A stretch of DNA of 64,000 nt from Magnetospirillum aberrantis SpK (lineage in GTDB: Bacteria > Pseudomonadota > Alphaproteobacteria > Rhodospirillales > Magnetospirillaceae): assembly GCF_011022235.1 (NCBI RefSeq), contig NZ_JAAIYP010000039.1:124001-188000 (forward strand). Direction: 5' to 3'. A model generated the notes under the pieces. That model worked only from the letters and a program-made list of their open reading frames with translations, made no database searches and was not told the origin of the DNA. Numbering within the stretch: the stretch's first letter is position 1; every line of letters starts with the position of its first letter. Positions 1 to 64,000 of this stretch are shown here, piece after piece. Both the position numbers and the translations under genes were made by a program.

Positions 1-129
1 CAACCGTGTAGCTGTTCATCGTTCGCTGGCTAGGTGTGAAGTCTCAGAAGGTTGCCCATTCGGTGTGCCCCGAGGAAGCTGGGATTTCGTCCATGTCCGT
101 ACTGAACCGCTCCTGGCGCTGTCACGTTC

Positions 130-858
130 CTAACGGATCTCGCGGCGAAAGTGGAAGGCCGAGGCCGGAGCGCGGACACGCCGCCATTCCAGCGGCTGAC
201 GGTCGTAACCACGGGTCAGACGGTCGATCACCACCACCGGCTGGCCGGTGGCGACACCGGCCAGGGTGGCATGTTCGGCCCCGATGGCCTCGGCCGTCAG
301 GCTTTCCTCGGCGGTGGCCACCAACTGACCACACAAGCGCTCGAAGGCGGGGTAAAGGTCATGGCCGATCGAGGCCAGTTCGACCGTCAGCAACGGCGCG
401 AACCGTGCCTTGGGCAGCCAGATTTCCTCGCCGCGCAACACCCGGCGTTCCACCAGTTTTTGTCGGACAAGACGGATGCAATCGGTTCCGACCGGCAATT
501 CCAGACGCTCGGCCACCTCGGGCGACGCCTTCAGGGATGCGCGTTCGAGAATCCGGCTGATCAACACCGGCTTGGCCCCCGGCTCCAATTCGGGAATGCG
601 CAGACAACGCAACAAGGACTGGTCGAAGGCCGGACGGCGGACAAAGGTTCCGCGTCCATGAACCCGCGTCACCAGACCTTCGCCCACCAGCACGTCGATG
701 GCATGGCGCACCGTCCCCACCGCCACCCCATGGATCGAAGCCAGTTCCGCCTCGGACGGGATGGTCTGTCCCGGCGCCCAACGCTGGGCGGCGATATCGG
801 CGGCAATCAGGTCACGCAGCCGCTGATAGCGCGGCAAACGGTCGTCGACGATGGACAT
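130..858 (-). CDS. GntR-family transcriptional regulator with UTRA domain (HutC subfamily)
   Basis: A likely DNA-binding repressor that responds to a small ligand. From the chosen ATG the first ~70 residues form a GntR winged helix, including the PSEAELA segment and the GTVRHAIDVL recognition helix, followed by VHGRGTFV, the usual end of this domain. Residues ~90-240 fit a UTRA ligand-binding domain. About 242 residues is normal for HutC-type regulators. An ATG seven codons upstream (at 879) is also possible; the inner one places the winged helix at the normal distance. The ligand is not evident. The nearest gene, an SGNH hydrolase, is divergent and could be a target, which is inference. Confidence 0.88.
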   Translation of the reverse strand: MSIVDDRLPRYQRLRDLIAADIAAQRWAPGQTIPSEAELASIHGVAVGTVRHAIDVLVGEGLVTRVHGRGTFVRRPAFDQSLLRCLRIPELEPGAKPVLISRILERASLKASPEVAERLELPVGTDCIRLVRQKLVERRVLRGEEIWLPKARFAPLLTVELASIGHDLYPAFERLCGQLVATAEESLTAEAIGAEHATLAGVATGQPVVVIDRLTRGYDRQPLEWRRVRAPASAFHFRREIR

Positions 859-891
859 CCCCCCGACTCCATCAATCATCTAGAGGAGTGA

Positions 892-920
892 ATGGAACCC
901 CCACAGCCAAGGATTGTCAA
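892..920 (-). promoter_or_regulatory. Possible sigma-70 promoter for the GntR regulator
   Basis: On the minus strand a perfect TTGACA (915-920) lies 17 bases from TTCCAT (892-897). The -35 is consensus, the -10 is poor. It would start transcription just upstream of the regulator. Confidence 0.3.
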
Positions 921-984
921 GATTTCGACGCACAACGCCAACCCGCGCCGAGAACAATGCGGATTGCGCTCGAACAGATCCGCA

Positions 985-1029
985 ACGGGGGGTTCCTTGA
1001 CCGGCTCAACGTTCTGGCCCACCATCCCC
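985..1029 (+). repeat. Imperfect 45-bp direct repeat, copy 1 (upstream of SGNH gene)
   Basis: Matches 2302-2346 at 36 of 45 positions without gaps; five of the nine differences are transitions. Shared blocks are a run of five G followed by TTCCTTGAC, and CTGG(C/T)CCACCATCCCC. It lies in the gap between the GntR regulator and the SGNH gene. It is preceded by a hairpin-capable stretch, with GCGGAT (about 960-965) pairing with ATCCGC (about 978-983). Confidence 0.7.
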
Positions 1030-1079
1030 GCGCGTGCCATCGCGAGGGACAACCTCAAGAAAAGGCTGGCGGCGGAACG

Positions 1080-2261
1080 ATGACGAGGAGCGACTTGCGG
1101 ATGAAGCGATTGGGTAACTTAGGCAAGGTCTACGCCACCACGGCAGTTATCGTGATGAACATCGCCCTGTTGCTGTTGGGCTGTGCGTTCGCATTGGAAT
1201 GGGTTTTGGACCTTCGCCACGGCTCCGGCACCGCTGTCACGCCATCCGTAAGCCTGGACATGGCATCTTATCGCGACGTGGACGCCACCACGGCACAAGC
1301 CATCGCCGCCGAATTGGACGTTTACGCCAGCAGCCAGCCCTTCGGCTTCAATCCCTGGACCACGTTCCAACAGCTTCCGTTCGCCGGCAAGTACATCACC
1401 GTTCAGGACGACCCCGTTCTGACTCACCGCAAGGTGCCCACCCCGGCGGGAAACGGCCCACGCTACGTGGTTTGGGCTTTTGGCGGATCGACCATGTTCG
1501 GCTGGGGCGTGGACGACGCCCACACCCTTCCCGCCAATTTGCAAGACGCGCTCCAGAGCCGGATGCCCGATCGCACGGTGGAAGTGGTCAACTTTGGCCA
1601 ACCCTATTGGTACAGCTCGTCGGAAGTGGCCGCGTTCGTGGCACTCTTACGGGACCGCGCCACGCCCGACGCCGTCGTGTTCCTGGATGGACTGAACGAC
1701 GCCTCGTGGGTCTCCTCCGGCTTCCAGGTACCGGTTTTCGCCGGCCGGGCCGAACAGGCGTGGAACCAGGCCCGAGCCAATGCGAAAAGAGAGCTTCCCT
1801 GGCTGACGGTGAACAGCAGCTTCCCCTTCCTTCGAATCGTGGACTGGCTTCGCTATCGGGGTGCGCTTCCCCCGGTCCCGACTCAGGACCACTATCGCAA
1901 CCCACCCACGGACCAGACCCGCGCCATCGTCGAAACCTACCGCGCCAATCGCGCGCTGGCATCCGACGTGGCAAAAGCGCGGGGCATCAAAAGCTTCTTC
2001 TTCATCCAGCCCGTGCCATGGGCCGGGGAATGGCCCAGCGGCCACGCCAACACCGACTTTCCGTTTGGCGACAAGGTCCAGGCCGTTCGGGCCATCGAAA
2101 CGCTGGTCTCCGAGGCCCAGGCGGGCCGGATCACCGGCTTTCACTCCCTGCATGACGCATTGACGGGGATCGAACGCCCGTTCGTCGACGGCACCCATTA
2201 CAGCGACGCCGCCAACCACCGCCTTGCCCAGGCGATCGCGGACGCAATGGCTGTGCAATAA
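1080..2261 (+). CDS. Membrane-anchored SGNH/GDSL-type hydrolase
   Basis: Probable esterase, lipase or carbohydrate deacetylase/acyltransferase acting outside the cytoplasm. Residues ~16-44 form one hydrophobic N-terminal anchor. The SGNH blocks are visible: GGST at 135-138 (Ser137 as nucleophile), GLND at 204-207 (block III), and DGTHYS near residue 370, which supplies the Asp and His. About 393 residues. Start chosen at ATG 1080, just before the membrane segment; the frame is open back to 888, but that extension reads like non-coding sequence. The gene is flanked by an imperfect direct repeat on each side. Its substrate cannot be read from the sequence. Confidence 0.8.
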   Translation: MTRSDLRMKRLGNLGKVYATTAVIVMNIALLLLGCAFALEWVLDLRHGSGTAVTPSVSLDMASYRDVDATTAQAIAAELDVYASSQPFGFNPWTTFQQLPFAGKYITVQDDPVLTHRKVPTPAGNGPRYVVWAFGGSTMFGWGVDDAHTLPANLQDALQSRMPDRTVEVVNFGQPYWYSSSEVAAFVALLRDRATPDAVVFLDGLNDASWVSSGFQVPVFAGRAEQAWNQARANAKRELPWLTVNSSFPFLRIVDWLRYRGALPPVPTQDHYRNPPTDQTRAIVETYRANRALASDVAKARGIKSFFFIQPVPWAGEWPSGHANTDFPFGDKVQAVRAIETLVSEAQAGRITGFHSLHDALTGIERPFVDGTHYSDAANHRLAQAIADAMAVQ

Positions 2262-2280
2262 TCCGCGGCTCCAGAATGGG

Positions 2281-2311
2281 AAAACCCCCGCCAGTTTCCT
2301 GACGGGGGCTT
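2281..2311 (-). terminator. Rho-independent terminator (glnA side)
   Basis: Stem of about ten pairs (2285-2294 with 2299-2308, one mismatch) and a four-base loop. On the minus strand the stem ends in GGGGG followed by TTTT, so it best serves the glnBA transcript. It may also stop the convergent SGNH transcript, though the plus-strand tail has few T residues. Confidence 0.75.
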
Positions 2312-2346
2312 CCTTGACTGGTCCACCCGGCTGGTCCACCATCCCC
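2302..2346 (+). repeat. Imperfect 45-bp direct repeat, copy 2 (downstream of SGNH gene)
   Basis: Partner of 985-1029, in the same orientation. It begins in the 3' arm of the terminator hairpin and also carries an internal duplication (CTGGTCCACC, preceded by a similar TGGTCCACC). The two copies bracket the SGNH gene, with matching positions 1317 bp apart. Confidence 0.7.
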
Positions 2347-2386
2347 TGGTCGGGGGCGATGGAAGCCGCAGACACCCTGATTCGGA

Positions 2387-3799
2387 TCAGACCGAATAGT
2401 ACATCTGGAATTCGACCGGATGCGGGGTGTGCTCGAACTTGTAGACTTCCTCGAACTTCAGCTCGACATAGGCTTCGATGAAGTCCTTGGAGAACACGTC
2501 GCCCTTGAGCAGGAAGTCATGGTCGGCCTTCAGGGCCTCCAGGGCTTCACGCAGGCTGCCGCACACGGTCGGAACCTGCTTCAACTCTTCCGGGGGAAGG
2601 TCGTACAGGTTCTTGTCCATGGCGTCGCCGGGATGGATCTTGTTGGTGATGCCATCCAGGCCGGCCATCAGCATGGCGGCGAAAGCCAGGTAGGGGTTGG
2701 CACCCGGATCGGGGAAGCGGATCTCGACGCGCTTGGCCTTCGGGCTGGTCGCGTACGGGATACGGCAGGAAGCCGAGCGGTTGCGGGCCGAATAGGCCAG
2801 CAGCACCGGAGCCTCGAAGCCCGGGATCAGACGCTTGTACGAGTTGGTCAGCGGGTTGGTGAAGGCGTTCAGCGCCTTGGCATGCTTGATGATGCCGCCG
2901 ATGTAGTACAGAGCGGTATCCGACAGGTCGGCATAGCCCGAACCGGCGAACAGCGGCTTGCCGTCCTTCCAGATGGACTGGTGCACGTGCATGCCCGAGC
3001 CGTTGTCGCCGCAGATCGGCTTCGGCATGAAGGTCGCGGTCTTGCCGTAGGAGGCCGCCACGTTGTGCACGACGTACTTGTAAATCTGCAAACTGTCGGC
3101 GGCCTTGACCATGGTCTGGAACTTGCAGCCCAGTTCATGCTGCGACGAGGCCACTTCGTGGTGGTGCTTTTCGATGGGCAAGCCCATCTCGCCCATCACG
3201 GTCAGCATCTCGGCGCGCATGTCGACGTGGCCGTCCACCGGCGGAACCGGGAAGTAGCCGCCCTTGACGCCCGGACGGTGGCCCAGGTTGCCTTCCGAGA
3301 AGTCGCGGGCCGAAGCTTCGGCGCCGTCTTCCGACGACAGCTCGTAATAGCCCTTGTTCATGCCGACGGCGAACTTGACGTCGTCGAACACGAAGAATTC
3401 GGCCTCGGGGCCGAAGAAGGCGGTGTCGCCGATGCCCGACTCGATCACGTACTTCTCGGCGCGCTTGGCGACCGAACGCGGATCGCGGTCATAAAGCTGG
3501 CCGGTGGCCGGCTCGACGATGTCGCAGGTGATGATCAACTGAGCCTGAGCGGCGAAGGGGTCCATGACCGCGGTCGAGCAATCGGGCATCAGGATCATGT
3601 CGGACTGATCGATCGACTTCCAGCCGGCGATCGAGGAACCATCGAACATCAGGCCTTCGGTCAGCAGATCTTCGTCAACGGTGGAGACGTGCTGAGCGGT
3701 GTGCTGCCACTTGCCCTTGGGATCGGTGAAGCGGAAATCGACGTACTTAACGTCGTGCTCCTTGATCAAATCGAGGACTTTCTTGACGTCGTCGGCCAT
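2387..3799 (-). CDS. glnA: Glutamine synthetase type I
   Basis: ATP-dependent amidation of glutamate to glutamine, the main ammonium-assimilation step, in the cytoplasm as a dodecamer. About 470 residues, normal for GS type I-beta. Visible landmarks are the FDGSS motif near residue 54, the [13 protein letters not shown] metal and active-site segment, [10 protein letters not shown], and the adenylylation-type loop KNLYDLPP near residue 400, so control by GlnE adenylylation is likely. Start chosen at ATG 3799; a GTG two codons upstream (3805) is less likely. It follows glnB by about 60 bases in one operon behind a sigma-54 promoter. Confidence 0.97.
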
Positions 3800-3861
3800 G
3801 GTCACAATTCCTGAACAGTTGGATGTGGGAAAAAACGTCGTACTTATGCTCGGCGGGCAAC

Positions 3862-5595
<1,734 letters not shown>

Positions 5596-5614
5596 AAAGC
5601 GCGAAAATAGCCGC

Positions 5615-5643
5615 TTGACGGCGGGGGGGCGCTTTGGGTACAC
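5615..5643 (+). promoter_or_regulatory. Probable promoter of tRNA-His
   Basis: TTGACG (5615-5620) is followed after 18 bases by TACACA (near 5639-5644), with a G-rich spacer. The predicted start lies a few bases before the tRNA at 5659. The -35 is good, the -10 weak. Confidence 0.45.
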
Positions 5644-5658
5644 ATGCGGCCTCCCGGT

Positions 5659-5736
5659 GGCGGGTGTAGCTCAGTTGGTTAGAGCGCCAGGTTGTGGTCC
5701 TGGATGTCGTCGGTTCGAATCCGATCACTCGCCCCA
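5659..5736 (+). tRNA. tRNA-His (anticodon GTG)
   Basis: Full cloverleaf. The acceptor stem has eight pairs (5659-5666 with 5726-5733), including the extra G-1:C73 pair that marks bacterial tRNA-His, and CCA is encoded (5734-5736). The anticodon stem is CCAGG/CCTGG around TTGTGGT, giving anticodon GTG; the T-loop is GGTTCGAATCC. A terminator hairpin follows. Confidence 0.97.
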
Positions 5737-5760
5737 CCCCCCCTTGTTCGTCGCACACAC

Positions 5761-5796
5761 GGCCGCATGCCCCAGGGCACAGCGGCCTTTGTTTTG
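5761..5796 (+). terminator. Rho-independent terminator after tRNA-His
   Basis: GGCCGC (5761-5766) pairs with GCGGCC (5782-5787), with an inner GCCC/GGGC stem, followed by TTTGTTTTG. It ends just before the convergent cobD/cobC-type gene. Confidence 0.8.
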
Positions 5797-5803
5797 TCCG
5801 CGC

Positions 5804-6793
5804 TCACGCCAGGGCCTGGGCCAGCCGCGCCAAAGCAGAATCGTCGGGGGGCAGACCGAAACGCAGACGCCGGGCATCGAAATCGAACGCCCGGACCAAG
5901 ATGCCGGCACGCCCCAGACGGTCGTAGAGTCCGGCCGCGTCGTCATGTTCGGCCAGCCGGAACAGGCTGGTGCCGCCGACCAGACGCAACCCCGCGCCGC
6001 CCAGCACACCATCCAGGTCCGCCGCCGCCCCGGCCAGTCGGGAAATCGTCGCCCGTTCCCAATCGTCGTCGGCCAGCGCCGCCGCCCCAACCGCCAAGGC
6101 GGGTCCCGGCACCGGCCACGGCCCCAATTGCGCCGCCACCGCCGCCAGTACCGCCGCCTCGCCCAGGACGAACCCCAGCCGCAGCCCGGCCAGCCCATAG
6201 AACTTGCCGAACGAACGCAGCACCACCAGACCGGGCGCCAGGAACGGCGCCACCGAAATGTCCGGGGCCATGTCGGCGAAGGCCTCGTCCACCACCAGCA
6301 AGCCGCCGCGCGCGGCCAGCGCCGCCGCGCGCACCCGCAGGAATTCCGGGGCGACCATGCGGCCATCGGGATTGTTGGGGGTGACCACCACCTGGACCGG
6401 AGACTGAGCGTCCTCGAGCCGGGACACGGCACGCACGTCGTGCCCCGCCGCCGCCCAGGCGCGGGCATGTTCGCCATAGGTGGGCGACACCACATCGACC
6501 CGGACAGCGGCGCGGGTGCGCGGCAAGGCCTGGATCAAGGCGCTGGTGCCCGGCCCCGCCAACACCTGGGCCGGGTCGGCGACACCGAAGCGGCGGGCGG
6601 CGGCAACCCGCAAGCCCTCCTCCTCGGCACGGCCCGGCAGGCGGGTCCACGCCTCTTGCGGCAGTGGCGGCACCGGATAGGGCCAGGGATTGATGCCGGT
6701 GGACAGATCCAGCCAGCCGGCTTGAGGGCGCCCCCACCGGCGTTCCGCCGCGACCAGATCGCCGCCGTGGACCGGCAGGGGGCCTAGCGCCAT
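5804..6793 (-). CDS. cobD: Threonine-phosphate decarboxylase (cobalamin biosynthesis aminotransferase-like)
   Basis: PLP enzyme that decarboxylates L-threonine-O-3-phosphate to the aminopropanol phosphate linker of the cobalamin nucleotide loop; called CobC in the alphaproteobacterial nomenclature. 329 residues. Near the N-terminus are HGGDL and DLSTGINPWPYP, a hallmark of this family; VTPNNPDG and the PLP lysine in SFGKFYGLAGLRLGF follow. Start at ATG 6793; an upstream extension in the same frame is unsupported. It overlaps the preceding CoA-transferase gene by 10 bases, so the two are probably cotranscribed. No cobalamin riboswitch was recognised nearby and no other cobalamin gene is present. 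Confidence 0.85.
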   Translation of the reverse strand: MALGPLPVHGGDLVAAERRWGRPQAGWLDLSTGINPWPYPVPPLPQEAWTRLPGRAEEEGLRVAAARRFGVADPAQVLAGPGTSALIQALPRTRAAVRVDVVSPTYGEHARAWAAAGHDVRAVSRLEDAQSPVQVVVTPNNPDGRMVAPEFLRVRAAALAARGGLLVVDEAFADMAPDISVAPFLAPGLVVLRSFGKFYGLAGLRLGFVLGEAAVLAAVAAQLGPWPVPGPALAVGAAALADDDWERATISRLAGAAADLDGVLGGAGLRLVGGTSLFRLAEHDDAAGLYDRLGRAGILVRAFDFDARRLRFGLPPDDSALARLAQALA

Positions 6794-7896
6794 GCCGCCA
6801 ACACCCCTTCGGCGGAATCGCTCTTGAACGGCCGGCGGTGCAACGGTCGGGCCCCATCCAGGAACACCGGCAGCAGCACCTCGACCAAACGGTCGGCATC
6901 TTCGTCGACGCGCACCACCTCGCGGTCCTTCCATTGCGGATGGGCTGGAACCTCATGCGGTTCCAGCACCGGTTCGAAACAACAATCCACCGGGCGCAAC
7001 AGCGCCGTCCACTCGTCGCGTTCCCGCGTCAGGAACAAGGCGTCCAGCTCGGCGATCAACTCGTTCTGCGGCATGGGTTCGGACTGGCGGTGGATCCATT
7101 CCTCGTGCCCGATGGTCCGGCAGAACGCCTCCCAGAACTTGCCTTCCAACGCGCCCAGGGCGACGAAGCGGCCATCGCGGCAACGGTAGATGCGATAGCA
7201 GGCGGCACCGCCGTTGATCAAGCCCGCTTCGCGCCGATCCTCGCCCCAGCGATGGGCGGCGGTCAGGATGCCCGGCATCCAGGCCAGCGCCGCCTCGGAC
7301 AGGCTGACGTCGAGATGGCAGCCCTTGCCGGTGGTGCCGCGCCGCACCAGCGCCGCCAGGATGGCGGTCACCGCCAGCGAGGCACCGGCATGGTCGGCCA
7401 GCGGCGGATAGGTCATGACCGGCCGCTCGGCGATACCGGTGGCCGACAGCCCCCCGGTCAACGCCACATAGGTCAGGTCGTGGCCGGCGGTGGCCCGCCA
7501 CGGCCCGGTCAGGCCATAGCCGGACAACGAACAATGGATCAGCCGGGGATTGATCCGCTCCAGTTCCGCGCGCGAGAAGCCCAGCCGGTCCAACACGCCG
7601 GGGCGATAGGCGTCCACCAGCACGTCGGCCCTTCCCAACAGACGCGCCAACCCGCGGCGCCCGTCCTCGGTCTTGAGGTCCAGCGTCACCACCACCTTGT
7701 TGCGGTTGGCCAGCTTGTACCAGGCGGTCGTGCCATCGGCATCCAGCGGTCCCATGGTCCGCATGGGGTCACCGGCCGGCGGCTCGACCTTGACCACCTC
7801 GGCGCCAAGGTCGGACAGCCATTGGGTGGCGTAGGGACCGGGAATGTACTGGCTGAGGTCGAGGATACGGGTGCCGGCAAGGCATTCGGCGAGCAT
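6784..7896 (-). CDS. CaiB/BaiF family III CoA-transferase (alpha-methylacyl-CoA racemase-like)
   Basis: Moves CoA between organic acids, or racemises 2-methylacyl-CoA. About 370 residues from ATG 7896. It starts MLAECLAGTRILDLSQYIPGP; GAEVVKVEPPAGDPMR and DLKTEDGR are standard for the family, and the ADHAGAS segment carries the expected catalytic aspartate. A GYGLTGPW loop is present. The length and the YPPLADHAG pattern favour the racemase-like branch over formyl-CoA transferase. The gene precedes and overlaps the cobD-type gene; no functional link between them is known to me. Confidence 0.85.
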   Translation of the reverse strand: MLAECLAGTRILDLSQYIPGPYATQWLSDLGAEVVKVEPPAGDPMRTMGPLDADGTTAWYKLANRNKVVVTLDLKTEDGRRGLARLLGRADVLVDAYRPGVLDRLGFSRAELERINPRLIHCSLSGYGLTGPWRATAGHDLTYVALTGGLSATGIAERPVMTYPPLADHAGASLAVTAILAALVRRGTTGKGCHLDVSLSEAALAWMPGILTAAHRWGEDRREAGLINGGAACYRIYRCRDGRFVALGALEGKFWEAFCRTIGHEEWIHRQSEPMPQNELIAELDALFLTRERDEWTALLRPVDCCFEPVLEPHEVPAHPQWKDREVVRVDEDADRLVEVLLPVFLDGARPLHRRPFKSDSAEGVLAAWR

Positions 7897-7997
7897 GGCT
7901 TCCTCCGGGGCACGAATTCTTGGACGCCCAAGGGAAGCAGGCGCCCCGCCGCCGGTCAATGGCAATGCCGCTCAGGGGGCCTGCGTGGGATTGCCGT

Positions 7998-8780
7998 TCA
8001 CTTCTGACTTTCCACCAGATCGCGATAGGCATGCCATGTGGCATGCCCCAAAAGCGGCAACACCACCACCAAGCCCACGAAGAACAGCCCCACCCCCACC
8101 AAGGCGGCGGAACCGGCCAGGAATGCCCACAGCATCATCGGACGGAAATTGCGCCGCACCGTCTCGAGGCTGGTCAGCATGGCGGTCACCGCGTCGCAAT
8201 CGGGGCGATCGACCAGCAACGGCACGGCGATGGCGGTCATGGCGAAGGTCAGCACCGCCATCACCGCGCCGCTTGCCATGCCCACCAACAGGAACGGCAC
8301 GCCCTCGGGCGACAGCACAGCCCCCAAAAGGTGGTCCAGGGTCGGCGGCTGGCTGCCGAAGAACAGCATGAATTCCAGCATGGCCAGACGCACCCAGACC
8401 AACAGCGCGACCACCAGGAACATCCCGACCAGGGCGATCTGGCCGGGATTGCGGCGAACCGCCCCCAGCGCGGCGCCCAGTCCCACCGCCTCGCCGGCAT
8501 CCAGGCGGCGGCTGATCTCGTACAATCCCACCGCCGCCATCGGCCCGACCAGGGCGAAACCAAAGGCCAAGGGCAGGATCAGCCACGCCATGCCCCATTG
8601 CTCCAGTCCCACCAGCATGAGCGTGCCGAGCGCGGCGAACACGGCGCCATAGAAATAGCTGAGCGCCGGTTCGCTGCACATATCCAGCCAGCCGGCGGCC
8701 AGCCAGCGCCAGGGGTGGTCCAGGCTCACCTCGCGCAGCCTGAGCGGCCGCGATTGGTCGGAAACGGAGATGGTGTGCAT
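7998..8780 (-). CDS. DUF2189 integral membrane protein
   Basis: Function unknown. 260 residues with about six hydrophobic segments (roughly residues 43-65, 68-90, 110-135, 160-185, 205-225 and 228-250). The opening LREVSLDHPWRWLAAGWLDM, followed by a YGAVFAALG segment and YEISRRLDAGE, is the pattern of the DUF2189 family of proteobacterial inner-membrane proteins. A clear AAGGAGG ribosome site lies about seven bases before ATG 8780. It stands alone on the minus strand between the CoA-transferase and a small Cys-tailed gene. Confidence 0.8.
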   Translation of the reverse strand: MHTISVSDQSRPLRLREVSLDHPWRWLAAGWLDMCSEPALSYFYGAVFAALGTLMLVGLEQWGMAWLILPLAFGFALVGPMAAVGLYEISRRLDAGEAVGLGAALGAVRRNPGQIALVGMFLVVALLVWVRLAMLEFMLFFGSQPPTLDHLLGAVLSPEGVPFLLVGMASGAVMAVLTFAMTAIAVPLLVDRPDCDAVTAMLTSLETVRRNFRPMMLWAFLAGSAALVGVGLFFVGLVVVLPLLGHATWHAYRDLVESQK

Positions 8781-8846
8781 GGCGCGCCTCCTTGGCCTTC
8801 CATTTTTTTGAAGGTGGGCAGCGACACGCCGTCTGTGAAGGGGGGC

Positions 8847-9119
8847 TTAGTGACCGCAGGAACAGCCGCCGCCGCCACACTCCTCGTCCTCGGCGTCGGG
8901 CTTGTCGCCCTCGCGGAAGATGGCGCCTTGGTAGATACGGACGTTGCGGTCGTCGAACGACACCTGGAGGAAATTGCGGCCTTCGTCGTCGGTCTGCATC
9001 TCCATGCCCAGGCGGCCTTGCTCGATGGCCGTGACGACCTCCATCTCGCTGGTGTCCAGTGCCTTGGCGACGGTACCGACCAAGGCGTTGATCTCGTCAT
9101 ACATCTCGCGGCTTTCCAT
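8847..9119 (-). CDS. Small hypothetical protein with Cys/His-rich C-terminal tail
   Basis: 90 residues, unrecognised. The body (residues 1-70) is acidic and looks folded, with alternating helix and strand: MYDEINALVGTVAKAL, then EVVTAIEQGRLGMEMQ, then FLQVSFDDRNVRIYQG. The last 12 residues, ECGGGGCSCGH, contain three Cys and one His and could bind a metal. It lies 66 bases upstream of the DUF2189 gene on the same strand and may share its transcript. I cannot assign a role. Confidence 0.65.
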   Translation of the reverse strand: MESREMYDEINALVGTVAKALDTSEMEVVTAIEQGRLGMEMQTDDEGRNFLQVSFDDRNVRIYQGAIFREGDKPDAEDEECGGGGCSCGH

Positions 9120-9258
9120 GGCGGCACTCTCGGAAAAAAATTTGGCGAAGGGGATTCGTCCATATAGCCGACAGACGGGACGAAGTCACCTGCCGCGCCG
9201 TAAAGCGTTTATTAAATCCTGCCGCCCGAGACTGGACGGCCACAAGGTGCGGTAAAGA

Positions 9259-10569
9259 ATGGAACCAGGCCCCATGGACGGCGTCGCGGATCTCCGGCTG
9301 GGTGCGGAAATGTACCGCTGGGCCAGCGACCTTTTCCCGATCTGTCGCAGCATCACCGGCACCGGAGTGCGGACCACGCTGGACTACCTGCGGAACCTGT
9401 TGCCCGAGATGACGGTGCACGCGGTTCCCAGCGGCACTCCGGCTTTCGACTGGAGCACGCCCGACGAATGGAACATCGAGGACGCCTGGCTGGAACATGA
9501 AGACGGCGAACGGATCTGTTCATTCACCGATTCCAACCTGCATGTGATGTCCTATTCGGTGCCGGTGGACCGCTGGCTGACGCTCGAAGAACTGCAACCG
9601 CATTTGCATTCTTTCGACCGGCTGCCCGAGGCCATCCCCTACGTCACTTCTTATTACGCCCACAACTGGGGTTTCTGTCTGCCCCACGCCAAACGTGCGG
9701 CGCTGAAACCGGGGCGCTATCACGCGGTCATCCGCAGCCGGCTTGAACCCGGAGAACTGAATTACGGCGAGTTGATCCTGCCGGGACGCGAAAGCCGCGA
9801 GGTCCTGCTCAGCACCTATATCTGCCACCCTTCCATGGCCAACAACGAATTGTCCGGGCCGGTGGTGACCACCGCGCTGGCGCGGTGGCTTGCCGGCCGC
9901 GACCGCCGCTACACCTACCGCATCGTCTTCGCCCCCGAGACCATCGGCTCCATCATCTATCTCAGCCGCAACCTGGAGCGGATGAAAGAGCGCACCATCG
10001 CCGGCTATGTCGTCACCTGCGTCGGCGACGACCGCACCTATTCCTACCTGCCGTCGCGGCTGGGCGGCACATTGGCCGACCGCGTGGCCCAACACGTGCT
10101 GGCACACCACGCCGGCTCCTTCGACCGCTACACCTTCCTGCAACGCGGCAGCGACGAGCGTCAGTATTGCTTTCCCGGCATCAATCTGCCGGTCTGTTTG
10201 GTCATGCGTTCGAAATTCGCCACCTATCCCGAATACCACACATCGGCCGACGACCTTTCGGTCATCTCGCCCGCCGGACTGCAAGGCGGTTTCGACGCGC
10301 TCCGCAAGTGCATCGAGGTCATCGAGGCGAACCGTACATGGCGGGTGACCACCTTGTGCGAACCGCAATTGGGACGGCGCGGTCTTTACCCCAACGTGGC
10401 CCCCAAGGGCGGAGTCCGTCCTCTGAACATGATGCACCTGATCCATTACGCCGACGGAAACCACGACCTGCTGGAGATCGCCGAACGCACCGGGCAATTC
10501 GCCCTGGACCTGGCCGAGTTCGTTCCACGTCTGGCCGAGGCGGGATTGTTGGCCGAGGTTCCCGCATGA
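9259..10569 (+). CDS. DUF4910 (M28-like zinc aminopeptidase fold) protein
   Basis: 436 residues. Proteins of this family occur in polysaccharide and surface-modification clusters and combine a small inserted domain with an M28-type metallopeptidase core. Seen: [19 protein letters not shown] at the start, [15 protein letters not shown] (first metal ligand region), FAPETIGSI, and [13 protein letters not shown] near residue 330 (last ligand region). Whether it cleaves a peptide or hydrolyses an amide on a sugar is unknown. ATG 9259 is used; ATG 9274 is possible. Its stop overlaps the start of the adenylating enzyme by four bases, so the two are translationally coupled. Confidence 0.82.
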
Positions 10570-12026
10570 GCGGCCGCGACCCCCTTGCCGCCTTGCTGGA
10601 ACACGCGGCGGCCCATCCCGACGCCGTCGCCGTCGCCAGCCGCGCCGGTGACATCCGTTATGGCGATTTCGCCAGGATGGTGCGGCGGTTCGCCGCCGCC
10701 TTCGCCCGCCACGGCGACACCCCCAAGGTGATGGTTCACCTGGACCAGCGGGCCGAAGCCTATGCCGCCATGTTCGGCGCCATGATGGCGGGCGGCGTGT
10801 ACGCCCCGGTCAACGTCGCCGCCCCGGAAACACGCCGGACGGACATTCGCGACAGCTTTTCCCCGGATGTCATCGTCACCGACCGCCCCTTCGACGGCAA
10901 TGGTGCCACGATCCTGGCACTCGACGCGCTGGGCCGGGAAGAACTGGCGACGCCCCGCCCCGCCCACCGGCTGGCCTATGTCATCTTCACCTCGGGATCG
11001 ACCGGGACCCCCAAAGGCGTGATGATTCCCCGCGCGGCGCTGGCCCATTACCTGGATTGGGCAATCCCGGCGCTGGCCATGGGGCCTGATGTGCGGTGCA
11101 CCCAAAACCCCAACATCGGTTTCGACCTGTCGGTCATCGAAATCTACGCCACCCTGTGCGGCGGCGGCACCTTGGTCCCCATCGCCGGCGCCAAGGACCG
11201 CATGTTCCCGGCCCTGGCCGCGCGCGACCTGGACGTCACCGTCTGGGTGTCGGTTCCCAGCCTGATCGACTTCATGCTGCGCGCCGGACAGATGACCGCC
11301 GCCAACCTAGGCCGCGTCCGCCGGCTTTATTTCTGCGGCGAGCCGCTGTTGCCGCACCATCTTGAGGCGATCTTCGCCATCTTGCCCGACGCGGTGGTGA
11401 TCAACGCCTATGGCCCGACCGAGGCGACCGTGTCATGTACCGAACTGGTGCTGACCCGCGACACATGGCGCGCCCATTGTGCCAACAGCGTGGCGTTGGG
11501 CGACGCCATCGCCGGCATGTCCGTCGAACTGGCCGGTGGCGACCATCCCGACGAAGGGGAAGTGGTGCTGGCCGGCCCGCAACTGGCCGACGGCTATTGG
11601 AGCGACCCGGAACGGACCGCCCAAGCCTTCCGCACCGCAGCGGATGGCCGGCGCGTCTATCACACCGGCGACTGGGCTGCCCGCGACGGCGACAACCTGT
11701 ATTTCCGCAACCGCCTGGACCGTCAGGTCAAGATTTTGGGCAACCGTCTGGAGTTGGACGAGGTGGACGGCGCGTTGCGCCGCGCCGGCGCCCGCCAAGC
11801 CATCACCTTCCTGGCCCACGACATCCTGGTCAGCTTCGCGGAAACCCCCGCAGGACTGGACGAGGCGACGTTACGCGAGCGGATCGGCGGCGTGCTGCCG
11901 CCCTATGCCCTGCCCAAGGTCTTGCGGACAGTGGGCGCGCTTCCCACCAACAGCAATGGTAAGGTGGACGCCGCGACCCTTAAGGCGCAGGCCATGGACA
12001 TCGCCCGACAAAAGGCCGAATCATGA
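10566..12026 (+). CDS. Stand-alone adenylation (AMP-binding) enzyme, amino-acid or acyl activating
   Basis: Activates a carboxylic acid as adenylate and probably loads it onto the carrier protein encoded next. 486 residues. Adenylation core motifs in order: [11 protein letters not shown] at ~141-151 (P-loop), YGPTEATV near 280, YHTGDW near 362, and the catalytic lysine in NSNGKVD near 466. The layout is that of DltA or an NRPS A-domain without a C-domain. Start at ATG 10566, overlapping the previous stop as ATGA; it in turn overlaps the carrier protein gene by four bases. The substrate is not readable here. Confidence 0.88.
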
Positions 12027-12259
12027 TTGTTTCCCCATACCAACTGGTCGCCGAAGCCTTGAATTGCGATCCCGCCAGCCTGAACGCCGGCAGCGGCCTC
12101 AACCGCCATCCCGACTGGGACAGCATGGGGCACCTGAACGTCATGCTGGCGCTGGAGCGGCTGTATGGCATCGAGATCAACGATCAAAGCATCGTCCGCT
12201 TCGGCGCCATGGCCGAAATCATCGCCCACCATTCCGGCATGACCGGCAACGGAGGCTGA
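12023..12259 (+). CDS. Acyl/peptidyl carrier protein
   Basis: 78 residues. The DWDSMGHLNVM segment contains Ser34, the expected phosphopantetheine site (DSxGxL type), followed by a helix III with LERLYGIEI. It starts inside the stop of the adenylating enzyme (ATGA) and ends three bases before the AAC(3)-like gene. The order ligase, carrier, acyltransferase suggests that an activated acid is carried to a transfer step. Confidence 0.88.
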   Translation: MIVSPYQLVAEALNCDPASLNAGSGLNRHPDWDSMGHLNVMLALERLYGIEINDQSIVRFGAMAEIIAHHSGMTGNGG

Positions 12260-12262
12260 GCC

Positions 12263-13060
12263 GTGCCCATCCCCGCGCTGAGCCGTGCCGGCCTGGACGA
12301 ACATCTTGATGCCCTTGGCCTGCGCCACGGCCATCATGTGACCGTGCACAGCCGCCTGTTGGCACTGGGCATGGTGGACGGCGGAGCGGCGACGGTGATG
12401 GCCACCTTGCGCGACGCCGTCGGCCCCGAAGGCACCATCGTCGTGCCGGCCTATTGCTGGCAGCACGCCCCCGATTTCGTCTTCGACCCGCGATCCACGC
12501 CACCGGAGAAAGTCGGAACGCTCAGCACCCACGCCTGGGAGATGGGGGGGTGGTCGCGCAGCCCCTGCCCTATCCACAGCCATTTGGGTTTCGGCGCCAA
12601 GGCGCCGCTCCTGGCGGCGGTTTCCGGCCTCGATTCCACCGGCCCCGATTCCGATTTCGCCCTGTTCCACCGCGAAGGCTTTCACCTGCTGACCCTGGGG
12701 CTGTCACTGGGACCGGGCGCCACCTACCTGCATCATGTCGAGGATTGCGCGGCCGTCCCCTATCGTCAGCCGTTGCTTCTGTCGCGCCAACGCCGCCGGC
12801 CCGATGGTGCCGTCGAACCGATCCAGATGCGCTATTATGGTGCCGCGTCGCCCTCTTGCGGGGGGCCGGGGCGCTGGCGAGAGAACTTCGACGCCGTGGA
12901 ACCGCATTTGGAAACGCATGGCGCCCTGACCCGCGTGCCCTGTGCGCTGACCGGCTACAGCACCTATTGCGCCATCGCCGACCTGCACGACCAGACCATG
13001 GCGTTGCTGGCCCAGGATCCGTATGCCCTGGTGCTGCCGCCGGACGAAACGGAAGCATAA
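12263..13060 (+). CDS. AAC(3)-family N-acyltransferase
   Basis: 265 residues, aminoglycoside N(3)-acetyltransferase fold. Members outside resistance loci acylate amino sugars in surface-glycan pathways. Seen: HSRLLALGMVDGG, GPEGTIVVPAYC, STHAWEMGGWSRSPCPIHSHLGFGA (acyl-CoA and catalytic region), and LGLSLGPGATYLHHVEDCA. The start is a GTG at 12263, three bases after the carrier gene stop. It is the fourth gene of the plus-strand cassette and plausibly uses the carrier-bound acyl group, or supplies an N-acylation missing elsewhere in the island; both are inference. A resistance role is unlikely from context. Confidence 0.8.
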   Translation: MPIPALSRAGLDEHLDALGLRHGHHVTVHSRLLALGMVDGGAATVMATLRDAVGPEGTIVVPAYCWQHAPDFVFDPRSTPPEKVGTLSTHAWEMGGWSRSPCPIHSHLGFGAKAPLLAAVSGLDSTGPDSDFALFHREGFHLLTLGLSLGPGATYLHHVEDCAAVPYRQPLLLSRQRRRPDGAVEPIQMRYYGAASPSCGGPGRWRENFDAVEPHLETHGALTRVPCALTGYSTYCAIADLHDQTMALLAQDPYALVLPPDETEA

Positions 13061-13068
13061 CTTACACG

Positions 13069-14655
13069 TCAGCGCGCCAGCGCCTCGGCCAGCCGTCGGG
13101 CCACACCGTCCCAGCCGTCCTCGCCGGCCTGTTGCCGGAACAGGCGCGCCGTCGGATACCAAGGCGAATCCTCGCGTCTTTCCAGCCAGCGCCAGTCGGC
13201 GACCTCGGGCAGCATGATCCAGACCGGCCGGGCCAAGGCGCCGGCCAGATGGGCGACGGAGGTGTCGACGCTGATCACCAGATCCAGACAGGTGATCGCC
13301 GCCGCCGTTTCGGCGAAGTCGGTCAGGTAGGGGGAAAGATCGACGATGCCCTCGCCCTCGGGCTCCTCAAGCTGTTCCCGCCGCTGCCCGACCTGAAGAC
13401 TGTAGTAGCGCACGCCCGGAAGCTGCCGTAACGGCCCGGCCAGCACGGACAGGTCGCACGAACGCACCTCGTCACGCACGAAACCCGGATTGCCGGCCCA
13501 CACCAACCCGACCTTGTAGCCATCCCCTCCCAAACGCTCCCGCCACGCTGCCACCAGTTCGGGCTCGGCATGCAGATAGGGAACATCGGCCGGAATGCTG
13601 TCCAGCCGCGTTCCAAAGGCATAAGGCAGGTTCATCACCGGAATCTGGCGGTCAACATGCAATCCATGGGCATCGACGATCTGGGTACCGTCCAGGGTTT
13701 GCAACAGGCGCCGCAACAGCGGCGGCGGCATCACCAGCACCTTGCCTCCCTTGCGCGCGGCCACCAACGGCACATAACGGCAGCATTGGATGAAATCGCC
13801 CAGTCCTTGTTCGGGACGAACCAGCAAGACCTTGCCATCCAGGTCCTCGCCCTCCCATTCGGGAATGACTTCGACGGCGGCGGTGCACAATTCCTCGGTC
13901 TTGAAGCGCCAGCGATAGAGGTCCCAGCCTTCTTCCATGTTGCCCTGGCGCAACATGTCCATGGCTGCGTGGGAATACATGGTGCCCTGAGCCTTGCCGA
14001 CCTCCGTGGCGGCCTCGGGATGACCGGCCAGGAAGTCCTCGCACAGACGCAGCCCTTCGTCACGGCGCCCGAGCTTGGCCAGCAGCAAGGCAAGGTTGCG
14101 GCACAATTCGGCGTCGTCAGGCCGCAGGCGCAAACCTTCCTCCATCACCCCCAGGGATTCCTCCAGCCGTTTCAGTTCGTTCAGCGCCACCCCAAGATGG
14201 CCGTAGACCTCGGTCAATTTCGGCATCGCGGCAAGGGCGGCCCGGAAAGCCTCGACCGCCGCCTCCAACTCGCCGCGTCCGCGCAGTGACCGCCCCAGAT
14301 GGAAGAATGCCTCGCCGCAGCCGGGATCCAGTTCGACCGCCCGACGCAAACGGGCTTCGCCGTCCACGACCTGATCAAGCGCCAGCAGGACACGGCCCAG
14401 TTCCAGATGCAGCCCGGCGCTGTCGGGCATCCGTTCCAAGGCACGGCTCGCCGCCAGACGGGCCTTGTGGAAACGTCCCTGCTGGCGGTAAATGGAGGTC
14501 AGCAACGTCGCCAGTTCGGCCGAGGAAGGGGCTTGGTCCAGCAACTGGCGGCAATGCTGCTCGGCCTCGGCGAAGGCGTTGCGCCCGACCATCCCGCGAA
14601 GGTGGGCGATGGCTTCGTCAAGGGAAAGAGACATCTCGACCGGCGGGATCATCAT
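13069..14655 (-). CDS. TPR protein with C-terminal GT9-like glycosyltransferase domain
   Basis: About 528 residues. Residues ~10-245 are tandem 34-residue TPR units; the C-terminal ~280 residues resemble ADP-heptose:LPS heptosyltransferases, with LLVRPEQGLGDFIQCCRYVPL, VGLVWAGNP and DTSVAHLAGALARPVWIMLP, the donor-binding end of the family. Such TPR-GT9 fusions often sit beside flagellin genes and may glycosylate flagellin. Start at ATG 14655, with GGAG five bases upstream; ATG 14652 and 14634 are alternatives. It diverges from flagellin and converges with the carrier cassette, eight bases from its end. Confidence 0.82.
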   Translation of the reverse strand: MMIPPVEMSLSLDEAIAHLRGMVGRNAFAEAEQHCRQLLDQAPSSAELATLLTSIYRQQGRFHKARLAASRALERMPDSAGLHLELGRVLLALDQVVDGEARLRRAVELDPGCGEAFFHLGRSLRGRGELEAAVEAFRAALAAMPKLTEVYGHLGVALNELKRLEESLGVMEEGLRLRPDDAELCRNLALLLAKLGRRDEGLRLCEDFLAGHPEAATEVGKAQGTMYSHAAMDMLRQGNMEEGWDLYRWRFKTEELCTAAVEVIPEWEGEDLDGKVLLVRPEQGLGDFIQCCRYVPLVAARKGGKVLVMPPPLLRRLLQTLDGTQIVDAHGLHVDRQIPVMNLPYAFGTRLDSIPADVPYLHAEPELVAAWRERLGGDGYKVGLVWAGNPGFVRDEVRSCDLSVLAGPLRQLPGVRYYSLQVGQRREQLEEPEGEGIVDLSPYLTDFAETAAAITCLDLVISVDTSVAHLAGALARPVWIMLPEVADWRWLERREDSPWYPTARLFRQQAGEDGWDGVARRLAEALAR

Positions 14656-14703
14656 GCGCGCTCCGGGGTTCTCGTCATTGGCGAATACCCCGATTTTGAC
14701 GAC

Positions 14704-14843
14704 TAAATCCTTAACGTCCCGCCCGAGAATCCGCTTGCCACCCCCTTTCGGCAAGCATATGCTATCGGTGTTAGCTAAAGGCCGAATAGGAGGCCTCTCC
14801 GGAAGAATGCCCGGAGCCATATCCCCTAGAAAGGAGACTAACC
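14704..14843 (+). promoter_or_regulatory. Structured flagellin leader with a possible sigma-28-like promoter
   Basis: TAAA (14704-14707) is followed after 14 bases by CCCGAGAA (14722-14729), a near match to the sigma-28 pattern but one base short in spacing. Downstream are a 7-bp stem (14733-14739 with 14750-14756), the palindrome GCATATGC (14755-14762), and a small AGGCC/GGCCT stem (14779-14783 with 14792-14796). A good AAGGAG site precedes ATG 14844. A long structured leader fits post-transcriptional control of flagellin such as FlbT exerts in Caulobacter; no flbT is seen here. Confidence 0.4.
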
Positions 14844-16016
14844 ATGGCTAATGACGTCACCATTACCGCTGCGGTCCGCACCTCCCTGCTCTCGCTGCAA
14901 AACACCACCAAGCTCATCGAACGCACCCAGAACCGTCTGGCCACCGGCATGAAGGTTTCCGGTCCGACCGATGACCCGGTTGCGTACTTCCAGGCGAAGG
15001 GCTTGAACGACCGCGCGTCCGACTTCACCGAAAAGAAAGATTTGATCGACCAGGGCATCAGCACCCTGAGCACCGCGCTTGACGGCATCAACAGCGTTGA
15101 AAGCATCGTCAACCAGCTCAAGGGTCTGGCCAACAGCATGAAGAGTGCTGAATCGAGCCAGATGTCCGATCTGATCTCCCAGTTCAACAGCCTGCGTACC
15201 CAGATCGGCAACCTGACCGCCGACGCCACCTATCAGGGCACCAACCTGATCAACGGCACCGGTCAGACCATGACCGTCGAATTCTCGAACGCGTCGGCCA
15301 GCAAGCTGACCGTCAGCTCGGTGGACGTCAGCGCCTCCGGCCTCGGCGTTTCGGAAGTGGCGACCACCGCCAGCCTGACTTCGTCGCAACTGGCCTTCAA
15401 CACCCCGGCCTCGGCGACCTCGTTCACCGCGACCTCGGGCAGCTCGATTTCCATGGTCTATGGTGGCGCGAGCAACCGCACCCTGACCGCCGGCACGGCT
15501 TCGGCCTCGTTCACCTTCACCTATGGTTCGGCCACCGCCACGGTGACCCTGACCGCCGGCAGCTCGATGACCCTGAGCACCGGCCAGACCTACACCATCA
15601 ACCTGAAGTCGACCGGCGCGACTGCCGCGGTGTCGGGTACCACTTTCAGCGCCAAGCTGGCTGGCACCACCGCCACCGGCGGCGTGGTTCTCAGCGCCAC
15701 TTCCGGTAAGTCCTATGTGTCCGCTGCGGGCACCGATCAGGTCAACGCCTTGATCAACAAGCTGGATACGGCCAAGACCACGCTTCGTACCAACGCGTCG
15801 TCGCTGGGTACCAACGTGGCCCTGCTCAAGACCCGCCTGGACTTCACCGAGCAGTACGTGAACAACCTCGAAAGCGGTGCTGGCAAGCTGACGCTGGCCA
15901 ACGTCAACGAGGAAGGCGCGAACCTGATGGCGCTGCAAACCCGCCAGCAGTTGGGCATCAACTCTCTGTCGCTGGCTGGCCAGCAGGAGCAGTCGGTGCT
16001 GTCGCTGTTCCGTTAA
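14844..16016 (+). CDS. fliC: Flagellin (flagellar filament subunit)
   Basis: 390 residues, exported by the flagellar type III system. The N-terminal D0/D1 part (~1-140) carries RTSLLSLQNTTKLIERTQNRL and the C-terminal D1/D0 part (~300-390) ends in GINSLSLAGQQEQSVLSLF, the conserved coiled ends. Residues ~150-280 are rich in Ser, Thr, Ala and Gly, forming the variable outer region, where Maf-type enzymes attach nonulosonic acids in other bacteria. This is the only flagellin seen in the window. Terminator directly downstream; a FlaF-like gene converges from the other side. Confidence 0.95.
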   Translation: MANDVTITAAVRTSLLSLQNTTKLIERTQNRLATGMKVSGPTDDPVAYFQAKGLNDRASDFTEKKDLIDQGISTLSTALDGINSVESIVNQLKGLANSMKSAESSQMSDLISQFNSLRTQIGNLTADATYQGTNLINGTGQTMTVEFSNASASKLTVSSVDVSASGLGVSEVATTASLTSSQLAFNTPASATSFTATSGSSISMVYGGASNRTLTAGTASASFTFTYGSATATVTLTAGSSMTLSTGQTYTINLKSTGATAAVSGTTFSAKLAGTTATGGVVLSATSGKSYVSAAGTDQVNALINKLDTAKTTLRTNASSLGTNVALLKTRLDFTEQYVNNLESGAGKLTLANVNEEGANLMALQTRQQLGINSLSLAGQQEQSVLSLFR

Positions 16017-16048
16017 CCCCGGAACAGGACCGCTTCGGTCTAAAGTTG

Positions 16049-16080
16049 ACCGCGCCCCGCAAGGGGCGCGGTTTTCTTTT
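16049..16080 (+). terminator. Rho-independent terminator of flagellin
   Basis: A ten-pair GC-rich stem (16049-16058 with 16063-16072) closes on a GCAA tetraloop and is followed by TTTTCTTTT. Confidence 0.92.
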
Positions 16081-16103
16081 GCCCCGTCGGCCCGAAACAC
16101 AAA

Positions 16104-16135
16104 AAGACCGCCCCCGACAAACGGGGGCGGTCTTC
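16104..16135 (-). terminator. Rho-independent terminator of the FlaF-like gene
   Basis: A thirteen-pair stem (AAGACCGCCCCCG and its complement) around a five-base loop. On the minus strand it is followed by TTTTTGTGTTT, so it ends the 16205-16573 transcript. Confidence 0.88.
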
Positions 16136-16204
16136 GCTATTTTACAGCCGGACAAGGCTGACCGGTTCTCACGTCCAACAAGGCGGATTCAGCGCGCCGA
16201 AGGA

Positions 16205-16573
16205 TCAGCCCGCCAGCTTGGCAGCCTTGTTCACCCCTTCCAGCAAGCCTTCGGAAATCTGAAGGTTGATGTTGATCAGAGTGTCGAGGACGCTGTCGTC
16301 CAGCCCCTGCATCTGCTTCACCGTCTTGCCGCCAACATACTGAGACAGCGTGATCAGGTTCCCCCGCACCACGTCGGCCAAGCCGTTGGTCGGGCTTTTG
16401 GCGAAGGCACGGATGCCCACCCACAATTCCATGTTGATCGCCAAGGCAGCCTTGATCGCCGCCTCGTCCTTGTTGGCCCGCGCTTCGTCAAGCATCAGCG
16501 CCACTTGACAAAGACTAAAGGCATCTTTCTCGGCGGCGCAAAGGTCCGCGAGATCGTCAGAACTCCCAGTCAT
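16205..16573 (-). CDS. FlaF-like flagellar biosynthesis regulator (paralog)
   Basis: 122 residues. The core NMELWVGIRAFAKSPTNGLADVVRGNLITLSQYV matches the FlaF pattern (LW, then PxN or PPEVR, then NLxxLxxxV) that in alphaproteobacteria supports flagellin synthesis and secretion. It is more divergent than the second FlaF at 47208-47642, and its N-terminus is shorter. A GGAGG site precedes ATG 16573. It has its own terminator and lies tail-to-tail with flagellin. Function by family: probable flagellin chaperone or translational regulator. Confidence 0.72.
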   Translation of the reverse strand: MTGSSDDLADLCAAEKDAFSLCQVALMLDEARANKDEAAIKAALAINMELWVGIRAFAKSPTNGLADVVRGNLITLSQYVGGKTVKQMQGLDDSVLDTLININLQISEGLLEGVNKAAKLAG

Positions 16574-16647
16574 CCTGGACCTCCCTCCACAAAAAAACTA
16601 CGATAGGGTCGCTCAAAACCATCGGTTCGGCAAGTCATGCTTTCGGA

Positions 16648-17844
16648 TCATTCTTCCATGATCGGATGAATTTCCTCGCGTGCGGCATGCAAAACGCGGA
16701 AGACATCGTCACCTTTATTGACGGCCGCCCAAATGAAACCAAGAACGGTCGTATTGTCGCACACCTGTCTGACGCCAAAACCCTGGGGTTTCAGGATTTC
16801 TATCCGCTCGATACCGGCCATCGACCTCGCCGCATCCAGTCCCTCGACGCCGCGAAAAGTTCCGGGACGACCGGGAAAGATCGCCATCCATCCGGCGGTA
16901 CGGCGTTCGCGACACTCCACCGTCACCGTTTCCCCCGCCAAATGGCGGAACCAGGCGGCGACCGGACTTTCCCCCACGGCCAGGGGAGTGACGAAAGAGG
17001 TGCTGACGTCGCCATGGAAACGCGGCGACACCTCAAGAACCACCGCGCCGCGTTCGGTCACCATGACGTCGGCCTTGACCGGGCCGCAATCGATCCCCAG
17101 GCTTCGCGCGGCGTTTTCCAAAAGCCCATAGACGCCCTCGCGCGTCGCGTCGTCGAGAGTCGGCGGCTGCACACCCCACACCGGATAATGATAGGGCGGC
17201 GGCGAGAAGAAGCGTTCCAGCATGCCGGCGGGATGGAAAGCACCACCCAGGAACAGGCCGTTGACGTCGAAATGACGACCCCGCAGCAATTCCTCGACCA
17301 GCACGCTGTCGGCATAATCCAGGGCGGCCCGAAAGGCGGCGACGCCTTGCGCCGGGGTCTCGACGCTCACCACACCCCGGCTGCCGCTCGACCCTACCGG
17401 CTTGACGATGGCCGGCAGGCCGACCTCTGCCAGTGCCGCCGCCATCTCGCCTTCGCTTTCGACCACACGGCCACGCGGACAGGCGATGCCCGTCTCCCGC
17501 CATCTGGCCACCGCCGCCGCCTTGTCCAATGCGCGGACACATGCCTCGGGCGTGCAGGACGAAACGCCATGGGCGGCCGAGACACGCGCCACGCTCGGCA
17601 GTCCGAAATCACTGCCGCAATAAAGTCCGGCCAAGCCCCGCTCGGCGGCCAGCCGCCCGGCCAGGGCCATCAGTCCGTCGTCATCGTCACCGGCCAAGGG
17701 CACGTATTCGTCGGCCAAAGCTCGCCCCGGCGCCTCGGGATTGCGGTCGGTCAGCACCACATGCAAGCCGGCCGCCCGCGCCCAGCCCAAGCCGGGCAAC
17801 TGCAACTTCGACCCGCCGATATGAATCAGCGCCTTGGCCGTCAT
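16648..17844 (-). CDS. ATP-grasp enzyme 1 (carboxylate-amine ligase type)
   Basis: 398 residues from ATG 17844. ATP-grasp enzymes form an acyl-phosphate and couple the carboxylate to an amine or thiol. The N-terminal pre-ATP-grasp fold begins ALIHIGGSKLQLPGLGWARAAG; the ATP-binding lysine region is IVKPVGSSGSRGVVSV, then VLVEELLRGRHFDVNG, and the metal and nucleotide end is KADVMVTERGAVVLEVSPRFHGD. A C-terminal extension of ~100 residues follows. It is the last gene of a five-gene minus-strand run and overlaps the preceding ATP-grasp gene by four bases. Substrate unknown. Confidence 0.85.
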   Translation of the reverse strand: MTAKALIHIGGSKLQLPGLGWARAAGLHVVLTDRNPEAPGRALADEYVPLAGDDDDGLMALAGRLAAERGLAGLYCGSDFGLPSVARVSAAHGVSSCTPEACVRALDKAAAVARWRETGIACPRGRVVESEGEMAAALAEVGLPAIVKPVGSSGSRGVVSVETPAQGVAAFRAALDYADSVLVEELLRGRHFDVNGLFLGGAFHPAGMLERFFSPPPYHYPVWGVQPPTLDDATREGVYGLLENAARSLGIDCGPVKADVMVTERGAVVLEVSPRFHGDVSTSFVTPLAVGESPVAAWFRHLAGETVTVECRERRTAGWMAIFPGRPGTFRGVEGLDAARSMAGIERIEILKPQGFGVRQVCDNTTVLGFIWAAVNKGDDVFRVLHAAREEIHPIMEE

Positions 17845-18920
17845 GATCTTGCCCTCCACATCCGCAACCGCCGCGCCAGTTCGTGTTCTCCCGCCGCCTG
17901 CGCCAATTGGGCGGCCGCGTCGGCTCCGTCCGTTTGACCATCTCGCGAGGCGACGCACCAGCCGGCCGCGTCTTGGGGCGGGGTCACCCGACCGCCGGAA
18001 AGGGCACGCACATCCGCGGCGAACGGATCGAAATCCGGCCACAACGCCGGTATCAGGCCATCCGCCAAGGCGTCACCGCCAAGCCCCGGATTGACCTCGT
18101 ACAAATAGGCGCGGCCGTCGTCGGTGACACGAAAACACAGGAACACGAATCCCCGCCGCACCCCCCAATGGCCCAACAGGCGACGGGCATCGGCACGAAT
18201 GGCGGCGGCGGTCGGCGTGCCCTCCACCACCGACGGCCCGGCCACCGCCAGTCCGACGAAACGGCCATCGCACGTTCCCACCAACTCGTCGTACAAAAAA
18301 CTCCAGACCTCGCGGCCATCGACCAACAACACGCCCAGCCCCACGTCCAGGCCGGACAGATATTCCTGAACCTCGACCGTGCCGTCAGGGGATTCGCCCG
18401 CCGCCGCCGCGAATGCCGGCGCCACCGCGCCACCTGGGGACACCAGACAGACATTGCGCTTGCCGAACAGCGGAACGTCGGGCTTCAGCACCCAGGACCG
18501 TCCCGCATCCAGAACCGGTTGTTCGGTACAGCGCCATGAAACCGGCACCGCTATCCCCAATGCCGCCGCTTGGACCCGCGCTTCCGACTTGCGCACCGCA
18601 GCCTCGGCAAGGCCCACCGGCACGCCGTCAAGGCCAAGGGCCTGGGCGGCGCGAGCCGCGGTCATCAGCGGCGGCCCCGAAGTCCGAGCCACCACCCCGG
18701 CGAAATCGAAACGGTCCCGCAACGCGACCACTTCCTGCGCGACCGCTTCGGCCTCATAGGTGCTGAGCACCACGGCATGATCGAGAACGGCCAACGCCTC
18801 GGGACCGGGAGCCCGATCCACCGCCACCACCGCCAACCCCTCCGCACGGGCGGCGCGCAACAGCGGCATTTGCTGTCGCCCCGCCCCGATGGAAAGAATG
18901 GCCGGACGCATGGAGGTCAT
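17841..18920 (-). CDS. ATP-grasp enzyme 2
   Basis: 359 residues from ATG 18920. The N-terminal fold opens PAILSIGAGRQQMPLLRAARAEG; the central ATP-grasp region shows SWVLKPDVPLFGKRNVCLV and VEVQEYLSGLDVGLGVLLVDG; AYLYEVNPGLGGD supplies the usual Glu/Asn metal ligands. The glycine-rich loop (PLFGKRN) departs from the canonical SGSRGV seen in its two neighbours, so its nucleotide site may differ. It overlaps both flanking genes by ATGA junctions. Partner or substrate unknown. Confidence 0.8.
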   Translation of the reverse strand: MTSMRPAILSIGAGRQQMPLLRAARAEGLAVVAVDRAPGPEALAVLDHAVVLSTYEAEAVAQEVVALRDRFDFAGVVARTSGPPLMTAARAAQALGLDGVPVGLAEAAVRKSEARVQAAALGIAVPVSWRCTEQPVLDAGRSWVLKPDVPLFGKRNVCLVSPGGAVAPAFAAAAGESPDGTVEVQEYLSGLDVGLGVLLVDGREVWSFLYDELVGTCDGRFVGLAVAGPSVVEGTPTAAAIRADARRLLGHWGVRRGFVFLCFRVTDDGRAYLYEVNPGLGGDALADGLIPALWPDFDPFAADVRALSGGRVTPPQDAAGWCVASRDGQTDGADAAAQLAQAAGEHELARRLRMWRARS

Positions 18921-20131
18921 TCGACGACGATGTTGATGGTGCGATAGACCCAATCGACCCGCTGTTGCGCCGTGGCTCGGTCGGGGGCCACCAGCACGAA
19001 CACACCGAAACGATGGGCGTGGCTCAGCATCTCGGGCACCACGTCGCCGGGCTGATACCAGAATTCCAGCTTCTTGACCCAATCCTGGGCCGCCACTTCC
19101 TCTGCCCCCTCGACCCGCACCAGCCGCCCCGGCGGCGGAAAGAAATAGCGGTTGGCCACCGCCACGTTCCATTGCGGCTCCAGGGCGTCGAGATCGGGCT
19201 GGTCACCCACCGCCATGGCGATGACCGCGCGCACATAATTGATCCCGGTCCCCAACGGCACCAGGCTTTCACAGAAATCGCCCCCCGACAGCCGCGCGGC
19301 GATCTCGATGATCTTCGGCCCCTCGGGGGTCAGGACCACGTCGCCCTTGGTGACACCATCGGTGATGCCGAGCGCCAGCGACGCCTGTTCCACCGCCCGC
19401 TCCACCGCCGCGCGGTCGTCGGCGCCCAGGATGGACGGCACCCAACCGCCGTTTTCCATGATCTGCGGCAGGAACCGTTCCAGAAGTTCGTAATTACGGT
19501 CGGCGAAACCTGGGGTGACCGCGCGCCCGTTCACCATGATGGTCTCGGTGCTGATCTGAAGACCGGGCAGATATTCCTCGACCTGGACCCGACCGGAAAA
19601 GGAAAAGTCACGGGCCGCCTGGAACAAGGCTTCGGCGTCGGAATCCGGCCCCAACAGGAACACCCCGCGCGACCCGGACCGGTCCACCGGCTTGATCACC
19701 ACCTGTCCCCGTTCGGCCAGGGCGCGGCGCACCTCGGCTGCCGTCTCGACCTCGGCGAACCACGGAATGGGCACCCCACACTCCCGGAACCGCCGTTTCA
19801 TGGCGAACTTGTCGGTGGCCAGCCGGGCCGATTCCATGGAAATGGCCGGTGTCCCCAGATGGTGGGCGACACGGGCGACGATGTCGGGAATGTCGCTGCC
19901 CATGGTGCTGACACCGGCCAGATCGAGCGCGCGGATTTCCGGCCGGTCGAGATAGGCGCAGATGGCCTCGGGCTCACGCGTGCTGATGACCGCGTGATGG
20001 TCGGCCTCGGCAAAGGCCGCCGCCTTGGGGTTCATGTCGAACACCAAGGTCGCCAACCCCATCTGGCGCGCGGTGCGCACCATGAACAACTGGTCGCCGC
20101 CGCCGCCCAATACCACCAAGGTCCGGGTCAT
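18917..20131 (-). CDS. ATP-grasp enzyme 3
   Basis: 404 residues. N-terminal Rossmann-like part TRTLVVLGGGGDQLFMVRTARQMG, then DKFAMKRRFRECGVPIPWF, the lysine/glycine loop VVIKPVDRSGSRGVFLL, VQVEEYLPGLQISTETIMV, and the metal-binding end VLTPEGPKIIEIAARLSGGDF. This is the D-Ala-D-Ala ligase / carbamoyl-phosphate-synthase-like branch also used by peptide and amino-acid ligases. Start at ATG 20131, overlapping the stop of the cytidylyltransferase-PseG fusion. It may add an amino acid or acyl group to the amino sugar made by its neighbours, which is inference from coupling only. Confidence 0.85.
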   Translation of the reverse strand: MTRTLVVLGGGGDQLFMVRTARQMGLATLVFDMNPKAAAFAEADHHAVISTREPEAICAYLDRPEIRALDLAGVSTMGSDIPDIVARVAHHLGTPAISMESARLATDKFAMKRRFRECGVPIPWFAEVETAAEVRRALAERGQVVIKPVDRSGSRGVFLLGPDSDAEALFQAARDFSFSGRVQVEEYLPGLQISTETIMVNGRAVTPGFADRNYELLERFLPQIMENGGWVPSILGADDRAAVERAVEQASLALGITDGVTKGDVVLTPEGPKIIEIAARLSGGDFCESLVPLGTGINYVRAVIAMAVGDQPDLDALEPQWNVAVANRYFFPPPGRLVRVEGAEEVAAQDWVKKLEFWYQPGDVVPEMLSHAHRFGVFVLVAPDRATAQQRVDWVYRTINIVVE

Positions 20132-21906
20132 GAAGTCACCGCCTTTTCCTGCACAGACACATTATTCACCACCGCCTGGGCCAGCCGTTGGGCGACGCGG
20201 CACGCGCCATCGCCATCGATCAACGCGGCGCCGGCCGCCGCCATCCGCTCTCTTCGCGCCGGATCGGCCAACAGACCGGAAACGGCATCCGCGACCTCGA
20301 CATCGGCGACCCGGTCGTGCACGCCAAGCACCATTGCCGCCCCGGCCGCCGCCAAGGCCGAGGCCGAAAGAACGTGGTCGTCGGTCAGGCCCAGCAGAAC
20401 CATGGGCACCGCCATCATCGCCAATTCGTGGGCGATGGTGCCGAACGACGCCAAGGCCAGATCGAAGGCCGGCAACCGCGCCACCAGATCGGGCACCGCC
20501 ACCTCAAGCCGGAACCGAGGCCCCAATTCCGCCAGACGGGCCGCCAACGCCTCGCGCCGGCCATAGGCCGCCCCGACCACCACGGTCGCCTCGAACGCCG
20601 CCTCCAACCCAGCCAGGATGGACACCGCCCGGCCGGTCAGGTCGGCGGGATCGGCGCCGCCCATGCACACCAGCAGCCGCGGTACGGCGCTTTGCGTGCG
20701 TGTGACGGGGAGGTGCGGACGCGCCACCGGCAACCATTCCCAGCCGGCCAAGACCTGGGTCTGCGGCGCGAACGTCAGGGCCGCCACCTGCGGCACCGGC
20801 GGATAAAACGCCAGATCGGCGGCCAGACGGCGATCGGACCCATCATCCAGCACCGCCAACACCTTGACCGAACGGCGCCAGCCGCGCAGCACCTCCGGCC
20901 CGGTGTCGTCACGCAGATCGACCATCAACACGTCGGGCGCCCATCGCGCGACCAAGGCGTCCATGGCTCCCGCTTCGGTCACCTCGGCCACGCCAAAGCC
21001 TTGCTGTTCCACCAGCCGCCGCGCCACCTCTTCGCCGGCCATGGCGAAGCGCACGCCCCAGGAATGACGGTCGCGCAGTTCCCGCGCCACGTTCAGGCAA
21101 CGCATGACGTGCCCCAAGCCCAGCCGCGCCCCGCCGTCACAGCGGAACAGGGCCTTGCGCGTCACCTCGTCCCCACCCTTTTGCCGGACATGGGCGTTGA
21201 TCGCCACGAGGTCGGGGCGGCGCCTGAGAAGCTCCACCACCTGGGGAATGCCCAGTTCCCCCGCTGGAACGCCGGTCTCGGCGTAAAGCGCCTCGATCAA
21301 CGCCACATCGGCGGGCGTGTCCACCGAGATGCGACCGCCGGAAAACTCATGGCTGACGGGAAAGCGAAAAGACACCGCGCGGCCCAGCTCGGGATGCAGC
21401 GAGGCGTAATAGGTGACGTGCTCGCGTGCGGCCGGGTCATCCGCCCCCTCGACGCCGATACGCTCCAACAGGCGGCGCGACACCACGGTATAGCCTTCAT
21501 CGATCACCGCTTGCGGCGAACCGTCGCCGCAGATGTTGTCGGCATCGGCTTCCAACAGGCGTTCGACCATGGCGTCGATGATGTCGGGAGCCACCAGCGG
21601 CGAATCGCCGGTGACGCGGATCACCACCTCGGCGTCAAGCCGGCGCGCGGCGGTCAGATAACGCTCAAGGACGTTGTCGACGCTGCCCCGCACCACCACC
21701 GCGCCCTGTTCGGCGGCATAGGCGGCCAAGGGATCGTCGGACGGATCGGTGGTGGTGGCGACACAGACATGGGTGACGGCACGGGCCTGTTTCAGGCGGT
21801 GGATCAAATGCCAGATCAAGGGTTTGCCGGCGACCGGATACAGACTCTTGCCCGGAAAGCGGGTCGATCCCATGCGCGCCTGGATGATGGCGGCGACCAC
21901 GCTCAT
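20128..21906 (-). CDS. Bifunctional SpsF-type cytidylyltransferase / PseG-like nucleotide-sugar hydrolase
   Basis: 592 residues from ATG 21906. Residues ~1-240 are a cytidylyltransferase of the SpsF/NeuA-like group: AAIIQARMGSTRFPGKSL (nucleotide loop), RVTGDSPLVAPDI, ISVDTPAD. Residues ~255-592 are PseG-like: FRCDGGARLGLGHVMRCLNVA is the signature start of UDP-sugar hydrolases of pseudaminic acid synthesis, and a GT-B-type C-terminal half has LLVCMGGADPADLTGRAV and ASFGTIAHELAMMAVP. PseG removes UDP before the NeuB-type step and the cytidylyltransferase makes the CMP-sugar after it, so the fusion joins two non-adjacent steps. Coupled to the NeuB-like gene upstream. Confidence 0.85.
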   Translation of the reverse strand: MSVVAAIIQARMGSTRFPGKSLYPVAGKPLIWHLIHRLKQARAVTHVCVATTTDPSDDPLAAYAAEQGAVVVRGSVDNVLERYLTAARRLDAEVVIRVTGDSPLVAPDIIDAMVERLLEADADNICGDGSPQAVIDEGYTVVSRRLLERIGVEGADDPAAREHVTYYASLHPELGRAVSFRFPVSHEFSGGRISVDTPADVALIEALYAETGVPAGELGIPQVVELLRRRPDLVAINAHVRQKGGDEVTRKALFRCDGGARLGLGHVMRCLNVARELRDRHSWGVRFAMAGEEVARRLVEQQGFGVAEVTEAGAMDALVARWAPDVLMVDLRDDTGPEVLRGWRRSVKVLAVLDDGSDRRLAADLAFYPPVPQVAALTFAPQTQVLAGWEWLPVARPHLPVTRTQSAVPRLLVCMGGADPADLTGRAVSILAGLEAAFEATVVVGAAYGRREALAARLAELGPRFRLEVAVPDLVARLPAFDLALASFGTIAHELAMMAVPMVLLGLTDDHVLSASALAAAGAAMVLGVHDRVADVEVADAVSGLLADPARRERMAAAGAALIDGDGACRVAQRLAQAVVNNVSVQEKAVTS

Positions 21907-22766
21907 GGGCGATACCCCACCCGCGTCGCCTTGAGCGGCCGCAAGCCGTCCTCGGGGTCGGCACGCCACTGGCGTTCCACCAACTCGGTCGCTCCCGGTT
22001 CCTTGCTGCCGTCGCCGTCGGCGCCCAGCGCCTCGCGCACGTCGCGGATAACCGGGGCGATTTCGCCGGGCAGCCAGCAATGGCCGGCGGCGAATTCAGC
22101 GCCTTCTCCTTCGAGGTCGAAATGGAACTCGACCACCGAGGCTCCCCAGCGATGCACCGCGCGGTGGATCACCGACGGCCGCCGGGTATGGTCGGACCAT
22201 CCCACCGCACAGCCGGTGGCCCGGCGAAGGGTGTCAAGCGCCGCCAGATTGGCGTCCTCGGGCTTGGTGGGATAGTTGGAAACGCAATGCAGCAAGGTCA
22301 GGTCATGGCCGCCGGCGTCGCGCGCCCAGCCGACCATGGCCCGAACCTCGTCCATGTCGGCCATGCCGGTGGACACCACCAGCGGCTTGCCGGTGGCGGC
22401 GCATGCCCGCACCAGATCGGGCCAGATCATTTCGTAAGAAGCGACCTTGAACAGATCCACATGCGGGGCAAGGTCGGCCACGGCGTCGAGGGAAAACGGC
22501 GTACAGGCGAACAAGATCCCCCGTGCCCGACAGTGTTCGGCGATGGGGGCCAGGAACTCGGTGGGCAATTCCCACTCCACCCGAGCCTGGATGTCGGGAC
22601 GCACGGCGACGATTTCCGGGGCGAACAGGTCGCGCACCCGGAAAAGCTGGAACTTCACCGCGTCGCAACCGCTATCCGCCGCGGCATCGACGAAGGCCCG
22701 GCACCGCCCCAGGTCGCGGGCGTGGTTGCTGGAAACTTCGGCGATGAATTGGGGCTGGGCGACCAT
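21903..22766 (-). CDS. NeuB/PseI-like nonulosonic acid synthase lacking the SAF domain
   Basis: 287 residues from ATG 22766. Family members condense phosphoenolpyruvate with a hexosamine to form a nine-carbon sialic-like acid. The TIM-barrel signatures are clear: FIAEVSSNHARDL, DAVKFQLF, FACTPFS, VASYEMIWPDLV, PLVVSTGMADMDEV, LLHCVSNYPT, and VGWSDHT with a metal-ligand His. Typical family members are ~340-350 residues and end in an SAF (antifreeze-like) substrate-lid domain; here the chain ends ~40 residues after the barrel. The usual EKHF motif reads EFHF. The acceptor sugar may therefore be atypical. First gene of the five-gene coupled run. Confidence 0.82.
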   Translation of the reverse strand: MVAQPQFIAEVSSNHARDLGRCRAFVDAAADSGCDAVKFQLFRVRDLFAPEIVAVRPDIQARVEWELPTEFLAPIAEHCRARGILFACTPFSLDAVADLAPHVDLFKVASYEMIWPDLVRACAATGKPLVVSTGMADMDEVRAMVGWARDAGGHDLTLLHCVSNYPTKPEDANLAALDTLRRATGCAVGWSDHTRRPSVIHRAVHRWGASVVEFHFDLEGEGAEFAAGHCWLPGEIAPVIRDVREALGADGDGSKEPGATELVERQWRADPEDGLRPLKATRVGYRP

Positions 22767-22875
22767 GGCGGGAACTCCGGTCAGGACCGTGGCCGGGGGC
22801 ACAACCAAATCTTAAAGAACCTGCCCTAGCCTTTGGCGCAGCATGGCCCATCTTCCTTAACAGCGGGTTACGCCC

Positions 22876-24642
22876 TTGGACCGCAAGAACATCCTGGAAA
22901 CCATCCGTTCTCCCAAAGACATCAAGGATCTGGACGTCGCCGCCTTGCGTATGCTGGCCGACGAAATCCGGGCCTTTTTGTTGGACACCATCTCGCGCAC
23001 CGGCGGCCATATCGGGGCCAACCTGGGCACGGTGGAATTATCCATCGCCTTGCACAAGGTGTTCGAATCGCCGGCCGAGCCGATCATCTGGGACACCGGC
23101 CATCAGGGCTATACCCACAAGCTGTTGACCGGGCGCGCCGGGCTGTTCCCCAGCCTGAACAGTTTCGGCGGCATGAACCGTTTCGTCACCCGCACCGAAA
23201 GCGAGCATGACCTGATCGAGGCGTCACACGCCGGCACCTCGCTTTCGGTGGCCTTGGGCATGGCCCTGGCCCGCAAGATCCGGGGCGAGGACCGGCCGGT
23301 GGTGGCGTTCATCGGCGACGGCGCCCTGGCCGAGGGCATGGCGTTGGAAGCGCTGAACCACGCGGCGGTGGAAAACGCTCCCATGGTGCTGGCGCTCAAC
23401 GACAACGGCTTCGCCATCAGCCCCGGCTTCGGCGCGCTGCACGAGGCGTTCCAGCACGGCCGGGCGCGGGCATTGTTCGAAGCTCTGGGGTGCCGCTATA
23501 TCGGCCCGGTGGACGGCCACGACGTCGCCGCCCTGGTCGAGGCGTTCACCGAAGCGCGCAAGCCCGGCCCGCTGGCGGTGGTGCACGCCAAGACGGAAAA
23601 GGGCCATGGCTGGGAACCGGCCAAGACCCATCCGGTGCGCCAGCATTTCTCGTTCCCGTTCGACGTGGCCAGCGGCACGCTGTCGTCCGGCGCACCGCCC
23701 AAGCCCTGTCAGGACGTGGCGGCGGCCGAGATCGCCAAGGCCATGGAGACCGACGAACGCATCTGCTGCGTCACCCCCTCCACCCTGTACGCCACCGGCC
23801 TTGCCCCCATCTTCCAACGCTGGCCGGAACGCTGTTTCGACCCCGGCATGGAGGAACAGCACGCCATGACCTTGACGGTGGGGCTGGCGCTGGACGGCAT
23901 GCGGCCGGTCATCGCCTATCAATCCACCTTCATGCAGCGCGCCTTCGACCAAGTCATCCACGACGTCTGCTTCATGAACCTGCCGATCCTGATGCTGGGC
24001 ATGCGCAGCGGCTTCGCCGGCTACGACAACCCCACCCATCACGGCATCTACGACCTGGCCTATCTGCGGCCGTTGCCCAACCTGACCATGCTCTATCCCA
24101 AGGACGGGTTCGAACTGGCCGCCATGGTGGCCGAGACATTGCGCAACCCGGCCGGTCCCACCCTGATCCTGATGCCTTATGGTCCGGTGGACGAAATCGA
24201 CCCGGCCGTCGCCGACGAACCGCCGGCGGCGCTTTCGTTGCCGCAGGTGGTGCGCGGCGGCAAGGACGTCACGGTGTTCACCGTCGGCAACACCTACAAG
24301 GCGGCGGCGGCGGCGGTCGAGGACTTGCGGGCACGCGGCGTCGACGCCGGGCTGGTCAACCTGCGTCGATTGAAGCCGTTGCCCGAGGACGAACTGGCCG
24401 CCCTGTTGGTCGCCGCCCCGCGTGCGGTGACCATCGAAGAGGCGGTGCTGGACGGCGGCGTCGGCTCGGCCCTGGCGACCCTGGCCATGGATCGCCGGAT
24501 CGCCGTGGACGTGCTGCGGATCGGTATTCCCTGTACCTTCGCCCCACCGGGATCGAACGACGAGTTGACCAAGCTGTTCGGTCTGGACGCGCCGGGCATC
24601 GCCGCCAAGATCGCCGCCCGTTGGCCGGAATGGGCAAAGTGA
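22876..24642 (+). CDS. Divergent DXS-like (1-deoxyxylulose-5-phosphate synthase family) TPP enzyme
   Basis: 588 residues, shorter than housekeeping DXS (~620-640). TPP-binding motif GDGALAEG followed by NDNGFAI; the DXS-type WDTGHQGYTHKLLTGR and the catalytic Glu segment MEEQHAMT are kept, with QRAFDQVIHDV and THHGIYDLAYL in the pyrimidine domain. The DXS DRAG segment reads MRSG, and VGADGQTH reads AGYDNPTH. DXS joins pyruvate-derived acetyl to glyceraldehyde-3-phosphate; here, inside a glycan island, another aldehyde is likely, which is inference. Start is TTG 22876. It diverges from the NeuB-like gene across 109 bp and overlaps the following SDR gene by 13 bases. Confidence 0.8.
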   Translation: MDRKNILETIRSPKDIKDLDVAALRMLADEIRAFLLDTISRTGGHIGANLGTVELSIALHKVFESPAEPIIWDTGHQGYTHKLLTGRAGLFPSLNSFGGMNRFVTRTESEHDLIEASHAGTSLSVALGMALARKIRGEDRPVVAFIGDGALAEGMALEALNHAAVENAPMVLALNDNGFAISPGFGALHEAFQHGRARALFEALGCRYIGPVDGHDVAALVEAFTEARKPGPLAVVHAKTEKGHGWEPAKTHPVRQHFSFPFDVASGTLSSGAPPKPCQDVAAAEIAKAMETDERICCVTPSTLYATGLAPIFQRWPERCFDPGMEEQHAMTLTVGLALDGMRPVIAYQSTFMQRAFDQVIHDVCFMNLPILMLGMRSGFAGYDNPTHHGIYDLAYLRPLPNLTMLYPKDGFELAAMVAETLRNPAGPTLILMPYGPVDEIDPAVADEPPAALSLPQVVRGGKDVTVFTVGNTYKAAAAAVEDLRARGVDAGLVNLRRLKPLPEDELAALLVAAPRAVTIEEAVLDGGVGSALATLAMDRRIAVDVLRIGIPCTFAPPGSNDELTKLFGLDAPGIAAKIAARWPEWAK

Positions 24643-25388
24643 ACGGGGACCGCCTGGCCGGTAAGGCCGCCCTGGTCACCGGCGCCTCGCGCGGCATCGG
24701 CGCCGCCATCGCCCGCGCCTTCGCCGCGCAAGGCGCGCGTGTCACCGTCGGCTACCACAGCAACGCCCAGGCCGCCGCCCAGGTGGTGGCCGAGATCGGC
24801 GGCGACGCCTTCGCCGTGGCGCTGGACGTCGCCGACCGCGCCTCGGTCGAGACGGCGTTGGACGCGGTCGTCGCCCGCTTCGGCCGGCTGGATGTGCTGG
24901 TCAACAACGCCGGTATCCTGAAGCAGACGCCGTTCCTCGAAATCGACGAGGCCGAGTGGGACAGCATGCTGGCGGTCAACCTCAAGGGCGTGTTCCTGTG
25001 CACCCAGGGCGCCGCCCGACGCTTCGGTCCCGAAGGCGGCGCCGTCGTCAACCTGAGTTCCATGGGCGGCCAGATGGGCGGCCCCAAGGCACCGCATTAC
25101 GCGGCGGCCAAGGCGGCGGTGATCTCGTTCACCCGCTCCACGGCGCGATTGCTGGCGCCCAACGTGCGGGTCAACGCCATCGCACCGGGCTTCATCCGCA
25201 CCGAGATGTACGAGCACATCATGGCCCAGGGCCACACCACCGAGGACGCGGTGGTCGCCGGCGTGCCGCTGGCCCGCGTGGGCGAACCGGCCGACGTGGC
25301 CGAGGCAGCGGTATTCCTGGCTTCCGACGCCGCGTCCTATGTCACCGGACAGGTGATCAACGTCAACGGCGGCGTGTTGATGGTGTAA
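24630..25388 (+). CDS. Short-chain dehydrogenase/reductase (FabG-like)
   Basis: 252 residues, NAD(P)-dependent. TGASRGIG cofactor loop near residue 18, NNAG near 92, and the Ser-Tyr-Lys triad in LSSMGGQMGGPKAPHYAAAKAAV; the C-terminus YVTGQVINVNGGVLMV is classic. ATG 24630 lies inside the end of the DXS-like gene; GTG 24639 is an alternative start. Placement directly after the DXS-like enzyme suggests it reduces the keto product, which is inference; FabG itself is usually with fatty-acid genes. Confidence 0.87.
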   Translation: MGKVNGDRLAGKAALVTGASRGIGAAIARAFAAQGARVTVGYHSNAQAAAQVVAEIGGDAFAVALDVADRASVETALDAVVARFGRLDVLVNNAGILKQTPFLEIDEAEWDSMLAVNLKGVFLCTQGAARRFGPEGGAVVNLSSMGGQMGGPKAPHYAAAKAAVISFTRSTARLLAPNVRVNAIAPGFIRTEMYEHIMAQGHTTEDAVVAGVPLARVGEPADVAEAAVFLASDAASYVTGQVINVNGGVLMV

Positions 25389-25392
25389 ACCC

Positions 25393-26355
25393 TCAACCGC
25401 CGTCGAGGGCGGCCGACATTGCGGCAAGCAGGCCGTCCCGACCGCAGGCGGCGGCGATGTCGGCGACGTTGTCCGCCACCTGGGCCGACGTCCGCATGCC
25501 GGGAATGACCGTGGCGATGGTCGGCTCGGCCAGTACGAAGGCCAAGGCGGCCGCGCTGAGCGACACCCCGAACCCGGCCACCGCCGCCGCGACCCGGTCG
25601 CGCCGCGCGAGATCGTCCTGGAATTGGGCGCCACCGGCGTTCCATGTGGAACGCACGTCGCCTTCGTCGAAACGGCGATCCATGGTGACGCTGGACGACA
25701 GCAGCCCCCGCCCCAACGGAGAGGCGCCGATGACGCCGACGCCGTGATGGGCGCAAGCCTGGGAAAAGGCACCGCGATAGCGGTTGAAGAACAGGTTGTA
25801 GTAAACCTCGACCACCTCGATCCGGGGATCGGACAGCCGGGGCAACACGTCGTCGAAGCGATGGGCGACCGAAACGCCACCATGGGCGATCAGCCCCGCC
25901 GCCTTCATCTCGGTCAGGGTGTCCAGGGCCTCATCCCAGGCGACATCGCCTTCGGGCAGGACATGCAACAGGAAGACCTCCACCCGTTCGCGCCCCAGCC
26001 GCTTCAGCGAACGCCGCACCGACGCCAGCAAATGCGGACGCGACACGTCGGTCATGACACCGACCGCGTTGTCGGGCACGTTCCCCGCCTTGGTCACGAT
26101 CAGCGCCCGCGGGTCCTTGGCCACGCGCTGCGCCAGCAACCGTTCGGCCCGGCCCAGACCGTAGAAGTCGGCGGTGTCGAACAAGGTCACGCCGCTGTCC
26201 AGGGCTGTCTCAAGCGCGGCCTCGGCCACGCCGGGAGCGCTTTCGCCATAGCCGAACGGCCGCCCCGCCAGGGTCAGCGCCCCGGCCAGCGGCCATGTTC
26301 CCATGCCCAACGCCGACACCCTGAGCCCGGTGCGTCCCAGCAGACGGGTTTCCAT
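25393..26355 (-). CDS. Aldo/keto reductase
   Basis: 320 residues from ATG 26355, preceded by AGGG at suitable spacing; GTG 26367 is an alternative. NAD(P)H-dependent carbonyl reductase of the TIM-barrel AKR class. Seen: ETRLLGRTGLRVSALGMGTW, FDTADFYGLG with the catalytic Asp and Tyr, IVTKAG with the Lys, and VFLLHVLP for the His position. The C-terminal GASPLGRGLL and LAEPTIATVIPGM are typical. It is last in the operon that starts with the radical SAM gene at 29064 and converges on the SDR gene with four bases between them. Confidence 0.87.
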   Translation of the reverse strand: METRLLGRTGLRVSALGMGTWPLAGALTLAGRPFGYGESAPGVAEAALETALDSGVTLFDTADFYGLGRAERLLAQRVAKDPRALIVTKAGNVPDNAVGVMTDVSRPHLLASVRRSLKRLGRERVEVFLLHVLPEGDVAWDEALDTLTEMKAAGLIAHGGVSVAHRFDDVLPRLSDPRIEVVEVYYNLFFNRYRGAFSQACAHHGVGVIGASPLGRGLLSSSVTMDRRFDEGDVRSTWNAGGAQFQDDLARRDRVAAAVAGFGVSLSAAALAFVLAEPTIATVIPGMRTSAQVADNVADIAAACGRDGLLAAMSAALDGG

Positions 26356-26373
26356 GAAGCCCTGCACCCCTGA

Positions 26374-27429
26374 TCAAATGAAGTTGATGTGGTCCGGCGG
26401 CGAACGCAGCCCCCACAGGAACTGGTTGATGCTGTTTTGTCGGCAGATCGGTTCGCAGGTGTCGAAATCCAGGTGTGCCTCGATCCGGCGCTGCACCTCG
26501 CGGCGGCGCGGGCCGTTCCAGATTTCCTCGAAGCTTTGCTCGTGGATGTTGCCGTAACAGAAATCGGGGTTTCCCCAATGGCCGTTACAGGTGTAGATGC
26601 CGCCGTCTTCGCCAATCATGGTGATGAACGGCAGTCCCAGGCACTTCTTGTAGGTGCGCTTCAGCATCTGGTTGAACTGGTCCATGCGCACTTCCACATG
26701 GAACCCGTCGCCGGACAGGGCTTCCGCCTCGGCGATCTGGTCGCGGAAACGCTCGTGCATGTCCAGCGGAACGCGGAAGGTGTTGCGTTCGTTCTGGCTG
26801 GCCGGCTTGACCACCATGTAGTCGATGCCGGAATCCTTCAGCCGCCGTGCCAGAAGCGCCACCTCGTGACCGTTCTCGGGCATGACGCAAAAGACCGCGC
26901 CCAAGGTGACGTCCAGACCGCGCCGGGCCTTGATGCCGCCGGCCCAGGACAACACCTGGACCAGCTTGTCCCAATCCGCTTCCCGGCCCGATTGCAGCTT
27001 GGCGTAGGTCGGTGCCGAACCACCCAGGATCGAGAACCGCATCCACGTCAAATAGGGCAGGATGCCGTTGAGCTTGTCTTCGTCCAGCAGCACGCCATTG
27101 GTGGACACCGCCATGTCGGTGCCGTTTTCCCGGCCGATGCGGATGGCGTCCACCGTCGCCTCGTTCAGGAACGGTTCGCCGGTACCGGCGATGAAGGCGC
27201 TCTTGACGCCGCATCTGCCGATGTCCGCCGCCAGACGCAGGAACGCCTCGCGCTCCAGCTTGGGACCGCGATGGCCCAGGTATTCGACATAGCAATGGGC
27301 GCAACGATGGTTGCACTTGCCGATCGGACTGATATCCAGGTGAATCGGGAAGAAATCTTCGCCCCGCTTCCACTTCACCAATTCGTCCACATGGTGCAAC
27401 AGCTTGTGGCCGTTCAGTTGCAACGCCAT
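26374..27429 (-). CDS. Radical SAM/SPASM-type enzyme, island family copy A
   Basis: 351 residues. The iron-sulfur/SAM motif is KCNHRCAHC with C39, C43 and C46. C-terminal auxiliary-cluster cysteines: KKCLGLPF, YTCNGHW, CYGNIH, CEPICRQ. It shares with three other genes here (27997, 34460, 35539) an N-terminal L(D/N)G(T/H)K(L) stretch, W..GE..P, CNH.C..C, and a C-terminal PP(D/A)H(V/I)NFI ending. SPASM and twitch proteins oxidise or epimerise peptides and sugars; the substrate here is unknown. ATG 27429 has AAGGA seven bases upstream. It starts two bases after the TIGR04076-like gene stop. Confidence 0.85.
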   Translation of the reverse strand: MALQLNGHKLLHHVDELVKWKRGEDFFPIHLDISPIGKCNHRCAHCYVEYLGHRGPKLEREAFLRLAADIGRCGVKSAFIAGTGEPFLNEATVDAIRIGRENGTDMAVSTNGVLLDEDKLNGILPYLTWMRFSILGGSAPTYAKLQSGREADWDKLVQVLSWAGGIKARRGLDVTLGAVFCVMPENGHEVALLARRLKDSGIDYMVVKPASQNERNTFRVPLDMHERFRDQIAEAEALSGDGFHVEVRMDQFNQMLKRTYKKCLGLPFITMIGEDGGIYTCNGHWGNPDFCYGNIHEQSFEEIWNGPRRREVQRRIEAHLDFDTCEPICRQNSINQFLWGLRSPPDHINFI

Positions 27430-27431
27430 GG

Positions 27432-27983
27432 TCAGTCCTTTTCCGCGGAAATCTTGAACGTGACGTTATTGTTGTTGTCGGGGCACACCCCGTAGAAGGC
27501 GTCCAGTTTTCCCTGGAACGGCGTCTGGCCCACCTTCAGATACATTTGCAGGAACGGATAGATTTGATTGAACGCGGCCGGACAAAAGCCCAGGCCGTCG
27601 CCCTGATTGGCCTCGGCGGTGTCGCCTTCGGTGTGCGGACAGTCGCAGGCGGTGGCGCCGGGAAGGTCCACCGCGTCGTTCTTTTCGCCGACACGCACGA
27701 ACACCCGCACCTTGCCGTCGGCATCCCGCTCGCGGAAGACCTCAAGCACACGCGGGGACTTGAGGGCCGGGCATTGGGCGAAAACGTGGTCCGAATCGTC
27801 CTTCATCCAGTCGAAGCGGACTTCGTGCAGCATCCCCAGGATATAGGGATAGGCCGTGAAATAGGCATGGGGGCACAAACCCGCGGGGGTGATGTCCTCG
27901 AGCCGGTAGCGTTCACCCTGGTTGCGGTGATACTTGCAGCCGCCCGAGACGTGGGTGACGACGATTCCACTGTCTTTTTCCAC
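27432..27983 (-). CDS. Internally duplicated TIGR04076-like protein
   Basis: 183 residues; TIGR04076 proteins are usually ~90. Two half-copies are visible. The first is GLCPHAYFTAYPYILGMLHEVRF followed by a Cys and LEVFRE; the second is GFCPAAFNQIYPFLQMYLKVGQ followed by GVCPDNNNNVTFKIS. Cysteines near the N-terminus (SGGCKYHRN) and in ACDCPH accompany them. Function of the family is unknown. GTG 27983 is the start, with GGGAGG eight bases upstream. It sits between two radical SAM genes of the same family, with gaps of 2 and 13 bases, so it is probably an accessory or substrate-binding partner of these enzymes (inference). Confidence 0.72.
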   Translation of the reverse strand: MEKDSGIVVTHVSGGCKYHRNQGERYRLEDITPAGLCPHAYFTAYPYILGMLHEVRFDWMKDDSDHVFAQCPALKSPRVLEVFRERDADGKVRVFVRVGEKNDAVDLPGATACDCPHTEGDTAEANQGDGLGFCPAAFNQIYPFLQMYLKVGQTPFQGKLDAFYGVCPDNNNNVTFKISAEKD

Positions 27984-27996
27984 GCTACAGCCTCCC

Positions 27997-29064
27997 TTAG
28001 ATGAAATTGACGTGGGCGGGGGGATGACGCAGTTCCCAGGCCACTTTGTTGATGTTGTGATGGCGGCAATGCTTCATGCATTTCTCAACGTCCAACGACG
28101 TCTCGACCCGTTCGGTGACGGCGGCGCGCCGTGCGCTGCGCCAGATCGTCTCGAAGCTGTCGGTATGCAGGTTGCCGTAACAGAACGCCGGTTCGCCATA
28201 AAAACCGCAACAGGTGTAGACCCCGCCATCGGCCAGCACATAGGCCAGGAACGGCAGCCCAAGGCAGCGGCGGTAATCGCGGTGACCGTCATCCTCGAAA
28301 TTCTGGCGGCGGATGATGACCGCGAAACCCGGCCGGGCCAGCGCCTCGGCGGCGCGGAACGCATCCTCGCAACACCGATGCAGGTCGGACGGTGCCGAGA
28401 ACGTGTTGAGCCCCTGTTCGGCGAACCGCTTGACCACGAAATAATCGGCGCCAGCATCGCGGACCCGTTCGGCCAGTTCGACGACTTCATGGCTGTTTTC
28501 CGGCAACAATATCTGTTGCACCCCGATGGTCACCGGCAAGCCCAATTCCCGCTTCACCGCCGAGGCGGCGGCGATGTTGGCGAACACGCGGTCGAAATCG
28601 GCGGCCTTGGTCCGATGGATTCGGGAATAGGTGTCGGCCATGCCAGCGGCGACGCTGATCCTCACCCATTCCAGATGGGGCAGGATGCGTCGCGCGGTCT
28701 TTTCGTCCAACAGCACGGCGTTGGTGTTGAGCGCCATGCTGAGGCCGGCGCGAGCGCCGACCTCGACGGCGGCAGGCAGATCACGGTTGAGCAGCGGTTC
28801 GCCGTCGCCGGCGAACAGCACGCTGCGCACCCCCAGGCGCGCGGATTCTTCCAGAAGCTGGTTGAGCACCGGCCCCGGCAGAACGCCGCTGCGATTATCC
28901 TTGTAGTCGACGATACAGAACGTGCAACGGTGGTTGCAGGCCCCTGCGGGGGCGATATCGAGATGCAACGGAAAGATGCGCTCGCCGCGCTGCCAAGCCG
29001 CCACCCGATCAGGATGAAACAACAGCTTCGTTCCATCCAGGAACAGATTGGGCGATCCGCTCAT
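27997..29064 (-). CDS. Radical SAM/SPASM-type enzyme, island family copy B
   Basis: 355 residues. Cluster motif ACNHRCTFC (C43, C47, C50). The LFLDGTKLLFH opening, PLHLDIAPAG, SVLFAGDGEPLLN, GVQQILLPENSHEV, the CCGFYGEPAFCYGNLH auxiliary region, CMKHCRHHNINK and the final PPAHVNFI match copies A, C and D. AAGGAG lies seven bases before ATG 29064. First gene of the minus-strand operon that continues with the TIGR04076-like gene, copy A and the aldo/keto reductase. It diverges from the B12-type radical SAM gene; the ~165-bp gap holds a perfect 6-bp inverted repeat (29186-29191 and 29197-29202). Confidence 0.85.
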   Translation of the reverse strand: MSGSPNLFLDGTKLLFHPDRVAAWQRGERIFPLHLDIAPAGACNHRCTFCIVDYKDNRSGVLPGPVLNQLLEESARLGVRSVLFAGDGEPLLNRDLPAAVEVGARAGLSMALNTNAVLLDEKTARRILPHLEWVRISVAAGMADTYSRIHRTKAADFDRVFANIAAASAVKRELGLPVTIGVQQILLPENSHEVVELAERVRDAGADYFVVKRFAEQGLNTFSAPSDLHRCCEDAFRAAEALARPGFAVIIRRQNFEDDGHRDYRRCLGLPFLAYVLADGGVYTCCGFYGEPAFCYGNLHTDSFETIWRSARRAAVTERVETSLDVEKCMKHCRHHNINKVAWELRHPPAHVNFI

Positions 29065-29230
29065 GGCGGGCTCCTTGGGTGCTTCTGCACATCGGTTCGT
29101 ACGGGGATTTCCCGCACGCGTCGGACTTTACCAGACCCGAATCTGTTACCAGAATCCTCTTTCAATTTTCTTAATACACGAACAGGCATCCTACCCGGAT
29201 GCAAGCGCCGCATCTCAGAAGGAGAGCGAC

Positions 29231-30964
29231 ATGGCCAAGGTGGTTCTGATCTATCCGGGCATCGGCAACGGGCTCGGCTTCAACAACGATTCCGGTGAAC
29301 GTTCGCAAACCTGGCCGCACCCCGGACTGGCACTGATCAGTGCCTTGCTGAAACAGCACGGACACCGGGTCGAGTTGATCGACCTGCGCAAGCTGTCGGG
29401 TTGGGAAATGTTCGAAGCCCAATGCGCCGAACGCAATGGCGACGGTGAAAAGGTGGTGTTCGGCATCACCGTGCTGACCGTCAATTTCGGCATCGCCCGG
29501 GAATGCGCCAGCCGCCTGAAAAAGGTCGTCCCCAACGCCTGGCTGGTGGCCGGTGGTCCCCACCCCACCCTGATGACCCAGCAGATGCAGGAAACCGGCC
29601 TGTTCGACACCCTGGTCCAGGCCGAGGGCGAGGTGGTGATGCTGGAAATCGCCGACGCCATCGAGCGTGGCGAGTGCCCACCGGCCGGAATCGTCAAGGG
29701 CAAACCGGTCGCCAACCTGGACGACCTGCCGTTTTTCGACCGCGACCTGTTCGACGTGGTGGAGGAACCCGTCCTCAACATTCTGCCACGCCCGTTCCTG
29801 ACCCTGGTGTCGGGCCGCGGCTGCCTTTACCACTGCACCTTCTGCCAACCGGCGGAACGGCTGATGTTCGGCGGCGTGCGCAACCGCTCGGTCGAAAGCG
29901 TGATCGCGGAAATCAAGCTGTTGCAACGCAGCCACGGCCTGAAAAGCACCATGTTCCAAGACGATTGCCTGACCCAGGACCGCGACTGGGTGCTGAAATT
30001 CTGCGACGCGCTGGAAACAGAGGGGATTTCCCTGGAATGGTGCTGTCAGGCGCGGGCAGACATCATCTGCGCCAACGAGGACATGGTCGCGCGCATGCAC
30101 CAATGCGGTCTGCGTGCCCTGTCCATCGGTTTCGAAAGCGGTTCCGACCGCATCCTCAAATTCCTAGGAAAACAGACCACGGCGGAACTGAACCTGCGGG
30201 CGGCGGAAATCTGTCACCGCCACGGTATCCGCATGATCGGCAACTTCATGATGGGCATCCCCACCGAGACCGAAGCGGAAGTCTGGCAGACGGTGGACCT
30301 GATCAAGAAGGTCCGCCCTTATGTCTATCTGATCTCGTTCTTCGCGCCGACACCGGGCTCGGGCCTTTACACCTATTGTGAGCGAAACGGCCTGATGCGT
30401 GACGACACGGATTTCGACAATTACAGCCGTTCGCCCAGCGGCGAGAAGATCAAGGGCGTCGATTACGCCCTGTTGCGCCGCGCCTACCGCGAGGCGTTGC
30501 GGGTCGGCGAAAAGCTGTCCATCGAGGAAATGCGCCGCCGCCTCAAGGAAGAGATGGAGTTGCGCCCCCGCCGGGTACTGGTGATGCGTTCGGTGCGCTC
30601 GGACCAGTTCAACGAATTGCTGGACGACCTGGCACAATGTTTCGACGGATTGGTGATCGACGCCATCGTCCAACGCGGGGTTCTCGACGAGGTGAACCAC
30701 GACCGCATCAATGGCGAGATCCACCCAGTCGATCAGCAATTCCTAAATGCCGACCGCATTCCCGAGGAACTGTACGCCCACCTGCGGACGATCGATTACG
30801 ATGCGGTCGTCATTCCATGCCTTGCCACCTACCAGCACGGCTATGAACAACCGCATCGCATCGCCGAGCGCATCTTGAACGGCACCGCGGGGCGCCGCGT
30901 CTTCATTAACGAGAACCGCGAACCGCACCCCGAATTCCATCACGCCATCGAAGGTGCCGCATGA
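29231..30964 (+). CDS. B12-binding-type radical SAM enzyme with extra C-terminal domain
   Basis: 577 residues from ATG 29231 (AGGAG site upstream). Residues ~1-150 resemble a cobalamin-binding domain (VVLIYPGIGN, LALISALLKQHGHRVELIDL, VAGGPHPTLM), ~190-420 are the radical SAM core with GRGCLYHCTFC (C198, C202, C205), and GIRMIGNFMMGIPTET is typical of the B12 class. Residues ~440-577 form an extra Rossmann-like region that I do not recognise. Family members are often methyltransferases or perform ring and chain rearrangements. Its stop overlaps the next radical SAM start as ATGA. Confidence 0.83.
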   Translation: MAKVVLIYPGIGNGLGFNNDSGERSQTWPHPGLALISALLKQHGHRVELIDLRKLSGWEMFEAQCAERNGDGEKVVFGITVLTVNFGIARECASRLKKVVPNAWLVAGGPHPTLMTQQMQETGLFDTLVQAEGEVVMLEIADAIERGECPPAGIVKGKPVANLDDLPFFDRDLFDVVEEPVLNILPRPFLTLVSGRGCLYHCTFCQPAERLMFGGVRNRSVESVIAEIKLLQRSHGLKSTMFQDDCLTQDRDWVLKFCDALETEGISLEWCCQARADIICANEDMVARMHQCGLRALSIGFESGSDRILKFLGKQTTAELNLRAAEICHRHGIRMIGNFMMGIPTETEAEVWQTVDLIKKVRPYVYLISFFAPTPGSGLYTYCERNGLMRDDTDFDNYSRSPSGEKIKGVDYALLRRAYREALRVGEKLSIEEMRRRLKEEMELRPRRVLVMRSVRSDQFNELLDDLAQCFDGLVIDAIVQRGVLDEVNHDRINGEIHPVDQQFLNADRIPEELYAHLRTIDYDAVVIPCLATYQHGYEQPHRIAERILNGTAGRRVFINENREPHPEFHHAIEGAA

Positions 30965-31941
30965 GCACGGATTTTTCCGATTCCTTGCCGCAACGCCTTC
31001 AGTTCATGCTGATGGAGGTGACCACGGCCTGCAACCTGCGCTGCCCGGGCTGCCGCCGCACCAACCGCCGCGAGGACGGCGAATGGAGCAGCCGCTTCAT
31101 GGACCTCGCCACCGCCCGGAAAGTGCTCGACAACTTCCCGCCCATAAGCCACCTGATCGTCTCGGGCTTCGGCGAAGTGGCGTTCAATCCCGACCTGCCG
31201 GACATCCTGGCCTATGCCCGCGATTGCGGAAAGTTCCGCATCATCCAGATCAACACCAACGGCTTGGCCCGCGACGCGGATTATTACCGCATGCTGATCG
31301 AACACGGGTTGAACTATCTGATGGTGTCGGTCGACACGCTGGACCAGGACATCGCCGACCAGGTGCGGACCGGCACCGACGTCAATCGGCTGCGGCGGTT
31401 GCTGCACGATCTGGCAACGTTCCGCATTCCGGTCATCGTGTCCATCACCGTCAGCAAGGAGAACCTGGAGGGGTTGCCGTCACTGCTGCGCGAGATCAAC
31501 GACATCGGCAAGTTCACCGTGGGCGTGCGCGAAATCGGCGACATGGGCCAGCCCGAACGCCTGTTGGACTCCGACGGGGAAATCCGTCTGGCCCGTCTGT
31601 TGATGGAAAGCCTGCCGCTGCCCAATCTGCGCATCGCCCCGCCCAAATGCCTGCAAGCCAAGGATGCCCGTTGCGTCGATCCCTGGCTGCGGCCGGGGGT
31701 GACGGTCGACGGTTACCTGACCCCGTGCTGTTGGACCAACGACGCCGACCTGTTCCAGCGCCTGTCCATGGTCGACATGACCTGGGAGGAAGCCTGGCAC
31801 AAGCCCGAGCACCTGGAGTGGCTCCGGGCCTTTCGCGAGGCGCCGCCGGAAAACCCGTGCAAGGGCTGCACCCGCGATCCCCGCCAGTTCGGCGGCCTGT
31901 GGCAAGGCAGCGCGTTCGAGTTGTACCGTACCTTGGACTGA
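30961..31941 (+). CDS. Radical SAM protein with SPASM-like C-terminus
   Basis: 326 residues. Motif ACNLRCPGC (C24, C28, C31); ISHLIVSGFGEVAFNPDL matches the GGE-type SAM-binding strand; C-terminal cysteines lie in PKCLQAKDARCVDPW, TPCCW and PCKGC, an SPASM-like set. It lacks the NFI ending of copies A-D and belongs to a different subgroup. It is coupled by ATGA to the B12-type enzyme and followed 11 bases later by a glycosyltransferase, so these three form one plus-strand unit. Substrate unknown. Confidence 0.83.
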   Translation: MSTDFSDSLPQRLQFMLMEVTTACNLRCPGCRRTNRREDGEWSSRFMDLATARKVLDNFPPISHLIVSGFGEVAFNPDLPDILAYARDCGKFRIIQINTNGLARDADYYRMLIEHGLNYLMVSVDTLDQDIADQVRTGTDVNRLRRLLHDLATFRIPVIVSITVSKENLEGLPSLLREINDIGKFTVGVREIGDMGQPERLLDSDGEIRLARLLMESLPLPNLRIAPPKCLQAKDARCVDPWLRPGVTVDGYLTPCCWTNDADLFQRLSMVDMTWEEAWHKPEHLEWLRAFREAPPENPCKGCTRDPRQFGGLWQGSAFELYRTLD

Positions 31942-31952
31942 GGACCGTCATC

Positions 31953-33617
31953 ATGACCGACCCGTGCCTGACCGGCGACGATCTGGCCCTTTATCAGGCC
32001 ATGGCCGCGCAGATGGCGGCGGAAACCGCCGACCGGCCGGCCGCCCACGCCCCCGTGCTCGAATACTTCCACACCGAGATGGCGGCGCCGCGCGACCAGG
32101 ATCTGGCGCTCGCCCACCTTGCCCGACTGCCGTTGCAAGGCCGGGTATGGATCTATGGCGGCGGCAGCTTCACCCGTGCCATCCTTCCGCACTTGCGCGC
32201 CCGCACGGACATCCAGCTCGAAGGCATCGTCGACCGCAACAGCCAGTGGGTGGTGACCGACAGCGGTCTGCCGGTGATCGCCCCGACGCAATTGGCCACG
32301 CGCGAGTTCGACCACGTCCTGGTCGCCCATGTCAGCCGGGAACCGGACATGGTCGAAGCGCTGACGAAAAATGGCATCCCCGCGACCAAGATCGTCCGCC
32401 TGTTCGGCAATCCCGATTTTGCCGCCGCCGCGCTGGCCACCCGAAGCGCCGAAACATGTTCCCAGGCGGCGGCGCTGGCCCCCGACTACCTGATTCTCGA
32501 CACCACCGGCATGTCCTGGCAATTGATCCCGGATGCCGATCTGGCGCGGCTGTTGCCGCCCGAACGCACGCTCAAGCTGTTCCTCGGACGCCAGGAACAT
32601 TACGCCGACCACGGAATCTATCCGACGCTGGACCTCAAGCAATCGGCCAGTCTGGCGGCCGAAGTGATGCGTACGTTGCGGCCCAAGGCGGTTTACCTGC
32701 GCACCACCTGCCAGCTCAACGGCGACGGTTATCCCGTACTCATCCGCGAGGCGGCGCCAAACGCGGCGCTGATCCACGAAATCTACGACGTCGCCATGAC
32801 CTTTCCCGGCCCCTATCTGGCCGAAGGCTGGGGATATTCCGACCTGACCGAGCGGCTGGCACGGGCGGGTACCGCCTGTTCCTTCCGCGAGGCGAGCTAC
32901 GTCCTCTACAAGAGCGGCGGTAGCCCGTGGGAGCCGTTCCGCCGGCTGATCGAGGTCCCCAACGGCCTTTATTACCCCTTGCGAGAGGACATCCGCAGCG
33001 GCAACCCGGCGCCGGCGCCTGAAGGGAACGAGCCGTTCAGCATCCTTTACGCCGGGTCGATCCACACCCGCAGCAAGTTCACGGCCGACAGCGCCTTCAA
33101 ATGGGCCGACGTGGTGCCGTTCTTCCGCCGGTTGGCGGCCGAGGACCACGCGCGGGTGGAGATGTTCAACGGCCTGCATCGCGGCACCGGCGGCGACGCC
33201 GACTACGCCGAATATCTGGAGGAGTTCGCAAACGGGCCGATCCGCTATCATCGGGCGATCCCGCTGGCCGAATTGGTGGGACGCATGTCGGCCCACCATT
33301 ACGGCTGGGTGGCGTTCCACCGCCCGGACCCCACCGCCATCCCGCTGATCGACAAGATCACCACCCACAACAAGCTGACCAGCTATCTTCTGGGCGGCCT
33401 GCCGGTGATCGTCACCGACTACTTCACCCATGTCGCCGAACTGGTCCGCGACTTCGACGCGGGGTTGGTGGTGACCAGCGACGAGATCGCGAGCATCGGC
33501 CCCCGCCTGAACGCCGCCGACTATCGCCGCCATGTGGCCGGCGCGGAACGCCTGCGCGAGCACATGATCACCGCGAACCGGAATCTGTTCGCGGACTTGG
33601 CCAAGGCTTTGCCGTGA
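31953..33617 (+). CDS. Glycosyltransferase with N-terminal Rossmann-like module
   Basis: 554 residues. Residues ~60-150 look like a nucleotide-binding sensor module (RVWIYGGGSFTRAILPHL, then LEGIVDRN). The C-terminal ~350 residues have a GT-B outline ending in NKLTSYLLGGLPVIVTDYFTHVAELVRDFDAGLVV, the donor-site region of GT4-like enzymes, and FSILYAGSIHTRS earlier. The acceptor is unknown. Last gene of the B12/radical SAM unit; it converges on the methyltransferase gene with 18 bases between stops. Confidence 0.72.
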   Translation: MTDPCLTGDDLALYQAMAAQMAAETADRPAAHAPVLEYFHTEMAAPRDQDLALAHLARLPLQGRVWIYGGGSFTRAILPHLRARTDIQLEGIVDRNSQWVVTDSGLPVIAPTQLATREFDHVLVAHVSREPDMVEALTKNGIPATKIVRLFGNPDFAAAALATRSAETCSQAAALAPDYLILDTTGMSWQLIPDADLARLLPPERTLKLFLGRQEHYADHGIYPTLDLKQSASLAAEVMRTLRPKAVYLRTTCQLNGDGYPVLIREAAPNAALIHEIYDVAMTFPGPYLAEGWGYSDLTERLARAGTACSFREASYVLYKSGGSPWEPFRRLIEVPNGLYYPLREDIRSGNPAPAPEGNEPFSILYAGSIHTRSKFTADSAFKWADVVPFFRRLAAEDHARVEMFNGLHRGTGGDADYAEYLEEFANGPIRYHRAIPLAELVGRMSAHHYGWVAFHRPDPTAIPLIDKITTHNKLTSYLLGGLPVIVTDYFTHVAELVRDFDAGLVVTSDEIASIGPRLNAADYRRHVAGAERLREHMITANRNLFADLAKALP

Positions 33618-33635
33618 CCGTCGCCAAACGAGGGA

Positions 33636-34460
33636 TCAGACCCGGCGGGCCACCATCATCAGGCGGTTGCCCTGGCGGAAACGCCGGGCCGCCCACCACA
33701 TGGCCCGCTGTGCGAGCGTCGGGCCACCGTGTTCGTGCACCCCGACGACGCCCAGAACCCCGGTATACCAGGCTTCCACGCGAAAGCCGCCCTGTTCCAG
33801 CAGGCGGGCAAGGCATGGCGGGGAAAACTGCCAGATATGATGCGGCAATCCCCAACCATGGCCGGGCGGCAGGCGGAACCCCACCAGATTGGGCACCTGG
33901 ACAAAAAACAAACCGTCCGCCGCCAGCATGTCACGACACCGGCGCACCACGTCGAGCGGCTGTTCCAGGTGTTCGAGCACGTCGCACATCACCAGACAAT
34001 CGTAAGGCGCGTCGGGCGTGAATTCCTCGATGGGGGCCTCGGACACGTCGAGACCGAACACCTCGCGGGCATAGCGGGCCGGTTCGGGGGAAATCTCGAT
34101 CCCATGGCGGGTTTCCACCCACCCTTGCAGGGACTTCAGAAAGAACCCATAGCCGCAGCCCACATCCAGCACCCGCCGCATGTCGGGCCGGAAAGCCGAC
34201 AGACGTTGCCAGCGTTCCAGGAAGAAGCCGTCGAAGATCGACTGGTGCTTGGCGTAAAGATCAGGAAAGGACCAATACTGGATGGCGTCGCGGTTGACCT
34301 TGGTTCCGGCGGCGTCCTGATAGAATGCCTCGGCCTCGGCCGCCGATCCTTTCAGGTAGACCAGACCACAGGAACCGCATCGCATCAGGGGAAAGCCCGA
34401 ACGCTGGCCATAGGATCGGGCCGGCGCCTGGGGGCCGCAGATTGGACAGGTCCGTTCCAT
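33636..34460 (-). CDS. Class I SAM methyltransferase with N-terminal zinc ribbon
   Basis: 274 residues from ATG 34460. CPICG and CGSCG near residues 4-35 form a zinc ribbon; VLDVGCGYGFFLKSL near residue 95 is the SAM motif I; DCLVMCDVLEHLEQPLDVV and FFVQVPNLVGFRLP are the post-motifs of the type 11/12 group. These are common in O-antigen and flagellin-glycan loci as sugar methyltransferases. The start overlaps the stop of the radical SAM gene upstream by one base (TGATG). Confidence 0.82.
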   Translation of the reverse strand: MERTCPICGPQAPARSYGQRSGFPLMRCGSCGLVYLKGSAAEAEAFYQDAAGTKVNRDAIQYWSFPDLYAKHQSIFDGFFLERWQRLSAFRPDMRRVLDVGCGYGFFLKSLQGWVETRHGIEISPEPARYAREVFGLDVSEAPIEEFTPDAPYDCLVMCDVLEHLEQPLDVVRRCRDMLAADGLFFVQVPNLVGFRLPPGHGWGLPHHIWQFSPPCLARLLEQGGFRVEAWYTGVLGVVGVHEHGGPTLAQRAMWWAARRFRQGNRLMMVARRV

Positions 34461-35527
34461 CAGATGAAATTCACATGGTCCGGGGGGTTCTTCAACGACC
34501 AGCACATGCGGTTGACCTGATGGTGCCGGCAATAGGGCATGCAGGTGGACACGTCCTGTTCGGTCTCGACCCACTTGCGCACCCGCGCTGCCTTTTCCGA
34601 AGACCAGATGTCGGCATAACTGTCCTGATTGAGGTCACCCAGCTCGTAACGGTCGTCCCCGAAGAACGGACAGCAGGTGTAGACCTTGCCGTTGCCGGCG
34701 ATCTGGGAAATGAACGGCAGCCCCAGGCAATGCTTGTAATGGCGTTCACCATTTTCGGCGAAGGTATGCCAGCGGATGATCGAGGTGAAGGTGTCGGTGG
34801 ACAGCGTCGCCGCCTCCTCCATCTCGGCGCGATAGCGGTTCATCAGATTGACGGCGGTGTCACCCGCGTAACCGGAATTCTTTTCGTCGTGATGGAACTG
34901 CTTCAAGACGTAGTAGTCGCAGCCGATGTCGCGGGCCAGACGGGCCAGGGACGGCACACCGTGGCCGTTTCCCGGCAGCAACACCTGTTGGATGCCGATG
35001 GTGACCTTGAGCCCCTGTTCCCGCTTGATGCGGGCCGCCGTGGCGATGTTGTCGATGGCGCGCTGGAAGTCCTCGGGCTTGGTCCGGTGAATGTCCGCGT
35101 ACAGGCCGGGTTCGTGCGCCATCACCGAGAACCGCGCCCAGGTCAGGTGGGGCAACGCCTCACGCGCTTTTTCCTCGGTCAGCAACACGGCGTTGGAATT
35201 CAGCGCCATGTCCACGCCCGATTCGGCGCCGACACGAATCGCCTCGGTACAATGCTTGTGCACCAGCGGTTCGCCGTCCCCGGCGAACAGACAGCTCTTG
35301 ACCCCCATGCGCCCCATGTCGCGCATGAGCTGAAGCAGGACATCGCGTTTGATTGTCCCCAGCTTGTGGTCGTTGTGGTCGGCATAACAGAAGGTGCAGC
35401 GGTGGTTGCAGGCACCGGTCGGCGACACCTCCACATGAAGCGGAGCGATCAATTCGCCTTTCAGCCAGCGCTGGACGCTCTCCAGGTGGTGGTGCAACTT
35501 GGTACCGTCGAGATAAAGATTGCTCAT
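34460..35527 (-). CDS. Radical SAM/SPASM-type enzyme, island family copy C
   Basis: 355 residues. LYLDGTKLHHHLESVQRW at the N-terminus, ACNHRCTFC (C40, C44, C47), SCLFAGDGEPLVHK, GIQQVLLPGNGH, HCLGLPF, YTCCPFFG, CMPYCRHHQVNRMCW, ending NPPDHVNFI. Closest in the window to copies B and D; the 3' ends of C and D are also similar at DNA level, which points to tandem duplication. Part of the minus-strand operon from 38751 to 33636. Confidence 0.85.
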   Translation of the reverse strand: MSNLYLDGTKLHHHLESVQRWLKGELIAPLHVEVSPTGACNHRCTFCYADHNDHKLGTIKRDVLLQLMRDMGRMGVKSCLFAGDGEPLVHKHCTEAIRVGAESGVDMALNSNAVLLTEEKAREALPHLTWARFSVMAHEPGLYADIHRTKPEDFQRAIDNIATAARIKREQGLKVTIGIQQVLLPGNGHGVPSLARLARDIGCDYYVLKQFHHDEKNSGYAGDTAVNLMNRYRAEMEEAATLSTDTFTSIIRWHTFAENGERHYKHCLGLPFISQIAGNGKVYTCCPFFGDDRYELGDLNQDSYADIWSSEKAARVRKWVETEQDVSTCMPYCRHHQVNRMCWSLKNPPDHVNFI

Positions 35528-35538
35528 CGCTGGCACCT

Positions 35539-36597
35539 TCAGATGAAGTTCACGTGGTCGGGCGGGTTCTTCAGCGACCACAAGAAGCGGTTGACCTGAT
35601 CCAGCCGGCAATGGGGCATGCACACGTCGTCAAGGTTTTCGATGCCTTGAACGTGGCATTCGACCTTGGCCCGCCCTTCCTTGGACCACATCGTCTTGAA
35701 GTCGCCGTCATGGATGTTGCCGTAACAGAACGGCTTCTCGTTCAGGTGCGGCCCACAGGCGTAGACCTCGCCATCCGGCATCAGCTCGGCGAAGAACGGC
35801 AGCGCCAGACAGCTTTTGTAGGGCCGCACCCAATCTTGTTCACGCAGGCCGACACGCACCGTCACGTGAAAGCGTTCCGTCGCCAGGGCCCGCACCTGCT
35901 CGAACGCCTCGGGCGGCGGCAACGGCTTGCCGACCCGGTAATCGTTGAACGGATGCTCGTTGTATTGCTTCACCGACAGGTAGTCGACCCCCAGGTCGCG
36001 CAAGCGCGCGGCCATGGCGATCACGTCCTCCACCGGCTGGCCAAGATAGACGAACTGGACACCCAAGGTCGTCTCCAGACCCGGATTGGCACGCTTGAAG
36101 GCGACGACCGCTTCCAGGTTGGACAGCACCGAACGGTAATGTTCCGGGGGAACGCGGTGGACCCGCGCATAATCCTGGGCGTCGGTCCCGTTCACCGAAC
36201 AGCGGATGAACGACATGTGGGGAACCACCCGTTCGATCACCTTGGCGGTCAGCGGCGAACCGTTGGTGTTGAGCGCCTGGTCGTAGCCCAGGGCAGCGGC
36301 GGCCTCGATCAGGTCGGGCAACCCCTTGTGCAGCAACGGCTCGCCCTCGCCGGAATAAAAGAGCGCCTTGGTCCCCAGCCCCTTCATCTCTTCCAACAGC
36401 GCCTTGGTCCGCGCCACGTCCAGGAACACCGCCTGACGCTCGATGTAGTCGTAGGCGCAAAACAGGCAGGCGTGGTTGCACGCCTTGGTCGGATTGATCT
36501 CCAGCAAGATGGGATAGACGGTCTCGCCCCGCATCCAGGCGGCCACCGCCTCCATGTGGTGATGCAGCTTGGTTCCATCCAGTTGCAGCGTCGTCAT
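35539..36597 (-). CDS. Radical SAM/SPASM-type enzyme, island family copy D
   Basis: 352 residues. LQLDGTKLHHHMEAVAAW, ACNHACLFC (C40, C44, C47), ALFYSGEGEPLLHK, GVQFVYLGQPVEDV, SCLALPF, YACGPHLNEKPFCYGNIH, CMPHCRLDQVNRFLW, and the final NPPDHVNFI shared with copy C. Start ATG 36597 overlaps the stop of the GT9-like gene by four bases. Eleven bases separate it from copy C. Confidence 0.85.
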   Translation of the reverse strand: MTTLQLDGTKLHHHMEAVAAWMRGETVYPILLEINPTKACNHACLFCAYDYIERQAVFLDVARTKALLEEMKGLGTKALFYSGEGEPLLHKGLPDLIEAAAALGYDQALNTNGSPLTAKVIERVVPHMSFIRCSVNGTDAQDYARVHRVPPEHYRSVLSNLEAVVAFKRANPGLETTLGVQFVYLGQPVEDVIAMAARLRDLGVDYLSVKQYNEHPFNDYRVGKPLPPPEAFEQVRALATERFHVTVRVGLREQDWVRPYKSCLALPFFAELMPDGEVYACGPHLNEKPFCYGNIHDGDFKTMWSKEGRAKVECHVQGIENLDDVCMPHCRLDQVNRFLWSLKNPPDHVNFI

Positions 36598-37589
36598 CGC
36601 ACGGCTCCCACCTCAAGCGGACGCCCCGCCGCGACCGGCAACGACGCCAACACGTCCAACACCGCCTGTTGCACCCGCCGAGGCGAAACATAGGCCATGC
36701 AGGTGTGTTCATGCGTGCATGTGTCGGACAGGCAGGGAACGCAATCCCAGTCTACTTCGGGCAACAACTTCACCATGTGAGGCATCTGATCCACTTCCGT
36801 CGCGACGGTCGGACCGAACATGGCGACCACGCCACGTCCCAACGCCATCGCCAAATGAAGACCCAGGGAATCGTTGGTGACGATAACCCTGCACGACGAA
36901 ATCCAGTCGATGTATCCGTTCAGGTCGTTGGCCGATTGCTGCCAACAGACCGAGGCATGTTCGGACAGCCCTTCCGCCAATTGCTCCCAATGCCCCTTGG
37001 GCCACGCTTTCAGCGGAAACTTGCTGCCGACCAGATGGTTCAGCCCGACATCCCACCGCGGCGTCCGCGGCGGCGCCTGGACCACATAAGGAGCGCCGTC
37101 ATAGTCGCGCCCAAGGATGCGATACAGCAATTCCGACCACGACCGCCCCTGGTGCCTTTTGAAGCTGGGGTCGTGGATCATGGCCTGGACCTCGGGGGCG
37201 TCGCTGGACATGACCACCGAACCGCCGCCGGACAGGCCATAGCCATAACGGATTTCCGCCGGCACGGCGTCGAGTGCCCGGCACATGCGCGGGTCCTTCT
37301 CCAGGTTGACGACGACCTCGTACTCGCGATAGGGCAGCCGCAGCTCGGTCAGGTTCAGGGAATTCACCACCACCAGATGGCTGATGAATGGATTGTTGGC
37401 CAACAACGGCGCGCCCGCGCCGGAAACCACCCAGGTGGTGGCGTATTCGGCGGCGGGAAACAGGTTGAGCAGCACCGTGCTGCGCAGGATGTCCCCCAGG
37501 CTGATGACCTCGCCGTTTTCCGGGTCCAAGGTCTCGCCGTGGCCGGTCTTGACGATCAGAACGCGCTTGCGGGGCCATGGGCTGGTCAT
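36594..37589 (-). CDS. GT9 (heptosyltransferase-like) glycosyltransferase
   Basis: 331 residues from ATG 37589 (GGAG eight bases upstream); a start six codons earlier is possible. KRVLIVKTGHGETL, SLGDILRSTVLLNLFPAA (acceptor side), WDVGLNHLVGSKFPLKAW, SCRVIVTNDSLGLHLAMALGRGVVAMFGPT (donor side) are the GT9 pattern. Near the C-terminus CVPC, CTHEHTC add four cysteines. It probably adds a heptose-like or modified sugar to a surface glycan. It lies between radical SAM genes and shares their operon. Confidence 0.83.
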   Translation of the reverse strand: MTSPWPRKRVLIVKTGHGETLDPENGEVISLGDILRSTVLLNLFPAAEYATTWVVSGAGAPLLANNPFISHLVVVNSLNLTELRLPYREYEVVVNLEKDPRMCRALDAVPAEIRYGYGLSGGGSVVMSSDAPEVQAMIHDPSFKRHQGRSWSELLYRILGRDYDGAPYVVQAPPRTPRWDVGLNHLVGSKFPLKAWPKGHWEQLAEGLSEHASVCWQQSANDLNGYIDWISSCRVIVTNDSLGLHLAMALGRGVVAMFGPTVATEVDQMPHMVKLLPEVDWDCVPCLSDTCTHEHTCMAYVSPRRVQQAVLDVLASLPVAAGRPLEVGAVR

Positions 37590-37608
37590 AACGTTTCTCC
37601 CGACCACG

Positions 37609-38751
37609 TCACGACGCCTGTCGCTGGTCGAAATACCACCGGTTCCGCTCGGCGGCCGGCAACAGGTTCCGCACTTCGCCGGGCATGCGCAGGTTGCGGA
37701 TCTCGACCGAAGTGTGCGGCGTCTGTTCGTCGTCCAGGCTTTGGAAGCGGTTGTTCTTCACCTTGGTGTCGCAGCCGATGCAACGGCCATAATGCGTGCA
37801 GGCGCGGAACTTGCGGATCTCGTCCAAGGTGAAGTCGGGATCCAGCATGTGTCCCACCGGACGGAACGGAACCCCGGCCAGCACCTCGTCGGCATGCCGC
37901 GTCAGTTCGAACCCGCATTCGCCAAGACGGGCGAGCGCGTCCTGCAAGCCACCGTCGATCATGCTCTGATACAAAAAGGCGTGGCATTGCCACACGAATC
38001 CCTGGGGGTCGATCAAAAGCTCGCTGGTCCGGCACTCGCATTCCAGCGTGCGGTCGTGATACCCCCCCGCCAACAGGTTGGTGGAGAAGGGATAGAGGTA
38101 GGTCCCGTACAGGCGCCCCTCGTGCATCCCCAGGAATTCCTTGGTCTCGACCGGAACCTTGCCGGCGGCCAGGGCCAGCATCTCGTCGTGCAGGTGGTTT
38201 CCCGGCACGTCGACCATGTAGATTCCGACATCGCTCAATCGCTTGTCGGGATGGACCCTGAACCCGTATTCCCCCAGGCCGACACAACGCTCCACCAATT
38301 CCGCGAAAGCCCGCGTGCCCCACACGCGATGCATTTCGGCGGGGTGCCAACTGACCCGGATGGACGGATAGGGGGCGTCACGACGCAACTTGTCCTGACA
38401 ACCGGCCACAGCGGCGGCGAACGCCGCCGGCTTGAGCGCCATGTTGGTCAGCAGATCGAAACGGTTCGGCACCCCGCCCAACAGAATGCCCAGGCCTTTG
38501 CCCTTGCCGAACAGAGTCGGCTCTCCCCCTTGCAGGGTGATCGGCAGGTCGTCGCGGGCGGGAATACGGCCGAGCGCCAGGACCCATTGTTCGGGCGACA
38601 GCGTGGCCCCTTGTCCGGCGAAGGAACTGCGCCGCTTACCCGCCTGGTCGGGATCGTTGATGCAATAGGAGCAGTCCAGATTGCATTCGAGCGTCAGGAA
38701 CGCCCCGACGTAATTAAGGTGCTGGGGGATGTCCAGCATCGGCAAAGCCAT
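37609..38751 (-). CDS. Radical SAM protein, distinct subgroup
   Basis: 380 residues from ATG 38751 (AAGG upstream; TTG 38772 is less likely). Motif ECNLDCSYC with C23, C27 and C30; LPITLQGGEPTLFGKGKG is the GGEPT strand; C-terminal cysteines in ECECRTSELLIDPQGFVWQCH and CTHYGRCIGCDTK may hold a second cluster. First gene of the operon running to 33636. The 219-bp gap upstream (38752-38970) has no gene; it holds a lower-GC stretch at 38876-38935 that may contain the promoter, and an imperfect GGCGCGAA/TTCGCC hairpin. Confidence 0.82.
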   Translation of the reverse strand: MALPMLDIPQHLNYVGAFLTLECNLDCSYCINDPDQAGKRRSSFAGQGATLSPEQWVLALGRIPARDDLPITLQGGEPTLFGKGKGLGILLGGVPNRFDLLTNMALKPAAFAAAVAGCQDKLRRDAPYPSIRVSWHPAEMHRVWGTRAFAELVERCVGLGEYGFRVHPDKRLSDVGIYMVDVPGNHLHDEMLALAAGKVPVETKEFLGMHEGRLYGTYLYPFSTNLLAGGYHDRTLECECRTSELLIDPQGFVWQCHAFLYQSMIDGGLQDALARLGECGFELTRHADEVLAGVPFRPVGHMLDPDFTLDEIRKFRACTHYGRCIGCDTKVKNNRFQSLDDEQTPHTSVEIRNLRMPGEVRNLLPAAERNRWYFDQRQAS

Positions 38752-38970
38752 GTCTTGCGCCTTTCTGCTCAAAGCGGCTTATGTCGCCACGGCGTCGGCC
38801 GTCCCTTCTTCAGACGGCCCCCGGCTACCCAAAGGCGGCACGGGAAGACACTGTGGCGCGAACTTCCGTTCGCCAATATCCCCAACTTTCGTCCTTAACC
38901 CGTAAAATCATTCTTAAACCGTGGTGGTTGGCGTTTTCGAGCATTTTCGACACGCCATGCCCATGGCCCT

Positions 38971-40173
38971 TCAATCGTAACAGCGTTCGACCTCGACGGG
39001 GCGGCTGGAATGCCTGTGAACAGTGGCGGCGATCTCGTCGGTGAAACGCTGCGACGAAATCAACACCGCGTCGATCCCAAGACGGTCGATGTCCTGGGGA
39101 CCATGAACCGGCAAGCCCAGGAAAGTGGTGCCTTGTTTTGCCGGATCGCCGTCAAGGACCAGGGTGGCGTTGGCGCGAATATCGTACAAGGCGTCAAGGT
39201 GCACCGTATGCAGGCCCGCGCCATAGATCGCCACCTTGCGACCTTCGGCCCGCCACCGCGCGAAAGCGGCGCCGACCCGGCGCTCCAACCCCTCCAGCAG
39301 CCGGGCCTCGTCCTCGGCATAGCGCGCGACGGCCCCCCGCAAGGCGTCCCGGTCGTCGGCCGGCGGCATGATCTCGGCCCCCTCAAAGGACGCAGGGTCG
39401 CGTCCCGCCACGCAGCGCAGATAAATGCCCCGCGTCGGCGCCGGGTCGAACACCACATGGGCGAAGCCCAGTCGGGTCAGGAACCGCCACAGGCTGTGCG
39501 GCGTGAAATGCGACACATGCTCGAACGAGAAGAAACCGGTCAGCGACAACTCCGGGAACAAGGTGTTGGGTACTTCGATGAACAGCAAGCCATCGGGCCG
39601 CAACAAGGACACCATGGCCGCCAGTTCGTCGGCCGGAGCCCACAGATGTTCGACCACGCTGATCAGCGACAGGACGTCCACGCTTCCGGCCTCGGCCGGC
39701 AACAAATCCTCGGCAAACCCCTGAACCACGTCCAGGCCGTTTTCCCGAGCCGAGGCGGAGGCCTTGGCCGACGGTTCGATGCCCCGCTTGCGCCAACCGG
39801 ACGGCAGATCCAGCGCCGAAAGAAAACCGCCGCCGCCACATCCAACGTCCAGCACCAGGCCAGAGGATCGACGGGCCAGGAATGGAACCAGGAACGCCGC
39901 GCGCTCGGCGAACAGGCGGCTGTAATACGATCCCGGCCGATTGTCGCGGAACACCTGACCCGACGCCAGGTTGGTATCCGAGTAATAGCGCCGGTATTCC
40001 TCGATCCCCAGGCGCGGCGAGTTGAAGGCGAAGCCGCAATCGGCGCATTGCACCACCACCACATCGACATCGCCGACCGCCGTCCCGGTCCGCCGCCGCG
40101 TCCGATACAAGGGTTCGTTGCGCGTACCGCCGCACACCGCGCAAGGAACCGCCTGTGCCGCGGCGGGAATCAT
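38971..40173 (-). CDS. Zinc-ribbon SAM methyltransferase with C-terminal Rossmann-like domain
   Basis: 400 residues. CAVCG and CADCGFAFN near residues 11-50 form a zinc ribbon; VLDVGCGGGGFLSAL near 108 is SAM motif I; LSLISVVEHLWAPADEL and LFIEVPNTL follow. Residues ~300-400 (KVAIYGAGLHTVHLDAL, TLVLDGDPAKQG) form a nucleotide-binding-like module as in sugar C-methyltransferases. It overlaps the end of maf by four bases, so it is coupled to the flagellin glycosyltransferase and probably modifies the same glycan. Confidence 0.82.
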   Translation of the reverse strand: MIPAAAQAVPCAVCGGTRNEPLYRTRRRTGTAVGDVDVVVVQCADCGFAFNSPRLGIEEYRRYYSDTNLASGQVFRDNRPGSYYSRLFAERAAFLVPFLARRSSGLVLDVGCGGGGFLSALDLPSGWRKRGIEPSAKASASARENGLDVVQGFAEDLLPAEAGSVDVLSLISVVEHLWAPADELAAMVSLLRPDGLLFIEVPNTLFPELSLTGFFSFEHVSHFTPHSLWRFLTRLGFAHVVFDPAPTRGIYLRCVAGRDPASFEGAEIMPPADDRDALRGAVARYAEDEARLLEGLERRVGAAFARWRAEGRKVAIYGAGLHTVHLDALYDIRANATLVLDGDPAKQGTTFLGLPVHGPQDIDRLGIDAVLISSQRFTDEIAATVHRHSSRPVEVERCYD

Positions 40174-42125
40174 GCGTCCTCCGCCGCCCGGCGCGACAGC
40201 GTCACCCGTTCCTCGATCATCGCCCGAAGGTCGTCACAGGCCTGGGCGCCCATTTCCTCGAAGCTGCGGATGAATTCTTCTCCCATAATGCGGGCCAGTT
40301 CCTCGCGGCGCCCGATCTGTTCCAGGCGGGACAGGAAATATTCGCCGCACATCAGGATCATCAGAACCGTGCCGCGCAGCACCAGCTTCTCCACCGGCAA
40401 TTGGCGCGTGACCACACTGTAATCGGCCATCAACTCGACCAGATAGGACAGGTCCAGAAGGTGGTCGCGATGGCGTTCGATAACATCGATCAGTTCCACC
40501 GCCGCCTCTTCCAGGTCGCGATACAAGGCGCCGTCGCGCCAGCGTTCCTGGAACACATCCGCGGCGTAAAGCGGGAACGACGTCATCAACTGCTCGACCA
40601 GTTGCTTCTTCGGACGGCCGGGTTCCGGCAGTTGGACGCTCTTGGGCAGTTTCGGAAGCGCCCCGGCGATGCGGGCGCCGTCGCTGCAATTGAAGTATTT
40701 GCGACCGCCGGGCACGGCCCGGATGGCCATTTCCAGTTCGTCGTGCGCCCACAGCAACACGTCGTTGGTCAGCACCGTGCCACCGAAATTCCCCGGCAGT
40801 TCCAGGTCCCACCCCCCGCGATAGACGTATTCGTGGGCTTGGGTGTACTGCCAGGAATTCCGCGAATGGTGGCGGTTGGGATCGCGCGTCGACATGTCCA
40901 CGCCGAAGAAATAGATCTGGCGGGCGCCGATGGCCTGGGCGAAGCACAAGGCCGCGTTGGTGACCGTCGGCGAGGCTTGGTGCAACCCGCTGTCGGGACC
41001 AAGGCCGAACAACGGGAAAGCCGACAGCGCCGGCCGGAAATAATACAGGCGTTTGGGGAACATCCGCCGGAACTCGGGCCACACGGTCGATGACCCCACC
41101 AGCCAGATGTCGCGGACATCGAAGCCTTGGATCAATTCGCTCAGGATGTCGTAGCGGACGTCGTCGCGTTCCAGCTCGATGTGAACGTCCGGCTTTATTC
41201 CGGCCATGAGCATCGGCCGCAGGGCGGTTCCGCACGACACCACCAGGGCACGGTCGGACAACCGACGAATGTCCTCGACGCTTTCGTCGAACGACCCGCC
41301 CGAACCGACCACCAGGACCGGCAGCGGATAGGCCTCGTCGCGACGCCACTTGAGCACCCGCGCCGTGCCGTCCTCGAGGTTGGCGTAGGTGTTCGAGATC
41401 ATGTGGAACTCGTCTTCCATGAAGCCGAATCCCGACAGCATCAGGCCGATCTGCTTGTCGAGCTCCGGCCCCGTCGCCAACAAGGTGGGGGACGGGTAGT
41501 GCACCTGCACGACCGTCCCGTCCACCGACGCCGCGTTGGCGTTCTTGATCATGGTGCGCACGATCAGCGAGATTTCGTCGGGCGAATCGGAAACCACGAT
41601 GTTGAACGCACGTCCCTCGGCGGCACAGCGTTCGGCCAGCGCCGTCCAGTCGAAAACGAACAGCGACTGGTACAGAAACTCCACATTGGGTTCCACCAGA
41701 GCCACGTGACGCGACTGGTGCAGGTCGATCAGACCGTTGATGTGCGCCCCCAGGCCGATGCCCAGAACAACCAGATGATAGGCGGTCTGAGTGGTCTGCA
41801 AGGTCTTGAAAGTCATGCCGGCGTCGACCGCGCGACGCAGGTAGCGCTTCATGAAGTCGCCGGTCTGCGGATCAAGCCTTTCAACCTGGGGCGGCCCCAG
41901 GGTGAAGCGATGGGGGTACTGCCAGGGCTCGGTCTTGGGGCGGCGGACGTATTTCTCCGCCCCCATGCCGTAAAGCCGCATGCCCCGGAATTCCACGTCC
42001 GGTTCGCCGTCCTCGTCATAGACCAGCTGCGATTGCGGGACGTACCCGCTCAACAGGCGACCCACATTGGGCTGGGTCGACTGCAAGAGAGCGAGGTTGC
42101 GCTCGAACAACGACATGTCCGCCAT
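40170..42125 (-). CDS. maf: Motility accessory factor (Maf) flagellin glycosyltransferase, DUF115/MptE-like
   Basis: 651 residues. Maf proteins transfer CMP-activated pseudaminic or legionaminic acid to Ser/Thr of flagellin in the cytoplasm before export; a Maf of Magnetospirillum magneticum AMB-1 is needed for flagella. The central DUF115 region shows LPVLVVGSGGSFDESVEDIRRL, VSCGTALRPMLMAGIKPDVHIELERD, and IYFFGVDMSTRDPNRHHS. Start ATG 42125 has a GAGGAGAGGG site upstream; ATG 42116 is possible. It lies 13 bases after the TPR-OGT-like gene and overlaps the methyltransferase gene, all in one minus-strand unit. Confidence 0.93.
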   Translation of the reverse strand: MADMSLFERNLALLQSTQPNVGRLLSGYVPQSQLVYDEDGEPDVEFRGMRLYGMGAEKYVRRPKTEPWQYPHRFTLGPPQVERLDPQTGDFMKRYLRRAVDAGMTFKTLQTTQTAYHLVVLGIGLGAHINGLIDLHQSRHVALVEPNVEFLYQSLFVFDWTALAERCAAEGRAFNIVVSDSPDEISLIVRTMIKNANAASVDGTVVQVHYPSPTLLATGPELDKQIGLMLSGFGFMEDEFHMISNTYANLEDGTARVLKWRRDEAYPLPVLVVGSGGSFDESVEDIRRLSDRALVVSCGTALRPMLMAGIKPDVHIELERDDVRYDILSELIQGFDVRDIWLVGSSTVWPEFRRMFPKRLYYFRPALSAFPLFGLGPDSGLHQASPTVTNAALCFAQAIGARQIYFFGVDMSTRDPNRHHSRNSWQYTQAHEYVYRGGWDLELPGNFGGTVLTNDVLLWAHDELEMAIRAVPGGRKYFNCSDGARIAGALPKLPKSVQLPEPGRPKKQLVEQLMTSFPLYAADVFQERWRDGALYRDLEEAAVELIDVIERHRDHLLDLSYLVELMADYSVVTRQLPVEKLVLRGTVLMILMCGEYFLSRLEQIGRREELARIMGEEFIRSFEEMGAQACDDLRAMIEERVTLSRRAAEDA

Positions 42126-42138
42126 GATCACCCTCTCC

Positions 42139-44082
42139 TCAACCCACCGCACCGGCACGACGCCGGGACACCCATGACCGCAACTTGACGCGCAATTCGT
42201 CGGCAACCCGGTCGGGATTGAACAAAGACGATTGCGCGACCTGGTCACGCAGGCCCGCGCGCAAGGCCGGAAGGCCCGAGGGATTGGCGCACAGCATGGC
42301 CGCCTTGACCGACAGGCTGTCGAGGTCGGGGCATATCCAGTTCCGGCAACCGGCGGCATTGAGCACGCTGGCCCCCAGCCGCGACGTCCGCCGGCCAGCC
42401 ATCACCGCCAGGGCCGGCACCCCCATCCACAGGGCCTGGGCGACCGCGAAGGGCTGCGAACAGGGATAGGGGTCAAGAAAGACGTCGATCTTGGCGAAGA
42501 AATCCTCGTCCACGTTCGCGTCTTCGTCGGCCACCTGAAGCAGCAGACGCTCGCTGACGCCGTAATCGGCGAACAGACCGTAAGCGCGGATCAACAATTC
42601 CTCGGACGCCTGTCCCACCTTGCCCAACATCAGACGGGAGCCGGGAACCGCATTCAACACATCCGCCCATAGGGCGGCGATCTCCGGCCGAATGACCGAA
42701 AGATCCAGTACCGTACCGAACGTGACCGCCCCGTTGGCCAGGAACGGACTGGGGCCGACCTCGGGCATCTCGGTCAGGGGATCGAGGGCGATCACACCGT
42801 TTTCCAACAGCAGCGACGGACAGCCGGCCACGTCCTCGTCGGCCTCGGCCAGGACGGAATCGCTCAGGACACCGTCCACCCCCTCGCTTCCCGCCGCGCA
42901 GGGCCAGCCCAGCCACGCCAGTTGCGCCGCCGCCGGACGACGGGCCAGAAAGGACAGGCGGCCATGTTCGGAATAGCCGCACAGGTCCAACAGAACGTCC
43001 ACTTCGTCACCGGCGACGATGGCGGCCAGGGTATCGTCGTCGATGTCGTAGCTTTCCGTCCAGTTAGCGGATATCCCCTTGAGACGGACGGTCACCACGT
43101 CATGCGCCGGCGTCTGCTGGTAGCCCGCCAACCGGGTGTTGCCATTGGGCAGACGCGCCAGCACCGGTTCGACCAGACGCATGAGGGTATTGTTGTAAAA
43201 ACTGTCGGACAACACCCCCACCGTCAGGATGTCGCCACCGGCCGGGCTGAACGGCGTGGACGGCAAGGCCGATTGCCGTTGTTCCAACAAAGCCGCGTTG
43301 ATGTCTTGTTGCAACGCCTGACGATGGGCGGCCCATTCCGCGTCGTCACGCACGCTGAGACCGGCCATGGTGGCGACACGGACGGCGTTGGCGTGCGGCG
43401 CGAGCCGCGCCGCCTGACGACGGCAGCCCGCGGCCTGTTCGAACTGCCCGCACTTCTCGTGCACCTTGGCCAGATGCAGGTAGGTGGCCGGTTCACCGGG
43501 CACCAGCGCGACCGCCTGTTGCAAAGCGGAACGCGCCCCGCCGAAATCCCCCATCTCCAGCATGCAAAGACCTAGAACCGTGTGGCACGGGGCGTTGTCG
43601 GGATTGAACGACAATTCACGGTCGCAATGGGTCAGAACCGCCGGAAAATCCCGCGCCAGGAAAGCCACCAATGCATCCCGGTAATAGGTCGGGGGCGAAA
43701 CGTTCTTCAGCGCCTCGAAATAGTTGGACAGCCCGAAGACGTCGAAATCCACCCCTAGCGCATTCTCTTCCCCGGCAACGGACATCTTGGAGAAAAACAA
43801 CCCCTCCTCCAACCGCCCCGCCCGTGTCAGGATGCCGGCCAACAGGTCCATGTAATCGCGGCAGAACGGCTCGATCCCATGCGCCTTGCGCAACAGGGCC
43901 GCGCAACGGCCGACGTCGGACAGGGCATAGGCCGCCAAGGCCAGGACACAGCACGACGGCGCGCATGTCTCGACGTCACCATGTGCCGATACCGTGTTGA
44001 TCGCCAACAGCGGATTACCCGTGCGCAGATAGGCGAGCGCTTGTTCGATGGTCTGCTTGAGCGAATCGGGAGAGGATGTCAT
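42139..44082 (-). CDS. TPR protein with OGT-like (GT41/SPINDLY-type) domain
   Basis: 647 residues from ATG 44082 (AAGGA eight bases upstream). Residues ~10-240 are TPR-like repeats (DNAPCHTVLGLCMLEMGDFGGARSAL, EPATYLHLAKVHEKCGQFEQA). Residues ~275-640 resemble O-GlcNAc transferases: VGVLSDSFYNNTLMR, VDVLLDLCGYSEHGRLSF, PAAAQLAWLGWP, IDVFLDPYPCSQPFAVAQALWMGVPALAV. Such proteins can glycosylate protein Ser/Thr, so it could act on flagellin alongside Maf, directly downstream. First gene of the unit. Confidence 0.83.
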   Translation of the reverse strand: MTSSPDSLKQTIEQALAYLRTGNPLLAINTVSAHGDVETCAPSCCVLALAAYALSDVGRCAALLRKAHGIEPFCRDYMDLLAGILTRAGRLEEGLFFSKMSVAGEENALGVDFDVFGLSNYFEALKNVSPPTYYRDALVAFLARDFPAVLTHCDRELSFNPDNAPCHTVLGLCMLEMGDFGGARSALQQAVALVPGEPATYLHLAKVHEKCGQFEQAAGCRRQAARLAPHANAVRVATMAGLSVRDDAEWAAHRQALQQDINAALLEQRQSALPSTPFSPAGGDILTVGVLSDSFYNNTLMRLVEPVLARLPNGNTRLAGYQQTPAHDVVTVRLKGISANWTESYDIDDDTLAAIVAGDEVDVLLDLCGYSEHGRLSFLARRPAAAQLAWLGWPCAAGSEGVDGVLSDSVLAEADEDVAGCPSLLLENGVIALDPLTEMPEVGPSPFLANGAVTFGTVLDLSVIRPEIAALWADVLNAVPGSRLMLGKVGQASEELLIRAYGLFADYGVSERLLLQVADEDANVDEDFFAKIDVFLDPYPCSQPFAVAQALWMGVPALAVMAGRRTSRLGASVLNAAGCRNWICPDLDSLSVKAAMLCANPSGLPALRAGLRDQVAQSSLFNPDRVADELRVKLRSWVSRRRAGAVG

Positions 44083-44172
44083 GCGCGGATTCCTTGGAGA
44101 GCGACCGCGGCACCAGGACGCCGCCATCGTGGCGGGCATGATGGACACGCCCCCTGATCGTGGATAGACCTC

Positions 44173-44189
44173 ACTGTTTAACAAACAGT
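44173..44189. promoter_or_regulatory. Perfect 17-bp palindrome in divergent promoter region (possible operator)
   Basis: ACTGTTT-AAC-AAACAGT: two 7-bp arms around a 3-base spacer, inside a clearly AT-rich stretch between the divergent TPR-OGT-like gene and the GH57-like gene. There is no T-run long enough for a terminator. The shape suits a dimeric repressor. No regulator is adjacent. Confidence 0.5.
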
Positions 44190-44248
44190 AAAACTTTTCC
44201 CGCCAATATACCCTTGCGCCACCACCGGCAGAAGCAATACGGAAAACA

Positions 44249-46231
44249 ATGGAGAACCAAGCCCTTCCCACGACCGGTCAACAACAAGGAAACCAGCTTT
44301 TCCTATATTCGTTATTCCATCTTAATTTGTCGTTTTCATCTATCGAAGAAGACCGCAGGAAAGATGTGGTCCGCCGTTGCTATTGGCCGCTTTTGCGTCT
44401 CGCCGAATTGCCCGGTGTCCGTATCGCCATCGAAGCCAGCGGATACACCCTTGAAACCATTGCCGCCATCGACCCTTCCTGGTGCGGGGCCTTGCGTCGG
44501 CTGATCGACGATGGTCGGGTGGAATTCGTGGGTTCGGGCTACGTCCAGATGATCGGCCCCCTTGTCCCTCCCGAGATGACCCTTGCCAACCTGTCCTTCG
44601 GAGCCGAGGTCTACCGGACCCTGCTTGGACGACAGCCGGATGTGGCCTTGGTCAACGAACAGGCCTATGCCCCCGGACTGGTGCCGCTTTACCGTCAGGC
44701 CGGCTATGGCGCCTTGGTGGTCGACTGGGCCAACCCGTTCAGCCACCACCCCGACTGGCCCGGCACGTTGTTGTACCTTCCGCGACAGGCGATGGGCGAG
44801 GATGGCGCGACCATCGACATCCTGTGGTCCGACACCGTCGGCTTTCAGAAGTTCCAACGCTATGCCCATGACCAGATGGACATGGACGAGTTGTTGCACT
44901 TCCTGGAAACCCACCGCCGCCACGGCGCCCATAGTTTCCCGCTTTACGCCAACGACGCCGAAATCTTCGATTTCCGTCCCGGCCGTTTTTCCACCGAGCC
45001 ACCGCCGGACGACAGCGAATGGCACCGGATCACCCAGCTTTATCAAACGCTGGCAGCCGACCCCCGTTTTCATCTGGCGCTGCCGCGCGACGTGCTGGCC
45101 CTGCGCGATCAGTCCGGCGGCGCCACCCCATTGCAACTGGAAACCGCCGACGGTCCGGTTCCAGTCAAGAAACAACCGAAATACAACCTGATGCGGTGGG
45201 CGGTCACCGGCCGGGACGACCTTGAGGTCAACACCTTGTGCTGGCGTGCGTTCGAAGCCTTGCGACGACGCCCCGACGCTCCCGACGAATGGTGGCGGGA
45301 ATTGTGCTTCCTCTGGAGCAGCGATTTTCGCACCCACATCACCGAACGGCGATGGCAGGCGTTCCGCGACCAATTGGAGCGGTTCGTCCTGAAGCTGGGG
45401 GCCGCCGCCCCAGCCCCGCTTTGTCCGTCCACCGTCCCGAACGCCCCCACCCCAAGCGTCCAGCAGCACAAACGCCACCTGGACATCGAGACCGCCAGCC
45501 TCAAGGTGCGTCTCAACCCACGGCGTGGCCTTGCCATCGAGAGCTGCGGAAAACCGGGAGAGGCCTGGCTGTTCGGCACCTTGAGCCACGGATTTTACGA
45601 GCACATCGCCTTCGGCGCCGATTTCTATTCCGGCCACACCGTGATGGAATGTGCCGGCGGGCGCAAACTGACCGACCTGGATCCCGTCACCCCCGAGATA
45701 GAGATCAGGGGCGGTTCGGTTATCGTGCGCAGTGTGGTCGACAGCGACGACCACAGCATCGCCAAGACACTGACCGTTCACGGCGACCGCGCCTGCCTGG
45801 ACCTGGAGATCGAGATCACCTGCGACCTCCCCAGTCCATCACAGGTCCGCATGGCAAGCGTGACGCTGAACCCCGACGCTTTCGACCGCACGACCCTGAC
45901 CTATGCGGCCCACAACGGCGGTCGCAAGGCCGAACGGCATTCCCTGGCCGGACAGGTCGACCTGAGCCGGCCGCCCACATTCAACGTCTCGGCCTCCACA
46001 TGCCTGGGGCTGACCGGCGGCACACTGGAGATCGCAGACCGGAACCACCGCATCGTCGTCACCGCGCCACGAGCCGTCGCCGCCGTCGCCGGCTTGGTCA
46101 CCTGCGTCGATGTCCGTCCCAGCTATTTCTGTCGCGCCGTCTTCACCGGACACGAACACGACGACACCAGCCAGCGGGGAACCACCCGCTGGACCGCGCG
46201 CCGTTTTGCCTTTCGCATCGAGATCCAATAA
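44249..46231 (+). CDS. Glycoside hydrolase family 57-like protein
   Basis: 660 residues. The N-terminal half has the GH57 layout: YSLFHLNLSFSSI, then the IAIEASGYTLETI and GRVEFVGSGYVQMIGPLVPPEM segments, with NEQAYAPGLVPLYRQAGY holding the probable nucleophile Glu137. The C-terminal ~220 residues form a beta-rich domain as in alpha-mannosidase and GH57 enzymes. GH57 members are amylases, branching enzymes or alpha-galactosidases; the substrate here is unknown, possibly an intermediate of the glycan pathway. The first ~40 codons are AT-rich compared with the rest, though the reading frame is continuous. Confidence 0.75.
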   Translation: MENQALPTTGQQQGNQLFLYSLFHLNLSFSSIEEDRRKDVVRRCYWPLLRLAELPGVRIAIEASGYTLETIAAIDPSWCGALRRLIDDGRVEFVGSGYVQMIGPLVPPEMTLANLSFGAEVYRTLLGRQPDVALVNEQAYAPGLVPLYRQAGYGALVVDWANPFSHHPDWPGTLLYLPRQAMGEDGATIDILWSDTVGFQKFQRYAHDQMDMDELLHFLETHRRHGAHSFPLYANDAEIFDFRPGRFSTEPPPDDSEWHRITQLYQTLAADPRFHLALPRDVLALRDQSGGATPLQLETADGPVPVKKQPKYNLMRWAVTGRDDLEVNTLCWRAFEALRRRPDAPDEWWRELCFLWSSDFRTHITERRWQAFRDQLERFVLKLGAAAPAPLCPSTVPNAPTPSVQQHKRHLDIETASLKVRLNPRRGLAIESCGKPGEAWLFGTLSHGFYEHIAFGADFYSGHTVMECAGGRKLTDLDPVTPEIEIRGGSVIVRSVVDSDDHSIAKTLTVHGDRACLDLEIEITCDLPSPSQVRMASVTLNPDAFDRTTLTYAAHNGGRKAERHSLAGQVDLSRPPTFNVSASTCLGLTGGTLEIADRNHRIVVTAPRAVAAVAGLVTCVDVRPSYFCRAVFTGHEHDDTSQRGTTRWTARRFAFRIEIQ

Positions 46232-46260
46232 AAAATCCCGGCGAGGAAACTCGCCGGGAT
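46231..46260 (-). terminator. Rho-independent terminator of the 46289-47125 gene
   Basis: A ten-pair stem ATCCCGGCGA/TCGCCGGGAT with a six-base loop. On the minus strand TTTTTTATT follows. On the plus strand it can also fold immediately after the GH57-like stop codon, but has no T-tail there. Confidence 0.85.
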
Positions 46261-46288
46261 CATGTCTCGCCAATCAAAGCCGGAAACG

Positions 46289-47125
46289 TCACGTCATCAC
46301 GTCAAGGAACGTCCCCGTCGGCGATTTGACGCCATTCATGCTATTGATCATCTGCTCGGTCGAAGACTGCTGCAACTCGTAGCCCAGGGAAATGGATTGC
46401 AGGAAGAGCGCCGTCTCTTCCTTCATCTTCTCGATTTCCGCCTGTGGCTTGGTATAGGCTTCGTACTTGACGGTTTCGGCCTCGGCCTGAGCCTCCGATA
46501 TCTTCCCCATGATCTGGGTACTCAACCGGTTGGCCCGTGTGCTTTGGTCGTCGGACACCGTCTGGCCGACCAGAGCATCGTTGTAGACCTTGACCAGATA
46601 CTTGAGCACGGCCTTGTTGTCGCCGTCCACCGCGCCCGCGGTCACGGTCATGCCGTCAAGCGTGTCGGCCATGCCGCGCACGCGCTTGTTGATGCCGGGG
46701 TCCACCATGTCGGGATGGCTGACCTCGCGCACCCGGCGCAGTTCTTCCGACAATTGCCGCATCTGGGCGTTGATGGCGTCGGCGGTTTCCTGACTCAGGT
46801 TTCCATCGGCGTCGACATTGCCGAACATGTCCTGGACTTGCTGGGTGGCGTCCTGGATGGTGCCGTAGCGGATTTCGTTGGCGTCGTTGAGGAACGCATA
46901 ATTGGACAGCGGTTCAAGCTGGTCGTTCAGCTTGGTGATCTGCTTGCCCAGTTCGCTAATCTTGCGATCGGCGATGGGGTTGTCGTTCAACGACGCGATT
47001 TTGTCGTTGATCTTTTGGATGTTCGCTTTTTGCAGTTGCTGGAACTGTATTTCGAACGCTTGGCGAGACAGCGCAGAATTCAGCTGCGACATGCTCTGGC
47101 CGAAATTGAACGTGGAGCTGGGCAT
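46289..47125 (-). CDS. Hypothetical helical protein next to flaF
   Basis: 278 residues, not recognised. Composition is Gln/Lys/Glu/Ala-rich and almost wholly helical, with coiled-coil-like stretches (~30-75: IQKINDKIASLNDNPIADRK and LGKQITKLNDQLEPLSN; ~205-250: KISEAQAEAETVKYE and QAEIEKMKEETALFLQS). No signal peptide, no cysteine and no membrane segment. The gene has its own promoter-like site and terminator and lies upstream-to-downstream of flaF on the same strand. The helical ends recall flagellar axial or hook-associated proteins or their chaperones, but I see no diagnostic motif. Confidence 0.7.
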   Translation of the reverse strand: MPSSTFNFGQSMSQLNSALSRQAFEIQFQQLQKANIQKINDKIASLNDNPIADRKISELGKQITKLNDQLEPLSNYAFLNDANEIRYGTIQDATQQVQDMFGNVDADGNLSQETADAINAQMRQLSEELRRVREVSHPDMVDPGINKRVRGMADTLDGMTVTAGAVDGDNKAVLKYLVKVYNDALVGQTVSDDQSTRANRLSTQIMGKISEAQAEAETVKYEAYTKPQAEIEKMKEETALFLQSISLGYELQQSSTEQMINSMNGVKSPTGTFLDVMT

Positions 47126-47158
47126 TCTGCCGACCCCTTCCGAGAAAAGTCCAAGTTC

Positions 47159-47188
47159 ATCTTACACCCAATGACGGGCAAAATGCAA
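47159..47188 (-). promoter_or_regulatory. Probable promoter of the helical hypothetical gene
   Basis: Minus-strand TTGCAT (47183-47188) lies 18 bases from TAAGAT (47159-47164), about 34 bases before ATG 47125. Both boxes match the sigma-70 consensus at four of six positions or better. Confidence 0.45.
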
Positions 47189-47207
47189 AGCCTGGACGGT
47201 TTTGCGG

Positions 47208-47642
47208 CTAGACCTGCTCGCCGACGAATTGCGCGGCCGCCTCGCCCTCTTCCGCCGGCGCCTCGACCGGAGTCATCAGTCCGGCGGCGATGTTGCGGTT
47301 GATGTCGATCAGCACCTTCAGACGTTCCTCGACCGGGTCCGACAGCAATTCCACCGTGTGCTTGTCGATGAACTGGCACAGCGTCAGGATGTTCTCGCGC
47401 ACCTCGGGCGGGGCCGGGCAATCCTCGGCGCTCATCTCCACCTGGAAGATGGTCCACAGACGCCAGTTGAGCCGCAGGGCGTCACGCATGGCGGTGCGGG
47501 GGTTTTCCGCCGACGACGCCTCGGCCAGACGGCGGGCGGCCTGGATCAGCGCCCATCCCTCGGTGTTGCGCGGGTTGCCGGGCTGCGGAAGGTTGTTGTA
47601 GGGCTGCTGTGCGCCGCGGGCATAGGGATTGGGATAGGCCAT
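47208..47642 (-). CDS. flaF: Flagellar biosynthesis regulator FlaF
   Basis: 144 residues. NTEGWALIQAARRLAEASS, ALRLNWRLWTIFQVEMSAEDCPAPPEVRENILTLCQFIDKHTVEL is the full FlaF pattern. In alphaproteobacteria FlaF, with FlbT, controls flagellin translation and acts as a flagellin chaperone. Start ATG 47642, six bases after AGGAG; the ATG at 47648 would overlap that site. It follows pseC closely (two bases between pseC stop and this start), which links sugar synthesis and flagellin handling in one transcript. Confidence 0.9.
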   Translation of the reverse strand: MAYPNPYARGAQQPYNNLPQPGNPRNTEGWALIQAARRLAEASSAENPRTAMRDALRLNWRLWTIFQVEMSAEDCPAPPEVRENILTLCQFIDKHTVELLSDPVEERLKVLIDINRNIAAGLMTPVEAPAEEGEAAAQFVGEQV

Positions 47643-47644
47643 GC

Positions 47645-48895
47645 TCATCTCCTGGCATTGACGGCGGGGGGCGAAGGCGTATCCGCCACCGCCGCAAGCG
47701 TGGTGTCGGTCATCACCGTGCGCAAGGCGTCAACCACGCGTTCCACGTCTGACACGGTCATCCCCACATGCAACGGCAGGGTCAACACCCGCCGATAATA
47801 GCAATCGGCGCCGGGTAACGACAATCGCCCCTGATGCGCCACGTAATAAGGCTGGCGATGCACCGGCAGGTAATGCACCTGGGTTCCGATGCCGCGCGCG
47901 GCCAAGGCCCGCATGACCTGGGCCCGCGTGCGACCCGCCGCCTCGAAATCCACCAGCACCGCATAAAGGTGCCATCCCGGCCGTGCCCCGGCCACCTTGA
48001 CCACCGGCCGCACCATGGGCAACCCCGCCAACAGGCGGTCGTAAACCGCCACCAATTCACGGCGCCGGTCCAGGAAATGGTCCAACTTGCCCAACTGGCT
48101 GAACCCCAGGGCGCAATGGATGTCGCTGGCCCGATAGTTGAACCCCAGGCATTGCATCTCGTAATACCAGGGGTTGGCCAAACCGTCGGCGTCGAACCCC
48201 TGGTCCGGGTCGAGGAAGCCATCGGCGTCGCGCACCATGCCGTGCCCGCGCAGCAAACGCAGTTTGCGATCCAGGTCGGGAATGCGGCACGTCACCACGC
48301 CGCCTTCGCCCATGGCAACGGCCTTGACCGGGTGCAGGGAAAACACCGTCATGTCGGCATGACGGCAATCGCCGGCCTGCGACCCGTCCGGGGCCACGGT
48401 GCCCAAGGCGTGGCAGGCATCCTCGACCACCGCCAGGCCATGGGCGCGCGCCAATTTGCCAATGGCGTCCATGTCTGCCGGCTGGCCGTTCAGGTGCACC
48501 GGAAACACCGCCTTGGCCCGGCCGCCGGCACGGTCCAGGGCCTCTTGCAAATGGGCGGCGGTCATCAGACCGCTGTCGGAATCCACATCGGCGAACACCA
48601 CCTCGGCCCCGACGAAACGCACCGCGTTGGCGGTCGCCAGGAAGGTCAGGGTGGGAACCACCACCGCATCGCCCGGCCCCAGCCCCAAAGCCAGTGCCGC
48701 CATGTGCAAACCGGCGGTGCCGTTGGCGCAAGCCACTGCGTGCGGTGCCCCAACGCGCCGGGCGAAAGCCTGTTCAAAACGATCGACCATGGGGCCGCAG
48801 GTCAGCGCTCCCCCGCGCAGCACCCGCGTCACCACCTCGACGTCGTCGTCGTCGACGCAATGCCGTCCATAGGGTAGGAAAGGCATTCCGGCCAT
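47645..48895 (-). CDS. pseC: UDP-4-amino-4,6-dideoxy-N-acetyl-altrosamine aminotransferase
   Basis: PLP enzyme for the second step of pseudaminic acid synthesis; aminates the 4-keto sugar made by PseB. 416 residues, DegT/DnrJ/EryC1 family. FLPYGRHCVDDDDVEVV opening, ANGTAGLHMAALALGL, VVEDACHALG, and the PLP lysine K191 in FSLHPVKAVAMGEGGV, the PseC version of the motif. The last ~25 residues are an extra Ala/Pro/Thr-rich tail. GAGGAGG precedes ATG 48895. It lies ten bases after pseB. Confidence 0.93.
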   Translation of the reverse strand: MAGMPFLPYGRHCVDDDDVEVVTRVLRGGALTCGPMVDRFEQAFARRVGAPHAVACANGTAGLHMAALALGLGPGDAVVVPTLTFLATANAVRFVGAEVVFADVDSDSGLMTAAHLQEALDRAGGRAKAVFPVHLNGQPADMDAIGKLARAHGLAVVEDACHALGTVAPDGSQAGDCRHADMTVFSLHPVKAVAMGEGGVVTCRIPDLDRKLRLLRGHGMVRDADGFLDPDQGFDADGLANPWYYEMQCLGFNYRASDIHCALGFSQLGKLDHFLDRRRELVAVYDRLLAGLPMVRPVVKVAGARPGWHLYAVLVDFEAAGRTRAQVMRALAARGIGTQVHYLPVHRQPYYVAHQGRLSLPGADCYYRRVLTLPLHVGMTVSDVERVVDALRTVMTDTTLAAVADTPSPPAVNARR

Positions 48896-48905
48896 CCGCC
48901 CCTCC

Positions 48906-49913
48906 TCAGGCCAGCGCGCCGGGCCGTTGCAGAAGGTCCCTGAGCTGGTCGATGGACATCCACATGGTGTTGGTGTTCGAGGTGTAGGCGAAGCCGTCGG
49001 ACACACGGTTGGCGCCACGGTCAGCATAGGGCTTGCTGCGCCAAAAGCTGAACGCCGGCTCGATGATGAAACGATCGTCGAGTTCCAGCGCCAGACGTGC
49101 CTCGTCCTCGCACATCAAAACTTCATGCAACTTCTCGCCAGGGCGGATGCCAATCACCTTGACCGGCAATTCGGGCGCCACCGCCTTGGCCATGTCGACC
49201 ACGGTCATGCTGGGAATACGCGGCACGAAAATCTCGCCGCCGCGCATCATGGACATCGAACTGAGGACGAAATCCACCCCCTGTTGCAGGGTGATCCAAA
49301 AACGGGTCATCCGTTCGTCGGTGACCGGCAGTTCCTTGGCGCCTTCGGCGATCAGACGTTGGAACAGCGGCAGCACGCTGCCGCGCGACCCCAGGACGTT
49401 GCCGTAACGCACGACCGAAAACCGGGTGTCGGTTCCACCGGAAAGGTTGTTGGCCGCGACGAAAATCTTTTCCGCCGCCAGCTTGCTGGCGCCATAAAGG
49501 TTGATGGGATTGGCGGCCTTGTCGGTGGACAGCGCCAACACCCGCTTGACCCCGGTATCCAGCGCCGCCCGCACCACGTTCTCGGCGCCCCAGACATTGG
49601 TGCGCAAGCATTCGAACGGATTGTACTCGGCGGTCGGCACCTGCTTCATGGCGGCAGCGTGAACCACCGTGTCGATGCCGCGCATGGCCATGGACAGACG
49701 GTCCTTGTCCCGCACGTCGCCGATCAGGAAACGCAGTTCCTGGCGGTTGGCGAACCGGGGGTCCATCGCCATCTGCGACTGCTTCAACTCGTCGCGCGAG
49801 AAGATAGCCAGCCGCTTGGGCTTGCAACGCTCCAGCACGGTACGGACAAAGGCCTGTCCGAACGAGCCGGTGCCACCGGTAACGAGGATGGATTTGCCGT
49901 CGAGTGTACTCAT
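48906..49913 (-). CDS. pseB: UDP-N-acetylglucosamine 4,6-dehydratase (inverting)
   Basis: First step of pseudaminic acid synthesis: UDP-GlcNAc to the 4-keto-L-arabino hexulose. 335 residues, SDR family. GGTGSFG at 13-19 binds NADP; HAAAMKQVPTAEYNPFE and LSTDKAANPINLYGASKLAAEK are the PseB active-site signatures (Lys in MKQ, Asp-Lys in TDKA). Start ATG 49913. First gene of the pseB-pseC-flaF unit; the short upstream gap to mipZ holds a CCCTT/AAGGG hairpin but no clear promoter. Confidence 0.95.
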   Translation of the reverse strand: MSTLDGKSILVTGGTGSFGQAFVRTVLERCKPKRLAIFSRDELKQSQMAMDPRFANRQELRFLIGDVRDKDRLSMAMRGIDTVVHAAAMKQVPTAEYNPFECLRTNVWGAENVVRAALDTGVKRVLALSTDKAANPINLYGASKLAAEKIFVAANNLSGGTDTRFSVVRYGNVLGSRGSVLPLFQRLIAEGAKELPVTDERMTRFWITLQQGVDFVLSSMSMMRGGEIFVPRIPSMTVVDMAKAVAPELPVKVIGIRPGEKLHEVLMCEDEARLALELDDRFIIEPAFSFWRSKPYADRGANRVSDGFAYTSNTNTMWMSIDQLRDLLQRPGALA

Positions 49914-49970
49914 GACGCCAAATGTGCGACCCCACCCCTTAACAAAGGGTTTAGTCCGCCCCGTCACCCG

Positions 49971-50789
49971 TTACGGCGAAGCGTGTCCTTCCGGGCGCAC
50001 GTTGTTCAAGCCGATGGCCTCGACCACGGCGCGCAGTTCCTGACGGGCGGCGACATGGCTCATGTTCATCTCGAAGCCCAGAATCTTGTGGCGCAGGTCC
50101 AGAAGCGTCAGCCCCTCGAGGAACAAAGAGCGGTAGATGACACGCTCGCCCAGGCCCGGCACCACACGGAAACCGACCCGCTTCGCCAATTCGGCCAACA
50201 GTTTTTCCATGGTCTGCTTGTTGCGGGCGTCAAGATGGGCCAAACGGTTCCTGAGCACGATCCATTCCACCACCGCGCGTTCGCCGCGCATGGCCCGCGC
50301 CTTCTTGGTCTCCCACACCATCTCGGCATAATGGCTGGGACGGGCGACGCGCATGGTCTGGGGATCGACGCGCGCCAGCACGTCCAGATCCACCAGCGAA
50401 TCGTTCAACGGCGTCACCAAGGTATCGGCGAAGGAATGGCCCAACCGCGACAGGTAATGATCGGAACCGGGAGTGTCGATCACCACCACGTCATGGCTGG
50501 CGGCCAGACGCTCGATGGTTTCCAGAAGCCGCGCCTCGTCCGCCGCCTGATCGCCGGTGGGCGGCACCGCCACGTGGTCGGGACAGGCCAGCGCCAATTG
50601 CGCGAAATCGGGGCGCCCCTTGCGGTTCTGGATATAGCGGGTCAACGTCGCCTGACGGGCGTCGATGTCGATCGACCCCACCGACAACCCTTGATGCAAC
50701 AGGCTGACGATCAGGTGCATGGACAAGGTCGACTTGCCGGTGCCGCCCTTTTCATTGCCGACCACGATGATGCGCGCACGCCTGCTCAT
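49971..50789 (-). CDS. mipZ: MipZ-like ParA-family division-plane ATPase
   Basis: 272 residues. Deviant Walker A KGGTGKS at 14-20, DIDARQATLTRYIQNRK, and VVVIDTPGSDHYLSRLGHSFADTLVTPLNDSLVDLDVL, the MipZ signature. In Caulobacter it forms gradients from the ParB-bound pole and blocks FtsZ assembly away from mid-cell. Start ATG 50789, overlapping the molybdopterin oxidoreductase stop by four bases, an odd partner for a cell-division gene; the two may simply be packed together. Confidence 0.92.
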   Translation of the reverse strand: MSRRARIIVVGNEKGGTGKSTLSMHLIVSLLHQGLSVGSIDIDARQATLTRYIQNRKGRPDFAQLALACPDHVAVPPTGDQAADEARLLETIERLAASHDVVVIDTPGSDHYLSRLGHSFADTLVTPLNDSLVDLDVLARVDPQTMRVARPSHYAEMVWETKKARAMRGERAVVEWIVLRNRLAHLDARNKQTMEKLLAELAKRVGFRVVPGLGERVIYRSLFLEGLTLLDLRHKILGFEMNMSHVAARQELRAVVEAIGLNNVRPEGHASP

Positions 50790-52819
50790 GCTTCCCCCCT
50801 GATCCATACCGCCACGTCGTGGAAGGCGGCGCCGCCCATCGGCAGCACGGGCGAACTGCCCACCAGCCGGTTGATGCCGATACCTTCGACGAAATCCTCG
50901 TTGGGCCAAATCCCCTCGACCGCCACCACGCCGCGCGCGATGCCGTCGGTGGGCCGGACATGCACCACCACCGAGCCGCGCCGGTTGCCCAACCGCACCT
51001 TGCTCCCCTCGACGATCCCCAGTTTGGCGGCGTCCTCGTCGTGCACCAGCACTGTGGGCCGTCCGGCCTGAGCGCGCGACGTCGGGGTGTCGCCAAAGGT
51101 GGAGTTGAGGAAATGCCGCGACGGCGGAGTGATCAGCCGGAACGGCGTTTCCTCGGTCGCCGCCTCGATCACTTCCCAGTAATCGGGCAGGGACGGCATG
51201 TCGTCACACCCCCAGACGGCGGCAAAACGGAACCGTCCGCCATGGCCGAAGCCGTCCAGGAAATGGCTTTGTTCGAACGAAAGCGCGCAATCCAGCCAAC
51301 GCATGGCATGCAACTCGTCCGCCCCCGGCAGCCCCGAGGCGGTCAGGATGGAATCCACCATCTGCCATTCGTCCAGGCCGAAGCTGGCATGCTCCGCCCC
51401 CAGCCGACGCGCCAGCTCAGCCACCACCCAATGGTTCGAGCGGGCCTCGCCCACCGGCGCGATCACCGGTTTGGCCGCCTGAAGGAGGGTGTGACCATAA
51501 GAGGTATAGAGGTCTGCATGTTCCAGGAACGTGGTCGCCGGCAACACGATGTCGGCGAAACGCGCGGTGGCGGTCATCGCCTGTTCGTGCACCGCCAGGA
51601 ACATATCCTCACGCGACAGCCCCCGCCACACCAGTTCGGTCTCGGGCGCGACGCTGGCCGGGTTGGTGCTTTGCACCAGCATGGCGGTGACCGGCGGCCC
51701 ACCTTTCAACGCCGCCGCGTCGCCGGTCAGGATCGGGCCGATCTGACACATGTCGAGCACACGGGCCGCGCTGGGCACGTCCAACGCCTCGGCCAGGTCC
51801 ATGGACACCGCAAACGCCCCCGACACGCTGTAGGTGGCGCCGCCGCCGGGATGGGCCCAGGCGCCGGTGACGGCAGGCAGGCAACTGACCGCGTGCACGT
51901 TGACCGCGCCGTTGCGCGACCGGCTCATGCCATAGCCGATCCGCAGGAAGGAACGCTTGGTCCGGCCGTAAAGAGCGGCGAACTCCTCGATCTCGGCGAC
52001 GCTCAGCCCGGTGACGGTCGCCGCCCATTCGGGACCGCGTGACACCACATGCGCCTCGATCCCCTCGGCATCCTGGGTATAGCGGGCCATGTAGTCGCGG
52101 TCGGCATGGCCGTCACGGAACAAGACATGCATCACCGCGCAAGCCAGGGCTGCGTCGGTGCCCGGCTTGAGCATCAGGTGCAAGTCGGCCTTTTCCGCCG
52201 TCGGCGTGCGGTAGGGATCGACCACCACGAACTTGGTGCCGCGCGCCTTGCGCGCCTTGGCCACCAGCCCCATCAACTGCACCTGGGTCGCGGCGGGATT
52301 GCCGCCCCACACCACCACCAGATCGGCGTCGGCGATCTCGCGCGGGTCAAGGCCACGCTTCTTGCCCACGCCGGCCATCCAGCCGGCACCGGCGATGGTG
52401 GCGCAAATGGTCTTGGCCTGTTCCGAATAGCCCAGGACCCGGCGCAAGCGGTTGGTGGCGCCACGCTGCACCAGCCCCATGGTGCCGGCATAGAAATAGG
52501 GCCACACCGTTTCCGCCCCCAGCCTGTCGGCGGCGGCACGGAAATTCTCGGCGATGGTATCCAGCGCCTCGTCCCAGCCGATCGGGGCGAAAACGCCGGC
52601 CCCCTTGGCGCCAGTCCGTTTAAGCGGCGTCAGGATGCGGTCTGGATGGTGCACCCGCTCGGCGTAACGCGCCACCTTGGCGCAGATGACGCCTTCGGTG
52701 TAAGGCATGGCTGCGCCACGCAAACGGCCGATGCCGCCGTCCGCGCGTCGTTCGACGTCGAGAGCGCAGGCCGAGGGACAATCGTGCGGGCACACGGAAG
52801 GGGCGACGGTGATGTTCAT
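50786..52819 (-). CDS. Molybdopterin-dependent oxidoreductase with N-terminal 4Fe-4S cluster
   Basis: About 677 residues. N-terminal CPHDCPSAC (C10, C14, C18) with a fourth Cys in VICAK holds a 4Fe-4S cluster; DADLVVVWGGNPAATQ, FVVVDPYRTPTA and MLVQSTNPASVAPE bind the bis-MGD cofactor; a C-terminal barrel (~560-677) has TVLVHDEDAAKLGI and FHDVAVWI. No twin-arginine signal, so cytoplasmic. Closest in outline to the formate-dehydrogenase-like or dehydrogenase catalytic subunits of the DMSO-reductase family. No partner subunit is adjacent. ATG 52819 is used; ATG 52849 is equally open. Confidence 0.85.
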   Translation of the reverse strand: MNITVAPSVCPHDCPSACALDVERRADGGIGRLRGAAMPYTEGVICAKVARYAERVHHPDRILTPLKRTGAKGAGVFAPIGWDEALDTIAENFRAAADRLGAETVWPYFYAGTMGLVQRGATNRLRRVLGYSEQAKTICATIAGAGWMAGVGKKRGLDPREIADADLVVVWGGNPAATQVQLMGLVAKARKARGTKFVVVDPYRTPTAEKADLHLMLKPGTDAALACAVMHVLFRDGHADRDYMARYTQDAEGIEAHVVSRGPEWAATVTGLSVAEIEEFAALYGRTKRSFLRIGYGMSRSRNGAVNVHAVSCLPAVTGAWAHPGGGATYSVSGAFAVSMDLAEALDVPSAARVLDMCQIGPILTGDAAALKGGPPVTAMLVQSTNPASVAPETELVWRGLSREDMFLAVHEQAMTATARFADIVLPATTFLEHADLYTSYGHTLLQAAKPVIAPVGEARSNHWVVAELARRLGAEHASFGLDEWQMVDSILTASGLPGADELHAMRWLDCALSFEQSHFLDGFGHGGRFRFAAVWGCDDMPSLPDYWEVIEAATEETPFRLITPPSRHFLNSTFGDTPTSRAQAGRPTVLVHDEDAAKLGIVEGSKVRLGNRRGSVVVHVRPTDGIARGVVAVEGIWPNEDFVEGIGINRLVGSSPVLPMGGAAFHDVAVWIRGEA

Positions 52820-52929
52820 GGCCGGCACTGTACTTGGGTTGACCGCCATCGGGCAACTTTCGCAAGGTCTGGGCCGGTGCTATGCTGCCGCCACATCTTG
52901 AGGGGACAGGGTTTGCAAAGGACAAGCGC

Positions 52930-54036
52930 TTGACTTCGACCGCAAGCGAACGATTGGATTGCGTGGTCATCGGCGCCGGAATCGTCGGATTGGCCGCCGC
53001 CCGCGCCTTGGCGCTTTCCGGCCGCGAGGTGGTGGTGCTGGAAGCCGGCGACGCCATCGGCGGCGGGGTCTCGTCACGCAATTCCGAGGTCATCCATGCC
53101 GGCATGTATTACCCCGCCGACAGCCTCAAGGCCCGGCTATGCGTGGCCGGCAACCGCATGCTGCGCGATTTCGCCACCGTGCACGGCGTGCCGTTCCAGA
53201 TGGTGGGAAAGCTGATCGTCGCCACCGACGCCGCCGAAGAGGCCCAGCTTGCCGCCATCCTGGAAAAGGGGCGCATCAACGGCGTCGAGGGATTGCGCGC
53301 CATCAGCGGCGCCGAAGCCCGTGACCTGGAGCCGGTTCTCAACTGCACCGCCGCGTTGTTGTCGCCGGCCACCGGCATCGTCGACACCCACGCCCTGATG
53401 CTGGCGCTGCAAGGCGAGGCCGAGGAACACGGCGCCGTCGTCGCCTTCCGTTCGCCGGTGACCGGCGGCCGCGCCACCGGGGACGGCGTCGAACTTGAAG
53501 TGGGCGGCGACGACCCCACCCGCCTTGTCGCCCGCACCGTCATCGTCGCCACCGGATTGTCGTGCTGTCCGGTGGCCCGCGCGCTGGGCCTGCCCAACGT
53601 GCCGCGGGAATACCTATGCAAGGGCAATTACTTCACCCTGGGCGGGCGCATGCCGTTCTCGCATCTGGTCTATCCGGTGCCGGTCGCGGCCGGGCTGGGA
53701 GTCCATTACACCTTGGATCTGGCCGGGCGCGGCCGCTTCGGCCCCGACGTAGAATGGGTCGAGACCGAGGATTACCGCGTCGATCCCGCCCGCGCCGATT
53801 GTTTCTATGGCGCCATCCGCCGCTATTGGCCCGGCTTGCCCGATGGCGCCCTGGAACCGGCCTATGCCGGCATCCGCCCCAAGATCCAGGGGCCGGACGA
53901 TCCCGCCCGCGACTTCGTGGTGGCGGGTCCGCGCGACCATGGAGTTCCCGGCATCGTCGCCCTGTACGGCATCGAATCGCCGGGACTGACCGCGTCTTTG
54001 GCATTGGCCGATCTGATCCGGGAGATGGCCGCATGA
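52930..54036 (+). CDS. FAD-dependent oxidoreductase (DAO family, LhgO-like)
   Basis: 368 residues. [30 protein letters not shown] is the FAD-binding N-terminus; [31 protein letters not shown] and [24 protein letters not shown] closely follow L-2-hydroxyglutarate oxidase. The likely reaction is oxidation of a 2-hydroxy acid such as L-2-hydroxyglutarate. TTG 52930, with AAAGGA seven bases upstream, is preferred; ATG 52882 is in frame but would add a long leader. Diverges from the molybdopterin enzyme and overlaps the next gene by ATGA. Confidence 0.83.
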
Positions 54037-55250
54037 AAGCACTCGCTCCGATCATGCTGGCGCTGGTGCTGGCGCTGCCGGCCCAGGCGCAGGAACGGCC
54101 CCGCGACTGGCAGCCGCCACCGCCGGAAACCGTGCCCAACCACCGTGAATTGTGGCGCAACGTGCTCATCGAACTGGCGACCTATGCCAAGACGCGCAAG
54201 CCGGGTTTCGTGGTGCTGGTGCGGGGCGGCACCGAACTGGTGGTCAAGGGCGAGCGCGAGGCGGCGTGGGAGGAAATCCAGGACCCCGAGGGCAAGACCT
54301 TTGAAAAGCGCCTGCCCTTGCGCAGCGTCTTCCGTCCCTATGTGCGGGTGGTGGACGGCATGGTTGTGGATGGCCTTTATTGCGGTCCCGACGCGCTGGG
54401 AACACCCCTGGACAAGGCCATCAAGGACCGCCAGGAGCTTGACGCCAAGCTGGCCGAGGAAAAGGCCCAGGGCATCCAGCGCCCGCCGGTGCCGCAGCAA
54501 TTCGGCCCGTTCAGCATCGACCCCAAGGAAGAATTGCGCAAGGCGGCCGAGATCAAGCGGGCCGCCGAACGCCAAGAACGCCAGCGCCGGCTGATCTATG
54601 CGGTGGAGGCGCTTCGGCAACAGGGCCGCAGCATCCTGTCCATCGAACAGTGCAAGACGCAGAAAGAGGCCGACGCCGCCTACAAGGGGGCGGCCCGCGA
54701 CCATGTCCTCAGCTATGCCGCCGTCGGCGACGAGGATCTGAGCAAACTGCAACGGGGCCATCCCCAGGGCGAAAACGCCATGCCGGTGACGGCCATCACC
54801 GCGGCACGCAACTGGATGCCATTGTTGCGGGCCGATCGTTTCGGCAACAAGGCGGCGTGGCTGATGGCCATGGAACGCACCAACCACGACGTCATGCTGA
54901 TCGACGTCGCCCATCGCGGCTCGGACCCGCTGACCAAGGACGAGGTCAACCGGCTGCGCTTCAAGAAACTGGGGGCGCCGCGCCTGATGCTGGCGGTGTT
55001 GCCCGTCGGCAAGGCCTATGACTGGCGCTGGTACTGGAAGCGCGAATGGGTGGCCGGCAACCCGCCGTTTCTGTTCGCCCTCGACAATACCGACCCCGGC
55101 AGCTTCATCACCGAGGTCGACGACCCGCAATGGAAGGAATTGCTGGGCAAGTATCTGGCCGGGATCATGGACCTTGGCTTCGACGGCGTGGTCCTGGACG
55201 ACCTCGACACCTATCTGTGGTTCGAGGAACTGATGCCGCTGGACAGATAA
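54033..55250 (+). CDS. Secreted GH114-like (TM1410-type) glycosidase-fold protein
   Basis: 405 residues. A signal peptide (1-20, cleavage after AQA) sends it to the periplasm. An Arg/Glu-rich helical middle (~130-210) is followed by the GH114 barrel end: [73 protein letters not shown] with acidic catalytic candidates. GH114 enzymes cleave polygalactosamine; the substrate here is unknown. Coupled to the FAD oxidoreductase upstream (ATGA) and to the AMP-binding gene four bases later. Confidence 0.72.
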
Positions 55251-55254
55251 AGCC

Positions 55255-56898
55255 ATGCTGAAACCGGCCAAGAGCTACGAGGAAGCCTGCCGCACCTTCC
55301 GCTGGCGCATCCCCGACCGCTACAACATCGCCTTCGACGTGTGCGACCGCCAGACCATGGCCGGCGCCGACGGCCACCGCACCGCGCTGATCGTCGAAAC
55401 CGCCGACGGATCGGTCGAACGCCACACCTTCCACATGCTGCGCCTGTTGTCCAACCGGCTGGCCAACGTGCTGACGCGGGCCGGGGTGATGCCCGGCGAC
55501 CGCGTGGTGGTGTCGTTCCCGCAATCGCTTGAAGCGGCGGTGGCGATTCTTGCGGTGCTGAAGCTGGGCGCGGTGGCGGTGCCGGTGCCGGTCACCCTGG
55601 GCGAGGTGCCGCTGGCGTGGCGGCTGGCCGATTCGGGTGCCTCGGCGGCGGTGGTGTCGGCCGAGGTGGGACCGCGCCTGGTGTCGGCACGCGAGGCGGC
55701 GCCGTCATTGTCGGTGATGGTGGTCGCCGACCGTGCCCCCCAGGGATGCACGGAATTGTGGACGGCGCTGGAAGGCGCCTCGGACATCTTCGCGCCGCTG
55801 GTGACCTCGGCCGAGGACGCGGCCTTGCTGTTCTATCCCGAACATGCCTGCGGCAAGCCGGCCGGCGTGCTGCACGCCCACCGGTCGCTGCCCGGCAACC
55901 TGCCCCCCGTGGAAATGGCTTTGGGCTTTTTTCCACAATCGGGCGACATCTTATGGAGCGCCGCCGACTGGATGGGCTTCCACGGCCTGATGTGGGCGCT
56001 GCTGCCGGCGTGGCATCATGGCGTTCCGGTGGTGGCCGGTCCGTTCGGACAAAGCGCCGAGGACCAGTTGGCCGTGATGGGCCGCCACGGCGTGCGCGCC
56101 ATCTATGCCCCGCCGCTTCAGTTGTCGGCCCTGGCCCAGGCGGCGCTGGACGCGCCGCATCCCTTGCCACGCGCGCTGGCCACCGGCCCGGCGGCACTGA
56201 CGGAACCGGAACAGGCTCTGGCCCTGCGCGCCTTCGGCGTCCCCGCCCACGAAATCTGGGGAAGTGTGGAAAGCGGTGCGGTGGCCGCCAACAATTCGTC
56301 GCTGATGGAACAGTTGGCCAATTCCCCCGGCCGCGCCGCCCCCGGCGTCACCGTGGACGCGGTGGACGGCAACGGCCGCCCCTTGCGGGCCGGTGAGCGC
56401 GGCATGCTGGCGGTGGCACCGGGGGCGCCCGGCACCTTCGTCGCCCATTGGAACGCCACCGACCCGTCGCGGACACGCCTGACCTCGGGCTGGCTGATGA
56501 CCGGGTTGGTGGGAACGCGGGACCTTGACGGCTATCTGTGGCCCGATCCCCAAGCCTTGCCACAGGGCTGCGTGGTCATGGACGGCTTTACCGTGGCGCT
56601 GGACGAGGTGACCGCGGCGCTGTCGCGTCATCCCAAAGTGGCGGCGGCAGCGGTGCTCGAGATCAAGCCGGGCGAGATCAAGGCTTTCGTGGTGCCGGCG
56701 GCCGGCGTCGCCGGTGACGTCACCCTGGCCCGCGAACTTCAGGATTTCGTCACCACCCGCCGGGCCGCCCACGAAGTGCCGCGCCGGGTGGAATTCGTCG
56801 CCGACCTGCCCCACGCCGAGGACGGCTCGGTCGCCCACGACCAGTTGCTGTCCATGCCGGTACGGTTGGACGCGCCATCGCGCGACGAGCGCTGGTAA
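55255..56898 (+). CDS. Degenerate AMP-binding acyl-CoA synthetase-like protein
   Basis: 547 residues with the overall ANL fold (SNRLANVLTRAGVMPGDRVVVSFPQSLEAAVAILAVLKLGAVAVPV; WSAADWMGFHGLMWALLPAWHHGVPVV). The usual phosphate-binding YTSGTTGxPKG reads FYPEHACGKPAGVLH, and the C-terminal YRTGD motif reads WLMTGLVG, so normal catalysis is doubtful. It could be a non-catalytic homologue or use altered chemistry. Third gene of a plus-strand operon with the FAD enzyme and GH114-like protein. Ends four bases from the convergent receptor gene. Confidence 0.72.
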   Translation: MLKPAKSYEEACRTFRWRIPDRYNIAFDVCDRQTMAGADGHRTALIVETADGSVERHTFHMLRLLSNRLANVLTRAGVMPGDRVVVSFPQSLEAAVAILAVLKLGAVAVPVPVTLGEVPLAWRLADSGASAAVVSAEVGPRLVSAREAAPSLSVMVVADRAPQGCTELWTALEGASDIFAPLVTSAEDAALLFYPEHACGKPAGVLHAHRSLPGNLPPVEMALGFFPQSGDILWSAADWMGFHGLMWALLPAWHHGVPVVAGPFGQSAEDQLAVMGRHGVRAIYAPPLQLSALAQAALDAPHPLPRALATGPAALTEPEQALALRAFGVPAHEIWGSVESGAVAANNSSLMEQLANSPGRAAPGVTVDAVDGNGRPLRAGERGMLAVAPGAPGTFVAHWNATDPSRTRLTSGWLMTGLVGTRDLDGYLWPDPQALPQGCVVMDGFTVALDEVTAALSRHPKVAAAAVLEIKPGEIKAFVVPAAGVAGDVTLARELQDFVTTRRAAHEVPRRVEFVADLPHAEDGSVAHDQLLSMPVRLDAPSRDERW

Positions 56899-56901
56899 GG
56901 A

Positions 56902-57933
56902 TCAGTCCTCGGCCGGCACCTGGACGATGACGCCTTTCCAGCCCATGCCGCGATAGGTTTCATACCCCGGCGTCTCGGCATAGCCGACCACCAGCCCGGA
57001 CGGCGTCACATAGGCCCCCATGGGCTGTTTGGCCACCAGTTCCGCCACCTCGGTCAGCACGCCCTGACCATCGGACGACGCCAGCACACGGTGGTTGCGG
57101 TCCACCAGAAGACACCGCGTCCGCGTGCGTTCCTCGTCGGTCAGGCGGACCCCGGTGACCACGCATTCCGCCTGGGGCTGCCAGTCGAAGAAAATGCCAA
57201 GAACCCCCAGCACACGGCCGTTGACCTCGCCGCCTTCGCGAATGGCGGTGGCGTAGGTGGCGGTCAGGGCGTTGTCGAGCGCCGGCACGGCAGCGATGTC
57301 GGCCATGGCGAAGGCCGTGCCGTCCCCGGTGGCCATGGCGTCGCGGAACCAGTCCTGGCCCGACACGTCCTGGCCCAACGCGCGGGGATAACGGTCGGGA
57401 CGGCCGCACGCCACCACCCGGCCCGAGGCATCGGCCACCCACAGATCAAGGTAGACCGTATAGGAATCCAAGATGACGCCCAGACGCTTGGCGGCATGGG
57501 CCGCCGCGGCCGGCGAGGGATCGGCCAGACAATCCACCACCGCCGAATCGGTGGCCCACCAACGCACGTCGCAAGAGCGTTCGTAGAGGTTGCGGTCGAT
57601 GATGTCGATCATGTGCAGCGCCAGATCAGCCAACCGCGAACCACGCACCTGGGCAACCAGATTCTCTCCCAGAAGCATCAACTCCTGGATGGACATGGAC
57701 AGGTCGCCTTCCAGCGACTGGGTAATGGCGTCAATGCTGTGCGAGACGTTCTTGACCTCGTTGGCCACCACGGCGAAGCCCCGTCCCGCCTCGCCCGCCC
57801 GCGTCGCCTCGATCAACGCATTGAGCGACAGGATGCGGGTGGTTCCGGTTACCTTCTTGATGGCCTGGATCTTGTCGTTGGCGACTTCGTGGACGGTCCG
57901 GGTCAAGGAAATGATGCGTTCCGGTGCAGACAT
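56902..57933 (-). CDS. Soluble chemoreceptor-like protein: MCP signalling tip followed by Cache domain
   Basis: 343 residues from ATG 57933 (GGGGG site; GTG 57969 is an alternative). Residues ~20-70 match the MCP hairpin (ILSLNALIEATRAGEAGRGFAVVANEVKNV); ~100-335 are a Cache/dCache-like sensor (DLWVADASGRVVACGRPDRYP, QDWFRDAMATGDGT, GVLGIFFDWQ). No transmembrane segment, so sensor and signalling part are both cytoplasmic, and the order is reversed relative to ordinary receptors. The MCP segment is only about half a hairpin long. Confidence 0.75.
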   Translation of the reverse strand: MSAPERIISLTRTVHEVANDKIQAIKKVTGTTRILSLNALIEATRAGEAGRGFAVVANEVKNVSHSIDAITQSLEGDLSMSIQELMLLGENLVAQVRGSRLADLALHMIDIIDRNLYERSCDVRWWATDSAVVDCLADPSPAAAAHAAKRLGVILDSYTVYLDLWVADASGRVVACGRPDRYPRALGQDVSGQDWFRDAMATGDGTAFAMADIAAVPALDNALTATYATAIREGGEVNGRVLGVLGIFFDWQPQAECVVTGVRLTDEERTRTRCLLVDRNHRVLASSDGQGVLTEVAELVAKQPMGAYVTPSGLVVGYAETPGYETYRGMGWKGVIVQVPAED

Positions 57934-58056
57934 ATGCGCCCCCAATGTGCCCAAATTATTAGCATCCACACAGCATAGCGCCTACTGTATGGGCATAATT
58001 AAAGGGGCGCAATAAACGCCTTCGTCACAGTTTCTAATTAATGTTCGATAATGTGA

Positions 58057-59799
58057 TTATTTCCGCCCGGACGGCAGGTGATAGATGCGCAGCCGGACGT
58101 CGGTCCCCACCGGACCGGGAATCACCACCTGAAGCTCGTTCCCCGTCTCGCCGGCGAATTCCACGCCGGGATAATGGTCGGGTGAGGTGTCGAGCCCCAC
58201 CAGCTTCGGTCCCTTGGCGGTGTCTTCGATCAGCATCATGTCGATGTTTTCCTGATTGCGCGAGGTCGCCAGGAACAGATACCAGCCCGCCTTGGGCACA
58301 CTGAACGGGTAGACGAAGGCCGGCATGTCGTAGCGCGGATTCTCGACGGTGCGCCCATCGACCTGGGCCAAGGCGGGCGGCACGCTGCCGCGCCCATGGC
58401 TGCCGACCCAATCGGCCAAGGCCACGTCCACCTCGTTCTGGTAACGCTTGAGCCGGCGCTGCCACAGCGCCTCGCGCTCCACCGTGTGGGTCGCCGCGTC
58501 GCCGGCCAGCAATTCGCGCACCAGATCGGCACGCTGGGCGAAGTTCACGCCGATGCCGGTGGGAACGCGGGTGCCCTGGGCGTTGATCTCGATCAGGTTG
58601 CCCCCCGACACCACGCCGACCACCTGTCCGCGTCCGTCCAGCATGGGCGATCCCGAAGCGCCGCCTTGGACCGGCAGGGAATGTTGCAGCAACTGGCGGT
58701 CGGCCAGATCGCTCTTGACCAGGAAAAAGTCGGTCAGCGCCGTCAGATGGCCGATCTGCAACTGCGCTTCCGGGTCGTCCAGGTTGACGCCGCCCAACGC
58801 CGCGCTTTCGATGGGAAAGCCCACGTACCCCACCGGGTCACCCGGCTCCAGCGCCACCAGATCGGCGTCGGCGGCCAACGGCAAGGGCGGCCCCAGACGT
58901 CCGGCATCGGCGGGCGCCACCTTGAGCAGGGCAACGTCGTAGCCGCCGGCCCCGACGATGGGACGGTTGGCGCCCCCCGCTCCCGCCGCCAACGGCCCAT
59001 AGGAACGCCAGGCCTCCTCGAACGGTTCGTAATGGGGATGCGAGACGGTGTCCACCACCTCGACGTCCTCGCCCGAGGCGCCGGCGGCGCGCACCACCAG
59101 CGTCAGCCCCTCGCCCATCTGATTGAATTGTTCCGCCACATGGGCGCTGGTCACCAGGACACCGGGCCCGACCACGAAGGCGGTGCCGAACGGCGTCGCC
59201 CCCTGGGCGTCCTTGGCCATGACCAGATAGACCGAACGCTGCGCCTCGCGCAGGCGCGCCGCCAGATGCTCCCCCCCCTGGTCGCGGGTGCCGTTGCGGG
59301 CTTCGGTCATCAGCGTCGACAAGGTCTGGCGGTCGGAATGACGCAGCCAGCCCAGCACCAGCGACACCGCCAGCAACGCCACCGTCAACGCCGCCAGGAG
59401 CACCCGCACCCGGCGCTCGGTGGTGGCCGCCATGCGCGCGGCGCTGTCGTGGTGGACGAAACCGACCGGACACGACACATCGTCGTCTTCCGACACCTCG
59501 ACCAACAGGCGCGGCCCGTCCGCCGCCCCCAGCCGCAACTCGGCCCGCGCCGGAATCTCATCGCCTTCGAACGCTTCCTTGCCGTTCAGCCAGACCTGGG
59601 TGTCCGATTGCAGGACCAGACGATAGCGCCCCAACTTGCGTTCGAAAGCCAGGTGGTAGCGCGCCACATGCTGCGTGTCGGCGGGAAAGCAGACGTCGCA
59701 CGACACATGGCGCCCCACCACCACCAGCGGCTGGGTGTCGGGGAATTCGAAGACGGGACCGTCCGGTGGTCCGCCAGCCAGGGCGAGGCGAATGGGCAT
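58057..59799 (-). CDS. FHA domain - transmembrane - trypsin-like serine protease fusion
   Basis: 580 residues. ~1-100: FHA-like fold with VGRHVSCDVCFP and ARYHLAFE, binding phosphothreonine. ~131-151: one membrane helix. ~185-430: HtrA/trypsin-like protease with His220 (VTSAHVAE), Asp288 (GYDVALLKV) and Ser382 (QGGASGSP), all present. ~470-580: extra beta-rich domain. The FHA side would be in the cytoplasm and the protease in the periplasm, so it could link a phosphorylation signal to proteolysis. Stands alone, 63 bases from the terminator of dksA. Confidence 0.8.
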   Translation of the reverse strand: MPIRLALAGGPPDGPVFEFPDTQPLVVVGRHVSCDVCFPADTQHVARYHLAFERKLGRYRLVLQSDTQVWLNGKEAFEGDEIPARAELRLGAADGPRLLVEVSEDDDVSCPVGFVHHDSAARMAATTERRVRVLLAALTVALLAVSLVLGWLRHSDRQTLSTLMTEARNGTRDQGGEHLAARLREAQRSVYLVMAKDAQGATPFGTAFVVGPGVLVTSAHVAEQFNQMGEGLTLVVRAAGASGEDVEVVDTVSHPHYEPFEEAWRSYGPLAAGAGGANRPIVGAGGYDVALLKVAPADAGRLGPPLPLAADADLVALEPGDPVGYVGFPIESAALGGVNLDDPEAQLQIGHLTALTDFFLVKSDLADRQLLQHSLPVQGGASGSPMLDGRGQVVGVVSGGNLIEINAQGTRVPTGIGVNFAQRADLVRELLAGDAATHTVEREALWQRRLKRYQNEVDVALADWVGSHGRGSVPPALAQVDGRTVENPRYDMPAFVYPFSVPKAGWYLFLATSRNQENIDMMLIEDTAKGPKLVGLDTSPDHYPGVEFAGETGNELQVVIPGPVGTDVRLRIYHLPSGRK

Positions 59800-59830
59800 G
59801 ACGGAAATTCTACACGCCTGGACGGAAAGA

Positions 59831-59860
59831 AAAAGGCCCGGCGGTTGGCCGGGCCTTCGG
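59831..59860 (-). terminator. Rho-independent terminator of dksA
   Basis: A ten-pair stem (59833-59842 with 59848-59857) around a five-base loop. On the minus strand it is followed by TTTCTTTCC. Confidence 0.85.
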
Positions 59861-59862
59861 GA

Positions 59863-60279
59863 TCAGTCTTCGCGGTGGGTTCGCTCCAACCGCTCGTGCC
59901 GTTCCTGCGCCTCGATGGACAGGGTGGCGATGGGCCGCGCCTCGAGACGGCGGATGGAGATGGGCTCGCCGGTCTCCTCGCAATAGCCGTAGGAACCATC
60001 GGCCACACGTTCCAGCGCAGCGTCGATCTTGGAGATCAGCTTGCGCTCGCGGTCACGGGTACGCAGCTCCAGCGCGCGATCGGTTTCGGCCGAGGCACGG
60101 TCGGCGATGTCGGGTTCCTGCAACCCACCCTCTTGCAGGTGGGCCAGGGTCTCGTCCGATTCGCGCAGCAGTTCCGACCGCCATTCCAGCAGTTTACGGC
60201 GAAAATATTCGCGCATCTGCTCGTTCATGAAGGGCTCTTCTTCGGTCGGACGGTAATCCGGCGGCAGAGTGACGCTCAT
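59863..60279 (-). CDS. dksA: RNA polymerase-binding transcription factor DksA
   Basis: 138 residues. Acts with ppGpp in the secondary channel of RNA polymerase. The coiled-coil arm (~15-95) ends with DGSYGYCEETGEPISIRRLEARPIATL, the DksA globular end. Only the first of the four zinc cysteines of E. coli DksA remains (others read Thr, Ser and Ala), as in other alphaproteobacterial DksA. Start ATG 60279 with GAGG upstream. Its terminator follows closely. Confidence 0.93.
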   Translation of the reverse strand: MSVTLPPDYRPTEEEPFMNEQMREYFRRKLLEWRSELLRESDETLAHLQEGGLQEPDIADRASAETDRALELRTRDRERKLISKIDAALERVADGSYGYCEETGEPISIRRLEARPIATLSIEAQERHERLERTHRED

Positions 60280-60318
60280 CCGCTCCCTCGCAACGATCTA
60301 TACAAATTTAGCGGGGGG

Positions 60319-60347
60319 AATATATGGGGAGGGGGGGGATGTAGCAA
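60319..60347 (-). promoter_or_regulatory. Probable sigma-70 promoter of dksA
   Basis: Minus-strand TTGCTA (60342-60347) and TATATT (60319-60324) are separated by 17 bases, about 40 bases before ATG 60279. Confidence 0.6.
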
Positions 60348-60403
60348 GGCCCGCGTGCACATCGTGGCATGAAAAATGCCTGCGAACACTTTGGCGATAA
60401 AAT

Positions 60404-60841
60404 TTACATCCCGCGGGACAACTTGGCGATTTCAACCTCGGCCCGCAACTCGATCTCGTCCAACAGGGCGGCAAGGCGGGGATCCTGGCAGGCTTCGCGA
60501 CGCGAACGCACCATATCGACCAGTTCCGTCAGCTTCTCCTTGGGCAGGGTCCCCAGCAACAGGCCGTGGCGAATCTCCTCGAGTTTATCCAAGATATCCT
60601 CGCCCCGGCGCAGCAGGCGCTTGCGCGCCTCGCGCTCGGTGGAATCGTCCACCGCCTGAACCAACAGCAATGCGTCGATGCCCGACAACTGAGCCGGCGC
60701 CTCGGCGGCGGCGGCCGAACCGGTACCGTCCAGCGTTTCCGCCAGCGTCTGCTTGAACGCGCCCGGCGTCCCCGTGGTCTTGCCGACCCGGCGGGCGCCG
60801 CTACCGGCGGCAGAGCTGGAACCGGGTCCGGAAACTTTCAT
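60404..60841 (-). CDS. fliX: Flagellar assembly regulator FliX
   Basis: 145 residues. In Caulobacter FliX acts with FlbD to couple class II basal-body assembly to sigma-54-dependent class III and IV transcription. The C-terminal LDEIELRAEVEIAKLSR and the central GIDALLLVQAVDD and RGEDILDKLEEIRHGLLLGTLP are FliX signatures; the N-terminal ~50 residues are low-complexity. No strong ribosome site is visible before ATG 60841. Divergent from flgI, as in other alphaproteobacteria. Confidence 0.9.
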   Translation of the reverse strand: MKVSGPGSSSAAGSGARRVGKTTGTPGAFKQTLAETLDGTGSAAAAEAPAQLSGIDALLLVQAVDDSTEREARKRLLRRGEDILDKLEEIRHGLLLGTLPKEKLTELVDMVRSRREACQDPRLAALLDEIELRAEVEIAKLSRGM

Positions 60842-61033
60842 GAGGCGGTCGCATCCATGGGCTGTGCGGAGATCACACGCATTCTAACGGTTGGGACGCC
60901 CCGGCGAAAGCCGCTATTTCTGCCGGTCCAGACCGCCGCAGATGGGAAAAAACTGCCGCCATCACCGTTTTTTGCCGCCCGAAAATCCATCGAAATTTCA
61001 TGCATAACATTGAAAACAAACGCTTTCGCGCTC

Positions 61034-61049
61034 TGGCACGGCCTTCGCA
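61034..61049 (+). promoter_or_regulatory. Sigma-54 promoter of the flgI operon
   Basis: TGGCAC-N5-TCGCA with GG and GC ten bases apart, one mismatch to consensus. Predicted start near 61060, about 32 bases before the flgI ATG. With fliX divergent, this fits the FlbD/FliX/RpoN flagellar cascade. Confidence 0.82.
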
Positions 61050-61091
61050 TCTAAGAAAGCGTTATTGTTATGACCGCGCCCCGAGGACGCC

Positions 61092-62261
61092 ATGATCCGA
61101 GCCACCACCGCCGCTGCCATCGCCCAGAGCCTGCGCGCTTTCGTGCTTGCCGCCGGATTGGCCGCCGTGACCATCGCCTGCATGCCGCACACGGCGTTCG
61201 GCGCGTCACGGATCAAGGACATCGCCGATTTCGAGGGCGTGCGCGAGAACCTGTTGGTCGGCTATGGCATCGTGGTCGGCCTCAACGGCACCGGCGACGA
61301 CCTGACCAACACGCCGTTCACCAAGGAATCTCTGGTCGCCATGCTGGAACGCCTGGGCGTCAACATCCGCGAACAGGGGGGCACCATCGCCACCTTGAAG
61401 CCGAAGAACGTGGCCGCGGTGATGGTTACCGCCGTGCTTCCGGCCTTTGCCCGCCAGGGAACCCGCGTCGACGTGTCGGTTTCGGCGCTGGGTGACGCGA
61501 AAAGCGTGGACGGCGGCACATTGCTGGTCACGCCGCTGGTCGGTGCCGATGGCGAAATCTACGCCGTCGCCCAAGGCGGGGTCGCCACCAGTTCGTTCTC
61601 GGCCCAGGGCAACGCCGCATCGGTCAGCAAGGGCACGCCGACCAAGGGCCGCATCGCCAATGGCGCCATCGTCGAACGCGAACTGCCGTTCGAGATGAGC
61701 CACATGGAATCGGTCAAGGTTTCCCTGCGCAACCCCGATTTCACCACCGCACGCCGCATCGCCCAGGCCGTCAACTCCTATCTCGGGACCGACGTGGCCC
61801 GGCCCAGCGATCCCGGTTCCGTGCAATTGGTGGTGCCGCCGCAATATCGCGGCGACGTGGTCGCCATGCTGACCGACATCGAGCAATTGCGCGTTGAACC
61901 CGACCAGACCGCCCGCGTCGTCATCGACCAGGCCACCGGCACCATCGTCATGGGCGAAGCCGTGCGCATCAGCACGGTGGCCATCGCCCAGGGCGCGCTG
62001 ACCATCCGCATCACCGAGACGCCGCAGGTGTCGCAGCCGTCGCCCTTCTCGACCACCGGCGACACCACCACCGTCGACCGCACCAACATCGAAGTGGACG
62101 AAGGCAAGCCCGCCAACATGAAGGTGGTCCCGCACGAGGTGACGCTCCAGGAACTGGTCAACGGCCTCAACGCCCTGGGCGTGACGCCGCGCGACCTGAT
62201 CGCCATCCTTCAGACCATCAAGGCCGCCGGCGCGCTCCAGGCCGACATCGAGGTGATGTGA
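61092..62261 (+). CDS. flgI: Flagellar P-ring protein FlgI
   Basis: 389 residues. Sec signal peptide (~1-37, ending TAFGA), then RIKDIADFEGVRENLLVGYGIVVGLNGTGDD, the hallmark of FlgI, and TLQELVNGLNALGVTPRDLIAILQTIKAAGALQADIEVM at the end. Forms the periplasmic P-ring around the rod. First gene of the plus-strand flagellar operon; its stop overlaps the next start (TGATG). Confidence 0.97.
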   Translation: MIRATTAAAIAQSLRAFVLAAGLAAVTIACMPHTAFGASRIKDIADFEGVRENLLVGYGIVVGLNGTGDDLTNTPFTKESLVAMLERLGVNIREQGGTIATLKPKNVAAVMVTAVLPAFARQGTRVDVSVSALGDAKSVDGGTLLVTPLVGADGEIYAVAQGGVATSSFSAQGNAASVSKGTPTKGRIANGAIVERELPFEMSHMESVKVSLRNPDFTTARRIAQAVNSYLGTDVARPSDPGSVQLVVPPQYRGDVVAMLTDIEQLRVEPDQTARVVIDQATGTIVMGEAVRISTVAIAQGALTIRITETPQVSQPSPFSTTGDTTTVDRTNIEVDEGKPANMKVVPHEVTLQELVNGLNALGVTPRDLIAILQTIKAAGALQADIEVM

Positions 62262-62584
62262 TGGACGTCGTCGCCGCCGCCACCGCCAACGCCGAGATGG
62301 CCGCCACCGCTCCGCGGCCGGTCGCCACCAAGGCCGCCAATCCCGAACAGGCCCGCGCCACCGGAAAACAGTTCGAGGCCATGTTCGTCACGCAGATGCT
62401 CAACCACATGTTTACCGGTCTTGATGCAGAAGATAGTTATTTCGGCGGCGGTCAAGCCGAAGCCATGTTCCGCCCCATGTTGATGGAGGAATATGGCAAG
62501 CTGATCGCGAACCGAGGCAACGGCATCGGACTGGCCGATCAGGTCACCCGGACGCTGTTGGCGCAGCAGGAGGCCCAGGCATGA
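62261..62584 (+). CDS. flgJ: FlgJ-type rod-binding protein (rod domain only)
   Basis: 107 residues from ATG 62261. ATGKQFEAMFVTQMLNHMFTGL, FGGGQAEAMFRPMLMEEYGKLIANRGNGIGLADQV is the FlgJ N-terminal rod-capping domain; the muramidase half found in E. coli is absent, as is common in alphaproteobacteria. Helps rod assembly through the cell wall. Overlaps flgI by one base and flgN by four. Confidence 0.9.
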   Translation: MDVVAAATANAEMAATAPRPVATKAANPEQARATGKQFEAMFVTQMLNHMFTGLDAEDSYFGGGQAEAMFRPMLMEEYGKLIANRGNGIGLADQVTRTLLAQQEAQA

Positions 62585-63027
62585 GCGACGACGCCACCAC
62601 CCCGATCCCGTATGACGACATCGTGTGGGCCTGCACCCATCTGTGCGAGCTGATCGAGTACGAGAATCAGGCACTGGCCCTGCACGACGCCGCCACCGTG
62701 CGCGAGCTGACCGAGAACAAGGCGGCCCTGGCCCGCATCTACGAACAGGCCGTGGCCCCCATGGCCGACGATCCGCATCTGGTGGACACCCTGGCGCCGG
62801 AGCAGAAGGAAGAATTGCTGGCGCTGGGCAACCGCCTCAAGGATCTGGTCGAGGAAAACGCCCGGCGCATCAAGGCCGAGATGGAAGCCTATCAGATGTT
62901 GATGGACGCGGTGGTGTCGGCGGTGAAGATCTCGAAGACCAGTTCCGTGACCTACGGCCGTGCCGGCATGGTCGAGGACCATGTTCCCGGCGACGGCAAC
63001 TCGATCAGTTTCAACCAGACCCTCTGA
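62581..63027 (+). CDS. flgN: Flagellar export chaperone FlgN-like
   Basis: 148 residues, helical and acidic. CTHLCELIEYENQALALHD, ENKAALARIYEQAVAPM, LVEENARRIKAEMEAYQMLMDAVV match the FlgN pattern; the chaperone for hook-associated FlgK and FlgL. ATGA overlap with the flgJ gene, 24 bases before flgK, fitting this role. Confidence 0.87.
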   Translation: MSDDATTPIPYDDIVWACTHLCELIEYENQALALHDAATVRELTENKAALARIYEQAVAPMADDPHLVDTLAPEQKEELLALGNRLKDLVEENARRIKAEMEAYQMLMDAVVSAVKISKTSSVTYGRAGMVEDHVPGDGNSISFNQTL

Positions 63028-63051
63028 CGCCAGAACGGCGGGGAGATCGCC

Positions 63052-64000
63052 ATGTCATTGACCCTCGGACTGAACACCGCCCTGTCGGGATTGCTGACCG
63101 CGCAACGCGGGCTCGACGTCATTTCCCAGAACGTGGTGAACGTCAACACGGAAGGGTACGTCCGCAAGGTGATGAACCCCGAGTCCCGCATCGTTTCCGG
63201 CACCGGCGCCGGCGTGCAGGACGGCGGCGTCAGCCGCATGGTCAACGAGGGCTTGCTGAAGGACATCCGCCGCCAGAACACCGCCACCGGCGCGCTTGAC
63301 GTCGAACAAACCTATTATCCGCGCATCGACGACCTGTTCGGCGAGGTTGCCGACAATTCCTCGATCGCCCACAAGCTGGCGACCCTGACGTCTTCGTTCG
63401 AAACCCTGGCCACCAGCGTCAACAAGCCGGCCATCCAGTGGGCGACGGTGCAAAGCGCCCAGGACGTGGCCGACCAGTTGTCGTCGATGACCGACAGCCT
63501 GCAAAACCTCAGGGTCGAGGCCGACCGCGACATCGAGACCACGGTCACCGAGATCAACACCCTGGTCAGCGACATTCACGACCTGAACCAGAAGATCGTC
63601 AAGAACTCGGCCATCGCCACCGGCACCTCGGACCTTGAGGACAAACGCGATCTGGCGCTGTCGAACCTGGCCAAGCTGGTGGACATCCAATATTACTACC
63701 GCACCGACAACGCGGTGACGATCTACTCCACCTCGGGCCAGATGCTGCTGGACAACCAGCCGCAGGCGCTGACCTATTCCGCCAGTGCGGTGACCGAAAG
63801 CTGGATGAGCGCCGCCGGCGGCCAGTACGACGACATCACCATCGAGGGCGGCACCACCGATTTCGGCCCCCAGGTCAAGGGTGGCAAGCTGTACGCGCTG
63901 CTTCAGATGCGCGACAAGACCATCCCCGACCTCCAGGCGAACCTGGACGAAGTGTCGCAGCAGATGACGACGACGCTGAACCAGGTGCACAACCGGGGCA
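63052..64000 (+). CDS. flgK: Flagellar hook-associated protein 1 (FlgK), 5' part
   Basis: Cut by the window end; 316 codons visible. Starts MSLTLGLNTALSGLLTAQ, then VISQNVVNVNTEGYVRK, the rod/hook/HAP N-terminal motif, followed by a long D1-type helix region, SDLEDKRDLALSNLAKLVDI near residue 200, and a beta-rich domain. Forms the hook-filament junction. GGGGAG eight bases before ATG 63052. Follows flgN in the same operon. Confidence 0.95.
   Translation, partial: MSLTLGLNTALSGLLTAQRGLDVISQNVVNVNTEGYVRKVMNPESRIVSGTGAGVQDGGVSRMVNEGLLKDIRRQNTATGALDVEQTYYPRIDDLFGEVADNSSIAHKLATLTSSFETLATSVNKPAIQWATVQSAQDVADQLSSMTDSLQNLRVEADRDIETTVTEINTLVSDIHDLNQKIVKNSAIATGTSDLEDKRDLALSNLAKLVDIQYYYRTDNAVTIYSTSGQMLLDNQPQALTYSASAVTESWMSAAGGQYDDITIEGGTTDFGPQVKGGKLYALLQMRDKTIPDLQANLDEVSQQMTTTLNQVHNRG

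Follow-up and report, generated by a model that had tools for sequence, protein, structure and literature searches.

The window, that is, the whole stretch of 64,000 nucleotides of Magnetospirillum aberrantis SpK DNA that was analysed, contains an island extending over about 12.2–50 kb, in which flagellin, nonulosonic acid and glycosyltransferase genes lie together with seven radical SAM (rSAM) genes (Table 1); the earlier note had drawn a narrower interval, 25393–38751. Seven PF04055 matches were found by Pfam at 26374–38751 (C39:150932 to 162497 in genome coordinates), compared with 34 in the whole 4.15-Mb genome. The cut-off of this model (29.5 bits) was exceeded by 32 of the 34 matches genome-wide and by 6 of the 7 in the island; these six combine CxxxCxxC with the core, and rSAM7 scores below the cut-off yet has the motif and family conservation, so that the claim of seven rSAM genes in one island was borne out. 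For a 13.4-kb interval, picked after the fact, 0.11 rSAM genes are expected from a Poisson base rate, and the densest 13.4-kb stretch outside the island, on the same after-the-fact interval, holds 2.

Table 1. Features of the island (positions in the window)
Feature	Position	Strand	Match
AAC(3)-like N-acyltransferase, probably sugar-acting	12263..13060	+	NF033082 72 bits (cut-off 270)
TPR + GT9 protein, possibly FlmG-like (architecture only)	13069..14820	-	TPR matches; PF01075 24.6 bits (cut-off 22)
Flagellin	14844..16016	+	NF009330 143 bits (below subfamily cut-off 614); PF00669 41 bits (over cut-off)
ATP-grasp ligase with LAL_C2 domain	16648..18042	-	PF18603 47 bits
ATP-grasp ligase, 404 aa (SfmE-like by domain and size)	18917..20131	-	PF18603 64 bits; PF02655 41 bits
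Cytidylyltransferase fused to PseG-like hydrolase	20128..21903	-	PF02348 107 bits; TIGR03590 PseG 100 bits (below cut-off 153.6)
NeuB/PseI-like synthase, 301 aa (SfmA-like by domain and size)	21903..22808	-	PF03102 196 bits
DXS-like thiamine enzyme, 588 aa	22876..24642	+	TIGR00204 526 bits (cut-off 466)
SDR, FabG-type, 250 aa (SfmC-like by domain and size)	24636..25388	+	PF13561 239 bits
Aldo/keto reductase (AKR)	25393..26352	-	PF00248 149.5 bits
rSAM1, rSAM/SPASM, HxNFI-tail family (P-like)	26374..27429	-	PF04055 and PF13186 over cut-off; alignment A1
Double TIGR04076 protein, between rSAM1 and rSAM2	27432..27983	-	TIGR04076 75 bits (cut-off 33), two stretches
rSAM2, rSAM/SPASM, HxNFI-tail family (P-like)	27997..29064	-	PF04055 and SPASM over cut-off
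B12-binding rSAM enzyme, 577 aa	29231..30964	+	PF02310 56 bits, PF04055 79 bits, both over cut-off
rSAM6, SPASM-type, no HxNFI tail	30961..31941	+	PF04055 and SPASM over cut-off
Putative glycosyltransferase (by eye)	31953..33617	+	0 Pfam families
MT1, class I SAM methyltransferase	33636..34463	-	PF13489 75 bits
rSAM3, rSAM/SPASM, HxNFI-tail family (P-like)	34460..35527	-	PF04055 and SPASM over cut-off
rSAM4, rSAM/SPASM, HxNFI-tail family (C-like)	35539..36597	-	PF04055 and SPASM over cut-off
GT9 (heptosyltransferase-family) glycosyltransferase	36594..37607	-	PF01075 43 bits
rSAM7, divergent rSAM with further cysteines	37609..38751	-	PF04055 22.7–23.7 bits (below cut-off)
MT2, methyltransferase, 400 aa (SfmD-like by domain and size)	38971..40173	-	PF13489 68 bits
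Maf flagellin glycosyltransferase	40170..42122	-	PF20157 156 bits; PF01973 92 bits
TPR + GT41-like glycosyltransferase	42139..44073	-	PF13844 71 bits
FlaF	47208..47648	-	PF07309 98 bits
PseC-type aminotransferase	47645..49027	-	PF01041 353 bits
PseB-type dehydratase	48906..49967	-	PF02719 342 bits; 60% to a G082 gene

The four-member rSAM family proposed earlier was recovered at 35–41% identity to the first member (alignment A1), and all four paralogs match SPASM over the cut-off, as does rSAM6 at 30961, the enzyme that the earlier note had called SPASM-like. The family has a near-invariant C-terminal H-x-x-F-[IVL] (the HxNFI tail), a simple marker for its members, along with conserved N-terminal D-K-H residues; besides CxxxCxxC, the paralogs bear C-terminal cysteines that, judged from the sequence, could hold an auxiliary cluster. 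When a profile of the family (A2) was compared with the PDB, DesII came out on top (65 bits), followed by a chain titled Radical SAM, which we take to be SuiB (53 bits), BlsE (49.5 bits), MoaA (49 bits) and SkfB (49 bits); since DesII leads by only 12–16 bits, sugar specificity of the four paralogs is not proven by sequence. Curated NCBIfam cut-offs were not reached by the family among the 25 best matches per protein (TIGR04426 DesII: 58.8, 43.6 and 45.5 bits for rSAM2, rSAM3 and rSAM4 against 450, and absent from the 25 best for rSAM1; TIGR04466 BlsE: at most 42.7 against 400; among the SPASM maturase models, TIGR04317: at most 72.8, and 74.9 for rSAM6, against 380; TIGR04311: at most 81.6, for rSAM6, against 400), and membership among viperins, MoaA or tungsten-enzyme maturases was excluded by these cut-offs.

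Regarding the other three rSAMs, the enzyme at 29231 has the class B-type architecture, a B12-binding domain with an rSAM core, in agreement with its earlier description as B12-type. Its best NCBIfam model is HpnJ (151 bits against a cut-off of 578), and its best solved relative is the apramycin oxidoreductase 4 chain (AprD4), a non-methylating relative. The best-scoring relatives of rSAM6 are tetraether synthase, PqqE and SkfB, with no sugar enzyme among them; at E ≤ 1e-25 it was found in 1 of 398 genomes of the phylum, its own. We accepted rSAM7 as an rSAM enzyme, as the earlier note had it, because it carries CNLDCSYC and because C23, C27, C30 and five more cysteines do not vary when it is aligned with three homologs taken from other phyla; the best-scoring relatives of rSAM7 are a Radical SAM domain protein (5wgg), SkfB and PqqE, again without a sugar enzyme. 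As for the genes interleaved with the rSAMs, the GT9 enzyme, the methyltransferase and the aldo/keto reductase were supported by Pfam, whereas the protein at 31953–33617 can be called a glycosyltransferase by eye only. The double TIGR04076 protein was found at E ≤ 1e-15 in its own genome and G082, another genome of the same order, among 317 genomes of the order.

In the remaining part of the island, PseB/C/G/I/F-like genes of the canonical pseudaminic acid pathway are present, with the PseG and NeuB/PseI models below cut-off. No PseH-type gene was found among the island-region proteins scanned, and the AAC(3)-like acyltransferase may stand in for it. The DXS-like thiamine enzyme is the second DXS-type copy in the genome, the stronger dxs being located at C37 (807 bits). 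Neither GmhA nor HldE was seen among the island genes; elsewhere in the genome there are a gene of HldE type, which passes its cut-off with 208 bits, and one resembling GmhA, which at 190 bits falls short of the cut-off of 209.

One contig of G082 contains counterparts of 6 of the 7 rSAMs (rSAM1, 67.5%; rSAM2, 65%; rSAM4, 57%; best matches to the B12-type enzyme, rSAM6 and rSAM7, 54%, 57% and 54.5%), as well as a match to the AKR (52%) between those to the B12-type enzyme and rSAM1, and a match to the 31953–33617 protein (42%) between those to rSAM6 and rSAM7. In a third genome, G879, rSAM4, rSAM3 and MT1 occur in the same order (53%, 61% and 57%, the MT1 match directly after that of rSAM3). 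In the trees, rSAM1 and rSAM2 each pair with their G082 counterparts, rSAM4 pairs with its own at 100/90 without G879 and forms an 80/78 group of all three with it, and rSAM3 pairs with the G879 gene at 99/98. The fourth G082 family member paired with rSAM3 at 89/94 in the tree without G879, and with G879 included it joined the partner clade; homolog comparison and tree thus gave no clear rSAM3 ortholog in G082, and retention of all seven rSAMs there fails for this gene. Nor are the four paralogs recent lineage-specific duplicates, since rSAM1, rSAM2 and rSAM4 pair with separate G082 genes and rSAM3 with that of G879.

Outside these genomes, loci of family relatives showed GmhA- or HldE-like genes at 27 of 51 (no heptose-like gene seen in 24) and thiamine enzymes at 31 of 51 (no thiamine gene seen in 20), counts taken without a matched control from loci partly recruited by the tail pattern. 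A thiamine-enzyme pair lies between two same-strand family genes at 16 of the 53 loci carrying a family gene, SDR genes are also frequent neighbours, and GT9 genes directly precede or adjoin a family rSAM in the window and at loci L001 and L002. None of the representatives on which the heptose, transketolase and E1 labels are based reaches the curated cut-offs of those models, so that other sugars or substrates are possible. The association with heptose-like or thiamine genes was observed in Campylobacterota, Nitrospirota, Omnitrophota, Thermodesulfobacteriota, Planctomycetota (thiamine genes only) and Pseudomonadota. Since cultured carriers exist (Solidesulfovibrio carbinolicus DSM 3852, on plasmid pDCAR1, and Azospirillum oryzae, on a plasmid), the chemistry of the family is testable.

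The gene content, the motifs, their recurrence and the association with heptose-like and thiamine genes lead us to consider it, on balance, somewhat probable that the seven rSAMs form the sugar-tailoring half of a flagellin-glycosylation island, most likely acting on a heptose-type sugar. The earlier note's suggestion of sugar tailoring for flagellin is supported by the context (flagellin, FlaF, Maf, nonulosonic acid genes, and relatives beside sugar-activation-like genes in several phyla), whereas the reactions it put forward (dehydrogenation, epimerisation or C-methylation) and the substrate are candidates. The substrate, the order and chemistry of the steps and the final attachment, as we infer them, would be as follows. 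The PseB/C-type enzymes, NeuB, the cytidylyltransferase/PseG fusion, the thiamine enzyme, the SDR, MT2 and the ATP-grasp ligases would produce an Sfm-type nonulosonic acid bearing substituents, and the seven rSAMs with the AKR, MT1, GT9 and the second putative glycosyltransferase a further sugar. In each of rSAM1–rSAM4 the 5'-deoxyadenosyl radical would take one hydrogen from a heptose-type sugar, either nucleotide-linked or already transferred, and the enzyme would then oxidise, epimerise or deoxygenate it, with an auxiliary cluster taking or giving the electron. Reduction would fall to the AKR, methylation to MT1 and possibly the B12 enzyme, and transfer to GT9, after which Maf or the TPR-glycosyltransferases may attach the glycan to flagellin.

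A bolder extension, which we hold to be doubtful, would make the island an enlarged form, with a single C-like enzyme, three P-like ones and flagellin as the target, of a widespread and apparently undescribed cassette (heptose isomerase- and activase-like proteins, C-type rSAM, SDR, two-subunit thiamine carboligase and P-type rSAM, both rSAM types ending in the near-invariant H-x-x-F tail) that would generate carbon-branched or chain-extended heptoses by radical oxidation and then two-carbon addition. The island's own thiamine enzyme was dropped as proof of this cassette, as the Sfm-like set accounts for that gene.

The best-surviving alternative, which seems to us unlikely, is that the rSAMs, instead of making a separate sugar, supply an acyl or acid group, not itself a sugar, with which the Sfm-type nonulosonic acid is substituted. 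Sfm-like and rSAM genes share one island in the source genome and in G082, the ATP-grasp ligases could couple an acid to an amino sugar, and Shewanella flagellin bears, according to PMC3765264, a 274-Da nonulosonic acid with a moiety of 236, 250 or 264 Da, of undefined structure and judged nitrogen-free. However, the Shewanella operon, as given there, has no rSAM, within the loci searched only G082 and the plasmid of S. carbinolicus gave homologs of the window's ATP-grasp ligases, and the rSAM family co-occurs with heptose-like genes at many loci that have no ATP-grasp homologs.

That LPS or a different surface glycan receives the sugar made by the rSAMs, with the flagellin genes as mere neighbours, appears quite improbable. 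Flagellin homologs occur at only two of the loci retrieved (L056 and L071), other relatives lie near genes labelled by eye as ABC exporter-, UDP-glucose dehydrogenase- and glucose-1-phosphate cytidylyltransferase-like, and GT9 enzymes frequently act on the LPS core. On the other hand, flagellin and Maf are found at the same locus as members of the family in the source genome, G082 and G109 (in G109, a family gene and GmhA-, HldE-, SDR- and transketolase-like genes are within about 15 kb of flagellin and Maf), FlaF-like genes occur in the family loci of G030 and G064, and Pfam matched no polymerase, flippase or ABC export gene among 30 island-region proteins.

Finally, action on a peptide or protein, by RiPP maturation or by direct change of flagellin side chains, appears about as improbable: SPASM enzymes commonly have peptide substrates, the best scores of rSAM7 include peptide maturases and PqqE, those of rSAM6 a lipid enzyme followed by PqqE and SkfB, and SuiB and SkfB are close behind DesII for the four paralogs, but a precursor inside the island is unlikely because there is no room between the genes (gaps at 25.4–40.2 kb are at most 21 bp except for two, 166 and 219 bp long, where the only ORFs are short and unconvincing, at most 58 aa), none of the seven proteins has a PqqD-type recognition domain by Pfam, no NCBIfam peptide-maturase model reaches its cut-off among the 25 best matches per protein, and the recurrent neighbours are sugar genes.

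To our knowledge, most of the radical SAM enzymes shown to act on sugars come from antibiotic pathways; in this island several are found alongside flagellin-glycan genes, so that flagella may carry an unusual radical-made sugar under the heptose-tailoring reading that we prefer. In a literature search covering mostly sources other than subscription journals, we found, going by titles and the opening of abstracts among the papers listed, no report that deals with rSAM enzymes of loci for flagellin, heptose or surface glycans.

By comparison of domains and sizes, one half of the island is Sfm-like, resembling gene sets that have been linked to flagellin modification before and are unrelated to rSAM chemistry. 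In PMC3765264, Shewanella oneidensis sfmABCDE is a flagellin-modification operon with a Maf gene upstream, encoding a NeuB-like protein, a thiamine enzyme, an oxoacyl-ACP reductase-type SDR, a methyltransferase and an ATP-grasp protein of 290, 581, 255, 395 and 412 aa; the window counterparts, matched by domain and size and not by sequence, measure 301, 588, 250, 400 and 404 aa and are likewise accompanied by Maf. The thiamine enzyme is DXS-like here and annotated ilvB there, and the Sfm-like genes are dispersed over the island, whereas those of Shewanella form a single five-gene operon without rSAM; the PseF/PseG-like fusion and the seven rSAMs are additional in the window. From the accessible text of PMC7591256, Caulobacter FlmG and Maf glycosyltransferases place nonulosonic acid on flagellin; the island shares Maf and TPR-glycosyltransferase proteins with this system, for which that text mentions no rSAM. 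DesII, BtrN and BlsE, sugar radical SAM enzymes (chemistry: available part of PMC3715490), rank high by score among the solved relatives of the four paralogs, but the core domain alone aligns, the DesII model reaches at most 59 of 450 bits, and the HxNFI tail and the N-terminal D-K-H residues set the family apart as its own conserved features. NeoN and AviX12 catalyse single rSAM steps as saccharide epimerases (PMC10991966, PMC8326336, as far as the available parts go) and, together with HygY, listed with them from a title alone, belong to antibiotic pathways and resemble the island by description, not by sequence. The Sfm-like half is of a known kind, and the rSAM half is not.

PF04055 matched 34 places in the own genome (G000), 32 of them above the cut-off, and seven matches sit at 26.9 to 38.7 kb of the window (C39:124001-188000; 64 kb of 4.15 Mb, GC 65%). 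Outside the island, no 13.4-kb stretch of the whole genome holds more than two matches to radical SAM enzymes (rSAMs). Six of the seven island rSAMs passed the cut-off; rSAM7 scored below it, retaining nonetheless CNLDCSYC, and its three radical-cluster cysteines and five more cysteines were invariant in a four-homolog alignment. The earlier note's list of seven radical SAM genes is correct, by the PF04055 genome search and, for rSAM7, by motif and invariant cysteines.

Features of the island region (lower coordinate or range in the window)
Feature	Position	Strand	Remark
AAC(3)-like acyltransferase	12263-13060	+	72 of 270 bits, far under resistance cut-offs
TPR-GT9 protein	13069		
Flagellin	14844		
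Small ORF	16205-16573	-	convergent with flagellin
Double TIGR04076 protein	27432-27983	-	two domains in one protein
Maf	40170		
TPR-GT41 protein	42139		
GH57-like protein	44249-46231	+	
278-aa protein	46289-47125	-	adjoins flaF
FlaF	47208		
PseC-type gene	47645		
PseB-type gene	48906		

The island also codes for NeuB, a cytidylyltransferase/PseG-like fusion, two ATP-grasp ligases, an SDR and a DXS-like thiamine enzyme, and the genome has a stronger-scoring dxs outside it. The AAC(3)-like protein, which probably acylates an amino sugar, has a counterpart (50%) in the island of G082, a genome from a different family of the order. The GH57-like protein has a 43% match in the same island and a 40% match beside PseB/C on a Solidesulfovibrio carbinolicus plasmid, and the 278-aa protein, for which Pfam gave no family, is matched at 24% by a protein next to PseB in G082. 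The small ORF is weakly similar to the L075 gene that flaF also matched, and is a possible second FlaF. TIGR04076 was matched in none of 14 control genomes.

The four paralogs rSAM1-4 (35-41% identity to the first member) carry an intact CxxxCxxC and C-terminal cysteines and end in PP(D/A)H(V/I)NFI; among the NCBIfam models listed, none was reached at its curated cut-off. In the wider family alignment (49 rows, identity to the first down to 28%), the residues P32, C43, C47, C50, E89, G181, K212, Y264, G280, H351, N353 and F354 were invariant; this is a selected set, using 45 of 47 scan-locus candidates at ≥200 bits and leaving out one copy each from loci L029, whose row deviates from the tail, and L030. 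A fairer count is that over rows at ≥130 bits, five weaker or partial rows omitted, where H-x-x-F-[IVL] was terminal in 80 of 83 (exceptions: L029, L031 and one L024 copy). Since one scan used the tail pattern, rows found by other means matter: the tail was present in 28/28 order-genome rows, found by a profile that itself includes it, and in 16/17 extra paralogs of scan loci. Against PDB, the family profile gave 65 bits for DesII, 53 for a chain that we take to be SuiB, 49.5 for BlsE and 49 each for MoaA and SkfB, so that a sugar role of the four paralogs is a lead only.

Relatives were found in 54 of 199 genomes sampled from the order (four-paralog profile, E≤1e-20) and 47 of 398 from the phylum (wider profile, E≤1e-40), own genome included in both, in 4 of 72,556 plasmid records (rSAM2, E≤1e-15) and at no fewer than 45 loci in a scan of named genomes. 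From the 45 listed loci, 34 with a family gene above 130 bits were kept (11 weaker ones dropped) and combined with 17 stretches from order genomes, some genomes contributing two; L066, with a family gene and an HldE-like cluster gene, dropped out at the selection of ORFs and is missing from these 51. Of the 51 loci, 27 had a GmhA- or HldE-like gene, 31 had a thiamine enzyme (counting transketolase halves, E1 alpha/beta and the G082 DXS) and 25 had at least two family members, the HldE, GmhA, transketolase and E1 labels resting on one representative per cluster, all below curated cut-offs (HldE 170 of 521 bits, GmhA 109 of 209, transketolase 205 and 197 of 488, E1 336 of 394 and 273 of 321), and other labels being assigned by eye. 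The composite order is HldE, GmhA, rSAM, SDR, transketolase or E1 pair and second rSAM, the actual order varying. Two same-strand family genes flank a thiamine pair in 16 of 53 family-bearing loci, window counted; as a rough, unmatched base rate, relatives of DXS turned up at four gene positions in the own genome, including the one in the island. In L001 and L002 (Planctomycetota and Omnitrophota genomes), a gene like GT9, the window's heptosyltransferase-family glycosyltransferase, immediately precedes the family rSAM, as in the window.

Of 30 island-region proteins, 27 find a match (E≤1e-5) within one stretch of 40 kb in G082, the exceptions being the TPR-GT9 protein, FlaF and PseC, and the double TIGR04076 protein occurs in 2 of 317 order genomes (E≤1e-15), G000 and G082. 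In a tree of 23 rows (21 picked from the 83, two from G879, a genome from a different family of the class), rSAM1 and rSAM2 each paired with a G082 gene (100/100) and rSAM3 with G879 (99/98); rSAM1-3 clustered with the partner clade (99/98), into which the fourth G082 member fell (95/94), and rSAM4 lay outside, grouping with G082 and G879 (80/78; one outgroup row is very long-branched). The 83-row tree paired rSAM4 with G082 (100/90), the forks separating these groups lacking resolution. Six of the seven rSAMs have G082 counterparts: three are placed by the tree, whereas for the B12-type enzyme, rSAM6 and rSAM7 the assignment follows from the best match together with gene order. In G879, matches to rSAM4, rSAM3 and the methyltransferase MT1 (53, 61 and 57%) are consecutive in window order. 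Matches to rSAM7 and GT9 accompany the family gene in L005 and L016, and an rSAM7 match does so in L031. Only the own genome and G879 matched rSAM1 among 385 class genomes (E≤1e-60), and only the own genome matched rSAM6 among 398 phylum genomes (E≤1e-25).

Turning to function, the own genome codes for HldE-type and GmhA-like proteins, and one 20-kb stretch of G109 combines a family gene, GmhA-, SDR-, HldE- and transketolase-like genes, flagellin and Maf. On plasmid pDCAR1 of the cultured S. carbinolicus, 41 kb are annotated with an rSAM, PseB, PseC, PseF, a NeuB-family synthase, ATP-grasp, FabG, transketolase, a PfkB kinase, a SIS protein and a glycoside hydrolase matching the window's GH57. 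We lean, by a modest margin, towards a reading in which the rSAM set would tailor a heptose-type sugar, which would join a substituted nonulosonic acid on flagellin. The main rival, in which the rSAMs instead make the acid substituent, appears rather improbable. A peptide precursor within the island is unlikely, because neighbouring genes between 25.4 and 40.2 kb stand no more than 21 bp apart, save at two gaps of 166 and 219 bp.

As for known systems, the sfmABCDE genes of Shewanella oneidensis code for a short NeuB, a thiamine enzyme, an SDR, a methyltransferase and an ATP-grasp enzyme; they adjoin a Maf gene and are required for flagellin modification by a 274-Da nonulosonic acid bearing a further 236-264 Da (PMC3765264). 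The Shewanella genes form an operon, whereas their window counterparts are not in one operon; all five domains are present in the window at nearly equal lengths (a comparison of domains and sizes), and the Sfm-like portion of the island is of an already known kind.
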